A stretch of DNA of 64,000 nt, from assembly GCA_023374045.1 (NCBI GenBank), contig CM041783.1, forward strand, positions 120,095,503 through 120,159,502, given 5' to 3'. Below the pieces are notes generated by a model. That model saw only the letters and a program-made list of their open reading frames with translations, made no database searches and was not told where the DNA came from. A program made the translations under genes and the position numbers. Below, piece after piece: positions 1-64,000 of this stretch; positions within the stretch are counted from its first letter, which is position 1; each line of letters starts with the position of its first letter. Source of the stretch: Limonium bicolor (taxonomy: Eukaryota; Streptophyta; Magnoliopsida; Caryophyllales; Plumbaginaceae).

Positions 1-796
1 GGAGGCGCAGGAGGGTCAAGCCTACACCCCTCATAACTTAAGAATTAATGTTTATTTAACAAATGGAGCTAATAACTCATTAGCTAGGGTTACTTCAACC
101 CGACAAAAATAAACATTTCAGTTAGAGAACAACCAGTTCTATTAGGAGGATGGTTGACACTTATAAGGTATGGTCAAACACGAGAACTAAACAATTCTCA
201 GGCCTCAGGATTTAGGAATCTAACTTACTCATTAATGGGCGTCCATTACGACGTTTGATTTATTTGAGCTGTGAATGTTTCACATAAATGTGTTGTTGTT
301 ATTGTACTTCTTATTATTTTTGTATGAATAATAAACTACATGTATGCGACAAGTAGTCGTGTGTAGCCCTGGGTAGCTTGTGGGCTGCACGTTTTCTCTA
401 CCAGCATGTGCTGAGCCCCTTGGGGCCTGTGATTTAAAATTTGCAGGTAGGTGACAGACGAGGACCCAGCCTGAGAGTAGGAGTGGGTAGAGCATTAAGG
501 GTTTTATTTGCATTACGAGTGTGCCTGTACACTCGCTTTATAAACTGTGGTAGTAAGTTGTAATAATAGGGGGGATACTTGAGATTCGGTATTGTATTTT
601 GTTTTAAGACTTGTACACACTTATGTTCGGTACACTCGGGTCCGTCAGACCGTAGCTTGAGACTGGAATAAGCCTAGTTAGTCACGTGGGTGACTAACGG
701 CGGTAACACCAACTTTTAGTACTTTCTTCCGCTGTGTTGTAATATTTTTGCTGGTTTGTGGTGTGATGGTTCAGGTTTAGCAGTTGGGGTGTTACA
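1..796 (+). mobile_element. 3' part of a Tekay-like chromovirus LTR
   Basis: Ends in GGGGTGTTACA, the terminus shared by the other chromovirus LTRs here. It carries their conserved downstream blocks in order: a CCCC/GGGG hairpin followed by a TTTGCAGG motif (410-448), a perfect 9-bp stem-loop (677-698), and the AACGGCGGTAACACC block. The 5' part lies outside the window. No primer-binding site follows position 796, so it is a 3' LTR or a solo LTR rather than a 5' LTR. The short ORFs in it are not credible genes. Confidence 0.75.
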
Positions 797-1641
797 GAAT
801 GATTGATTGAATGAGTTTCATAATTTGGAAATGTATTGCATTGTGATTATGACTAGAAAGATAGAAAACGTAAAATGATTGAATTATTTGACTGTGCGAA
901 ACTGAGGTGGGAAGTCGAACTAGATTTGCTAGAGATCAAGGGAAACTGAACACAAATTGGGGTGGAAGGATAGTTCAACACTGATGCTGATCACATCAGG
1001 GTTGAATGATTCTCGAAGCTCCCCGTAAGTGGTCACAAGTAATCACGTTAAGAATAGAGGCAGTTAGCATAATTGGATTTGGAGTTGTATTGTGTTTTCA
1101 AAAAAAGGATTTTCAACTGGTATTTGCAAAAAGGATTTTCTTTCAAACCTAAAAATGAGGACTAGTTTGAAACCACTACCACCTATCCAAGGGTTGCGGC
1201 CCATTGTCTAGATGATCGGTAGAAGGTGGCAGTGTGTGTTTTATTTTTTCCAAGGGCAGTGGGAGATAGTGAAGTCATGTGTCTGGATGACCTAGAGTGC
1301 CTGAGAATATCTATATGTACGAAAGTTTTGATCAAGACAACCAAAGGAACCGTGGGTCAGAGAGCATAAGTGCCCATTAGTCATGAAACGGCCTTGAACC
1401 AGAAAGCGTAAGTGTTCAGCATGACCGGTACCTGGGGGATCATAGAGAGTATTACTCGATATGGGATTCGGGGACTGAAAGAGTATTCAGACCAATCTGA
1501 TGGAAAGAATGTAAAAGAGTATTTTTGATTGCTATAAAGTGACTGTATCACCCACCATTGTAATTGAATTTTTCCGCTGTGAATGTAATGACGTATGAGG
1601 CGATTAGACTGTAATGATAAGTTTAGCGTAGGGGTGTTATA
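797..1641 (+). mobile_element. Probable second LTR fragment
   Basis: Non-coding stretch ending in TAGGGGTGTTATA, close to the chromovirus LTR terminus, which suggests the 3' end of an older LTR into which the 1-796 LTR inserted. The body does not visibly align with the other LTRs, and the U5 stem-loop present in them is not obvious here. No gene is seen. Confidence 0.4.
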
Positions 1642-1827
1642 GTCTACCCTTGTTTGTAGTCCGGAGGGGACTAGAAAAGATATGGAGTCAACTCCCATAT
1701 CGCTTCTCTTCCCTGACATGCATAGCTATTTTTGTGTAGATGAAGTAATAACTCAAAATATAGCTTCCATTTTTCCCACTGGTATCTTCTTTTACAGCCT
1801 TTAACTTGTCTCTTTTTTGTTTTACCT

Positions 1828-3690
1828 TTGCTGATTCCTTATCGTTCTACTTTCTTTTTAACCGCTGCTACCGACCTTCAAGATCCGGAGCCAGAACAGA
1901 CGCGATGTCCTATGGGATGTGTTGTCATAAGTGAAGCTAGCGCTCCAGAGAGGAGAGCTGGCTCCAAAGTCCCTTCCGGTAAGTTTAAAGGTGTGGCTGA
2001 GGAGAGCACGGAGAGGGGCCCTTCTTCTTAGTCATCTAGTACCCCTTTCCGTCCAACCCCGAGGTCTGGAGCTGGACTCACTACACAATCTAGGTTGTCT
2101 GTTTTTTAACAAAGAAGCAAGCGTGCCCATGACAGTTTAGAAGGTTGCTCCTCCCCTCCGCCGCGGTGTGACCCGTCTTTCTCCGGTCTTTCATCGAAGC
2201 CGGATTGGTGCTATCATCGGGGTAACCCGGTATCTTGTCTTCCCATCATGAGAGGGATGGGGTATAACGGAATCTTCGCCCCTTCTTCCCACCCTACTCT
2301 TTTGAAGCAGAAGCTTCAGATTGGCGAAGGTGGAGCTGATGCCATCGTCCGTCATTCTATTTCGGAGAAGAATGCCTTTGATCATCTCTGGAATGCTTTA
2401 ATACAGGTCTAATATTTTTATTTTCTCTGTTTTTCTTGTTTTTTTGTTTCTCACCCTAGGTTCGTGTTTCTTTAGGCTATTGCGATGGCCCAATGTGTTG
2501 AGACTTAGTCTCAACATTTTACCCAAACTCTCCAATCGGCCGAGGCGGGTGCGGAGAAGCGCAGAACTTTTATCACGAAACTGAACGTGATGCACCGAAA
2601 TAAAATGGAGGTTGCTCGTCATGACAAAACAAGAGACTTGCGGAAGCAGGCGGACATGTATCAGGCGGAGCTAAAAAAGGCTCAGTCTCGGTTCGCAAAG
2701 AAGAAAATTGCACTCCGAAGAGAACTCTCCCACGACCTCCATGAGAAAATTATGAATGAGGTGCGGGCGCAGGCTAAAGAAGACCTCAAGAGGGCCCAGG
2801 CCCAATTTGAAGCTAAAAAGACCGCGCTATGGGAGGAAATCCGGGAGGAAATGTCCATTGCTCGGGAAGATGCTATAAAATAGGCACAGGCTGCCTTGGC
2901 TGATCAAAAGCGGGTTTTCGAGGATGAGATCGAGGATGCCTGAAGGACTGCTGAGGATCTCCAGTCGTCTATCGATTCGAAGATGAACAAAAAGCTTCAA
3001 AAGTTACAAGAGGCAGAGGTCAAGCAAAACAACCTTAAGGCTACACTCCGGGAGAAGAAAGAGGAGCTTGTCCAAGCGACCCTCCACATCCGAGAGCTTG
3101 AGGAGAAGCTCAAGTTGCAAGAGAAAGAGTCTACTGGTAATTCTCGTATTTTCTCCTTTCCTTTTTCCATGCGTATTACAATGTTTGCTAACCTTCCATC
3201 ATTATGCAGTGAGACCAAGTCCTTCCCCGGAGGCTACCGGTAGCTCTGATTTCTGGATGAAGAAGATTGTTGGCCTTAAAGCTTCCATGATTACTTTAGA
3301 GTCCGAGAGAGAACGGTATCGCAGCCTCTCCATATCCTATGAAGGTCAACTTGCCAAGCTTAAAGGAGTGCAGGCGGAACTTCAAGAAAAAGACCGTACC
3401 ATCTAGGGCCTGAAAGAAGTACTTTCATCTCAGTGTCGGAACCTTGCCGGAGAATGCCAACGGGTTGTGTATGAGTTTTTCTCCTGCAAGCAATAGCCTG
3501 TGGATGAAGATTTGTACGACAGTCTTGAGTTTGAGGCTCTTGCCCGCGCTACCGGGTAGCATGGGGAGCTTGGTAGGTTTTCTCGACCTGCGGGTAGTAC
3601 ATGTTTTACTCCGTCTTTCATAGGGTCAGTTAACTTGTGAGTCCCTACCGGTGCTGTTCTTGCTCCGGTTGCTGAAGACAAAGAAGCCTC
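1828..3690 (+). pseudogene. Extra coiled-coil ORF of the Tat element, antisense to its pol, with two introns
   Basis: One reading frame runs from 1828 through a Ser/Pro-rich N part into a long, charged, heptad-like coiled coil (about 2480-3136 and 3210-3430, many E, K, Q and L). It is broken by several TAG, TAA and TGA codons, most explicable as CAG or CGA decay. Two introns are visible: 2407-2475 (CAG|GT...TTTAG, phase 0) and 3137-3209 (CTG|GTAA...ATGCAG). The frame continues across both. It lies between the Tat integrase and the missing 3' LTR, on the opposite strand to pol. Extra ORFs in this position, some antisense, are known in Tat-lineage retrotransposons, and many plant proteins with a 'putative gypsy type transposon' N domain have such a coiled-coil tail. 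That N domain is not recognisable here, so the function is unknown. Confidence 0.6.
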
Positions 3691-3811
3691 TTAACGGAGT
3701 ACCTCGACTCCAACCAAAAAAAGACTTGAACAGCCAAATCCTGAAGAGCGTGCATCATAGAACTATTATTTTTGTTATGCTTTCGTTTTTTTGTGTACCG
3801 GAGAGATTTTA

Positions 3812-4418
3812 GGCACCGTTTGTTGCACTAGGAAAATGAAGGGAAGGGAAGAGAAATATGGGACACGCTCCCATCCCTTCATTTGTTTGAATAGAAAATT
3901 TATAGTGGGAAGGGAATTCATTCCCAAATTTCCCCCGCGTCCTTACTTTTTTATTCTCGTGCTCTACTTACGGGAATGACATCTCTGCTATTTTTTCCCA
4001 TACCATAAGCAACTGATGTGCGTATATGATGTTGTGCATAGCTAATTTTGTTTATTCCGTAAATTTGCTAGACTATATTACTAATTTATTATTTAAATTT
4101 CAAAAAAAAAAACTAATTTGTCATTGTATTGTTTTTGGTGTGGTCATGATTAATATGTTAAATTATTTTTAAAGTGCTACAGTATTTAAACATAATGATG
4201 GATTACCAAATTACATAATAATATTTAACTTTTAATTTAATATACATTTATAGATATTAATAAAAGTGTAAAAGTTTAAAGATTTCCTTATCATATTTTT
4301 TATTCTCTTTCCCATACATAACCAAACAGCATACATATTTTTTCATTCCCGTTCCCATTCTCCTCAGTTTTCCTTTCCCATTCCCTTTCCTATTCCCTTA
4401 TCATATCCAAACATTGTC
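3812..4418. mobile_element. MITE-like element with terminal inverted repeats
   Basis: The left end begins GGCACCGTTTGTTGCACTAG. The right end reads, in reverse complement, GACAATGTTTGGATATGATA, followed on both sides by purine-rich GGGAAxGG tracts. The inner part is AT-rich and non-coding. A GTTTGGATA-type terminus is common in plant hAT- or Harbinger-type MITEs. Flanks are TTA on the left and ATA on the right, so a clean target-site duplication is not shown and the superfamily is unassigned. It inserted in the non-coding 3' region of the Tat element. Confidence 0.6.
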
Positions 4419-4582
4419 ATAGTAGTTATTGTGTGTTCATTTTTTTTTTAAATCTATCCGGCTCTTCCGGGTATGCTCGGATTGACTGGCCTTCCTGAAA
4501 GTCGGTAGTTTTTGTAATAAAGATGATTGTTTCTTGACTAATTTTTCCCCGGTAACTTTATTGTTTTGTAACACACTCTACC

Positions 4583-4815
4583 ATGGTACTGATGGTGAGA
4601 TCGTCGATTTATCACTCTACCGTCTTTACGACGGTGAGATCGTCTAATATACACTCTACTAGCTTTAAGACAGTGAGATCGTCGGATATAAACACTCTAC
4701 CATCACCGATGGTGAGATCATCGGGTATAAACATTCCATCATCACCGATGGTGAGATCGTCGGATATAAACACTCTACCATCACCGATGGTGAGATCGTC
4801 GAATACATTCTTGAG
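4583..4815 (+). repeat. Tandem repeat, about 48-bp unit with internal dyads
   Basis: About five degenerate copies of a unit built on GGTGAGATCGTCGGATATA followed by ACACTCTACCATCACCGAT. Within each unit CCATC-ACC-GATGG forms a short dyad. It lies between the Tat pol stop (4869) and the MITE, in the non-coding 3' region. The translated ORFs across it are repeat artefacts. Confidence 0.85.
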
Positions 4816-4868
4816 ATAATACCTGTGGTATCAGAGAGATTATCAATTTTCAACTTAAAAGACATGGA

Positions 4869-6240
4869 TTATACATAGAACTTTTTAAGACATTCAACGT
4901 GCCAAGAATGAGGAAAGTTGTTTCCGTCCAAATCTTGGAGCCTATAAGATGGCCGAGGCGTCTTGGCTTCCACAACGCATGAACCTTCCCACTGGGGCTA
5001 TAAATTTGCTAGTTGCCTTACTTCCTAGAGCACTAAATCGCCAGGAATAAAAGACCGTTTTCTCACTCTTTTGTTAAAATAATGCTCGGCCCTTAGTTTA
5101 TCATTTTGATTTTTTTTTAGGTCGGCAATCGTTCGCCTTTCATCCAAGAAATCTAACTCATCACGAATGCCATCGTCATTTTCTTTTCATCATACTCTTC
5201 AATTCTCTTTGAAGGTACCATAATCTCTACAGGCACCACTGCCTCCACTCCGTATGTTAACCTGTATGGGGTTTCCCCCGTCGGTCCCTTGACAATTGTT
5301 CTGTTAGCCCATAAAACTTGCGGTAACATCTCTGCCCATTTTCCTTTCTTTCCTTCCAACTTCCTTTTTAGAGCCTTTACAGTTTGGCTATTAGTGTTTT
5401 CCGCCTGGCCATTTGCCTGTGGATGTGCGACAGATGCAAATCTTAAATCGACCTTCCATTCTTTATAGAATTCTCAAAAACTTTTGCAATTGAACTACGC
5501 GCCATTATCTGTTATAATTATCCTCGGTAGACCAAACTGGCATATGATGTTATTCCAAACAAACTCTTCTATTTTTGGAGCAGTTATATTTACCACAGGT
5601 AGAGCTTCTGCCCACTTGGTGAAGTAGTCTACTACGACATAAATATTTATACCTTTCGGGAGAAGCTTCCGGAAATGGGCCAACAATGTCCAATCCCCAT
5701 TTTGCAAAGGGGACCGGAGAGGTAATAGACTTCATTTCAGCAGGTGGGTTTCGAATCTTCGAACCGTGTAACTAACACTGCGTGCACTTCTTCACATATT
5801 CTTTACATAATTCTTGAATTGTTGGCCAGAAATAGCCCATCCTTAAAATTTTATGCATTATCGCTCTTTCTCCTTGATGGTTTCCACATATTCCACTGTG
5901 TACCTCGTTAATGAGCTCCAAACCTTCCTCCTCCGTTACACACTTTAATGATGGCCTTCTGAAAGATCGTTTGTACAATTGATCATTTTCAAAGAAAAAT
6001 GATGCTGCCCTTCTTTTTATCGTCATGGCCTCTTTCGTATCCTCCGTAAGTAACCGTTCCTGAATGTAACGAAAGATCGATCGGGGTCATCCATGATCCT
6101 TTCGAACTAATTACCTCGACCGACATCGTGTCTATTTTGTCTATGCTGGAGGACCTCTTTAGTTGCAGCAAGACCTCCTCCGGTATCCCTTCCACTATAC
6201 TTGCCAGTTTAGCCAATACAACAGCTTCCGAATTTTGGTC
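4869..6240 (-). pseudogene. Tat-type Ty3/gypsy integrase (degenerate)
   Basis: Read on the minus strand, the H2C2 zinc-binding region (about 5772-6026, ending CTQC) is followed by the catalytic core: WGLDIVGPF (first Asp), VDYFTKWAEA, IITDNGA (second Asp), then NGQAE near 5410 (Glu). The C-terminal part ends SWHVECLKKFY plus stop at 4869, a typical Tat ending with no chromodomain. The fragments lie in different frames, so several frameshifts are present. It is the C-terminal part of the pol polyprotein and would insert the cDNA. It is not functional as it stands. Confidence 0.88.
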
Positions 6241-6884
6241 TATTGGTATGTGTCAGAGATTACATTTTGAGAATTTTGCCCTTAGGCTTTGTACTTTTGC
6301 CAAGTAATGCTTTAGTTTTTCTTCCTTTGCCTCGAAGATATTCTCACTTTGCCTTGTTACCAGCAAGGAATCAGACTGTACTTCCAAATCTGTTACTGCT
6401 AGAGCAGAGGCTATTTCCAACCCTTGTATCAATGCTTCGTACTCTGCTTCATTATTTGTTACTTCGTACTCCAGCCTTACCGCATAGCTTATTTTCCTTT
6501 CATTGGGGGTTTGGACCACAACCCCAACCCCTGCTCCAGTTTTGCACCGAGCCCCATACCCAGATCTTATATAGCACTTCTCGCTCCTCTTGATGGAAAA
6601 AAGTTATTTCGGTAATGAAGTCTGCTAGGGCTTGGGCTTTTATCGCGGTTAGTGGTACATAATGGATTTCAAACTGAGTGAGTTCGACCGTCCAGCTTAC
6701 CATCCTTCCGGAAGCGCTTGGGTATTGGTGATTTGCTTCAACGGCCAATTGGTTTGAAGAGTAATTCGACGTGATATGGTCTTAGCTTCCTAGAAGCTAT
6801 AACAAGAGCAGACAAAACTTTTTCAATGTTAGAGTACCTTGTATCTATGGAAGTCAAAATCTTGGCAGTGTAGTAAATAAGGAT
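6241..6884 (-). pseudogene. RNase H and archaeal-like RNase H (aRNH) of the Tat pol
   Basis: Two RNase H modules are partly readable. The end of the ordinary retroelement RNase H is seen at 6500-6748 (WTVELTQFEIHYVP, then ALADFITE). The second, archaeal-like module is at 6253-6560 (TNNEAEYEALIQGLEIA and a later QSDSLLV, which hold the catalytic Glu and Asp). A dual RNase H is diagnostic of the Tat lineage (Ogre, Retand and relatives). The DGA that normally opens aRNH appears to read YGA in the frame I followed. Frameshifts separate the pieces. Confidence 0.82.
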
Positions 6885-7970
6885 TTATTTCCGTGCTTCT
6901 TCCATCACCAGGACTGCTGCCACAACCCACTCCGACACTGACAAATATAAGATCAAATCTTGGCCCGAAGACGGAACGCCAAGCTTTGGGAGCTCACGAA
7001 GCATCTTTTTGATCTGTAAAAAAGCTTCCGCACATTCTGTATCCCATTGGAACTGTCTATTCTTCCAGAGCATATTGAAGAATGGAATGGCTTTTTCTTG
7101 GAGTTTGGAGCAAAATCTGCTTAAAGCAGTGAGTCTTCCATTCAAAGCTTGCACATCCTTGATATTTTTTTGCTATGGAAGGTCAAGGACTGCTTGGGTT
7201 CTCTCCGAATTGACTTTTGTTCCTCACTTTCCAACTATGAAACCCAAAAAGTTTCCCCGAGTAACTCCGAAGACACACTTTTCAGGGCTTAGTTTGATTT
7301 TGTATTTATCCAGGGTGTTGAAGGTTTCTTCGAGATCGTTCATATGCTGGGCTACGCAGTTACTCCTTACTACTATGTCATCTACATATGCCTCCACGTT
7401 CAGAGATAGTTGTTCTCGAAACACTTCATCGATCATTCGTTGAAAAGTTGCCCGAGCATTTTTTAATCCAAATGGCATGACTTGGTAACAGAAAATACCA
7501 GTCGAAGTGATAAAAGATGTTTTCTCCTGATCATTCTTTTTCATCATTATCTGGTTATACCCGGAGAACGCATATAAGAAACTCATTACACTACTTTGAG
7601 TCGTTGCTGCGACCAGTTTGTCTATGGATGGTAATGGATAAAAATCTTTTGGACAAGCTTTATTCATATCTGTGAAATCCACACACATCCTCCATTTTCC
7701 ATTTGCGTTTTTGAACAGCACTACATTTGACAACCATTTTGGATAAAAAAACTTTCCTAGTGAAGCCAGCTTCAAGTAGTTTTTCCACTTCCGCCCGGGC
7801 CACTTCGTCTCTTTTTCTGCTCATAATCCTCTTTCCCTGTCGGATGGCTGGGAACTTGAGATCCACATTCAGATTATGTTGGATAATGCTGGCATCTATC
7901 CCTGGCATGTCCTTTGGGCTCCAAGCGAATGTCTCTCTTCTTTTTTCCAAAAATCTCATTAAGCGAATAT
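6885..7970 (-). pseudogene. Tat-type reverse transcriptase
   Basis: Minus-strand frames carry RT motifs in order: WRMCVDFTDMNKACPKDFYP, LPSIDKLVAAT, FLYAFSGYNQI, SFITSTGIFCYQVMPFGLKN and the catalytic AYVDDIVV near 7370-7390, with connection and RNase H start down to 6885. The ACPKDFYPLP and DAFSGYNQI-like signatures fit the Tat lineage. At least one frameshift lies near 7730, where two overlapping frames meet. The domain would copy element RNA into cDNA inside the virus-like particle. Confidence 0.9.
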
Positions 7971-8160
7971 GTTCATCATGATGAAAATAATTTTTAGTTT
8001 TGAAAAACTTAGAGGGGTCAGTTTTTAGGGGTACCTCTTTTGGTAGGTCTACCGGTACTATGGCCTTCTCCGAACTTTCTTTGGGGTTCGGGCTCTAATT
8101 TCCCCTTCCTCATATTCTATGGCTGGACCAACCTGCTTTACCACATCATCCTCCGGGAAA

Positions 8161-8745
8161 TCCTCGGTGATCCCACTTCACATACTCTTGCTATTTTCTG
8201 ACTCCTGGGAACAGACACCAATTTCCCGGATCTTGTCAAGTATTTGAGTTTGTGATACTAAGTGCTGCAAACGGCTCTGAAGGTGGATTCCCGGTCGACC
8301 TAAGTAGATGTTATACCCTGACAGATCTCTCACGATGTATAAAGTTATATTTTCTGTTCTCCGGTCATCCTTCTGGCCCAAGGTCATCGTGACATCAACA
8401 CTCCCGGTGGCTTGTGTCGTGATTCCCCCAATGAATCCTCTGAAAGTGGTAGTAAACGGTTTGACCTTCTCATCAGGGATTTCCAGTTTTCGGAATGCCG
8501 CCAGAGAGATAACGTTGGCTCCTGCTCCACCATCAACAAGGATGTTGCCCACCATCCTGTCATTGACTTGAGCCCGAATGACAAGGGGATCATTTTGGGG
8601 ATAGTACACTCCCACCTCATCCTCCTCTGTGAAGTAGATAGGTGGCAGGGGCTCTTTCTTTTGAATTTTTCTTTCTGGCAATTCTTCATGAACCTCATGC
8701 ACATGCCTTTTCTTTTCTTTCGTAGTAAACGGTCCCTTCTCTAAA
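8161..8745 (-). pseudogene. Tat-type aspartic protease region
   Basis: A 174-codon minus-strand frame (8178-8702) contains NILVDGGAGANVIS, matching the Tat retropepsin active site (usually VDGGSSAN). It is followed by the flap-like TTFRGFIGG and a YNIYLGRPGIH block typical of the end of this protease. The catalytic Asp is kept. It is part of the gag-pol polyprotein and would cleave it. The frame is interrupted on both sides by stops. Confidence 0.85.
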
Positions 8746-8789
8746 AAAATAGCTCAGTTATGACCCCAAAGTTGAAGACCTATTGTGGT

Positions 8790-9886
8790 TTATCTCGGGG
8801 TGACTTCCATCCCTCTGTCCAGCCATGCTCCCTTCATTTCAACCAGACCGAGATCGGTTCTGGTAGTCATTGCTACTTCTTTGTTGTCTTGGGGCTTCCT
8901 GTTTCTGCTTTCCCTGCCTCTTGTTTTGCACATCAATCTGTTCAACTCTTTAGACAATGTTGCACAATTGGGCGTTCGGTGCTTATTGTGCCCGTGAAAC
9001 TCGCAATATGCCACCGGGTTCTCCGCTAGGGTTGGCTTCTTAGGCGGTGGCATCCTTTCCGTATGGCTTGTATCTTTCCCCCAATACTTTGATGTTTCCC
9101 CATAATTTTCACTATCGGACTGTCCTCCCCCTCCCTGTTTCTTCTCATTTGCCGGCTTGAAGCTATTAACCAATCCCTTGCCTTATTCTCAGCAATCTCA
9201 GATTTCAAGAAGTCATGCAGCATTTCTGCTAGCTCTCCATGAGTCTGTGGTGCCTTAGTGGCGATCTTCCCAGGCAACCTCGGATGTGCCAACCCGTTTC
9301 GAAAAGCCTTTACCAGAATTTTTCATCGACGTCATTTACCTCAGCTACCTGTTTGTGGAAACGGTCATTGTACTTTTTCGCCGACTCCCCTTTCCTCTGT
9401 CTGATGTCCATCAACTCGATCGTATCCTTTTGTATTTTCTTGCTTGCTGTGAAGTAGAGTTGGAACTCCCCTGTGAGTTGTTTGAATCTTGAAATGGATT
9501 GCGGTTTCCGAGAGGAAATCCAATTCAGAGCTCTTTTGGTGAGAGTCCCTTGGAACAGATTGCAAAGCGCTTGAGAGCTAATCCCCTGTGTGTTCATTGC
9601 GAAGATGAACTTCTTGATATGCTGAGCTGGATCTCCGGTTCCATCATATTTCTCTATTGTTGGAGCCACGAAGAATGGCGGAAGTTTCGCTTTCCAGATG
9701 TTCTTGGTGAAGGGATAGAGCGACATGTCAATAAGATCTTTTTCTTCTACAGTGGTCGTCGGTGATTTCTCCTTCCGGTTTCCTTCTCCGCTCTTCGATC
9801 CATCCTTAGCTCTAAGACTTTCGATTACACTCGCGATCTCATCCATCTTTTTCTAGTATTCCAGATCTCTTTCCATTAACTCCTGC
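8790..9886 (-). pseudogene. Tat gag, main part (split by a solo LTR)
   Basis: The frames at 9310-9846, 9026-9292 and 8790-9173 together read as a Tat gag. They contain the retrotrans_gag core (PTIEKYDGTGDP, LTKRALNWI, GESAKKYNDRF) and a zinc-knuckle-like CEFHGHNKHRTPNC with downstream basic residues. At 9886 the frame stops at an inserted LTR and resumes at 25774: FRQ on the far side joins ELMERDLEY here, followed by one TAG before MDEIASVIES. At least two frameshifts are present. Confidence 0.88.
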
Positions 9887-12800
9887 TGTAACACCCCTGA
9901 CAATAAACTCGTAATAATAACTCGCGTAGCAGAATTAAAGATGTCTTACATCAGAAGTTGAAAAACTAATAATCCTCGGTCGGGTGTCATATGCCATTAC
10001 TCGCCCATGCGAGTAATGAAGCAGAAACGAAATATAATAAACAACGACAATAAATAACCGCAGTGACGAACGAGATACTAACTATGTCATCCTAAATACA
10101 ACTCAATAACTATGACAAGTGAGCACTTATAGTATTCCCAAAGTTATCACGTACTAACATGAATCAATCCTAGATGCGTAATAAATAAAGGTCGAGGTCA
10201 TCTACCCACGATCCCGCACTTCGACGCCAATCATCATTCACCTGAAACATAAAATATCGGTGCCCATGGAGGGCTCAGAACTTGGCCGAGTATGTTAACT
10301 ATGTTATCCTAGACCCTTTAGGTCACTTAGGTTAATTAGTCGTCTTAACATGAGATTCGTTACATGCTGTACCGGTTTACAGATTTAATAAAACTGTAAA
10401 TACATGGAAGGAAAACATTTAAATGCAACCAAGGCAGTCACTACATTTACATACAACACAATACATGCGGAATCACCAAGAATGAAATAAAGCGTTAGAG
10501 TACGTTGTCCTACAGCAAACGATCTGATTCTCAGTATATACCATCAATCTCTCGGGTTCTCATCTTTCTGTAAACCTTATTGTGTGTTGGGTGTCAAGTT
10601 AAGACTACCCGTAAATTTATTTTTCATTAATGGACAGTCGTCCTGGTGGCAAGAATCCTAGTACCAACGGCGGTACATTCCGGTCAACGATCTATGTAGG
10701 CTCGTGTGGGCTTAATAGAGTGGGAACCCCGATTCGGGAAGAACACTCAGTGATCACTATGTGTAACCTGCTGGAACAAATGCAGACCCGGATTTAACTA
10801 GACACGTTTATTATTAGGTTATAGAGTACTCATTCATTATATGGCTGCCCTAAGGGTCTTACGCATACCTAGAAATAATCTAAGTGATATTCACGTACGA
10901 GGTCCATGTTCTAGAGACTGACATAGTCGTGTCTCGTACCTAAGTATTTTTCTTAGGTTACTGTGTATATAATTATAATACTAGGTGTATTATTAATTAA
11001 CAACTTCATCATATTGATCGTATATGTATGTTTATATAAGCTGATATATAGTCGACGTAGTATTAGTCCGAAAAGACATTCGTATACAATAATAATAATG
11101 CGATATAAACGGTCAAGTATACATTTCAACCCAAACATACATGCATATAAGCATATGTAAAATTCTGAAACACACAATAACTTTCACTTGACAATCAAGG
11201 AATTAACCCACACACATCATGCATTTCACGCATATCACTCTTGTCATATATACAAGTAATACCCGAACCCGAGGTTTCCCTCGGGGGTTCAGACCACACA
11301 ATGAACGTACAGTACACCGATGAGTAACGCTAGCGTGACGAGTTTACACCTATCTCCCATCCTCCCGGAGCTCGAATCCTGTAGTCCGGTCTACTGTAAT
11401 ATGTAACTACTATCAGTACCCATGTTTTCGATTTACATTCTTGTCGTACGGTTTAACTTACGAGTATGTATTATTCAATACTGTATTTTATTCACTACGT
11501 GAGGATTGGAGTCTCGGTTATCATGATATCCAAAGCGATTATTCATTCTTGGATGATTATGTATACATATGTTTACGTGTATATATTAATACTCACATGT
11601 GCGTATATATATTTATATGTATACATATCTATATTCATGTACGATAATAGATTCGTACGTACATATATGTAATACTCGTCGTCATTTTGTTGTACGTTAC
11701 GTGACAGTAATTACGTAACCGTCAACGTTATTCATTCCTCGTACGGCTATGCATGCGTATACCTACACATAACATTTATACGTTTTCGTATTTACTTGTA
11801 TCATGTGTCATGTCACGTTGTCTTATAAACCTCTATATATATTACACTTGCACATATTATATGCTAACTATATATATATCTTACAAGGTCACGTGATATT
11901 TTCCATCCCATGCTAAAATTTCATATTAATCTTATCTCTTCATCCCATGTAGAATGTATATTGTTCACTTGTACCGTTTATCCATACGTATCGTATTAAA
12001 ACTTGATTTCATGGTTTTACAATATACGGTTATACATTGTTATGCATCTTACAATATAAGGTTCCTAGTATACTTTCTAAAAAGTCCTAACTTAACTTAT
12101 CATTTTGCGTAATTGATTACCAGGTATAATCATACCATGTTAATCTCTTAATGATATACTTCTTGTAATTTATCAAAATGTCAGATTATAACATTGTAAC
12201 TTTATATTACAATCTGTTTACTAATTCCAAACCAACCATTATAGTTTTCGGGATCTTCATACTTTCCCCACTTAATTTTGATTAATTACAATTTCAACCC
12301 GAATGTAATATTTGTTACATTTAACACCTTATTTAATTTATGACCTAAGGTTTTCAATATTGTAATATACACATCTATACATATATACTAAATTCCGAAC
12401 AGCAACTCAATTTGTCCAGATTTTATACTTTCTCCCCACACTTTCCTTTTTACTACATATTATCCTCCTTATTTTAATAAACTTACAATTTAACACCAAA
12501 ACCTTATATTATACATATTAATTATTTAAATCACAATTCTAACCCAAAATTCTCCCCAAATTGCGCACAGCCCCAATAGTTTAATTAATTCTCAAATCAT
12601 CGCCAACTTTCCAGTAATTACACTATAGCCCTCAAGTTTTTATAATTGTTAAACTTCGATACTTAACTATATATTGTAACCCTTAATTAATTAAATCATT
12701 AGAATTAGCCCAAAATTTATCCAAATTACAAACCGACCCCTAGTGGTCAAGTTAATTCCATTCTAGGCACTAACTGTCGGAAATTACAAAAACACCCATA

Positions 12801-14224
12801 TAGTTTTATAAATTTCATTTCTAATTCAACAATTCATCAAATTATCAAATAAATTAATTTAGTTTTCTAATTTGGTCAAATGTCATATGTTGTCAATGTT
12901 GACCACCCCAAATATTTCCTTTGATCCATATTTACTATAATTACGAAAATACCCTTTTTATTTCTCTATTTTTACATTTAACTCTTTAATTTATTAAATT
13001 TGTATTTTTACACTTTTCTAAAATTCTTAAAACATTTCTCTTCAGTTTTATATTAGTTCAACACCCCATATTTTTACTAAATTTCATTTGACTCCATAAT
13101 TGATCTTTTATTTATTTATATACTTATAAAGTTAGTTGAAAATATATTGTAACGTTACATCTAATTTAAGTAATACCTAAATTCATTAATATTCACCTAA
13201 AATACTCCTAGGTGGTTATTTTCACTACAATTATATTTTTGCACCATAATTTTTATATAGTTCATATAATCACTCTAAATTTGAATAATCACTATTTTAA
13301 GCTCTAAATAAGCATAATAAAAATAGCCTAAATATATGGCCTTAAACATAACATCATATTAAATATAAAAGGCATTAAAATGTTCTAAACACACCTACTA
13401 ACTCACGGCTTATGCTGATTTTATTTTAACACCATTAAATTATTTTTCCTTCATTATTCACTTATAAAATCAACTTAAATAGGTCATTGTCACTTAGTTT
13501 CACTAATCAAATATTTTGCCCTTAATTTTCTACACATATTTAGGACTTAACTAGCATACGCACGTATGCTCTCGGTTGTTGTACAGATTTATGTTCAATT
13601 TCTTTAAATCATTTGCTTTCATTATTAATTTATAGACTTGACTTTAATAAGTCATTAGCACCTAATTTCAATAACCAATTACTTAATCCTTAATTTCCTC
13701 CACATATTTAGGATCAAAACAGCCTATACACACATATGTATTCACGGTTTTTATTTAATTCTTTTCAAGCTAATAAACATTTAGGGTAATAAGAGTAATA
13801 AGCATTTAAAAATATTTTTCTTTTATCATTAGTTCCTAACTTTGCTTAAATAAACCATGGTCATCTTGACTTATTTACCAAATATATATCAACCATATTC
13901 TATACATTATCATTGCTTAAACAACACATAAATCACTCTACATTTTTTTGGTTTTTATACCATGTCCTACAGTGATGATTTTTAGAGTACAAGGTAAGGT
14001 AGTGAGTGAGTTTACCTTGATATAATCACAAGGGCTTGTTTATAAACTTCTCAGCCAAACAACACTTCCTCTCTCGGCTATGTATATTAGGCATCATAGG
14101 TTAGTTTTTTTTTGTTTGAATTAAGTTTAACACATGCATAATACACTTAGGATCATAATAGAGTTAATTACCTCTTTAAAGTGCAACTTTATCCTTGGAT
14201 GTTGCCCAATTGTTCACGGCAGCA
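9887..14224 (-). mobile_element. Solo chromovirus LTR, U5-side part
   Basis: On the minus strand this is the 3' part of an LTR that continues at 24022-25769. It ends GGGGTGTTACA and is bounded by the TSD CCTGC (9882-9886 and 25770-25774). The LTR begins TGAAATACCCCG at 25769. Together the two parts are about 6.1 kb, and no internal retroelement region lies between them other than a later copia insertion. The conserved U5 stem-loop is at 9995-10018, a perfect 10-bp stem. The rest (about 10.3-14.2 kb) is AT-rich and non-coding; I see no gene in it. Confidence 0.88.
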
Positions 14225-15044
14225 TGTTGGGACATTAGAGTGTTGCAAAGATAGCCAATCACCTCGACAGAGAATCATTCTCTGTCAAACACAAAAAGCG
14301 AGCCACTTCAATGGAGTCCATGCAACTAAGGAGACTTCACAGACTCTCTCGTGCCATTGCGAATAATAAGGAGCTAACTTGGGAATGCTTCAACACCACA
14401 ACGGTCATAAAGTCCTCCCATCGCACCCGAAGTTCACTGCCCAAGTCAGAAGACCACTCAAGGACGTTGGACGTTGCTCACTAATTTAGTTCTGGTATTT
14501 GCAGAACTAACTCCCTCGACCTGCTGGTTGCAATGCTAGTATAAATAGGTTGTGTAATAGCTAGTTTAAGGTGCGCTTTCATAGAGAAATATTTCAGAGT
14601 TTAGAGGGAGAGAAAGAAACTGCTTTGTAAGCCAAAGAGAGAAAATACGTACCAAGTTAGTTAGTGCATCTAGATAGACTCTGCCTAGGAAGATCCTAGT
14701 TTTGCTACGCTTACCATTGATCTGATCAGAGAGTGTATTGGGTGAGTGAGTGAAAAACCGCTAAGTAGATCTCTTCTACTTAGTGGGCATTTGTAAGTTG
14801 TTTTATTTTTTACCAAGAAATGAAATAGCTTATTTGTGTATCTTGCTGAGTGTCAAAGAGTCCTTCTATCATTCCAGCACTACTTCGTTTCAGTTACTTC
14901 AAAGTCTTTCGCACCCTTAGTTTAATCAATTCGATTGAGTGCCTCTACATCACAGAGTGTTTCTTACTTTCAAAGATAGATTGAGTCAAACCAACTCTTA
15001 GACTTACATCTTTGGTTGGTTTGAGTTAGCTACCCAATCCTACA
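14225..15044 (+). mobile_element. 5' LTR of the Sirevirus-type copia element
   Basis: 820-bp LTR from TGTTGGGACA to ATCCTACA, nearly identical to 23209-24021. It is followed at 15047 by a tRNA-iMet-type primer site. A TATA box (TATAAATA) is at 14540-14547. A palindrome CTAAGTAGA...TCTACTTAG lies near 14761-14783. Flanking bases are CAGCA on the left and CATCA after the 3' LTR, a 4/5 match consistent with an aged target-site duplication. It interrupts the solo LTR. Confidence 0.93.
14540..14547 (+). promoter_or_regulatory. TATA box of the copia LTR
   Basis: TATAAATA about 315 bp into the LTR. It is repeated at the matching place in the 3' LTR (23519-23526), so it would start the genomic RNA within the LTR. 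Confidence 0.75.
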
Positions 15045-15046
15045 GG

Positions 15047-15059
15047 TGGTATCAGAGCC
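15047..15059 (+). other. Primer-binding site, copia element
   Basis: TGGTATCAGAGCC two bases after the 5' LTR end. It is complementary to the 3' end of initiator Met tRNA, which primes minus-strand DNA. Confidence 0.9.
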
Positions 15060-15090
15060 TTGCTTAGGCTAACGGTTAATCAACGAAGCA

Positions 15091-17181
15091 ATGGCAGACC
15101 TCTTCGCCAATCAAAACAACAAAATGCACTTCGAGCACCCCAGACTCACCTCCATTTACTACGACCATTGGAAAAATGAGATCGAGCAACACATTGAGTC
15201 AGTCAACTATGAACTTTGGGAGATAGTCACCGGAGGAGACCACGTAGTCAATCTAGATCGATCCACATGGATAGCTGCAGATCGTAAGAGGTATGAGCTA
15301 AATCGACAAGCATCCCGTGCAATCTACACTTGTCTGTCCATTCTAGAACAAAGAAGAGTCAACCACTGCAAGTCTACAAACGAAATATGGACTATCCTTC
15401 AAGCTACCCACGAAGGAGTCACCGAACTCAAGAAATGCAAATCTCAAGAACTTCGAATGGACTATGAAAATTTTCTGCAAAAACTCGGTGAGTCTCTGGA
15501 AGAAGTGCTTGATCGTTTTTATTTACAAACTACTACTATGTAGAAAGTTAACATCTTACCGAGTAGAGAGAGTGTCTTGCACAAGCTACTGGACAGTCTC
15601 AAAGAAGAATGGGCAGAGACGGTAATCTCCACCAAAGCATGCAAGGATTTATCCAATTGGAGCTGTCAAGACTTAGGTTCCTATCTACAATCTGTAGATA
15701 AATACAAGAAGAATGTTCGAAAAAATTATGGTAATGCATCTTCTTCCTCTTCTAGCAAGATTACTACTTTGAATGACCAAGCCTTGAAGGTTAATTCGAC
15801 TCAGTACACTCAAGAAGGAGCCTATGCCGCTGATACTCAAATCAGACAAGCTAAGGCTGAGCTGGTAGATATTATCATTGAAGAAAGGGAGGGTGAGACT
15901 ATGGAAGACTTTGTCTTCATAGTAAAGAACTTCCGAAAATTCATGCGTAACCAGCCAAATCGACAAAGTCGGTCGTTCTCAAATACCTCCAAACAAGTCC
16001 TCAACTCTGTCACCTGTTTCAACTGCAATAAACCCGGTCACTTCAAGAACTGCCCCTTACTCAAGAATCAGTATGGAAAATCCCAAGGAAGGTCGCTGAT
16101 GGCAGCTGTTGGTTGGGGTGATTCAGACTCCGACGATCAAGACACAAAGTCTAGCGGCCTGGTATGTCTCATGGCACATGATACGACGGAATCCATGATT
16201 CCCGATAATGAGGTAACTTGTTCTCATCTTGAAACAGACCTTTACCGTATTACTCCTATGGGATTTATGACCTTAATTGCTAAAATTGTCTCTGAGACTA
16301 ACTCTCTCAAGGCACGTCTCACCAACAAAATAACTGAGTTATCTGAGGAACTTGAAATCTCAAGGGGTCTTATGTATGCCCTAAGAGATGAAGCTGAGGA
16401 ACACAAGACCATCTCCTGCTCTCTTAGACTAGATCTACAAGAATCAAGGTGTCATGTTGATTCCCTCCAAAAGGAACTCTATGATACCGTAGAGCAAAAT
16501 CAATCCAGCCAGAGCGACCAAAAAGAGTCTCTCACTCTGATCGACTCTCTCAAACAGGACCTCACCATTTTTACTCATAAGTGTTGTTCTCTTCAAAATG
16601 ATCTAAATGCTTCTGAATCCAAAAACATCTCCTTAAACACCACTATCAAAAACCTCACTCAAAAACTGAAAGAGAAAGAGCACGCTCTCTCTCTCAAGCC
16701 AGTCAAATTTATCAAACAAGTAACCTCTTCCGAACTGCCTGAGTGGGCCAACTCTAAAATCAAGGAAGTCAGTCAAGATCGTGATGATCTTCGTTTAAAA
16801 GTAGAACAACTCTCTCAAGAGATTGCCAATCTTCAATCTGGAGTTGGATCCACTCCGTCTAAGCCCAAATGGCAAAAAGGGAAGTTCAATATCCCAAAAA
16901 ATATGTCCATACCCGACAACAAAGCCAAACAATATCAAGAAAAGGAAAAGTTTGACTCCTGGTGGAAAGGATAGCAGAAATATGTCAATCTTCCTCCAAC
17001 CAAGATCTGTGGCTACTGCGGGAGTCTTGGGCATAGGGACAGTGCTTATGATAAACCAAATAAAGATCTTTCATTCAATGTCAAACGAATTAGATTGATA
17101 CTTGAAGCACGAGAAGAATTAAAAAGATCTGGCTCGAAAAGGGAACCCAAGTACATTTGGGTTCCCAAATCTAACAAATGA
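15091..17181 (+). pseudogene. Sirevirus-type copia gag
   Basis: ATG at 15091 (MADLFANQ) opens a copia gag just after the primer site. The N part runs to a TAG at 15541. The frame resumes to 16974 with the gag core (SWDEL-type SLKEEWAE, then GESLEEVLDRF), a CCHC-type zinc knuckle CFNCNKPGHFKNCP (about 16017-16050), an acidic stretch and a long coiled coil. A second, degenerate zinc-finger motif, CGYCGSLGHRDSAYD, follows at about 17011-17055, then KYIWVPK. A long gag with a coiled coil and two zinc-finger motifs is characteristic of Sireviruses (the SIRE/Maximus lineage). It would form the particle and bind RNA. It is broken by at least two nonsense codons and a frameshift near 16974. Confidence 0.9.
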
Positions 17182-18960
17182 TCTTTTATTTTGTAGGTGA
17201 AGGCGAATCGAGACAGCTGGTAATTGGACAGTGGATGCTCCCGTCACATGACTGGGGATCCAAATCAATTCAATTCGCTTTCATCCTACCAAGGAGGTAA
17301 GGTTACATTTGAAAACAACAACCAGGGTGAAATCGTAGGAGTTGGCTCTATAGGTAACCCCTCAAAATTTAAAATTGATGGAGTCCAACTGGTCACTGGA
17401 CTTCAACATAGTTTATTAAGTATTTCTCAAATTTGTGATAGATTCAATTTGGTACTTTTCTCCTCTTCGGATTGTAAAGTTTATGATGAGCGTACATGTT
17501 CCTTAAAAGCCGTGGGACGCAGAGAAGGAAATCTCTACAAAATGTGCCTAAACTCCATTAATCCAGATGATCAAGTTTGTCTAAATGTGCATTCCAAAAA
17601 CTCATTGCTGTGGCACTCCAGACTTGGTCACGCAAATCACAGGCTGTTAAATGAACTGAAAAGCAAAGACTTGGTGATTGGTTTACCTGACACAAACTTT
17701 GACACAGACTCTGTCTGTGAAGCATGCATAAAAGGTAAACACACCCGGTCTTCCTTTAAGAGTAAATCAACTCTCTCTACTAACTCTCCGTTGGAATTGC
17801 TCCACATGGATCTTGTTGGCCCCATGCGTACACAAAGCAGAAGTGGTAAAAGGTGTATTCTGGTCATAGTCGATGACTATTCTAGGTGGACTTGGGTCAT
17901 TTTTCTATCTACGAAAGATGAAGCATTTATGGAGTTCGTCAAACTCCATAAAATGCTTATCAACAAATTTTCGTTTACATTGAAAACCCTGAGAATGAAC
18001 CAGGGTACTGAATTTTGCAACAAGTCGTTTGATGAGTTTTGCAGGGACAACGGAGTTGATCACCAAATCTCATCCGCACGCACTCCGGAACAGAACGGAG
18101 TGGTTGAACGAAAGAATAGAACATTGGTTGAAATGGCACGCACCATGCTCATTGACAGTCAACTCACTCCATCATACTGGGTAGAAGCTGTTAACAAAGC
18201 ATGCTATGTGTTAAATCGTGCGCTGATTCATCCATTCCTTCACAAGACACCCTACGAACTACTCCGTCAACGAAAACCAAATCTCATTCATCTCAGTCAT
18301 TTCGGATGTAAGTGCTTTATCCACAATAATGGTAAGGACAACTTGGGTAAGTTCCCTCCTAAAAGTGATGAAGGTATATTTCTTGGCTACTCTTTTAAAA
18401 GCAAAGCTTATCGTGTTATCAATCTGAGAACTCAATGTTTAGAAGAGAGTCCCCACGTCAAGTTCGATGAGTCCCACAATGTTGGCTCATCTTCTAATCA
18501 ACTTGACTTTGCTCCAGACGATTACCTTACTGATCAACACTTCATCACTGTACCCATAGGAAAACTCCAAGACTCCCAATCCATCACACCTAATGACTCT
18601 CGAGAAAACAAAAGCAATGCATCGGACTCTACAGACTCTGACAATAACCCTAAGACACCCTTACCACAAAACTTGAACTGTGACACCTCTGACAAAGACA
18701 CAACCCCTCCTGCTTCACGTCGACAGTTCCAACAAAAATTAGCTCACCCTCCTGACAACATATTATCAGACCCAAACTCAGGTGTTCAAACACATTTCCA
18801 AGCTATGCAAAACCTCTGTGCCTTGGTGCTTTTCTCTCCAGTATTTAACCAAGAAATGTCAAAGAAGCACTCCTTGATAGTGATTGGGTCACTGCAATGC
18901 AGAAGGAACTCAATTCTCTCCAAAGACATGCTGTCTGGGAGTTAGTTCCTCGACCCATAC
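17182..18960 (+). pseudogene. Copia pol: protease and integrase
   Basis: The protease active site is LDSGCSRHMTG at 17226; the codon before it is TAA where a Tyr codon would be expected. The integrase HHCC finger reads HSRLGHANH...CEACIKGKH. In the core, HMDLVGPM supplies the first Asp, VIVDDYSRWTW follows, and PEQNGVVERKNRT supplies the Glu. The second catalytic motif reads RMNQGTEF where DxGTEF is normal, so that Asp is apparently Asn. The typical GFKSKAYRV block of the C-terminal half follows. A frameshift near 18900 separates it from RT. Confidence 0.92.
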
Positions 18961-20388
18961 ATCAACAAACCATCGGTACTCGTTGGGTCTTTCGTAATAA
19001 ACTTGATGGTGCAGGACAAGTTTTTAGGAACAAAGCTAGATTGGTCCTTCAGTGCTATAATCAAGAAGAAGAGATTGACTATGATGAAACCTTCGCACTT
19101 GTAGCTCGTCTTGAAGCAATTCGCACGTTAATTGTGTTTGCTACATTCAATGGTTTCACATTATATCAAATGGATGTCAAGACAGCCTTCCTCCATGGCT
19201 ATATTGATAGAGAAGTCAATGTCGAGCAACCCCCTGGGTTCACAGACTCCGTCCATCCCGACTACGTCTACAAACTATGTAAGGCCCTTTACGGACTGAA
19301 ACAGGCTCCGTGTGCTTGGTATGAAAGACTGTCTACATATCTATTGCAAAATGGTTTCTCTCGAGGTAACGTAGATAAGACACTATTCATTCTTCACTCA
19401 TCACATGACTTACTTCTAGTACAGATTTATGTTGATGATATCATTTATGGCTCTACAAGTAACACCCTCTACGATCATTTTGCTAACCTTATGAAGCAAG
19501 AGTTTTCCATGAATGAGTTAGGTGAGCTCAAGTTCTTCTTGGGATTACTAATTCAACAAGAAAAGGAAGGGATTAAGATTCATCAACAAAAGTACATCAA
19601 GGAACTCCTTGATAAGTACAATCTCAAAAACGTCAAGAGCATGTCAACACCAAGTGGTACATCTGCTAAACTACATCTTGATGATGACGGAGTCGGTGTT
19701 AATGCCACATAATATAGAGGAATGATAGGGTCCCTCTTGTACCTGACTGTAAGTCGCCCCGACATTCTTCACGCAGTCTGTCTTTGTGTCCGCTTTCAAG
19801 CAGCACCAAAGCAGTCTCACCTAAAAGCAGTCTCACCTAAAAGCAGTCAAACGTATCTTTCAATATCTTAAAGGTACAAGTACACTCTATCTATGGTATC
19901 CTCGATCTCTTACCTTTACTTTATCTGCATATAGTGACTCTGATTGGGCTGGTTCCCTCCAAGATCGAAAGAGTACTTCAGGTAATGCGGGGTTCTTTGG
20001 TCTTTGCCTTGTTTCATGGTCCTCCAAAAAACAAAACTCCGTAGCACTCTCTACAGCGGAGGCAAAGTATGTCTCTGCTGCAGCCTGTTGCTCCCAACTC
20101 CTTTGGATGAAACAACAACTTCAAGATTATCATGTCACCCATGAATAGATCCCAATCTTTTGTGACAACAAAAGCACAATCAAAATATCAGAAAATCCAG
20201 TCCAACACTCAAGAACCAAACATATTGAAATTCGTTTTCACTTCTTGAAAGACAGTGTCGAGAAGAAGCTTATCCAACTTGACTTTGTGCCCACAAAAGA
20301 TCAACTTGCAGATATCTTTACTAAACCCTTGTCTACAACACGATTTGAAGCACTTCGATCAGCAATTGGGTTGACTCCGTCTACCTAG
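18897..20388 (+). pseudogene. Copia pol: reverse transcriptase and RNase H
   Basis: RT runs from WELVPRP through TRWVFRNKLD, YQMDVKTAFLHG, LYGLKQAPCAWYERL and the catalytic QIYVDDIIYGS (about 19423-19455, intact) to a TAA at 19710. RNase H continues with PDILHAVC, SDSDWAGS, STAEAKYVS and DQLADIFTKPL, ending at TAG 20386-20388. Near 19810-19850 the 16-bp segment CAGTCTCACCTAAAAG is directly duplicated, which breaks the frame. Together with the integrase this completes a PR-INT-RT-RH copia polyprotein. Confidence 0.93.
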
Positions 20389-20716
20389 ACGGCCGAATCT
20401 CCTTGCCCCTACCGCAATCTTCAGCAGGTACTCCCTCATGTCTCATCGAGTCTGTCTTTGTTTGCACTTGAATCTGTGAACTGTGTTTTCTTGCTTAAGA
20501 CGTCTCTATAATTCTGGCACTATGCGTCCACGTCATCTATCCACACCCGCTCCGCCTCAATCCATGCCCTTAATCTCGCGCCTGCCGATTTTTTCGCGCC
20601 TGACACAAGAAACCTCTACGCCTTCCTCTTGTCATTTCCGTCTTTATATCATTTATCCCCTAACTCCGTCTCTCTCACTTTCATCTCCCTTGCACCCAAA
20701 GCTACAATATTTCCAA

Positions 20717-22296
20717 ATGGCGGGCATTAACTTCAATGGCATCAATATCCCGGCAGAAATCTTTCAAGATCCTATTCGCCTTCAGGCGTATCTTCAATCC
20801 ATTGCGGCCCCAAATTCATCACCACCCACTACCACCACCCATTCTCCAACCAAAACCACAGCAACATCGTCCCTCACACACTCCGCTACACCACCACCAA
20901 CCACCCGTGACACTTCCATTCACCAAACGCCCCCATCCGCCGTCAAGACTGAGATTCTTGAGATAGATATAGATGATGCCACCCCACTTCAAACACAACC
21001 ACCATCTCCACCACCTCAAGACCCAAACCCTACTACCGAAACCCAAGCAACTGATCCCCCGCAAGCTCCACCGAAAAAGTCTCCCACACCAACTCCACAA
21101 GCCTCTCCTGAAAAATCAGCAACCCCAACTCCACCCCGTTCTCCAAAACCTAAACCAAGAAAAAGAAAAGCTCAAACCACTACCCGTCCCACATCCAAGC
21201 ACGTACGACGATCTTCCGTCAGGGCCCAACCAGTCTCCTCTGGTTCCGGTGAGTCTTCCCCAGTCCAGGAGTTGCCCACCCACAGCCACGATACATCCAC
21301 TGGCGCAACCTCCACCGGAATTCAGAAACCCCGAAAGCCGCAACGTCGATGCGCAAAGATGGACCCTTTTGGTCAGCGCTACATGCTTAGTGATTCAGCC
21401 GCGGATAGAAATATCGTAAGGGGTAAGTTCCTCGATTTCTCATGGGCTCTGTCTTCAAATTTGGGAGAGTTAGTGACTATGCTAGAGGTTCAAGGGTGGA
21501 AACACCTTTTCTGTGAGATACTAGAGTGGTACCCCTAAGAGTCTGTCGACTTTTATCAAAATCTCGTTATCAGAAATGGTGCTGCTCAATCCTTTGTCAA
21601 TTCCACTCCTATCTTCTTTAATCTTGACAAGCTGCCCCAAATACTTGAAGTCCCTCATACCGGTCTGTCTCTCTATGAAAAAGGAGTCCTTCCAGAAATC
21701 CCCGGGGTCCCACAAAATAAGATCTACCCTGAGGCGATCTTTCAATCCTCCACCAACTCCTGCACATTCTTGTTATAAAAAACATTGTCCCCCGGAAAGA
21801 AGGAAATCTCATGGTCAATTGCTTGAACCTCACAATAATGTACTGCATAATCAACCGTCATTCCGTCAATCTGGCCCACATTGTTCTCTATCACTTAGCC
21901 TAGTCTGTCGACACCCCGAAACACTCTCTGGGGTATGTGTCTTCGCTGCCTCGAATTCTCAAATTCTTTCAGGTACCCCTGGCGACATCCACGCCGGAGT
22001 TCATCGACGAGGCGGACTCCATCAACCTCCGCTATCTGAATCAACTGACTTCTATCGACAAATCCAACCTGCTGCCCTCTCCATCAATGGCGGGTACTTC
22101 CACTTCTCAAGAGGCAGTCCCTCAAGATACTTTCCTACCCCTCATGGAGAAAATGGAGCGACTCCTCGTACAGGCAGCAGAGCTGATTCAGGGCCACTCG
22201 TGGATGATGGACAAGCTCTCTGGGATCGAGACGACTGTGATGGCCTTGCAAGAACAACTCCTTGATATCCAAGCCTCCCTGACCCCCAACCCTTAG
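20717..22296 (+). pseudogene. Env-like ORF of the Sirevirus-type element
   Basis: A third coding region follows pol, as in Sireviruses. The ATG at 20717 (CCAAATGG context, MAGINFNGIN) is preferred over the upstream in-frame ATG at 20483, which would add a Ser/Pro-rich leader. A long Pro/Thr/Ser-rich region (about residues 30-200) with a basic patch (RKRKAQ) leads into a globular domain starting FGQRYMLSDSAADRN. That domain resembles the plant 'putative transposon protein' domain of Sirevirus env-like and related ORFs. A TAA at 21536 and frameshifts near 21770-21940 break it. The tail (21937-22296) is helical with a Leu-rich heptad pattern. No clear signal peptide or transmembrane span is seen. 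The function is unproven. Confidence 0.75.
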
Positions 22297-23208
22297 ACAT
22301 GACGTGCGTGTGCGTAGTATTAGGACTTAGGCCGTTTTAAGTTCTAAACACTTTTTGCTGGTTTTCGTGTGAATTTTTAGACTAACTCTTTCGTGACTGT
22401 GGGCTTCCCTCTGATGAAAGCTGAGAAGGGAAGAAATGGTACCAAGCCAAACAAGACATATGGATCATCCGGCCGCTTCCAGCCAGATGGGAGTAAGAAT
22501 TCATAAGACACCCGGCCGCCCCTGGCCGGACGGAAGTAGGACTTAGGCAAGACGAAATATAGTGTGGCCGGCCACCTGTGGTCGGTCAAAAGATGTTATG
22601 GAGGGCAAAATCGTACTTATACATGTAAAATACAGGCTGGCAACATAAGACCAGGCCCCAAGACTCTATAAATAAGAGTGTACCCCCATGGAATAAGACA
22701 CGTAACATTTGACAATCAGACTCGCACTTGACTCTAACAAAAGACTCTCTCTCTCTCTCCCTTTCTTACGAGATTCTGTAACCGAGACCAGGTAACGTAG
22801 GACAGTATATCGGATCGGGTTATATTTGAGATACAGCATACAGTTTCAAAAGCAAAAAGGGAAAGCGGTGAATCCCGTTTGGTGTACGAGCGACTGACTC
22901 TGTTGTTGCTTTAAACTGCTTTCAAATTTTTGTTGCTGGACCGTGTGGTCTAGTACTATAACTGCTCTATATACTATGCCTTATCCTGCCTGTTACACTG
23001 CCTATTCAATATTTGCTTGCCTGGAGTCCCTCTACGATTAAGGGGGAACCTAAATGGAGTCTTTGAACTCAACAGCTACTGCTGCTATTAAAGGGGAACT
23101 TTGACAGGGTCGGTTCCCCTAGTTCTTTGTGTTTTCATTTTTTTCATTTCAGGATTGACTCCATCGGGATTCACGGAGGTTTGCTATCATCAACAACAAG
23201 GGGGAAAC
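22297..23208 (+). other. 3' non-coding region with several polypurine tracts
   Basis: No gene. It contains three GGCCGG-rich dyads at about 22469-22590 and a CT run near 22741-22765. Three polypurine tracts occur: AAGGGGGAACC near 23039, AAAGGGGAAC near 23090, and AAGGGGGAAAC at 23199-23208 directly before the LTR. Repeated polypurine tracts are a known Sirevirus hallmark. Only the last one is placed to prime plus-strand DNA. Confidence 0.75.
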
Positions 23209-24021
23209 TCTTGGGATATCAGAGTGCTGCAGAGATAGCCAATCACCTCGACAAAGTCAATCATTCTCAGTCAAACACAAAGAGCGAGCCACTTCAATGG
23301 AGTCCATGCAACTAAGGAGACTTCACAGACTCTCCGGTGCCATTGCGAATAATAAGGAGCTAACTCGGGAATGCTGCAACACCACAACCGTCATAATGTC
23401 CTCCCATCACACCCGAAGTTCGCGGTCCAAGTCAGAAGACCACTAAAGGACGTTGCTCACTAAGTTAGTTCTGGTATTTGTGGAACTAACTCCCTCGACC
23501 TACTAGTTGCAATGCTAGTATAAATAGGTTGTGTAATAGCTAGATTAAGGTGCGCTTTCATAGAGAAATATTTCACAGTTTAGAGAGAGAAAGAAACTGC
23601 TTTGTAAGCCAGAGAGTGAAAATACGTACCAAGTTAGTTAGTGCATCTAGATAGACTCTGCCTAGGAAGATCCTAGTTTCGCTACGCTTACCATTAATCT
23701 GATCAGAGAGTGTATTGGGTGAGTGAGTGAAAACCCACTAAGTAGATCTCTTCTACTTAGTGGGCATTTGTAAGTTGTTTTATTTTTTACCAGGAAATGA
23801 AATAGCTTATTTGTGTATCTTGCTGAGTGTCACAGAGTCTTTCTATCTTTCCAGCACTACTTCATTTCAGTTACTTCAAAGTCTTTCGCACCCTTAGTTT
23901 AATCAATTCTATTGAGTGCCTCTACATCATAGAGTGTTTCTTACTTTCCAAGATAGATTGAGTCAAACCAACTCTTAGACTTACAACTTTGGTTAGCTTG
24001 AGTTAGCTACCCGATCCTACA
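23209..24021 (+). mobile_element. 3' LTR of the Sirevirus-type copia element
   Basis: 813-bp partner of 14225-15044, ending ATCCTACA. It begins TCTTGGGATA where the 5' LTR has TGTTGGGACA, so its terminal TG has mutated. TATA box at 23519-23526. Differences from the 5' LTR are few and mostly single bases, so the insertion is younger than the LTR it lies in. Confidence 0.93.
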
Positions 24022-25769
24022 CATCACATGGGTAGGAAAACCCATTTCGGTGACACTTGCACCATGAGAATAGATTAAATTAGTGACCTTTCTAAATAGT
24101 TATTTTAAGGGGTCATTAAACATGGATTTTTTTACATTAAAGGGAATGTCTTCACCTTAATATTTTGATGGAATTGGATGGTGTTTTTCGGTCACCTACA
24201 ACAAGAGTTTATGGCTTCAGTTTGGTAAGAAAACAAAGGAGAAAACAATGTTCAGCCAGCCATGGTGCATCTCAGTTTTAGCTTTATGCAGAGGTCTTCA
24301 AGGTGTGTGTTCTTGGAGGTGATTTTTGCTCAATGAAGAGGCTTAAAAACAGCCTCCATTCATGTGTAAACAGAGGTCAAAGAAGGTGGCAAGACTGCAC
24401 ATTTTCAGATCCAAAATAAGGGAAGAAAATGAGTGATTTTTGGTGCATGTTTCTCACCTTGTTTATGCTGATTTTCTTCTTCAAGGGTAGCAGCTCTTAA
24501 TGGCCCATACTCACAAATTTTCAGTCACAACCGGGGGAATTAGTGGTGGTTTAACGGCAATAACATGAGGCTTTAATGTGGAAGAGGTGAAGCTTAAAAG
24601 TGCAGGTTTGTTGTTTGGTATCCGACTGGGAACAAATGATGCCGGGTGGAAGGAAAAGAAAGGGAGAAAGAAGGGAAAGAAAGACAGGAAGAAGGTTGGA
24701 GGGAAAGAGAGAGGAAGAAAGACAAGAAGGAGAAGGTCTGGAGGTGTAAAGAGAGAGAGAGAGAGAGAGGGAAGGGAGAAATCTTCCTAAGTGCTAGGTA
24801 GGTGAGCTAGTTGTACTAGGTTTGTCCTTAATTGTTTGTTTAGTCTCCCAACATGCTTTTGATCCTTTTTCCTGCACATGTATTCGGGGGTGATGGGAAG
24901 AAAGAGGTTTGTGCAGCCATGCGGTAAGGAAGGATGGAGAAAGGAGTAGGTGTTAGTAGTAGTACTTGGCTGGATTACTTTATGCCTAGTCTCCTTTTTA
25001 TTTTCCTTCTTCATGTCTTGTAGCAGCCGAATGGAAGGAAGGCTGGGGTTTGTTTACCGAGAATGCAAGGGAAGGAATGGAAGAGGGAGAGATGAGGTAA
25101 GGTAGCTTATTTTACTCCTAAGTTTGTACTTGTTTGTCTAGCTTCATGATAATTTCTTTTTTGTTGCTTTCTTCTCCTCTTGTCTGTAACAACAACAAAA
25201 ATAGGGGCTGGAGCATAATAATTCGAGAGTGCAAGGGAAGGAGGAGGTGAGAGATGATGGGAAGTAATAAGGTAATTACAAGTGATTATCTCATTTTTGT
25301 ATTAAATTTGTACTTGTTTATCTTCTCCATTTTTGCTTTTCTAACTCATTTTTTCCTTGCTAGGTGATTGCCGAGAGCATGCGTAAATGAGGGGAAATAT
25401 TTTGATTTTTGTACATTAATGTGTATAATTGACTTAATTATGTAATAGGTGGTAACATGTTTTATTTCTTGTTTCTAATGTGTATATATATATATAACCC
25501 TTACAATTTGTTTTGACTATATAAAATATTTTATATAGTTTAATGAGTGGTATTTGTGATATTTAATACATGTACTAATATGTTACATGTGATATTAAAT
25601 TTAGGAGTTGATTTCTCCTTAATAATATTCTCTCTTTGATTAGAGATTTATTATATGGTTTAGTGTCCGTTATGGACTATATATTTATACAATGATATTT
25701 ATATCAATTATAGCTCAAGATTTAAATTAATCCTTATTAATTAAAGTAATAAATATTCGGGGTATTTCA
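24022..25769 (-). mobile_element. Solo chromovirus LTR, U3-side part
   Basis: This is the other part of the LTR at 9887-14224, beginning TGAAATACCCCG on the minus strand at 25769 and followed by the TSD CCTGC (25770-25774). It includes a purine-rich (GA)n tract at about 24640-24785. The ORFs across that tract are low-complexity. No gene is seen. Confidence 0.85.
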
Positions 25770-25917
25770 CCTGCCGGAATTGTTCGTTGCTCTCAGCAAT
25801 TTTTTCGTTGACGTCCTGCACGAAGCCCCGGATTAGATCGTGGAGGTCCTCCTTCGAGAACGAGCTCCCTTCTGCTCCAACTACCTTCCCCTTCCCCTTA
25901 TCGGGTCGTGGTGCCAT
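25770..25917 (-). pseudogene. Start of the Tat gag
   Basis: ATG at 25917-25915 opens MAPRPDKGKGKVV, which continues to NEQFRQ at the solo LTR insertion point and resumes at 9886. It lies about 60 bp downstream of the primer-binding site, the expected place for a gag start. Codon phase is preserved across the insertion once one copy of the 5-bp duplication is removed. This shows that the two halves were one gene. Confidence 0.88.
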
Positions 25918-25980
25918 GATCAAACAAAATGTGCTTCTGTGGATTGGATCGTGGTTGTCTTTCGACGTTCGTTTCCCACA

Positions 25981-25996
25981 GATGGCTGGCGCCAAA
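25981..25996 (-). other. Primer-binding site of the Tat element
   Basis: On the minus strand TTTGGCGCCAGCC directly abuts the LTR end GATTTCA. TGGCGCC is the tRNA-CCA-end complement common in Tat/Athila elements. It fixes the element's orientation as minus. Confidence 0.7.
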
Positions 25997-26408
25997 TGAA
26001 ATCGCAACTGATCTGTGCTGCCGGATGAAACTGCCTAGCTACTACCGAAAGCAACGACGAAACCTCCTACCGGTAGAAGGGTAAAGACACGATTGAAAGG
26101 GTCGCTCTCTCCGGTTGTGAAGAATGAGAAGCTTTATGGGCATTCCTACTGGTAATAATAAGGCAAAGGTATACCGGTAGCGCAGAAGTGTTCGATAGTT
26201 AGTAATAAAGAATAAACTATAAAGTAGCCTCATTTACTATAGAACATTGCAGAATAGTGTAGGCCCACAGAGGCAGTTAGACTCCATAGTAAGTCTATAA
26301 ATAGGGACCATTGGATGAGTAAAAAGGCAAGCTTAATTAATATACTTGTCGATATTCCTTTCGTTGCTGCCTAAGAGAGAGAGAGAAGTGGGATCAGTTA
26401 CGATTTCA
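25997..26408 (-). mobile_element. 5' LTR of the Tat element (412 bp)
   Basis: On the minus strand it begins TGAAATCGTAACTGATC and ends GATCAGTTGCGATTTCA, so the termini form an unusually long, near-perfect inverted repeat of about 17 bp. The primer site follows immediately. No partner LTR is found below 5 kb, so the 3' LTR is outside the window or deleted. The best TATA-like sequence (TATAAATAG at about 26297-26305) reads on the plus strand; on the minus strand it is CTATTTATA. Confidence 0.75.
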
Positions 26409-26490
26409 ATTCTACTACTACAACGAGTCGTGAACTCGCGCCTCCAAACGCTGTAAAGCTAAGCAAGAAACTCCACAAAGAGCCCACTAA

Positions 26491-27915
26491 ACACCTGAAG
26501 GGGCAACTCGCCAATTGCACTTCACCGACGACGAGGAGGCAACTTCCTCAGCAGTCGTCAAAGATGTCATTCAACAGCTAGAAGAAGAAAAAGTTCAAAG
26601 TGATGAGAAGTCACAAAAGGAAGTTTCAGTGGAAGAGAGGGGACAAGAAGAAGATGTGAGAGTATCAGAGTCAGAGGAGGACATCAAACTCGTCGCTCAG
26701 ACCTCTATCTCAATCGTCGACCAGTCTCTGACACCTCACCGATCAAGTCGTGAAGGAGATAGCGATATAGAGACACCTTCACTGGTTATACTGACGCTCG
26801 AGGAGCACGAGCAAGTAAAGAAGGCCAAAGGCAAACAACAGATGGCACCTTCACTGCATGCTCAAGAGCTCGAAGAGCTCTTCCAATCCAAATTGGCGGT
26901 TGCAAAGCCAAAACCACCTCAAACTTTAAAGTATCTGAAGAAGCTCAAGGAGTTAGAGCTGGCCATGATCAAAGCTAAGAACGTCAACGACAAGTCCTGT
27001 CCAATCTTACCAAAGTCATTGGACTTCGACTCGATGGAGAAGATGGGTCTTGGAAAGATCCAGGAGCACCTGGAGTTCCAAGGATGGGTAGACTTCTTTC
27101 AGGAGCCTGTCGTCATCTACACCGAGCTGCTCAAGGAGCATATGCGACATCTCGGACCACTTTAGAGCGATGACGATGAAGACTACCTCATCTCCACCAT
27201 CCAAGGTGCTAGTATCAACATCATGAAGTATTGGATTTGCAAGACTTTCAACTTGGATCCAGAGGGGTTGGTTGTCTGAAAGGACACAACCTGGAACAAC
27301 TTAGGGCATCAAGGAGGGAAGATGGTCCAGATGCTCAACAAAGGGGCAACAATGAAGAATTTCCACGCCGTGGAGATGTCGATCCCCATTAGGGTACTCT
27401 TCAGTATACTCATCCACAACATCACCCCGAGGAATCAACACGCTCACATCGTCAATGCAAGAGATGTGAGATTACTGTATACCCTCAAGACCAAGGAAAA
27501 GATCGACCTCCCCGCAATGATTCTTCGCACAATTGAGGAGAGTCGGTATGTGAACCAAGGTCTGGTCCACAGGGGAGTGGTGACCATGGCACTGGAATAG
27601 AATGAAGTGGACACCAACCGCTTCCAAGAGTGTGCGCGTACCGCTCAAGACAGCATCTCCTCTAAGATGCTGTCCAAGATGGGAATAAATACTAGAGGTG
27701 ATAAGCTTGTGGTCGCTCAAGACATCAGCCCACCAGAGGAAGCTCTGTCTCTCACCAGTCCACGACAGGTCGGGGACCATGGATACTTCAGCTCGGGATG
27801 TTCTACAGTGAGTAAGAGTTACTCTTACTGCTATGCAGGTTGTCTCCCAAGAACCAAGTGTTCATCACATGGTTCAAGGAGCTATAGATTTCATAGAATG
27901 CCACCTTTAGCCTGA
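26491..27915 (+). pseudogene. Env-like / 'plant transposon protein' ORF of an older Sirevirus remnant
   Basis: An acidic N part (MHFTDDEE, translated from a TTG) is followed by a basic linker and a globular domain. In order it shows FQGWVDFF, VIYTELLKEHM, the W and G positions of TWNNLGHQGG, then IRVLFSILIHNI and LPAMILRTI. The pattern fits the same plant-transposon domain as the env-like ORF at 20.7-22.3 kb, but the sequence is diverged. The frame is broken by stops at 27163, 27278 and 27598. The 5' end is cut by the Tat LTR, so the original start is not visible. An LTR retrotransposon origin is supported by the polypurine tracts and LTR that follow. Confidence 0.55.
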
Positions 27916-29008
27916 ACGTTTTTTGTCTATTAGAGACACAAGTGAAGTTGTGTGAAAATTTAGTTTTAAGTTTGATTTTTCTGCTTTCTGTTTGTTTTTA
28001 CTACTGTTGACTTCTGTTTCAAAGTCAATCTTTTGATATTAATGAAAGTGCAACTGTTATGTTGTCTTCTTGAATGATAATTTTGTTTAGGAAATAAATA
28101 ATTGCATTGGCTGCTTCTTCCTTTATTAAAAATTACAGATGATCAGAGATATTCAGTCCCAACCATTTCACTAACCCAAACTCTTAACTTGACAACTAAA
28201 AAGCCTACAAACATAGCCCACCATACGCAGCACCTCATTTATTACCACTCACCGATCAATCATTAAGCATATCCCCAAGCATCTATAAATCCTTAATCAC
28301 TTCACTTACCACTCATGAACCTTGCTACACCTCTCACAAATTGGCACAAACTCCACAAAGTTCGTATAGCTCTAACGAGCATACAATCATTTCAACCATT
28401 CGCAAGCTCATGTTCACACGACATCCCAAGAAATATGTCGCAAAAATCTATGTTCACCCAAACTCTGATTCACTCAAAGCCTTGTCTATAACCTCCAGTG
28501 GTACTCCATCTCAGTCTCCAACTCCTCACTGCATGGAGTTCACGATCAATTCTGATGAATCAGATACCTCCACCACAGTTGAATCTCTATTGTGCAAAGC
28601 ACTTTCGGAAGATGAAACCTATGGCTTAGATGTCACTGAATGGGATACCCAAGACCGCCACTCTTTCACCTTATATGATCACACTTGTAGTTTGTAATCT
28701 ATGGAATGTTATGGCCTTTTCAATAAATTAAGTCATGTTGTTGCTCCCTATTTTTGTTGTATGGCAAAGGGGGAAAGAAAGATATGTACTTATGACCTTA
28801 TGACTGTTGTCCTTGTGTTATGTAACTATCTTAGCAGAAAACTCTACTATGGTCATGGTACAAAAGTTGTTATCTTTTGTTGTTCAAATAAATTTAAACA
28901 ACCTTTAACAAACTTAGGGGGAATCCTTCTTAGGGGGAATCTCTCACATTTTCAAGTTGCCAAGTACATATGATTTGGTATTGGTTGCCATCATAAAAAA
29001 AGGGAAAT
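27916..29008 (+). other. 3' non-coding region of the Sirevirus remnant
   Basis: It contains repeated polypurine motifs: AAAGGGGGAAAGAAAG near 28767, TTAGGGGGAATC near 28915 and 28930, and AAAAAAAGGGAAAT at 28995-29008 abutting the LTR. An open frame of 118 codons at 28341-28694 (Ser/Thr-rich, ending HTCSL) has no ATG at its start and no family I recognise. It is noted but not called as a gene. Confidence 0.6.
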
Positions 29009-30042
29009 TGTTAAGTCAAGATCCTTTAGTTCTGATGATAGCAAACCTATGTTGTATATCTAATATGTTTGTTAAGCCTTAAGATTAAGATAAACAGGTC
29101 AAGGAGTGGCTTAGCAGGCAAGGTTGCAAGCACACTCAGTTTGTGACATGTGCCCAACCAGTCGAGCATCTGTCAAAGAGAGCTCACGCCAGAACTTCAA
29201 GTACACACAAGAAGTCGAGCATCACACGACCACATCTGTCATACATCAGATGTAAAACAAGGAAGAAACACTGCAAGACAATCGACAAACCTATGCATAC
29301 CTTCACATCCACATAAGCAACTAGCTCACGACAAAAGCGTAACTCATTAATGTGCAAGGTAACAAGATAAGTCAAGGGCTATTACTACACATTATCACGT
29401 AGCCATAATGAAGTTTGAAAAGAGCATTTATGAGCATTAATGAGCCAGACAAGATCATACTAGTTGAGAACACAAGTGGCATTTGACCAATCGAAGGAAC
29501 TGCCACCGACGTGTTTAATCACAAGGCGACACATGTTCTTGGCTTCAGATCAAGTTAAGGCTCAATCTACAATTGAGTTGGTTATTATGCTAAAGGGGAA
29601 AAGTAGTAAATGACCCCTAGAGCCTAGGTGATCATAGATTGTTAGTTATATCTTAACTAACATGTATAAATACGTGCATTTATGTCCAATGTACAAATCT
29701 TGACATATTGAGGAAAGGCAGAGATAATCTGAGCAAGTGTGAGTTAGACTAAAGTGTTTGTAAGGGCTAGAGAGTTGGTGAGCTAGGTAGGAATGGAGTC
29801 AAGTGACAATATGTTGTGTAACTGATAGACTGACCAGTCGGGGAATGGTTGAGGAACTGTAGGCTGACTGTCAGGAAATGGTAGAGGACTTAGGGATAAA
29901 GTCCTAAACTGTCCCGGAGTCTATGGGTAAGGCGTGGGAGATTGAGTGAATTTCTAGGTGTAAATTCTCAATTGAAATGGAGTTTCCAGTTTGAGTTTAT
30001 CTAGTGTTTTTCCCTAAACCATCAAGTAGATCACTTAGTACA
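29009..30042 (+). mobile_element. LTR of the Sirevirus remnant (right end approximate)
   Basis: It starts TGTTAAGTCAAGATCC directly after a polypurine tract. A TATA box TATAAATA lies at 29665-29672 and a TA-ending U5-like stretch follows. The right end is placed at the last plausible CA (30042), but no partner LTR is present to confirm it. No primer site follows, so it is a 3' LTR. Confidence 0.6.
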
Positions 30043-31732
30043 ATGATACGTCCACGATCGATCAGGGACGCATCAGGAGCATCAGTCAGTTTCAGGAGCG
30101 TTAGTGCGTCAAGTTCTCTAAATGTTAGTTCTTCTCTTTTCTCTCTCTCTTGTGCTCTTCTCGTTGGAATTGGTGTGCCTCTACAGATCGAATTTGACTT
30201 CGGATTGTGAATCTCTACTGTGGTGTGGTTCCTTTATAGTTCACCTTCTCTCCAATGTTTCTGATTTTGGAAGGGTAAATCTATTCATTTAGTGGTTGTG
30301 GTTCAGCGTTTGATTTCTGAGTTGTGCTGGGCTTCTCATACCTCAAATCGTTGAGAGTTATGAGCTTCTTTCAGGTTTAGGGAATCTCTGATTTGGTGTT
30401 TCGGTGTTGTTTTATCCCTTCTCTACATTCTGATTTTGGGACTCCAAATTTGTTAGAATCCAGTGACAATTGATTACATTTTGACTGGTGGATAGTTCGG
30501 AGTTGCTTCTGCTTTAGATTGTTGGGAATTCTGCTATCGATCCGAGGTAGGATCTAATTTCTGGTTTATGTGAGTGTATTTTGGTGTGGTTTAAATGTGT
30601 TTTTCGATGGTTAAATCCCCATGGTTTCTGCATCGTTACTCTGATTTGGTGTGTGTGTGTGTGTGTACAATTGTCAATCTGATGGTGATTTGTGTGGTGC
30701 TTTGAGCCTCTGTTTGACACTTCTATTTTCTGAATTTTACACATGTCTGGACAGACGTCCGGACATTGATGTTTGGACAGACTTCCGGACATTGATGTTT
30801 GGACAGTGCGTTTGGGCACCTTCTGTTTTTAAGATATTGGGTGTGTCCGAACATCTGTCCGAACATTGTTGTTCAGACAGGGTGTGAGGACTAGTCTGGC
30901 TTACAAGTCTTGGCATGTGTCCGAACTTGTATGTCCGGACACATGTTCGGACACCCCTCCTGTTTTAATCTGATTTTGGTTTGAATTGTGTCTGAACATT
31001 GACGTTCGGGCACATGTTCGGACGCCACCACGTATTTGATTCTCGGAAGTTGTCCAAACTTTGAATGTCCGGACACATGTCCGGACAACTTTAGTTTTGA
31101 CTCTCGGCATGGGTTCGAACATTAATGTTTGGACACATGTTCAGACATTTGACTAGGTTTGCCTCTGAGTCTCGACTTGTGTCCGAACTTGCACGTTCGC
31201 ACACATGTTTGGACATACCTCTGTTTTTGTCTAAAATGCTCATTTGACCTCTGTTTTGCATTCTGTTTGCGGGGTTACACTCCCCTAAGTTTGTACTATT
31301 GCTTATATTGTGTTTTATGCATGTTTAACACACATTCATAATGGTTTTGCTATAATCTGATTTGGGACACTATACTTTGCCTATGAGCCATGAATGGCTG
31401 GGTCAAGCTATTCCGTGGTATACCATGTAGACGTCTTTCTGAGTGTTGGGTCATTCCCATTCTGTTCTATGGGGTCGACGAACCTTTTGGCCTTTTGGTC
31501 ATTTCTGCGTTGTAGAGAGATCTGTTAGATCCATGGGTCTCCATCGCTTTCTGAGTGTTATGCTTTGTGCTACTGCCCCCTCTGTTTGTGAACTCTGAGT
31601 GTTTCTGGTTTGGGAACCTGTGTGTTCCATTATGTATTCTGAGTTTACGTTTCCTTCATCTGATTTGGGAACTGATTCTTACTTATATTATTCTGCTTCC
31701 GCTTCTTTTCTTTAAATTGTTTTGAGCGACCT
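30043..31732. other. Unassigned LTR-like non-coding stretch with hairpin repeats
   Basis: No gene. It contains a (GT)n run at about 30648-30666 and, at 30745-31215, about seven imperfect palindromes of the type TGTCCGGACA / TGTTCGGACA spaced roughly 60-80 bp. This resembles the hairpin arrays inside the chromovirus LTRs, so it may be an LTR fragment of another subfamily. It is cut on the right by the minus-strand Tekay insertion. Confidence 0.45.
30745..31215. repeat. Hairpin array in unassigned sequence
   Basis: About seven imperfect palindromes built on GTCCGAAC...GTCCGGACA / GTTCGGACA, 60-80 bp apart, with TCTCGG spacers. ORFs across it are repeat artefacts. Confidence 0.75.
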
Positions 31733-34700
31733 AGTAACACCCCTACCGATAATCCTCTAATTATCTCCTACTCGTCACGGTCTCTAATCTAATCGTAGCG
31801 GAATAACCAAATCAAACGGTGGGTGATACAACACCGTTAGCCGCCCATACGACTAACAAGGCTTCAAATACAAATAGTAACGGTCTAATACTAAAGAAGT
31901 ACCGAGTTTCCATTAATCAAACTACAACCATAACTCCAATAATACTTACATCCTTGTTCTCCACAATAACTTACCAAAAGAGATTACCAAGTGCTAAGAG
32001 TTAATTCAAATCACAAACATTCCCAAAAGTCTACAAGGTGCCAAGTGTCTAACAAATATCCATGTCTACCAATGTTTACAATTCCCAAAATCCAAAAGGG
32101 TGTACCACATGGTACACCAGCTAAACAAAAGTCCAAGCCGTGTACGATTCGGTACACCAAACAAACGCTAGTCTAACAAAAGAGTGTGTCCCGGTCATTC
32201 TCCGACCGTCAACCATTTTGAGTACCTGCAATAAAAACAGTGCCCCAAGGGGCTCAGCAAAACATGCTGGTATAAAATTTGCATACCTCGCGAGCTAACG
32301 GAGGTACGCCGACTAATTGGTCGCCAACATTAGGTTCATTTTATTAAACAACATGCTAAAATAAATAACTGCACAAGCATGCATAGCAACAATCAAACAA
32401 GGCGTACCACACAAGCAAGGGAGATATTTCACAATTCACCAATCAATATTCACTTCTTAATCGAACGTCAACACTTAGTCCAATTCCCATCCGGGTTAAT
32501 CGGATGTCATTATTTCTTTTACTCAAGATCAATAACTCACACAAGCCAAGATCTTTTCTCAAACAATTATCCTTCCCTGAATAATTCTCAAGTCAAGTTG
32601 GTATGACCTCCGGGCAGGGACAAGACTATCCCACCACCAGGCTTAAAGTTGGCTTACCTCCCCAGGTTGATACCCATTTAAGGGGTTTGGACCATGGTGG
32701 GAGGGTTAGGCCAGGATTCAGTTAACAAACTCTCTTGTTACCTCATCCTCACGCGTGGCCAAAACTATATCGGGCTTCTCACAAACTCCAATTTATCAAA
32801 TTCTCAAAGTTAGCAAGGTCATCAAGCTAGGGAGTTAGCGAGAGGCCCACATCCAATCAATCAAGGTTATCACAACCAATCAATCAAACACTTCAACTTT
32901 CAATCATAACTTTATAGTTCAGCCACAACTCAAACAAGGCATAATATTCGCAAGATAGTAAGAAGTGCAATAAACCATTTAAATGCATTTATCTTGGTTG
33001 GTTGATTGCACATAAACACACAAACAAACAAGCCGAGGTAGCATCGGTAGCATACAGGGCATGAGAAAATCATACCGTTCACCATCGTTCTCAGACTTCC
33101 GGTTTTCCTTCGAGGTTCAACTATTCAAATCCTAAAACATACATGGAATCGTACGGTTAATTCTCTATAATTAACCTAACTCGTTCCTTTATTAATGTTT
33201 CCCCATTTATAATACCCAACTCATGGTGTTTCAACTTACACACTTAAGTTATTTACCTCACATTACTTATTTAGCTTGTTTATGCCCTTAATAACCATTA
33301 TATATCTTTAATCAAGTCGTAACAATCTTATAATACCATTACCAAACAAATCTCCATCATAAAATTCAAGTTATACATGTTTTAAGGCATTTTGGGTTGT
33401 TCCGGGACCTTGTCTGGGTCCTAAGTCCCGGACCCAACCTTATCTGAACTCTCGGCCAAAATTTGTGAGTGGTCCGGGACCTTAGCAGGGACCTAAGTCC
33501 CGGACCAAAGTGTTTGCTACTCTCGGTGGGTTTAAATGGGGTGGCCCGGGTCATTAGCAATAAGCTAAGTTCCGGACCAAAATATGAGTGAACTCTCGAG
33601 TGGTTTTCAAGGGGTGGTCCGGGTCCTTGTATGGGACTTAAGTCTCGGACCACACCCAATGTTGTATTCTCGGTTATTTTTACATGCTGGTCTGGGACTT
33701 GGTCCTAGACCTAAGTCCCAGACCCTGCTATCATTTTAACAATTTTTACATTTCAGTTTTTGGTTTAACTTCAATCTTTCACCCATTTCTTCCCTAGTCT
33801 TTTCCCTAGCATCTAAACATGTTTTAACATAAATTTGACACTCTAAACCTTCCTAAATCATTTACTAACTCAATTAGTCAAATCTTGGTTAATTACACAA
33901 TTTTCCTCTTAGTTTTTCCTAGAAGTTTATAAGTGCGGTTTTTATTCCTTTCTTGTTTTCTATCTCAATGGTTCACCAACTAGTGTTGTTCTAATACTCA
34001 TCTTGCATCATTTTTATCCCACTTTCTACCCATCTACACAATCATCTCTAATCTAGTTTCCTAGGTGATTAACTACTCAAGTTCAACACTAAAACACAAC
34101 TAAATATCCTAGGTTATTTCTATCAACATTCACACTTAAAGCATCTAGTTTCTACCCAAATTTTGACAGAGGTTCCCCTAAAATCCTATCATTCTCACAA
34201 CACCATTTTGCTCACTCAAATCAGTTTAGCATCCCTGTTTATTCAAGACAACAACACACTTATTTTCCAGCACTTTAACAATCTACGTCCCTTGACTTCC
34301 AAGCCTTTAATCATCATTTAAACATCACTAAAACAATTCAATCTCTTACTCAATATGTAGTAGCCTAACCAACACTTAAAACAATGTAAATTTCCTCATT
34401 CTCAAGCATTAAAAATATGTTTCACAAGTCATACAAGATTAGCTCAAACGGCAAATTCATTTACCTTGGATTTTCTAGTTTTCTTTCTCTTCTTCCTTTC
34501 TCCTTTCTTCTTCTCCTTTTATTTCTTCTTGTTCTTGCCTTACAAAATCAGTAATGCTACAGCCACCCACAACAACATTACTAACTTAGAAACTACCCCT
34601 TAATCAACCTAGAATCTAAGAACACATTTAGGGCTTAAGAAAGGCATTACCTTGCACTTCTAGGTGGGGTTTTTGGACAGGAAAACAACAATGTTCGAGC

Positions 34701-35607
34701 TTCAAGAATGAAGATAAAACCGGCTGGAATGGAGACAATGAGGGTTCAACGTTGAGTTTTCATTTTGCAAGGGAAAAGCTAGAAAAGGAGGGATTTTAGG
34801 TCTCTTTCTTACCTTAGAATAACAAGGAGGTGGTGAAGATGGAGCAACAGCCATGGTGATGAAGATGGAGATTTTTGGTTTTTAAAGGGTGGGAATTAGC
34901 CCCCCAAGAGGAGAGGAATCTAATGGTGTGATTTTTGTAGTATTTAGAGGTGATTTAAGCCTTCAAAAATGGAGGAGAAATGTTGAGCTGGTGGGGGAGC
35001 TCAAATTGCCATGGGAGAGAAGGAAGGAAGAAGGAGGTCTGAATGGGGGAGAAGAAAAATGTGAGAAATGAGGGGGATGGGAGAGAGAGAGAGAAATTAG
35101 AAAAGTGCTTTAGTCACTTTTCTCTTTATTTATTTGTCCTTTTATGCATAAGAGTGAATAAAGGAGAGAGGGAGAAGGCTGGAACCGTCCCCTCCCCCCC
35201 CCCCCCACACACACACAATGGGTTTTCTGATTTTTATTTACAAAGGGGAAGGTTATTTTGGTTTGATTACACTTAACACCCCACAAGTTCTCGTTTTTGC
35301 ACTATTCACTAACCGGAACCCGTTTTCCGGAATTTTCTTGTTTAATTAATTTTAATGGCTCTAGACCTTCACTAATGTCTAATTATAGATATTTAATTGG
35401 ATATAATTATTATGGATCTATTTAACCCGCTTAAAGTCACGTTTTCCCGGTTTCCTTGAAAAACGCGCTTTAAGGTTCATTTGTGTTTTTAATCTGTTTT
35501 ATGGATCCGTTTTCTTCGGGGATTGTTCCCACGTGTTTATTTAGGCCTAATTAAGCTTATAAAATCCTCATTAGCTAATTAATCACTATTTTTTTTAGGG
35601 TATTTCA
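31733..35607 (-). mobile_element. 3' LTR of the minus-strand Tekay-type chromovirus
   Basis: 3875 bp. On the minus strand it begins TGAAATACCCTA (35607) and ends CGGTAGGGGTGTTACT, with the terminal TGTAACA (plus strand) mutated to AGTAACA. Its U5 end matches 43093-44322 closely. It has the CCCC/GGGG hairpin plus a TTGCAGG motif (32225-32272), the U5 stem-loop (31836-31857) and a GGTCCGGGAC hairpin array (33395-33725). A homopolymer C run plus CA repeat lies at about 35192-35216. No gene is seen in it. Confidence 0.9.
33395..33725 (-). repeat. Hairpin array in the minus-strand chromovirus LTR
   Basis: About five imperfect palindromes with GGTCCGGGAC / GTCCCGGACC arms, 60-75 bp apart, and TCTCGG spacers on the plus strand. 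Confidence 0.78.
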
Positions 35608-36009
35608 ATCTACCAACCTTAAGGAACTTTGCCCTCAAAGTTGTTCAAAGTTGGTGTATTATTATCTTTGTTCAATTGACAATTCAATTGTCAATGTTCA
35701 CACACCATACAACGCAAGCACATCACAATGCAACACAATTCTCAATGCACAAGCACAATTCTCAATACACAAGCTCAATCTCAATACAATGCAAGCAATA
35801 CCATTCAACTTCAAGCACAACACGATTCAACAATTACAATCAACACTCTACAACCACTCTACAACCAACGCTCTGGTTGTTACACTTAAGCCAAAAAATG
35901 TAATACAACTTACATACAATGCAATGCTATCCCTAAGCAATGCAAAAACAAAATGGTTTTACCGCCCTTAAAAAAGGATACGCCCCGTACCCTCTAAGCG
36001 CTAGACAAT
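35608..36009 (-). other. Non-coding spacer between pol and 3' LTR
   Basis: Low-complexity CA-rich sequence with loose repeats of CAATTCTCAATGCACAAG. The polypurine-side end reads GGTTGGTAGAT on the minus strand just before the LTR. No gene. Confidence 0.6.
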
Positions 36010-39000
36010 CTAGTCAACAAATAGCTATGGGTACTTCGCCTTCATGGGGTCCTCTAATTCCCAAGTCGCTTCCTCGACATCGTGGTTAGACCACAAGACT
36101 TTCACCATTCGCACTAACTTATGGCGAGTGTCTCTAGTATTAATATCAAGGATTCACAATGGAGTCTCGACATATCTCATCGTTGGCTCAAGGGATATAT
36201 GTTCGGGCTCTAGAACATGAGAGGGATCGGCAATGTACTTCTTGAGTTGTGAAACGTGAAACACATCGTGAACACGTCCCAACTCCTCAGGTAAAGCTAA
36301 CCTGTAGGCTACAGATCCAACTCTCTTCGTAATCATGTACAGCCCTACAAACTTCAGGCTCATCTTGCCCTTCTGGCCAAATCAAAACACGCCCTTCATA
36401 GGCAAAACGTGCAAGAACACTTGATCGCCCACGGTGAACTTAAGGTCGCGTCATCTCACATCGGCACAAGATTTCTGCCTATCTTAGGCTGCTTTCATAT
36501 TCGCTTGAATCAACTTCCGCTTGTACTTGTTCAAGGTATTTTGGTCCAATTATGACCGCTTCACTCGACTCATCCCAACACAAAGGGGTACGGCTATAAG
36601 CATGTCCTCGAGTGTCTAGATGGTCCTTTCTGTCTGACTGTCGGTTTGTGGGTGACATATCAAAACGCAGTGCTAAGCTTCAACTCAATACCCAGTGCTT
36701 CCGGTGTAGCTCTCCAGTATCTTGAAAGAAATCTGGTATCTCGGTCAGAAACTATCATCTTGGGCACTCTGTGGTGTCGAATAATCTCTCGGTCGAATAG
36801 CTCAGCAAGCTTTGCTACCTTCTAGGTGTCCCTCATCGGTATGAAACAGGCAACCTTGGTAAGGCGATTGACCACAACCCAGATCATGTTGAGTCCTCTC
36901 CTAGAAGGTGGGGGTCCAACAACAAAATCCATAGAGATGTGGTGAAATTTCCACTCCGGAATTGGCATAGATTGCACCATTCTGCCCGGGCTTTGGTGCT
37001 CGAACTTCACTTTCTGGCAAGTGAGACACCTCATAACATATTCAGTCACAGCAATTTTCATTCCCGACCACCAGAAGTATCTCTTCATGTCTTTGTACAT
37101 CTTAAAGGCTCCCGGTTGGACGGATAACGAAGAACAATGTGATTCTCGCAGAATGTGATCCCTCAGCTCAGCATTGCTTCGAGGAACGCATAGTCTGCCA
37201 TTTAGTCGGATCAGACCATCTTCAAGCAGTTTAAAGTCGTACTTTCGGCTCTTAAATGTACCATCTATGATCTTCTGCCTAATCTCTGTCATGTAAGGGT
37301 CGCTCATCTGAGCCTCTCGCACCACATCAACCAAGCTAGAAGAAGCGAGTAGTGAATGGACTGAGTGTGCTCGACGGCTCAGGGCGTCGGTAACAATGTT
37401 CACCTTCCCTTCTTTATACTGAAGGTCGATGTCAAAATTAGATAGGAATTCAATCCACCTTCTCTATCCTAGATTCAATTCTTTCTGTGTGAAGACGTAC
37501 TGCAGGCTCTTATGATCAGAATATATGGTGATGCTAACCCCGTATAGATAATGTCGCCATATCTTCAATGCGAAGATAATGGATCCAAGCTCTAAGTCGT
37601 GAGTAGGGTAATTCTCCTCATGTTTATTCAGCTGGTGGGAGGCGTAAGTTACTACCTTTCCATGCTGCATGAGTACGCAACCCATGCCCTTACCAGACGC
37701 ATCACAATAAACCTAGAATCCCTCTGTGCCCTCTGGAAGAGTGAGAATGGGCGCTGAGGTCAACGAGTCCTTCAAGCTCTGAAACAATTCTTCACAATCA
37801 TCTGTCCACACAAATGATGCATCTTTCTTCGTCAGTGTCGTCATGGGCTTCGCGACTTTGGATAAGTCTTTCATGAATCATCGGTAATAACAAGCTAGAC
37901 CAAGAAACCTTTTGATATTAGAAACATTCTTAGGTCTAGGCCATGAATGAACTGCTTCTATCTTAGCCGGATCAACAGAGATACCCGCGCTCAAGATCAC
38001 GTGACCAAGGAATGATACCTGATCAAGCCAGAACTCGCATTTGGAGAACTTCGCATACAGCTGGTTCTCACGCAGTGTCTCAAGTACTCTTCTTAGATGG
38101 CTCTCGTGCTCATCTCTCGACTACGAATACACAAGTATGTCGTCAATAAAAACCACAACTGAAGTGTCTAACTGATCACTCAACAGCTGGTTCATCTAGT
38201 CCATAAACTTTGTTGGTGTGTTGGACAGTCCGAATGGCATCACTATAAACTCAAAGTGGCCATATCTCATACGGAAAGCTATCTTCTTAATATCAAGTTC
38301 TCTGATGGCAATCTGGTGATACCCGGATCGGACGTCAATCTTAGATAAGACTGAAGCTCCCTTCAACAGACCAAAAAGGTCGATGATGAGTGGCAATGGG
38401 TATTTGTTCTTCACAGTGACCACATTAAGCTCACGGTAGTCAATGCATAGGTAGAGGCTACCATCCTTCTTCTTCAAAAAGAGGACCGGTGCTCCCCAGG
38501 GTGATACGCTCGGGTGTATAAACCCTTTATCGAGTAGATCTCTCAACTGCTCCTTCAATTCTACCATCTCTGCTGGTGCCAAATGGTATGGTGCTCCCGC
38601 AATCGGACCGGTGCCTGGCACAAGGTCAATCTCAAACTCCACTCCTCTCTGTGGTGGCATACCGGGAAGTTCATTTGGAAACACATCCGGGAACTCCGAC
38701 ACTACCGGTATGTCGGTGCTGAATTCAGGGTCTCGTTCTAAAACTTGTACATAACAAAGAAATAAATCGTGTCCCTTTCTGAGCTCTCGATACATGGCCA
38801 TGGTGGAGATTATCGTAGTCGAAGGCTCTCTAGGCCTCTAGCGGTATGACACTATAGCAGCAATCTATGCTCGACGCAAAGGATTCGCCCCTTATGCCGC
38901 TCCAACCAATTCATCCCGAATATCAAGTCAAATCCCAAACTGTTGAATTTGATGAAGGAAATGAGAACCTCTTCGCCCTTAATTTGGATAGTGGAAGCTC

Positions 39001-39249
39001 GGTAGTATTTGGTACATCTCACTCGCTCCTTCGACGGGAGCGTAACCATGAAGTCTGGTAGCTCATCAGCGTCTAGCCCTAACCTCTACGCAAATGATGG
39101 TGAAACAAAGGTATAAGAGGCACCGGAGTCGAACAATACTGAGGCTTCAATGCCATTTACCGTAAAGGTACCCGTTAAGATGGTGCCACTCTTATCGGCT
39201 TGTGCTTCGGTGAGGATACTCTGGTTACCTTCAGTACCGAGTCCACAGC
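36010..39249 (-). pseudogene. Chromovirus pol (PR-RT-RH-INT-chromodomain), minus strand
   Basis: Inferred exon from the acceptor before 39249 to a TAG at 36010. The protease keeps LFDSGASYTFVS, and IFGMNWLERHKG follows. RT shows [61 protein letters not shown] and the catalytic FIDDILVYS (about 38135). RNase H shows [19 protein letters not shown]. Integrase shows CLTCQKVKFEH, SMDFVVGPPPSRRG and IVSDRDTRF. The C-terminal end carries KVLWSNHDVEEATWE, a chromodomain of the Tekay/Del type. At least two nonsense codons (within protease, and before MNQLL in RT) and several frameshifts disable it. Confidence 0.92.
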
Positions 39250-39317
39250 CTGATTATTCATAAGCTTTATAAGAATCTATGGTACAACGCAAGTGGAATT
39301 TAATAACCAACACTGCT

Positions 39318-39323
39318 TTTATT
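39318..39323 (-). promoter_or_regulatory. Candidate polyadenylation signal after AlkB
   Basis: AATAAA on the minus strand, about 70 bp after the AlkB stop and before the protease acceptor. The other copy has one at 51810-51815, in the same interval. Confidence 0.5.
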
Positions 39324-39392
39324 GATAAATCATCCATCATACATGTTGTGTCTCTAGTACACATTACTAATGCATTACATGGTATTACAAGG

Positions 39393-40131
39393 TTAATACT
39401 TTCTTAAGGTAAGGTTCAGACGTCTAGGTTTCATGTGCGTGGCATTGATGATCGTCGATGGTGTCGTATTCAACTTGATCTTCTTGATACCGTGATAAAA
39501 CAACCTCGACTTACCACCCATGATCAAGACATCTCCTGACTCAAGTACAATCTTTTCTGCAAGGTCCACACGCTTCTGCTCGCTATACAAAAATACCGCG
39601 TCATCACTAATGGACCAAGACACTATGGGCAATCCTTGTTCAAGAGATTCCGCTGTCTCGTCCTTATCTTGGTGTAAACCAAGTCATCCACCTTCTTCGT
39701 AGAAGTTAATAATACAAAGGTCCACTTCAAGTGTAGGAATTGGATCAGCTTCAAGTTGCTTGCAATCTCTACAACTTGTGCGATAACCGCTTGAAATTCC
39801 TTGGGTATTGCTGGTGGTGTTGTTTCGTCTTCCGCTTGCGTCTTCTGGTATGTCTTTGTATAAGGATTCCAATCCTTTCCCAAGCACATCATTTTCAGCT
39901 TCATCATCGCTCCACCGGGGAATTCGGGTGTATAAAATCCTCGTAGACCCACTCCTAGCTTGCTGCAACGTCGTATGATAGCAATTTGGGCTTCAGGCGT
40001 CAGGTATCCTCTTAATAAGATCATACCTGGTCGGATGACCTGACACTACTCATTGGTGATGTGATAAGTGGTGATGTTGGTCTCTTCTAGGTTCGGGTTT
40101 GAAGCTATTGGGTAACAGATATTGAAAGTCC
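39393..40131 (-). pseudogene. AlkB-type 2-oxoglutarate/Fe(II) oxygenase carried by the minus-strand chromovirus
   Basis: Predicted exon from the acceptor at 40132 to TAA 39395-39393. It opens GTFNICYP and continues QVIRPGMILLRGYLTPE, RGFYTPEFPGG and KLKMMCLGKDWNPYTKTY. This is the N half of plant ALKBH1-type proteins. The catalytic half gives CIINFYEEGG, then GLHQDKDE with the HxD iron ligands (His 39674-39672, Asp 39668-39666). GDVLIMGGKSRLFYHG follows, with the distal His at 39494-39492, then RRLNLTLRKY with both cofactor-binding Arg (39422-39420 and 39404-39402). All these residues are kept. One nonsense codon (TGA 39686-39684, from CGA by C-to-T), a TAG near 40045 and a 1-nt deletion near 39765 break it. 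Family members oxidatively remove methyl groups from nucleic acids. Origin by capture of a host exon is inferred. Confidence 0.9.
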
Positions 40132-40215
40132 CTAAGGTTATAAACTTATCTAACGGGAGTTCGAGTTTTAAACTAGTTCGGTTCATGCTCAAGGATCAAG
40201 GGTATTCAAAAGTAC

Positions 40216-41231
40216 CTAAGCCGGTTGAGATGCCGGTCCTATCTTGGTCTATGATGTGCAAGGCCAGCTGCCTCTATGGTGCACCCTTCTGAGCACCTCG
40301 GGACCCCTATCCCAGTGAGGTCTGCTGGGCCAGAGCATCACCAGATGCAACCTCCTTGTCTTCTCTCTGCTTGTAGCCTTGATAGTTTCCCTTAGGCTTT
40401 GACTTGTTTGGGCACTCGAAGGAACGGTTTCCTATTTGGTTGCATTTGTAGCATCGCACTTCTTTTCCCTGGCAGTTGACGCCGGGGTGGTTATTCCTGC
40501 AGATCTTGCAATTGTAGTAATGGCCTTCAGAATTGTTCTTACCATAGCCGGAACCGGAACCTGTGGTTCGAGTGTTAGCAACAATCGGTGTGGTAGTACT
40601 AATTTCACATGTGTACAAATTTAATTCGGAGTCTTACCCTTAGGCGGGTGAGATCTCAACGGCTTTGCTGCCACCGGTGTAGGATAGGCAAGTTGCAACT
40701 GCTCATCTGCCTTGCCCTTCTCATCTTGGGCACTGCTATCTCTGGGGGTATTCTTTTGGTTTTGATGGAAGTGCTTCCCTTTCTTCTTTTTCCAGCCTTT
40801 GTTCTGATACTGCTCCTCTGAGCTAGCATTCTTGGTGTTAGATTTGCGCTTGAGCACGTTGTCCTCATCCCTCAGCTGGATGGTAATCTCAACATGTGAG
40901 GTGGCAAGGTAACACTCCTGAAGGTTTAGGGTGTTAGGTGCTATTCTTTGTATAATGAGATACGAATTCATATTGACAATGGCATTAAGGGTTCAAATCA
41001 ATGTTTACCTGGAGAGAGGTAAAACGGGTATAACCAATGCCATACCGGAGGCGATGGCTCAGGCCGCCATAGAACCGGTCGATCAAGACCTGTCTAGTGT
41101 ACCCACGGTTGGGTAGTAGTCGGAGGATGGAGGTGAAGGTTTGGTAGTAATCGTCGACGATCATCTTATCTGTCATCTTCAAAGCGTCAAGCTCCAAGCG
41201 CTTCTTGGTCTTAACGTGTTCAAGGTAGTAT
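40216..41231 (-). pseudogene. Chromovirus gag, C-terminal half, with two introns
   Basis: Minus strand, in order: the end of the retrotrans_gag domain (DDYYQTFTSILRLLP, FYGGLSHRLRYGIG); intron 1 (41008 to about 40941, CCAG|GTAAAC...ATAG); VEITIQLRDEDNVLKRK and a Lys-rich linker ending SHPPKG; intron 2 (40637-40561, AAGG|GTAAGA...CCACAG, phase 1); then two zinc knuckles, CKICRNNHPGVNC and CYKCNQIGNRSFEC. The second knuckle has Asn where the zinc-binding His is expected. Two TAG codons lie between the knuckles and the donor at 40215. It binds element RNA in the particle. Confidence 0.85.
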
Positions 41232-42518
41232 CACTAGTGGAAAAAATGTTTTAAACCACGGTTATTTTGCTTATATACCATGGTTAGGAACCGTGGTTTA
41301 TGCTCCCGTCGCATATAGAAAATTGTCTATATACCACGGTTGATAACCGTGGTATAAAAGTATACTATATACCACGGTTTGCTAAGACCGTCATTTAAGA
41401 CCGTTTTTGGACGCGGTCCTCAACGATTTTAAACCACGGTTAAGGAGAGAACCGTGGTATAAAGTCCTTTTATATGATGGTTAAAGGTCAAAACCGTGGT
41501 TTATTATCTATAAAATCAACGAATAAACCACGGTTACACATATAACCGTGGTTTATAGTCTATGAAATTTTTTCAAAATCGCCGGCGATTTAGAAGCGCC
41601 GCTTCGCAGATATCAAACACAGCACAAAAGAGAATGAAGAGGCTAGAACATGTGTGTTCCTTGTTTGTGATTTATGGTTGCAAAATAATGAGTGAAGAAT
41701 GGCGTAGTATGTTCCTTGTTCGCGGTGGGTTACGAAATTACAGTGAAGTTGAAGAGAATTAAGAACGGAGGCGTAGGTCATGTACCTTGTTCGCCGGTTA
41801 TGTTGCAAAAATTACAGTGAGAATGAGTGAGTGAGGACGAGCATGTTCCTTGTTCGCAAGTGTAAGCTGCAAAAATTACCGAAAAACAAGAGAATGAGTG
41901 AGGAAGAGCATGTTCCTTGTTCGCGATTTAGGATTACAAAAATTACCGTGAGCTAGTAGAAGAGAATGAAGAATAGTTGCAGAGCATGTTCGTCGGTTTG
42001 GGTTCCAAAATTATCATGAGGTTGAAGAGAATGAAGAAAAGTTGCAGAGCTCGTCGTTTTGGGTTCCAAAATTACCGTGACATTGAAGAGAATGAAGAAG
42101 AAGTCGACATATATGAGAATAGAGAGAAAGCGCCGCGTTAAATTTTGGCCGAAAATTAAAATTCCTGGCTCGATTATATACCACGGTTGATAAAAAAACC
42201 GTGGTTTAATATAGCAAGATGTGCAATATAAATGACGGTTGCCTAGGAACCGTGGTATATAGGTACCCTATATACGACGGTTCTTGAAGAACCGTGGTAT
42301 ATTCACTCCGGCATGTACTATATACCACGGTTCCCCTGAAAACCGTGGTATATAACTAACCTATATACGACGGTTCCGGAAAAACCGTGGTATATGCGCT
42401 CTGGTATGCACCTTAAACGACGGTTTCTATTAAAACCGTGGTTTATAAACTTTAAACCACGGTTTTCCATTTAACCGTGGTTTAAATGCCGTCATTAAAA
42501 ACATTTTTTCTACTAGTG
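41232..42518. mobile_element. Non-autonomous CACTA (En/Spm-type) transposon, 1287 bp
   Basis: The termini CACTAGTGGAAAAAATGTTTT and, in reverse complement, CACTAGTAGAAAAAATGTTTT are flanked by the 3-bp TSD TAT (41229-41231 and 42519-42521), a full CACTA signature. Both subterminal regions (about 41250-41565 and 42175-42490) are dense arrays of ACCACGGTT...AACCGTGGT palindromes about 30-45 bp apart. The centre holds a degenerate tandem repeat. No transposase is encoded, so it depends on a related autonomous element. It splits the chromovirus gag. Confidence 0.92.
41630..42100. repeat. Degenerate tandem repeat inside the CACTA element
   Basis: About six units of roughly 70-90 bp sharing AGCATGTTCCTTGTTCGC, a GTTxCAAAATTACCGTGA block and AGAGAATGAAGAA. 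Units 1-4 keep the first motif best. The short ORFs crossing it are not credible genes. Confidence 0.75.
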
Positions 42519-42970
42519 TATTTAGATCGTAAAAGTGAGGTGAAGGCTTCCCAATCAAATGTAGGATCAGCGGTGTGCTTGGCCTTGACAAGTTTCCACC
42601 AATCCATATATAGCAGCATCATTGAGGTTGTAGGCGGCTATCCTCACTCGAACTCCAGCAAGAGCCTCGAGAGTCTTGAAAGCCGTCTCCATCTTGGAGA
42701 TATAGGCTTTAAGCTTGGCGGGGTCGCTCTCGCCTCTAAAGTAGGGAGGTCGGAGATCTGTGACTGCCTTTACCCAGTTTACTTCTCGGGGTTGAGGTGG
42801 GTCGGGTTGTTGTTGCTGCTGGTTTTGTTGGTTCTGCTGTACAGCCGCGATAACTTAGGGTAGCATCTGTGTTACAGTGGCAGCGACGATTTCAGCTATC
42901 GTCTACGTGCCCGGCTCCTCAGCAGATCCTCCACAGCCTCCGCCATGACCGCGTCCTCTGCCTGACATCT
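42519..42970 (-). pseudogene. Chromovirus gag, N-terminal half
   Basis: ATG at 42970-42968 (MSGRGRGHGG) about 105 bp downstream of the primer site. A Gln/Pro-rich stretch is followed by REVNWVKAVTDLRPP and ESDPAKLKAYISKME, aligned with RETNWVKALADLRPP of the plus-strand copy. Two in-frame TAG codons are present. The gag is interrupted at 42519 by the CACTA element and resumes at 41231. Confidence 0.85.
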
Positions 42971-43074
42971 GAACAAGTAACGATTTAAATAAGGTACTGT
43001 GACCAGGTGGTCTTGGGTTTAAGCAATGGTTGGTAATCCTACTCGGTAATTCTTGACTTATCAGAGAGACACTT

Positions 43075-43087
43075 CACTCTAATACCA
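43075..43087 (-). other. Primer-binding site, minus-strand chromovirus
   Basis: TGGTATTAGAGTG on the minus strand, five bases after the LTR end. It is the tRNA-iMet-type site with one C-to-T change. Confidence 0.8.
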
Positions 43088-43092
43088 CTTTT

Positions 43093-44322
43093 TGTAACAC
43101 CCCTACCGGTAATTCTCTAATTATCTCCTAATTGTCATGGTCTCTAAACTAATCGCAGCGGAAAAACCAAATCAAACGGCGGGTGATACAACACCGGTAG
43201 CCGCCCATACGACTAACAAGGCTTCAAATACAAATAGTAACAGTCTGATAGTAAAGAAGTACCGAGTTTCATTAATCAAACTACAACCATAACTCCAACA
43301 ATACTTACATCCTTGCTCTCCACAACAACTTACCAAAAGAGATTACCGAGTGCTATGAGTTAATTCAAATTACAAACATTCCTAAAAGTCTACAAGGTGC
43401 CAAGTGTCTAACAAATATCCATGTCTACCAATGTTTACAATTCCCAAAATCCAAAAGGGTGTAGCACATGGTACACCAGCTAAACAAAAGGATCTAAGCC
43501 ATGTACGATTTGGTACACCAAACAAACGCTAGTCTAACAAAAGAGTGTGTCCCGGTCATTCTCTAACCGTCAACCATTTTGAGTACCTGCAATAAAAACG
43601 GTGCCCCAAGGGGATCAGCAAAACATGCTGGTATGAAATTCACATACCCCGCGTGCTAACGGGGATATGCCAACTAATTGTTCAACAACATGAGGTTAGT
43701 TTTATTAAACAACATGCTAAGATAAATAACTGCACAAGCATGCATAGCAACAATCAAACAAGCCGTACCACACAAGCAAGGGAGATATTTCACAATTCAC
43801 CAATCAATATTCACTTCTCAATCGAACTTCAACACTTAGTTAGTCCAATTCCCATCCGGGTTATTCGGATGTCATTATTTCTTTTACTCAAGACCAATAA
43901 CTCACACACGCCAAGATCTTTTCTCAAACAATTATCCTTCTCTGAATAATTCTCAAGTCAAGTCGGTATGACCTCCGGGCAGGGACAAGACTATCCCACC
44001 ACCGGGCTTAAAGTTGGCTTACCTCCCCGGGTTGCTACCCATTTAAGGGGTTTGGACCATGGTGGGAGGATTAGGCCAGGATTTGGTTAACAATCTCTCT
44101 TGTTACCTCATCCTCACGGGTGGCCGAAACTATATCGGGCTTCTCACAAACGCGAATTTATCAAATTCTCTAAGTTAGCAAGGTCACCAAGTTATGGAGT
44201 TAGCGAGAGGCCCACATCTAATCAATCAAGGTTATCACAACCAATCAATCAAACACTTCAACTTTCAATCACAACTTTATAGTTCAGCCACAACTCATAG
44301 AAGGCACAATATTCGTAAGATA
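43093..44322 (-). mobile_element. 5' LTR of the minus-strand chromovirus, U5-side part
   Basis: It matches the first 1.2 kb of 31733-35607 with scattered substitutions. The U5 stem-loop is at 43196-43217 (one pair broken) and the CCCC/GGGG hairpin region at 43581-43635. It is cut at 44322 by a CACTA element, and its remainder should lie to the right of the window. Confidence 0.9.
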
Positions 44323-45127
44323 CACTATAGGGGAAAAGGCTTTTAGTGATCAATAATATTGGTCGTTGATGATGTAATTTTCATCATAATTGATAATAAC
44401 GACAAAAAAAGAGATCGTCGCCAGTGGTCGCTAAAGGTCCGTCGCTAATAGTATTTGTGACCAACCAAATATTGATGGTCACTAGAACATTAATGACTAA
44501 CAATATACATTATCTCTAATGAAATAACGACGAACCAAATACCTTGGTCACTAATGCATTAGTGACGAATGTGAAATTGATCGCTAACTCTTTTAGCGAC
44601 TACAATATTTTTGGTTGCTAGTCTTATAGTGACAGATAATGTAAATGGTCGTTAACGTCATTTGCGACCATTATTAATATCTATAGGGTAATAGAGAACA
44701 TTTATAAATGAATGCAATGGTGACCAATAATTATGGTCACTAATGTTATTAAAGATCAAATTTAATATGGAATTTTAGCGACCAAATTTTGCAAGTAGTA
44801 TGTTTTTTTTGTAACCATTCACATACTATTATTTTTTTAACCTCCCATATCATTCTACTTAGTAAAAATGCTGAAAACACTATAAGTATAGAATCATGAG
44901 ATTCTTCATATAAAAATGCTTAAACAAATTCATTGATAACCATACGACTAGAATATTATAAAAATAGTTTGATACACAATATCAAAAGCTTTACAATAAT
45001 GTTTTGCAAAACAACAAAGCAATAAAGTTTTGCTCCCTATACATTATTGTAACATAATGACAATAGATAAGATAAGACAGACAAATAAAGTTTGTTATAT
45101 TTATATACATATAAATATAGAAAAAGT
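44323..45127. mobile_element. Left part of a second CACTA-type transposon
   Basis: It begins CACTATAGGGGAAAAGGC at a point where the chromovirus LTR breaks off, preceded by ATA (candidate 3-bp TSD). Subterminal motifs TTAGTGACCA / TGGTCGCTAA recur in both orientations over the first 450 bp, as in CACTA elements. The rest is AT-rich with no ORF. It is interrupted at 45128 by the plus-strand chromovirus, and its right end is not in the window. Confidence 0.75.
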
Positions 45128-48100
45128 TGAAATACCCCAAGCCTTTATATGTTGTTTAAATATTAAAATATGGTATATTAAGGCTAAAAAGTGCCTTAGA
45201 AACATTAGTGAACAATTCAAACCATAGAAAACACAATAAAGTACCATAAAGGCAATTAGGGCAAAAATGTGCTCTAAGCTTGAGATAACCTTGGTTAAGA
45301 CCCAAAGGGCTTACCAAGACTTTATTAACATCCTAATAAACATGTTAAACCAGTAACCAAAGAAAACCAAGCTTGAAAACAAGTTAAAACACAAAATGTG
45401 CTTTAAGGAGTCTTAAAGCACATTTTTGAAAAAATGTCTTAGTAATGGGTTTTGAGTAGCTAAATGCCCATCATAACTATTTAATCAACATTTGTACTAC
45501 TTAGTATCACATTAAGAAGTCTAAATCAATGGGAAATCAAAAATTTCACAATTATGTGCACTAATTTGTGAATAGTGCTCAAATAGTGCTAATTTAGCAT
45601 TAACTCAACATAAGTCAATTAAATGGTAAAAAAAGACCATAAATATCCTATGGAGGGTAAGGGGGCCGGTTTTTAAGTGTGGCTCACCACACTTAGCTAG
45701 TCAAATAAGGAATAAAGAATAAATAAGTAAGTTCACTATTTGCTTTATGTACAAATATCTTTCAAAAGTAACCTCTCACCTCACTTTCTCATTTCCATCT
45801 TGTTTCCCACCATCTTCATCCTTTCCTCCCTTCTCCAAATTGGTTTTGCTACTGCAACCATACCATTCTCCATCTTTAATTCCTTATAACTCCTAGCTCT
45901 ATGCTCCAAAATTAATTCCAAGACCACCATTCTCTTAGTTTGATCATGCTCTAAAAGTTTGTCTTTTCAAATCATCAAAAGCTCCATTTCGGTGCCAAGA
46001 GGAATCACCATTGAAGGAGCAAGAACTCATTTTTCTACCTCGTTGTTCTCTTTTGCTTCAAGGTAAGGAAACCCAAAGAAACTTTACATTTCCTCTTGTT
46101 TTTGTTCTTGACCGGGAATCACCCATTGATGATGTTTTCTCTTAATCTTTCATAGCTCCATTTCAAACTTCAAAGGGCCAGGTGGAGTCCTCTCTTGCTA
46201 CTTAATCAAATTCTCATTCAATTCCAAGGTAAACTATCATTTTTGTGTTTTAAAACACTTATGTGAATTTAGGGTTTATATATGATTTTAAGTATGAATC
46301 TTGAAGCTCATTACCCTTATATGTGTGTATGAATAGAAGGTTGACAAGTGATCAAGTTCCTTGCTAAGCTTCAATCCAAGAAAACAAGAAAAAGAAAACT
46401 TGAAGAAAAGAGGTAAATAACCTAACTTAATGTGGTTTAATGTGTCTTAGGAAATTGAGCTTTAACATGCTTAATAAACTACCTAAGGAGCCAATGGTAA
46501 ATGAGCTAGAAAACTATCCTCAAGGAGATTATTAAAGACATATGTGTTGGTGTATGTATTTGCAGGTCAAATGCAAATATTATGTGGGAAATTCAGTGTT
46601 TAAGGTTTTGCAATTTAAGGGCCTAAGAGCCGTGTTTAAGGGCCTACGTGCCAAGCAATTTAAATTATGCACTATATTGTGATGTAGTGTAGTTTAAGGT
46701 TTAGTTGTATGTAAAGAACATTCTTGTGTGGATAAATGTTCTTGATTGTTTAAAGGTGAAAAACCTTGTGTTTTGGTGTAAGGAAGTGCTAGCAAAGCTA
46801 TATCCAAATTTAATTAGAAAACAATAAGTTTGAGTGTCTAAATGAAGTTTAGTGACCTAGGTTGTACTAGAAATTGTTAAGGCTTAGATTTGTGAAAGAA
46901 AGGGAATTAAGGTATTCTTAATTTTTAAAAAATGTATAGGCATTGTCTTGGAGGATTTAGTGTTCAATGAGTGAAATTTTGGTGAGCAAGGGAAAATTAT
47001 GCTTGTGAAGGTTTAAGTGTGAATTGGAGGAAAAATAGAAAGAGCTTGTGTAGTGGAGGTGCCGAGCAGAAATAATGCTTATGGAGTAGTGGTAGTTTAG
47101 ATAAGGTAACATTTTGGTTAGTTGGTGTTGTAGGCATAAAACTACCACTTGGAAACCTAAGGAAAATATTACAAGTGTTAAGGAGTTTTGTGAGAAATTG
47201 GGTAATAAGTTGGACAAGGAATTGGACAAACTTAAGGTGTTATTTTGGTATTAGAATATGCCTAAGATTATGTGTGAAGTTTGGGTAAACAATGGATGAG
47301 GAGAACAAGTATAACAAGGCTTGAAAAATGCATAAGTGTAAAATCTGTAGCATGGTTCGGGACTTAGGTCCAGGGTGAAGTCCCGGACCACACCAAAATA
47401 AGGGCTGAGAGTACATACTGCACTATGGTCTAGGACTTAGGTTGGTATCAAGAACCGGACCACCCCTTAATTTTCCCCCGAGAGTAGCAGCAACTATTGG
47501 TCTGGGACTTAAGTCCCATATGAAGTCCCGGACCACCCTGTTAAATAAGTCCGAGAGTTAGGCCATGAATTGGTCCAGGACTTTAGGTAAGGACCAAGTC
47601 CCGGACCACTCTAAAATTGTTGTTTAACGTTAGAAAATGACTTGTAATGATGGTGATTGATAAGTAATGTTATAAGGTTGTTTAAGACATGTTAGGTGAG
47701 TTATAATGACAATTAAGAGGGTGAAAAGTTGTGATTAAGTGTGAAATTAAAACAAGCTAGAAATATGAAGTAACAAGCTAATCAAGGTCGAGAATAGTAA
47801 TTAACCGACATTCCTAAATTTGTATAGGAGTTGCCTACGGTGGAAAACAAACGCAGCATGGACCAAGGTATGGTTTTCTTGCAGTCTGTTTGCTACCGGT
47901 TTACACCGGCTTGTGTGTTTGTTTGTTTTATGTGTGTTTATGACTTTGTTAGACTTAAATCATGGAAAGAGTTTACAGTCATTGTTATTACTGTGATGTG
48001 AGTGTACCGGTACCGTTAACCTCGAATACGTGCTAACCCGTTAGTTAACCAAGTTAGGATACATGAGAGAGCGGTACCCAGTTTTAATGTTTCAACTTAA

Positions 48101-49135
48101 GGAACGTTCTAACTACAGCTATGTATGAGCTAGTTGTGGTTTATGTTGTCAAAATATGTCTCATCTCCCTTGTGTGTCTAACTAGACCTAAACACCTACT
48201 TGTGAATTAATGTGTTAAGTTCCAACAATGGGACTTCTAACAAGTGTTAACCGGGGAGTGAGGAGTCCGGTCTTTCCGGCACGCGTGTAAGTACGGGGGT
48301 CGATATCTGAATCAGGGTCGACTCTCTCTGTATGTTATGGTTGTTTTCCTTCTTGGTCTTCAATCAACCTCAAGCTTAACAAAGGCTATTTATCTGACTC
48401 ACGTCGGACTAGGGGCAACATTATGTACGGTATGCTTGGATCACTATATCCGACGCACCTTGGGGTTAAGTTATGTGTTCATCTAACAGAATGGTAATGA
48501 GTTATGTAACGAGCTTAACATGAGTTTGACATCATTCTCTAGGCTCTCCAAGTTGATTAACTATGTTCGGTTCGGTTCCTAAAGAGAACCGTTCCCGTTA
48601 TGTTATGTGTCAATGTTTGTGATGCAATTCTTATTGCTATGTTATGTAAGTTTTATGTTAAAAATCAATGCCATGTTATCATGACAAATGGTTGCGTGTA
48701 TCCCGGTAGCCGACGGGCTGCACGTTAGCCATACCAGCCATGGGTTGCTGACCCCTTTGGGGCACCATATTTTATTTTGCAGGATGAGGATCGAGGAAGC
48801 GGAGTGGCTCTAGATCCTAGGTGTTATGAAATTTTTTGGTAGTTTTTGGATGTTGAACCCGGGATGCGCCTGTGCTCCCGTGGTGATATATTTTGGAATG
48901 ACAATTATACAGTGATGGTTGTAAATATTGATACTCGGTATATTTGGTTGTATTTATGGTTTTAGTACTATGCTCAGGAGTCTGTGCATCAGACCGATAC
49001 GACTGTATGTATTCTGCCTTGTTAGCCTTGTGGGTGGCTAATGGCGTGTAACACCAACTCCTTTAGTTATTGTTAAGTTATATATTTCCACTGCAGTTTC
49101 GGTTTATTGTTTAAGTTTACAGTAGGGGTGTTACA
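45128..49135 (+). mobile_element. 5' LTR of the plus-strand Tekay-type chromovirus (4008 bp)
   Basis: From TGAAATACCCCAAGCC to GTAGGGGTGTTACA, followed by a primer site at 49141. Its partner is 55536-56856 plus 60841-63575. It contains a hairpin array of GGTCCGGGACTT / AAGTCCCGGACC units (47353-47612), the CCCC/GGGG hairpin plus TTTTGCAGG (48744-48783) and the U5 stem-loop (49021-49042, lower stem mismatched). The left flank AAAGT (45123-45127) is the candidate TSD. No gene is in it; a 90-codon antisense ORF also present in the 3' LTR is taken as chance. Confidence 0.93.
47353..47612 (+). repeat. Hairpin array in the 5' LTR
   Basis: Four units about 65-75 bp apart, each an imperfect palindrome of the form GGTCCGGGACTT...AAGTCCCGGACC with a 10-20 nt loop, separated by CCGAGAGT-type spacers. 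The same array is in the 3' LTR at 61753-62016. Confidence 0.8.
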
Positions 49136-49140
49136 AAAAG

Positions 49141-49153
49141 TGGTATCAGAGTG
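49141..49153 (+). other. Primer-binding site, plus-strand chromovirus
   Basis: TGGTATCAGAGTG five bases after the LTR, matching the initiator-Met-tRNA site used by chromoviruses. Confidence 0.88.
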
Positions 49154-49355
49154 AAGTATCGCTCTAATGACCGGAATACCGAGCTTAGGAACATACTGAC
49201 TTAGGAAATTTAACCTTAGTTACCTGAGTGAGCAGTTAAGGAAAGGTTAACCACTAATTAAGTGTGGATTTACCTTATTGTCGGAGAAGCGTTACAACCG
49301 TTTGAAACCGATAAGTTTGTAAGCACAATGCTAATACATGTTCGTGTGAAATCAG

Positions 49356-50816
49356 ATGGCAGGTAGACCACGTGGTAGTGGCCACGGGCGCGGTATTGGA
49401 GACCCAGAGGAGAACACTACGGCACAAGTTATGGTTGACGCTGTAGCAGCCGCTGTAGCCCAGATGGTCCCACAGTTGGTGGCTGTGATGCAACAAGGGC
49501 AGCAGCAGCAAGGCGGTGCAGACCAACAAGGCCCACCACCGCAACCACAGCCGCGCGAGACCAACTGGGTCAAAGCGTTGGCAGATCTGAGACCACCATC
49601 ATTTCACGGGGAGACCGACCCGGGTAAGCTGGAGGCTATATCTCCAAGCTGGAGACCGCCTACGAGACCTTGGATGTGCCTACTGGTGCCAAGCTTCATC
49701 TTACCGCTTACTACCTGAAGGGTTCGGCAAGGAGTTGGTGGAATCTTGTACGGGAAGGTAGAGTTGCTAATCATACTTTTGAGTGGAGGGAGTACACGGC
49801 TCTGCTGCGAGCCAAGTACTACCCGATGCATGTACAAGAGGACAAGCGCCTTGAGCTGGATAGTCTGAGACAAGGGGACAAGATGTCGGTAGACGAGTAC
49901 TACACCGCCTTCACCGACCTTATCCACCTGCTACCAGATCTGGGATACTCAAACCGGATCCTGGTAAACCATTTTTACAACGGACTCAGCTACCGCCTAC
50001 GCTACGGGATGGGGCAGCTGGATATAACCTTGCAGGTAATTAAACTATAGTGTGATATTAATAAGTATGTACTATATGTGAATGTAAATGCGAGTTTGGT
50101 TTGCAGGGCATAACTAACACCCTAAATAATAGGAGTGCTATCATGCCGCTGCTAAGGTTGAGATCACCGTCCATCTGAGGGACGAGGAGAGTGCGCTCAA
50201 ACGCAAAGGTTTCGAACGAGGGCCAAAGCACGCAAGGGTACATGGGATGAAAGAAGAAGAAACCTTACCCCCAGTTCCAGAAAGGCCAGCACCAGGGTGG
50301 CAAAGGCCAAGCCCAGACCACCACTGCTGAGGAGCCACTGCAGCTCACTTACGCCTATGCGGCTAAGCCCCTACGTTCTCACCCGCCCAAGGGTAATTAC
50401 GTAATTCCGAATATCAAGTTAAGGTGTGTATTTTTAAGTTGTGAGTGTGTACTGAATGTGTAATGTGATAACAGCTAGTGCGGGTTATGGATCCGAGCGC
50501 CACTACTACTGCAAGTGGTGTAACGGAGACCACCCCGGCGGGGACTGCAAAGGAAATGATGTGCAGTGTTGCTACTGCAAGAAGATGGGGCATCGTGACT
50601 ATGAGTGCTTCTAGAACCCCAACGGCGGAAGCTTCAGGCCTAAGGGGCAATGGAAGGGTAAGGCTGCCATGACCACTAAAGGCCCGAAGGCGATTAACCA
50701 GCCGCCCACAGATCAGGGGAACACGAACTCCCAGAAGGGGAAAGGGTCGGGAGTTGGCAAGGCTGCCCTGAATGTGGTAGACCGGTCAGAGGCTGTTGGA
50801 CCCTCTACTAGACCAG
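49356..50816 (+). pseudogene. Chromovirus gag with two introns, plus strand
   Basis: ATG at 49356 (MAGRPRGSGH), an Ala/Gln-rich stretch, then RETNWVKALADLRPP. A frameshift lies near 49630. The retrotrans_gag core follows: LKGSARSWWNLV, FEWREYTALLRAKYYP, MSVDEYYTAFTDL. Intron 1 is 50036-50106 (GCAG|GTAATT...TTTGCAG). VEITVHLRDEESALKRK follows with a 1-nt deletion, then SHPPKG. Intron 2 is 50393-50474 (AAGG|GTAATT...ATAACAG, phase 1). Then come two zinc knuckles, CKWCNGDHPGGDC and the canonical CX2CX4HX4C CCYCKKMGHRDYEC, followed by a TAG where a sense codon is expected. The exon ends CCA G at 50816. Both introns match those of the minus-strand copy in position. Confidence 0.87.
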
Positions 50817-50961
50817 GTACTACTTAAACCACTGAGTGAAGTAATTGACTACTTATCGCATTTCAAGCATGAGTGTTAGCAAGTCCAAATGTGCAATTAT
50901 ATAAGTAGAGAGTTAAAGTATAATGTGTAATTTACCTAAGTTAGATAATTCTAAACCTTAG

Positions 50962-51701
50962 GAACCTTCTATATTTGCTATCCAATCCCTCCCACACCAA
51001 ACCCCGAAGGAACCACCATCAGCATCACCAAATTCCCGATGGAGCAATGTCAGGTTATCCAGCCAGGTGTGATAATATTAAATGGATACCTGACACCCGA
51101 AGCACAAATCCACATCATACGACGTTGTGACGAACTGGGAGCAGCACCTAGAGGTTTCTACACACCCGAATACCCGAGTGGATCGAAGATGAAGTTGAAG
51201 ATGATGTGCATGGGTAAGGTCTGGAATCCTTACACCAAGACATATCAGGACAAATGAGCAGAAGACGGGGCAATAGTACCGAGGATACCTGAGGAATTCC
51301 TTGTGGTCGTAAACCATGCCGGGGGAATTGCTCAGCAAGTTGAATCGGATCCAATTTCGAGTGTTAAAGCAGATTTGTGTATTGTGAACTTCTACCAGAA
51401 ACGTGGACGGTTGGGTTTACACCAAGATAAGGACGAAACACCCGAGTCTCTGAGTAAGGGAGTACCCGTGGTGTCTTGGTCCATTGGTGATACCGCAGTG
51501 TTTGTGTATGCGAGCAGAAATGCGCTGACCTCGCAAAGAAGTTAGTGTTGAAGTCAGGAGATGTACTAATCATGGGTGGGCAGTCGAGGATGCTGTATCA
51601 CGGTATCAAGAAGATCAAACTAAATACCACACCTTCGACAATAACCAAATGCCACACACATGAAACCCGGACGTTTAAATTTGACATTTTGGCAATTCTA
51701 A
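50962..51701 (+). pseudogene. AlkB-type 2-oxoglutarate/Fe(II) oxygenase carried by the plus-strand chromovirus
   Basis: The exon opens GTFYICYP and runs MEQCQVIQPG, GYLTPEAQIHIIRRC, GFYTPEYPSGS, MMCMGKVWNPYTKTYQ. The catalytic part reads CIVNFYQKRGRLGLHQDKDE with the HxD iron ligands (His 51420-51422, Asp 51426-51428). VPVVSWSIGDTAVFVY follows, then after a frameshift near 51535 GDVLIMGGQSRMLYHG (distal His 51599-51601) and GRLNLTFWQF plus stop (51699-51701). The first Arg of the C-terminal motif is kept (51672-51674); the second is Trp (TGG 51690-51692, from CGG). A TGA at 51255 and two frameshifts disable it. It aligns with the minus-strand copy over its whole length and occupies the same place between zinc knuckles and protease. 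Confidence 0.92.
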
Positions 51702-51809
51702 AGCCTTGTGTAACCATGTAATGGGTGAGACCAGTTTTATGTTAGGGATGCTATATATGAGCTATGTTGACAATGTAAACATACATGTGGTGTAAGGAGT
51801 ATGCTAATG

Positions 51810-51815
51810 AATAAA
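51810..51815 (+). promoter_or_regulatory. Candidate polyadenylation signal after AlkB
   Basis: AATAAA about 110 bp downstream of the AlkB stop and upstream of the protease acceptor, paralleling 39318-39323 on the other strand. Confidence 0.5.
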
Positions 51816-51884
51816 ACGACGTTGTTTTAGAGTATGTTCACCGTGTTATTACTGTATACTTATAAAGTTTGTGAACTGAATTAG

Positions 51885-54800
51885 GCTGTGCACTTAGATC
51901 GGGAGGTATAGGGTGTGTGTAATGAGGCAGAAGCCGACAAGAGCGGCACTATCCTCACCGGTACCTTCCCAGTCAATGACATTGACGCATCGATCTTGTT
52001 CAACTCTGGAGCCTCACACACATTTGTCTCGTTTTCATTTGAGAGAAGGTTGGGGTTAGACGGTGAAGAGATGCCTGACTTTGTTGTCACTCTCCCGTCA
52101 AAAGAGCGGATCAAGTGTACCTGCTATCACCGAGATGCTATTGTACGAATCAAGGATGAAGAGTTTTCGATCGACATGATAGAGTTCGAGGGACTTGGAT
52201 TTGATGTGATTGTGGGGATGAACTGGTTGGAGCGGTACAAGGGTCAAATCCTATGTGCCGAGAATCGACTGCTTCTTCGGAGTCCGATTGGGGTTACCAT
52301 TTCATACCGCCAGAGGCCCAGGGAGCCTTCGACTCAGATTATCTCCACTATGTCTATGTATCGTGAGTTGCGAAGAAAGAGTGATGTGTACCTCTACTAT
52401 GTCCAGGACATAGAGAGAGATCCAGAGTTTAGCCTAGATGTGCCGGTAGTGTTGGAGTTTCCTGATGTCTTTCCTAAGGAACTGCCAGGCATGTCGCCAG
52501 CGCGGGAAGTGAAGTTGGAAATTGAATTGGTGCCGGGAACCGGACCAATACCGAAGGTGCCCTACCGTATGGCTCCAGCTGAGATTACAGAGCTCAAGGA
52601 GCAGCTGCGAGACCTACTTGACAAGGGATTTATACACCCGAGCATTTCACCATGGGGAGCGCCGGTCCTCTTCGTGAAGAAGAAGGATAGTAGCCTCCAC
52701 CTCTGCATCGACTAGAGAGAGCTGAATGCTGTTACAGTGAAGAACCATTATCCTTTACCACGCATTGATGATCTATTCGACAGTTGAAAGGTGCATCAGT
52801 ATTCTCCAAGATCGACTTGCGATCCGGTTACCACCAGATTGCTATTCGAGAGGGTGACATTGAGAAGACCGCATTCCGAACCAGATACGGTCACTACGAG
52901 TTCACGGTTATGCCGTTCGGTTTATCCAATGCACCAGCCAAGTTTATGGACCTAATGAACCACTTGTTCCGAGATCAGTTGGACAAGTCGGTGGTAGTCT
53001 TCATCGACGTATTCTTGTATATTCGAAATCGAAGGGTGAGCATGAAAGCCACCTGAGAAGCGTCTTGTAAACATTGAGAGAAAATCAGTTGTATGCCAAA
53101 TTCTATAAGTGTGAATTTTGGTTGAACCAAGTTTCATTCCTTGGTTATGTTATTTCCGAGGCTGGGATCGCTGTTGATCCGGCCAATATAGATGCAGTGC
53201 GCACCTGGCCTAGACCGAAGACGGTTACTGGCATCCGGAGCTTCCTCGATATGGCAGGATATTACAGGAGATTTGTGAAGGACTTCTCCAGTGTCTCGAA
53301 GCCGATGACTTCCTTAATGAAGAAGGATGCACCATTCGAGTGGACAGACGACTGTGAGAGTTCCTTCCAGAGTCTCAAGGATGCTCTTACCTCTGCACCA
53401 GTCCTGACAATACCAAACGGTACAGATGGTTTTGAGGTCTACTGCGACGCATCCGAAAGAGGTATGGGTTATGTGTTGATGCAACACGGGAAGGTCGTGG
53501 CTTACGTCTCTCGACAGCTGAAGAAGCATGAAGAGAACTACCCTACCCATGACTTAGAATTGGGTGCCATTGTCTTCGCTTTAAAGATATGGCGACATCA
53601 TGTGCATGGGGTAAGCGTGACAATTTATTCTGACCACAAGAGTTTGAAGTACTTGTTCTCTCAGAAAGAGTTGAACATGAGGCAAAGAAGATGGGTCGAG
53701 TTCTTGAACGACTACGACATCAATCTATAGTACAAGGAGGGTATGGTAAATGTAGTAGCTGACGCATTGAGTCGCCGAGCACACTCTCTCCATTCGCTAG
53801 TCTCTGACTCTAGCTTGGTTGAAGAGGTGCGAAGTGCGTAGATGTCGGATCAGTACATGCAAGAGATCAGGCAGAAGCTTATTGATGGCACATTTGAGGG
53901 TCAGAAGTATGACTTTCGACTCCACGATGATGACTTGATCAGGCTGAATGGCCGACTGTGTATTCCGAGGAGTAGCGCTGAGCTGAAGGAGCGCATATTG
54001 AGTGAATCCCACTGTACTACTACTTCAATTCACCCGGAGCTTCAAAGATGTATAAGGGCATGAAACGGTATTTTGGTGGACTGGAATGAAGAAGGATGTG
54101 AATGACTATGTGGTAAGGTGTCTCACTTGTCATGAGGTCAAGTTTGAGCACCGACGGTCTGGTGGTATGGTGCAGCCAATGCTAGTGCCTGAGTGGAAGT
54201 TCCATGATATTTCCATGGACTTCGTAGTAGGGCTTCCGCCTACAAGGGGAGGTCTGAATATGATTTGGGTCGTTGTTGACCGACTGACCAAGGTGGCCCG
54301 ATTAATACCGATGAAGGACACTTGGAAAGTGGTAAGGCTAGCAGAGCTCTTCGACCGAGAGATTGTACGACACCATGGGGTACCAAAGACTATCGTGTCT
54401 GATAGGGATACCAGATTCCTCTCGAGGTACTGGAGAACTACACGGGAAGCGCTTTGTACTGAACTAAAGTTGAGTACGACGCTCCACCCGCAGATAGATG
54501 GTCAGAGTGAGCGCACCATCCAGACGCTCGAGGATATGTTACATGCATGTGCACGTGACTTTCAGACCAGCTGGATTGATAAGTTACATTTGATCGAGTT
54601 TAGCTACAACAATAGTTACCATGCTTCGATCAAGATGTCTCCCTTCCAGGCTTTGTACGGTAGACCATGCCGCACGCCATTATGCTGGAATGAGTCGAGT
54701 GAGACAGTCATTATAGGACCCAAATATCTGGAGCAAGTACAAGCAGAAGTACGCCAGATCTGAGCTAACATGAAGGCAGCACAGGACCGGCAAAAATCAT

Positions 54801-55258
54801 ATGCGGATGTGCGATGACGTGACCTAGAGTTCGCCGTGGACAACCAGGTGTTTCTCAGAGTTTCCCCCATGAAGGGAGTATTTCATTTTGGCAAGAAAGG
54901 CAAGTTAAGCCCAAAATATGTGGGGCCTTATGTTGTGACGGAACGGATAGGCCCGGTAGCTTACAGGCTAGATTTGCCTACTGAACTGGGCAAGGTACAT
55001 GATGTATTTCATGTGTCTCAGTTGAAGAAGTATATGTCTCATCCGTCTCATGTACTTTAGCCCGAAAGGCTAACGTTAGAGCCGACCATGCGATCAGTGG
55101 AGACTCCCATACAGAGTCTAGACACTAAAACTCGAGACACTCGCCATAAGTCTGTAAGGCTGGTGAAGGTCCTCTAGTCTAACCACGAAGTCGAGGAGGC
55201 CACTTGGGAATGGGAAGATAAAATGAGGGTGAAGTACCTGTCGTTGTTTACTCCTTAG
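51885..55258 (+). pseudogene. Chromovirus pol (PR-RT-RH-INT-chromodomain), plus strand
   Basis: The protease reads ILFNSGASHTFVSF, so the catalytic Asp of DSGA is Asn. VIVGMNWLERYKG follows. [60 protein letters not shown]. The FIDD catalytic site is destroyed by a 2-nt deletion (reads FIDVFLY, about 53003). RNase [28 protein letters not shown]. Integrase: CLTCHEVKFEH, SMDFVVGLPPTRGG, IVSDRDTRFLS, QSERTIQTLEDML. C-terminus: GPYVVTERIGPVAYRL, VHDVFHVSQLKKY and the Tekay-type chromodomain (VEEATWEWE, stop 55256-55258). Several stops and frameshifts are present. Confidence 0.94.
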
Positions 55259-55520
55259 TATTTGTATGTATAGGGTACGGGGGGTACCCCTATTTTGGGG
55301 GGTAGAGCTGTTTTGGTTATGTATGCACGACATGTATTAAAATACATTGTCTATGTTGCTATGTTACAGACCATCATGTCTGAATGATGTTATGTTACCG
55401 GGACCTTGAGTCCAATGTTATGTAAACTATGTTTGTTATGGAAGTATTGTTATACAAGTAATCCCCGTGTCCTAATTTAAAAGATGTGTGGGAAGTGTGA
55501 ACTTTGGGGAGAAAGTTCTT

Positions 55521-55535
55521 TTAAGGGGGGTAGAT
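55521..55535 (+). other. Polypurine tract, plus-strand chromovirus
   Basis: TTAAGGGGGGTAGAT directly before the 3' LTR; it would prime plus-strand cDNA. The 260 bp before it (55259-55520) are non-coding. Confidence 0.8.
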
Positions 55536-56856
55536 TGAAATACCCCAAACTTTTATATGTTGGTTAAATATTAAACTATGGTATATTAAGGCTAAAAAGT
55601 GACTTAGAAACATTAGTGAACAACTCAAACCATAGAAAACACAATAAAGTACCATAAAGGCAATTAGAGCAAAATTGTGCTCTAAGCTGGAGATAACCTT
55701 GGTTAAGACCCAAAGGGCTTACCAAGACTTTATTAACATGCTAATGAACATGTTAAATCAATAACCAAAGAAAACCAAGCTTGAAAACAAGTTAAAACAC
55801 AAAATGTGGTTCAAGGAGTCTTAAAGCACATTTTTGAAAAATTGTCTTCTTAGAAATGGGTTTTGAGTGGGTACATGCCCGTAATTACTCTTTAATCAAC
55901 ATGTGTACTACTAGTATCACATTAGGAAGTCTAAACCAATGGGAAATCAAAATTTTCACAATTATGTGCACTAATTTGTGAATAGTGCTCAAATAGTGCT
56001 AATTTAGCATTAAGTCAACATAAGTCAATTAAATGGCCAAGAAAGACCATAAATATCTTATGGAGGATAAGGGGGCCAGTTTCTAAGTGTGACTCACCAC
56101 ACTTAGCTAGTCAAATAAGGAAGAAAGAATAAATAAGTAAGTTCACTATTTGCTTTATGTACAAATATCTTTCAAAAGTAACCTCTCACCTCACTTTCTC
56201 ATTTCCCTCTTGTTTCCCACCGTCTTCATCCTTTCCTCCCTTCTCCAAATCGGTTTTGCTACAGCAACCATACCATTCTCCATCTTTGATTCCTTATAAC
56301 TCCGAGCTCCATGCTCCAAAATTAATTCCAAGACCACCATTCTTTTAGTTTGATCAAGCTCTACAACTTTGACTTTTCAAATCATCAAAAGCTCCATTTC
56401 GGTGCCAAGAGGAATCACCATTGAAGGAGCAAGAACTTATCTTTTTCTACCTCATTGTTCTCATTTGCTTCAAGGTAAGGAAAACCAAAGAAAATTTACA
56501 TTTCCTCTTGTTTTTGTTCTTGACCGAGAATCACCCATTGATGGTGTTTTTGCTTGATCTTTCATAGCTCCATTTCAAACTTAAAAGGGCTAGGTGGAGT
56601 CCTCTCTTGCTACTTAATATAATTCGCATTCAATTCCAAGGTAAACAATCATTTTTGTGTTTTAAAACACTTATGTGAATTTCGGGTTTATATATGAGTT
56701 TAAGTATGAATCTTAAAGCTCATTACCCTTATATGTGTGTATGGATAGAAGGTTGACAAGTGATCAAGTTCCTTGCTAAGCTTCAATCCAAAGAAAACAA
56801 GAAAAAGAAAACATGAAGAAAAGAGGTAAATAACCTAACTTAATGTGGTTTAATGT
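55536..56856 (+). mobile_element. 3' LTR of the plus-strand chromovirus, first part
   Basis: It begins TGAAATACCCCAAAC and follows the 5' LTR closely to AATGT at 56852-56856, where a solo LTR is inserted. It resumes at 60841. Divergence from the 5' LTR is small by eye, so this insertion is relatively recent. Confidence 0.93.
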
Positions 56857-59800
56857 TGAAATACCCCAAACCTTAGTATGTTGTTTAAACATTTAAATAT
56901 GGTATATTAAGACTAAAAAGAGTCTTAGACACATTAGTAAACAAATTTAAACAATAGAAAACACAAAATGTGCTTTAAGGTCAATAAAGGCCAAAATGTG
57001 CTCTAAGCTTGGGATAAGCTTGGTTAAGACCTAATGAACTTACCAAGGCCTTTTTTATATACTAATGAACATATTAAACCAATTACCAAAGAAAACCAAG
57101 CTTGAAAACAAGTTAAAACACAAAATGTGCTTTAAGGAGTCTTAAAGCACATTTTTGAAAAATTGTCTTGTAAATGAGTTTTGAATGGCTAAATGTCCAT
57201 CATTACTCTTTAATTAACATGTGTACTATATAGTATCACATTTGGAAGTCTATATCAATGGGAAATCAAAAATTCACATCTATGTGCCTTGTTTTTATGA
57301 ATAGTAACTTTAATAAGCTAGTTTGTAACATATGTTTGTATAAGTAATTAAATTGGCCAAAAAAGACTAAAATGCCCTTAGTGGTATTAAGGGAGCCGGT
57401 TTATATGGTGGTGACTCACCATACTTAAACAAAAAAAACTAACTAAAGTAGTAAAGTAGAATACTATTTACTTTAACTACTTAATATCTCTTAAAAGGCA
57501 AACTTATCTCATTCTCTTATTTCCTTCCTCATTTCACACGTCTCCAAGCTGTCTTCTACCTCTTCTTCATCCTCCATTTATGGTTTGCAATAGTACACAC
57601 CAAGACTCCATCTTTGACCACTTGTATTTCCTAGCTCACTTAACCAAATCAAAAACAAACACCACCATTCTCTTCCTCTCATCAAACTCTTCATTCCTAT
57701 CTTCTCAAAACTTCAAGACCACCATTTCGGTGCCATGGAGTTTCACCATTGAAGGAGCTTGAGCTTATATTTCTACATATTATTGATCTCCTTTGCTTCT
57801 GGGTAAGGAATCTCAAAGAAAAATGATGTTTCTTCCATGTTTTTATCTTGACCGAGAATCACCATTAATGGTGCTCATTATATTGCTTTGTTCTAGCTTA
57901 ATTCCAACTTTTCAAGGACTAGGTGGAGTCCTCTCTTGATAGATATTCAAACTCTCTTCAAATACCAAGGTAAAACAACTATCTTAATGCTTTTGAAACA
58001 ATGTGAAACTAGGGTTTACAATGAGATGAAGCTTAAAGCTTGTATACTCATTATATTATTTGTATAATGTTTAGAAGTTAACAAACAATCAAAAGCCTTG
58101 TCGATTTAGCCAAGGAAACAAGAAAGAAGTTGTGAGGAAAAGAGGTAAATGTGCTAACCTAATGTGGTTCAAAGTCTTAGGAGAAATGAGCTTATGTTGC
58201 TTATTAAAATGATCTAAGGAGCCAATGGAAAATGACTTAGTAAAATGCTCTCAAGGGCTTAGTAAAAGGCATATGTGTTGTTGAGTGTATTTGCAGGTCA
58301 AAGGCAAATATAATGTAGGAAATTCAGTGTTTATGATTTATGCATCTTAAGGGCCTAAGTGCCATGCAATTTAAATTATGCACCATATTGAGTTGTAGTG
58401 CTAAATGTGTGAAGTTTGTGTACAAGGATGTGTGTGATGGATTTTAGTGTTCATGGTTGTTTGATGGTGAAAGCAATGTGTTTTGGTTTAGTAATGTTCT
58501 AGGAGAGTTCATGTCAAAATTTAGGTAAGAAACAAGAAGTTATAAGGGTTTAAAATGAGTTGATAAGCTAGGAAATGTTTAGTATGGAAGGTGATCAACT
58601 AGTGGAAGATGCATGCATTAAGGTGTTTAAAGATGTAAAAAGGGCTTAGGCAATGTTCTAGAGGATTTTATAATGCAAATGAATGTTTTGGGATACACCA
58701 AAGTCATTTGGATTTGTGTTAAGATTTATGCAAACTTTGGTGAACAATGAGAAAATGTAAACTTGGAAAAGGATTTCAAGAATGACATAAGGAGTTAATT
58801 GTGAGAATAGATGCTTGAGAGATGATGTTGTTGTGGTGAGGGAGTATTTTGGCATAAGTGATCATCTTAGGTATGAAACACCACTTAGAGACTTAGGAGA
58901 AAACATTGTAAGTGTTAGGAATTTTGGGAAGAAATGAGTAAAGGCTTAAGGAATTAGAAAGTGAGTTTTATGGGTGTTTAAGGAGGTCTTAAGGTGTGTT
59001 TGAAGTGCCCAAATGAGGTTAGGATATACTAGGATATATGAGGAGAAGTTTGGAGTTAAATGGGCAATGGAAAATAAGGGTCTGGAGCAGACCGACCTTG
59101 CGACCGAACTTGCCAAGGTCGGTCGAGCCCAGTTTACCCTGCGAGAATTGGTTTGCGGAATGGACCGACCTTGGGGACCGGACTTGCAAGGTCGGTCGGG
59201 CATGGATTTTTAGTACGGATTGAGTCTCTGGAATAGACCGAACTTGGGACCGGACTTACAAGGTCGGTCGGGCCTGAATTTTCAAAGGGAAGAAACTCTC
59301 GGGAATGGACCGACCATGGGACCGAACTTACAAGGTCGGTCGGAGTAGAAAATTTTGACGGTAATATGTTCTGGAATGGACCGACCATGGGACCGAGTTT
59401 GTATGGTCGGTCATAGTGTAAATTTTCAAACCCGGAAGTCACTGGAATGGACCGACCTTGTATAATGTCGGTCGGTAAGGTCGGTCGGACCTAAACTTGT
59501 AAAAAAAAAACAAACAAGAATGGCTTAAGTAATAAACCCTAGGGGGTATAATGTAGGTAATGAAGGATTAGGGGCATTAAAACATGTCATACAATCATGT
59601 AAACATTAGTAAGTTTGAAGTTAAGTAAATAATTAACCGACATTCTTAAACATGTATAGGAGTGACCTACGGTGGAAATCAATCGAAGCAAGGACCAAGG
59701 TATGGTTTTCTTGCAGTCTGTTGCCTACCGGTTTACACCGGGTGCGTTGTATGTTTTTCTGTGTGTTTATGACGTTATAAGACTTAAACATGTAATGAGT

Positions 59801-60835
59801 TTACAGTTGTTCATTACTGTAATGTTATGATGTGACTCATTTCCCTTGTGTGTGTCTAACATGACTTACCACCTGTTGTGTTTTGTTTGTTAAGTTCCAC
59901 CGTGAACTTCTAAAGTGCTAACTGGGAAGTGAGGAATCCGGTTGTCCGGTCATGCATAGATAAGAGTAGATATCTGAATCAGATTCGACTCTTATGTTAA
60001 GATTGTTCTCCTTAATTTGGCGTTCGATCTCCCGCTAGCTTCCTCCAAAGCTTACCTATTCTGACTTATGATCGGTTTAGTGGGAACATGTGTTTGTGTG
60101 ATGTGTTCGGGTCACTATATCCAAACCATCTGTGACTTAAGTTACTCGTTCGAATAACAGAACGGTAATGAGTGTGTGTAACAAGCTTAACATGAGAGTG
60201 AATCATTCTCTAGGCTTCTTATGTTGTTCAACCTTCTTGGTTTGTGATTGTGGAAAGAGTATCCACTGTGTATGTGATGTTGTGCTATGCAATGATAATG
60301 TTATGCCACATGTTATGTTATGTTGTGTTATGTTTAAAATGAATGCCATGTTATCATGACAATTAGTTGCGTGTATCCCGGTAGCCGATGGGCTGCGCGT
60401 TAACCATACCAGCCAAGGGTTGCTGACCCCCTCGGGGGCTCCATATTTTTACTGCAGGATGAGGATCGAGGAAGCAAAGTGGCTGTAGGTTCTAGGCTGC
60501 AGTTGTACTTTTGGTTATTTTGGATGTTGAGCCCGGGATGCGCCTGTGCTCCCGTGGCATTATATATTGATTCCGTTGAAACTAATGTGACGGTATATTG
60601 GGAGTTTACAGTGAAGGAATGTAATTAAATACTCGGTATTGTATATGATGTAATTATGGTTTTAGTTCTATGCTCGGGAGTCTGATCATCAGACCGGTAC
60701 ACTTGTATTTATTCTGCCTTGTTAACCACGTGGGTGGTTGACGGCGTTGTAGCACCGAAGCGTTTAGTTAATGTTTAGTTGTTTATTTCTGCTGCGATCT
60801 CAATTAGTTGTGAAGTGCGATGTAGGGGTGTTACA
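56857..60835 (+). mobile_element. Solo chromovirus LTR (3979 bp)
   Basis: TGAAATACCCCAAACC...TAGGGGTGTTACA with a perfect 5-bp TSD AATGT (56852-56856 and 60836-60840). The 5' LTR shows the empty site at about 46431-46440. It belongs to a related but distinct subfamily. Its U3 start resembles the host LTR, but its hairpin array (59085-59485) uses GACCGACCTTG / CAAGGTCGGTC arms instead. It has the CCCC/GGGG hairpin plus TGCAGG (60409-60459) and U5 stem-loop (60721-60742). It formed by recombination between the two LTRs of an inserted element. No gene. Confidence 0.95.
59085..59485 (+). repeat. Hairpin array in the solo LTR
   Basis: Six units of GACCGACCTTG...CAAGGTCGGTC with spacers containing TCTCGGGAATGG or TCACTGGAATGG. 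It occupies the same relative place as the array in the 45128 LTR, but the arm sequence differs. Confidence 0.8.
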
Positions 60836-60840
60836 AATGT

Positions 60841-63575
60841 GTCTTAGGAAATTGAGCTATAAAATGCTTAATAAACTACCTAAGGAGCCAATGGTAAATG
60901 AGCTAGAAAACTATCCTCAAGGAGGTTATTAAAGACATATGTGTTGTTGTATGTATTTGCAGGTCAAAGGCAAATATTATGTGGGAAATTCAGTGATTAA
61001 GGTTTATGCAATTTAAGGGCCTAAGAGCCATGTTATTTAATGGCCTAAGTGCCAAGCAATTTAAATTATGCACTATATTGTGATGTAGTGTAGTTTAAGG
61101 TTTAGTTGTATGTAAAGAACATTCTTGTGTGGATAAATGTTCTTGATTGTTTAAAGGTGAAAAACCTTGTGTTTTGGTGTAAGGAAGTGCTAGCAAAGCT
61201 ATGTCCAAATTTGAGTAGAAAACAAGAAGTTTGGGTGTTTAAATGAAGTTTAGTGACCTAGGTTGTACTAGGAATTGTTAAGGCTTAGATTTGTGAAAGA
61301 AAGGGAATTAAGGTGTTCTTAGGTGTTAAAACAATTATAGGCATTGTCTTGGAGGATTTAGTGTTCAATGAGTGAAATTTTGGTGAGCAAGGGAAAATTA
61401 TGCTTGTGAAGGTTTAAGTGTGAATTAGAGGAAAAATATAAAGAGCTTGTGTAGTGGAGGTGCTGAGCAGAAATACTGCTTATGGAGTAGTGGTAGTGTA
61501 GATAAGGTAACATTTTGGTTAGTTGGTGTTGTAGGCATAAAACTACCACTTGGAAACCTAAGGAAAATATTACTAGTGTTAAGGAGTTTTGTGAGAAATT
61601 GGGTAATAAGTTGGACAAGGAATTGGACAAGTTTAAGGTGTTATTTTGGTATTAGAATATGCCTAAGATAATGTGTGAAGTTTGGGTAAACAATGGATGA
61701 GGAGAACAAGTATAACAAGGCTTGAAAAATGCATAAGTGTAAAATATGTAGCATGGTCCGGGACTTAGGTCCAGGGTGAAGTCCCGGACCACACCAAAAT
61801 AAGGGCCAAGAGTACATATTGCACTATATTCCGGGACTTAGGTTTGGTATTAAGACCCTGACCACCCCTTAATTTACCCCCGAGAGTAGCAGCAACTATT
61901 GGTCCAGGACTTAAGTCCCATATGAAGTCCCGGACCACCCTGTTAAATTAGTCCGAGAGTTAGGCCATGAATTGGTCCGGGACTTTAGGCAAGGACCAAG
62001 ACCCGGACCACTCTAAAATTGTTTTTTAAGGTTAGAAAATGGATTGTAATGATGGTGATTGATAGGTAATGATGTTGTAAGGTTGTTAAGACATGTTAGG
62101 TGAGTTATAATGACAATTAAGAGGGAGAAAAGTTGTGATTAATGTGAAAGTAAACAAAAGTTGGTGACACTGTGTTTAAGTTGCTAGAAATGTGAAGTAA
62201 ACAAGTAATCAAGGTCGGAATAGTAACAAGATCTCGAGAATAGTAATTAACTGACATTCCTAAATGTGTATAGGAGTTGCCTACGGTGGAAAACAAACGC
62301 AACAGGGACCAAGGTATGGTTTTCTTGTAGTCTGTTTGCTACCGGTTTACACCGGCTTGTGTGTTTGTTTGTTTTCTATGTGTTTTTGACTTTGTAAGAC
62401 TTAAATCATGGAAAGAGTTTACAGTCATTGTTATTACTGTGACGTGAGTTTACCGGTACCGTTAACCTCGAATACGTGCTAACCCGTTAGTTAACCAAAT
62501 TAGGATACGTGAGAGAGCAGTACCCGGTTTTAACGTTTCAACTTAAGGAACGTTCTAACTACGGCTATGTATGAGCTAGTTGTGGTTTGTGTTGTCAAAA
62601 TATGTCTCATCTCCATTGTGTGTCTAACTGGACCTAAACTCCTACTTGTGAATGAAAGTGTTAAGTTCCAACAATGGGACTTCTAACAAGTGTTAACCGG
62701 GGAGTGATGAGTCTGGTCGCTCCGGCCACGCGTGTAAGTACGGGGGTCGATATCTGAATCCGGTTCAACTCTCTCTGTATGTTATGGTTGTTTTCCTTCT
62801 TGGTCTTCAATCACCCTCAATCTTAACCAAGGCTATTTGTCTGACTCACGTCAGACAAGGGGGAACATTATGTACGGTGTGCTTGGATCACTATATCTGA
62901 CGCACCTTGGGGTTAAGTTATGTGTTCATCTAACAGAATGGTAATGAGTTATGTAACGAGCTTAACATGAGTCTGACATCATTCTCTAGGCTCTCCAAGT
63001 TGATTAACTATGTTTGGTTCGGTTCCTAAAGAGAACCGTTCCCGTTATGTTATGTGCCAATGTTTGTGATGGAATTATTATTGCTTTGTTATGTAAGTTG
63101 TATGTTAAAAATCAATGCCATGTTATCATCACAAATGGTTGCGTGTATCCCGGTAGTCGACGGGCCTCACGTTAGCCATACCAGCCAAGGGTTGCAGAGC
63201 CCCTTTGGGGCACCATATTTTATTTTGCAGGATGAGGATCGAGAAAGCAGAGTGGCTCTAGATCCTAGGTGTTATGAAATGCTTTTGGTAGTATTTGGAT
63301 GTTGGACCCGGGATGCGCCTGTGCTCCCGTGGTGATATATTTTGGAATGACAGTTGTACAGTGATGGTTGTAAATATTGATACTCGGTATAGTTGGTTGT
63401 ATTTATGGTTTTAGTACTATGCTCGGGAGTCTGTGCATCAGATCGATACGACTGTATGTATTCTGCCTTGTTAGCCACGTGGGTGGCTAACGGCGTGTAA
63501 CATCAACTCGTTTAGTTATCGTTAAGTTATATATTTCCGCAGCAGTTTGGGTTTATTGTATAAGTTTACAGTAGG
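60841..63575 (+). mobile_element. 3' LTR of the plus-strand chromovirus, second part
   Basis: It continues from the AATGT duplication and matches the 5' LTR from about 46441 to the GTAGG before its terminal GGTGTTACA. The hairpin array is at 61753-62016 and a perfect U5 stem-loop at 63470-63491. Interrupted at 63575 by another LTR, so its last 9 bases are outside the window. Confidence 0.93.
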
Positions 63576-64000
63576 TGAAATACCCCGAGCTTAAATAGGG
63601 TGATTAAATTACTCTAATACGCTATTGAGGGCCTATTAGTGCCTAATGAATTTTGGTAAAAAGAATAAATCCAAAAGAAACAAGAAAAACGCTTAAAAGG
63701 CGAAAAACGCTAAATTGGGTGTTAGGTGACCCTAGGAGAAATACAACCTTAAAGAGGGTGTTAAATGAATTTAATAGGCTTAATAATTCCTAAATAATAT
63801 ATGGGAACAATTCCCGAAGAAAACGGATCCATAAAACGAATTAAAAATGTTAATAAGGCTTTAGCGCACGTTTTTCAAGAAAACCCGAAAATGTGACTTT
63901 GAGTGGTCAAACGATCCCGTAAAAATTATAGTTCATTAAATAACTATAAATAAACATTAATGGGAGTATAATAGCAGTTAAAATTAAAGAAACGAGAAAA
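63576..64000 (+). mobile_element. Start of another chromovirus LTR, same family as the minus-strand AlkB element
   Basis: It begins TGAAATACCCCGAGC right after GTAGG inside the 3' LTR. From about 63800 it matches the U3 of the minus-strand element's LTR (35607 downward on the minus strand), for example GAAGAAAACGGATCCATAAA and GCGCACGTTTTTCAAGAAA. It runs off the window. Confidence 0.8.

Follow-up and report, generated by a model that had tools for sequence, protein, structure and literature searches.

Does an LTR retrotransposon of Limonium bicolor encode an AlkB enzyme of its own and, if so, how would the enzyme be made and what would it act on? The question is raised by a 64,000-nucleotide stretch of DNA (hereafter, the window), in which an inspection of the letters alone (the sequence-only reading) had located an AlkB oxygenase in a Ty3/gypsy element, with gag before it and protease after it. 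This placement was borne out. An AlkB-type 2OG-Fe(II) oxygenase is encoded at 50962-51701 of element E1, where matches to PF13532 and to PDB chain 5xeg_A were obtained, and is flanked on the same strand by matches to Retrotrans_gag (PF03732; E 4e-18 at 49628-50047) and to the RVP_2 protease (E 1.7e-25, from 51912). RNase H (from 53071) and an integrase zinc-binding domain (E 3e-7, from 54056) follow, also on the plus strand. Self-comparison of the window revealed a second, minus-strand element, E2, at 44.3-31.7 kb (Table 1). LTRs, a primer binding site (in E1 presumably of the tRNA-Met type) and the order gag-protease-RT-RNase H-integrase, which characterize Ty3/gypsy elements, were found in E1/E2.

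Table 1. Coordinates of the two AlkB-bearing elements in the window
Element	Feature	Position	Strand	Basis or remark
E1	5' LTR (TG...CA)	45128..49135	+	direct repeats: 94.1% with 55536-56856, 93.0% with 60836-63575
E1	primer binding site TGGTATCAGAG	49141..49151	+	read from sequence
E1	gag exon 1 (matrix/capsid), frame broken	49356..50035	+	PF03732; start ATG read from sequence
E1	intron A, phase 0	50036..50132	+	GT-AG ends common to E2 41008-40918
E1	gag exon 2	50133..50392	+	tblastx versus E2
E1	intron B, phase 1 by local frame	50393..50474	+	GT-AG ends, also in E2 40637-40561
E1	gag exon 3, two Cys/His knuckle-like motifs	50475..50816	+	spacing; weak profile
E1	intron C, phase 1	50817..50961	+	GT-AG ends common to, and in phase with, E2 40215-40132
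E1	AlkB exon through its stop	50962..51701	+	PF13532, 5xeg_A, alignment with E2; broken
E1	spacer, AATAAA at 51810, ends at candidate pol acceptor AG	51702..51884	+	
E1	protease, RT, RNase H, integrase, chromodomain-like end; broken	51912..55255	+	
E1	3' LTR, two parts (55536-56856 and ~60836-63575) with nested solo LTR between	55536..63575	+	
E2	5' LTR, surviving part	43093..44322	-	93.5% to 31734-32957
E2	gag, exons 1-3	40216..42972	-	BLAST versus E1; introns A 41008-40918, B 40637-40561
E2	intron C, phase 1	40132..40215	-	
E2	AlkB exon through its stop	39393..40131	-	broken: two stops and one frameshift
E2	protease to chromodomain-like end, broken	36028..39249	-	RVP_2 E 2.1e-10, RVT_1 E 1.6e-10
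E2	3' LTR	31734..35607	-	

The LTRs of E1 are 93-94% identical (K2P 0.053 and 0.056), which would correspond to ~2-4 million years at two substitution rates that we assume; the LTR parts of E2 are 93.5% identical (K2P 0.063). Nested in the 3' LTR of E1 is a solo LTR of a related family (56857-60835; ~73-74% identical to the E1 LTR), with a 5-bp duplication, AATGT. The end of the same LTR is broken into at 63576 by another LTR, which starts there (TGAAATACCCC) and runs off the window (63576-64000); part of it resembles the start of the E2 3' LTR (35333-35572, 76%). The gag of E2 contains a foreign insertion of ~1.3 kb at ~41231-42517, with ends CACTAGT...ACTAGTG and many 'ccacggtt' repeats, which by eye is CACTA-like. 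Long open frames at 15073-19712, by eye a copia-type gag-pol, are far less decayed than E1/E2. A search of the whole window against Rfam produced no matches at gathering thresholds.

Two further assignments of the sequence-only reading, the zinc knuckles of gag and the chromovirus affiliation, fared less evenly. The Cys/His spacing of the knuckles was found as described; a profile search matched no CCHC model in E1, and in E2 both matches were under the cut-off (zf-CCHC, E 0.022; zf-CCHC_3, E 0.012). Membership of E1 and E2 in a chromovirus-like lineage is likely, the chromodomain match being weak in E2 (E 0.001, 19.4 bits, cut-off 25.1); no chromodomain profile match was obtained with the end pieces of E1, whose translation resembles that of E2. 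The elements have a look that may be Tekay-like.

The AlkB domain was delimited by profile and structure matches. With PF13532 (2OG-FeII_Oxy_2; curated cut-off 31.2 bits), one of two pieces passed the cut-off in each copy. In E1, the C-terminal piece (51258-51542) was over it (53.6 bits, E 4.3e-14) and the N-terminal piece (50955-51254) under it (23 bits, E 1e-4), so the profile check suggested by the sequence-only reading came out positive for the C-terminal piece; in E2, the corresponding values were 85 bits (E 1e-23; 39393-39683) and 29.1 bits (E 1.5e-6; 39767-40045). Chain 5xeg_A matched the AlkB pieces with E 3.9e-19 in E1 and 4.9e-30 in E2. Position 50962 is the first base past a GT-AG boundary, and the AlkB stop codon is completed at 51701. 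The in-frame translation of 50955-51545 is AlkB-like and is interrupted by a single stop. By our reading of the translation, GLHQDKDE is in the frame opened at 50955, GDVLIMGG..LYHG is in a different frame, and GRLNLTF is in the first frame again. The E1 AlkB is therefore not one open frame: the order of motifs previously described was confirmed, and their location in a single frame was not (one internal stop and two frameshifts). We take HxD, the distal His, NxY and Arg to be the Fe- and 2OG-binding residues. HxD, the distal His and the first Arg are present in E1, spread across two frames, and the last Arg is missing. The E2 pieces hold HxD, the distal His, NxY and Arg; in the alignment of E2 39393-39683 to 5xeg_A, HxD, the distal His and both Arg are present.

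The bodies of E1 and E2 share 67% DNA identity across 4776 columns and, despite this divergence, the gag-AlkB-protease order is common to both. AlkB is thus present in both elements of the lineage that have an internal region within the window. Whether the domain is absent from other family copies had been left as a point that could overturn the sequence-only reading; E2, the only copy besides E1 to have an internal region in the window, contains it, so no such absence has been encountered so far.

The relatives of the enzyme were sought among proteins and structures. All 37 matches of 265-841 residues were AlkB proteins, mostly from plants, with 39-49% identity (best E 2.7e-43), and some were named ALKBH1D-like or DNA N(6)-methyladenine demethylase. 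The PDB matches were AlkB, 5xeg and ALKBH1, with no ALKBH5 chain among them. The closest solved structure is 5XEG, which we take to be rice ALKBH1; its own record is named putative 2OG-Fe oxygenase. In a tree of 44 proteins and three element pieces, built without ALKBH5 proteins, the E1/E2 pieces formed one clade (96/95) near plant proteins, in an exact placement that is unsure given the program's warning of long branches. By these comparisons, the AlkB of E1/E2 resembles plant ALKBH1D-type proteins, in agreement with the ALKBH1 type proposed initially. The host proteins of this type stand alone and have long N-terminal regions, whereas the element AlkB, 39-49% identical to them, adjoins gag, to which it is probably fused. 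None of the 37 matches had a gag or protease domain alongside AlkB. The protein searches covered ~52-166 and ~265-841 residues, and an intact AlkB exon product might fall between these two ranges and a polyprotein above them; this null result is therefore weak evidence of absence.

Further copies were sought in contig collections. With the AlkB query, none of three pattern matches in the viral contig collection was confirmed, and the RNase H query gave no pattern match; with a protease alignment query, the outcome was 0/62 in viral contigs and 0/48 in prokaryote genome contigs. The collections being viral and prokaryote, absence of further copies there says little. Among the best 120 of 2289 protein matches to the start of the E1 protease-RT region, the top one, P0049 (68% identical), is encoded on a 13.5-kb contig, stands far above the rest and is a probable relative; the next named ones among these 120 were from Camellia (54% over 47% of the query), Ipomoea (47%), Primulina (42%) and Helianthus (41%).

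The layout of the region suggests how the AlkB might be expressed. As judged by alignment of the two copies, the predicted introns A and C are kept in place and phase. Intron A is in phase in E1 and E2, with an open frame on either side and two candidate AGs 3 bases apart. The boundary of intron C common to both copies corresponds to the splice-like sites that had been noticed before the AlkB; upstream of it, gag exon 3 contains stops in both E1 and E2. Conservation of intron B is less firm: its ends were not paired in phase in an automatic scan because the frame of E1 exon 2 is disturbed, and it is of phase 1 in both copies when the local frame is taken from a 12-residue stretch identical in E1 and E2. 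Identity between E1 and E2 over all columns was 72% in AlkB, 58, 54 and 45% in the three gag exons, and 44% (A), 44% (B) and 27% (C) in the introns. With gaps removed, the values were 62, 53 and 48% in introns A, B and C versus 59, 58 and 50% in the gag exons, and 72% in AlkB, intron A having diverged no more than the gag exons; the contrast between introns and gag exons is therefore mainly in gaps.

The AlkB stop is at a homologous position in E1 and E2. In both copies, the spacer between AlkB and protease has stops in all three frames, with just one in the protease frame of E2, so other routes to the protease are possible there. No ATG in the protease frame was found before the active site in E1 or E2. 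Plain readthrough from AlkB into the protease was considered and rejected, given the spacer stops in each frame. A candidate pol acceptor, AG/GCTGTG (51884 in E1, 39250 in E2), is in phase with the donor of intron C in E2 and out of phase in E1; a scan of both copies for a conserved pol donor-acceptor pair both in phase and open returned none. As the sequences stand, the protease would be hardly translatable unless the AlkB exon is skipped, a point on which, as on the broken E1 AlkB and on E2, the sequence-only reading had been silent. We infer that Gag-AlkB and Gag-Pol would be made by alternative splicing.

We lean toward a reading in which a host-derived AlkB was captured, spliced to gag and packaged as a Gag-AlkB protein that acts on element RNA or cDNA. 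A chromovirus-like Ty3/gypsy lineage would have captured, between its gag and protease, the catalytic region of an ALKBH1D-type host gene, perhaps as a processed mRNA (a guess made because the AlkB exon is intronless), and would have retained it while the lineage split into families as distant as E1 and E2. Splicing of the AlkB exon onto gag would produce a Gag-AlkB ending at AlkB's own stop, and skipping of this exon would produce Gag-Pol. Gag-AlkB would then go into particles together with element RNA and there, we infer, rid the packaged RNA, or the single-stranded cDNA, of methyl groups or alkyl damage. Such action on the element's own RNA or cDNA appears the likeliest. According to a review, the Arabidopsis host ALKBH9B frees ONSEN RNA (PMC12786077). 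Single-stranded or unpaired DNA is the reported preference of ALKBH1-type enzymes (PMC10469495), which makes cDNA, as well as RNA, a possible target. A fuller version is put forward more tentatively, as plausible and somewhat short of probable. In it, a single gag donor would have two alternative partners, a terminal AlkB exon carrying a poly(A) signal of its own, for Gag-AlkB, and a site beyond that exon leading into Pol, for Gag-Pol; the Gag form would bring the demethylase into the particle, and the whole would represent a multi-intron element and an independent second capture.

In the main rival reading, AlkB would act in trans on the host, stripping marks from its RNA or from open-chromatin DNA and weakening silencing. 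For rice ALKBH1, removal of 6mA in R-loop regions and an effect on H3K27me3 have been reported (PMC10469495), and the authors of an orchid study name cellular RNA as one possible target (PMC9289625). The layout, however, suggests a Gag fusion, itself predicted, which favors particles, and we consider trans action unlikely.

The AlkB might also be a separate short product, with its own start or poly(A) site and unfused to Gag, in which case the preceding GT-AG would be a relic of the host gene. An AATAAA is indeed present past the AlkB stop in both copies (51810 in E1; 39323 in E2), and there is an in-frame ATG near the beginning of the E1 AlkB. This ATG, however, is not kept in frame in E2, and the phase in which intron C links gag exon 3 to AlkB is identical in E1 and E2; a separate product is thus improbable, and a Gag-AlkB fusion is preferred.

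Plant elements often pick up gene pieces, and AlkB, as well as parts of gag and parts of pol, is now broken in both E1 and E2, as could be expected if the domain were an unused passenger piece of a host gene (transduplication). The pattern of change argues otherwise. When pN/pS was calculated for gap-free E1/E2 segments in each copy's own frame, with stop codons skipped, the value for AlkB was 0.31 (bootstrap 0.25-0.39; 237 codons, 3 skipped), and the same segments in the two wrong frames gave 0.92 and 1.59; codon-position bias was seen in the AlkB frame only. Elsewhere, pN/pS was 0.29 in the protease, 0.20 in RT, 0.20 in RT-RNase H, 0.15 in the integrase, 0.20 in the integrase C-terminal/chromodomain part and 0.50 in the capsid end. 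We conclude from this comparison that AlkB was once under purifying selection. Because the domain recurs in the divergent E2 with a coding-frame pattern of change, its occurrence in E1 is more than chance. The intron phases are conserved, and the AlkB proteins of E1 and E2 are 68% identical, above the identity to any plant protein found (39-49%). A mere passenger is very unlikely, and retention under past coding constraint is the reading that we keep.

Differences at fourfold sites were fewer in AlkB (28/62) than in protease plus pol (175/292; Fisher p 0.035), so an exchange of AlkB between elements is possible; the lower divergence hints at such exchange or at other constraint. Two separate captures, or a later exchange of AlkB, with the measured constraint then partly that of the host, are nevertheless hardly credible, since the acceptor of intron C, the stop position and spacer motifs are common to E1 and E2 and the pieces form one clade, though on long branches.

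Comparison with known systems contradicts one claim of the sequence-only reading, namely that no LTR retrotransposon with its own AlkB had been described. A Phalaenopsis Ty3/gypsy case was published in 2022: the Gypsy_Pa_2799 lineage carries a paALKBH5-like ORF2 with a PF13532 domain, and in vitro this orchid AlkB acts as an m6A demethylase and binds RNA (PMC9289625). The Phalaenopsis lineage and E1/E2 are alike in being plant Ty3/gypsy LTR retrotransposons with their own AlkB (PF13532). The orchid lineage is described there as Tat, sister to Ogre and 25.5 kb long, with a separate 565 aa ORF2, gag-pol in one ORF, and an AlkB nested among ALKBH5/9B/10B homologues (PMC9289625). E1/E2, in contrast, have a chromovirus-like end, 4-kb LTRs and an AlkB that follows a shared intron boundary and separates gag from protease; a separate AlkB ORF2 with gag-pol in one ORF was not found in them, and their AlkB is probably of the ALKBH1D type, unlike the ALKBH5-type orchid enzyme, which was compared by its description. 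Because AlkB subfamily, position and layout differ, the AlkB of E1/E2 looks like a capture independent of that in Phalaenopsis. The same study searched 121 angiosperm genomes using family consensus sequences and detected the AlkB domain in Phalaenopsis only; its authors describe this method as poor for low-copy families (PMC9289625). Other reports of AlkB-bearing LTR retrotransposons were limited to a review citing that study (PMC12786077), in a search with most subscription papers and all bioRxiv preprints outside its scope, and the AlkB type, position and splice layout of E1/E2 are new as far as the searched literature shows. A second capture, in another lineage, from another AlkB subfamily and at another place in the element, would make AlkB carriage a recurrent strategy, and recurrent capture would point to methyl marks on, or alkyl damage to, element RNA or cDNA as a limit on plant retrotransposons.

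Among plant mobile genomes, Alphaflexi-, Betaflexi- and Closteroviridae also carry their own AlkB (as cited in PMC9289625); these are RNA viruses, whereas E1/E2 are reverse-transcribing, and the likeness is drawn from descriptions. Introns are used by the plant LTR retrotransposons Ogre and EVADE (PMC12786077), and in Ogre, EVADE and BARE splicing sets Gag against Pol by means of one intron that either lies between gag(-protease) and pol or removes protease (PMC12786077, PMC6317226, PMC3735527). E1/E2 differ from these elements in having three shared GT-AG boundaries, of which two fall within gag and the third precedes an exon that encodes an enzyme and has a stop of its own. This layout suggests a further way of setting how much Gag, Pol and accessory enzyme is made.
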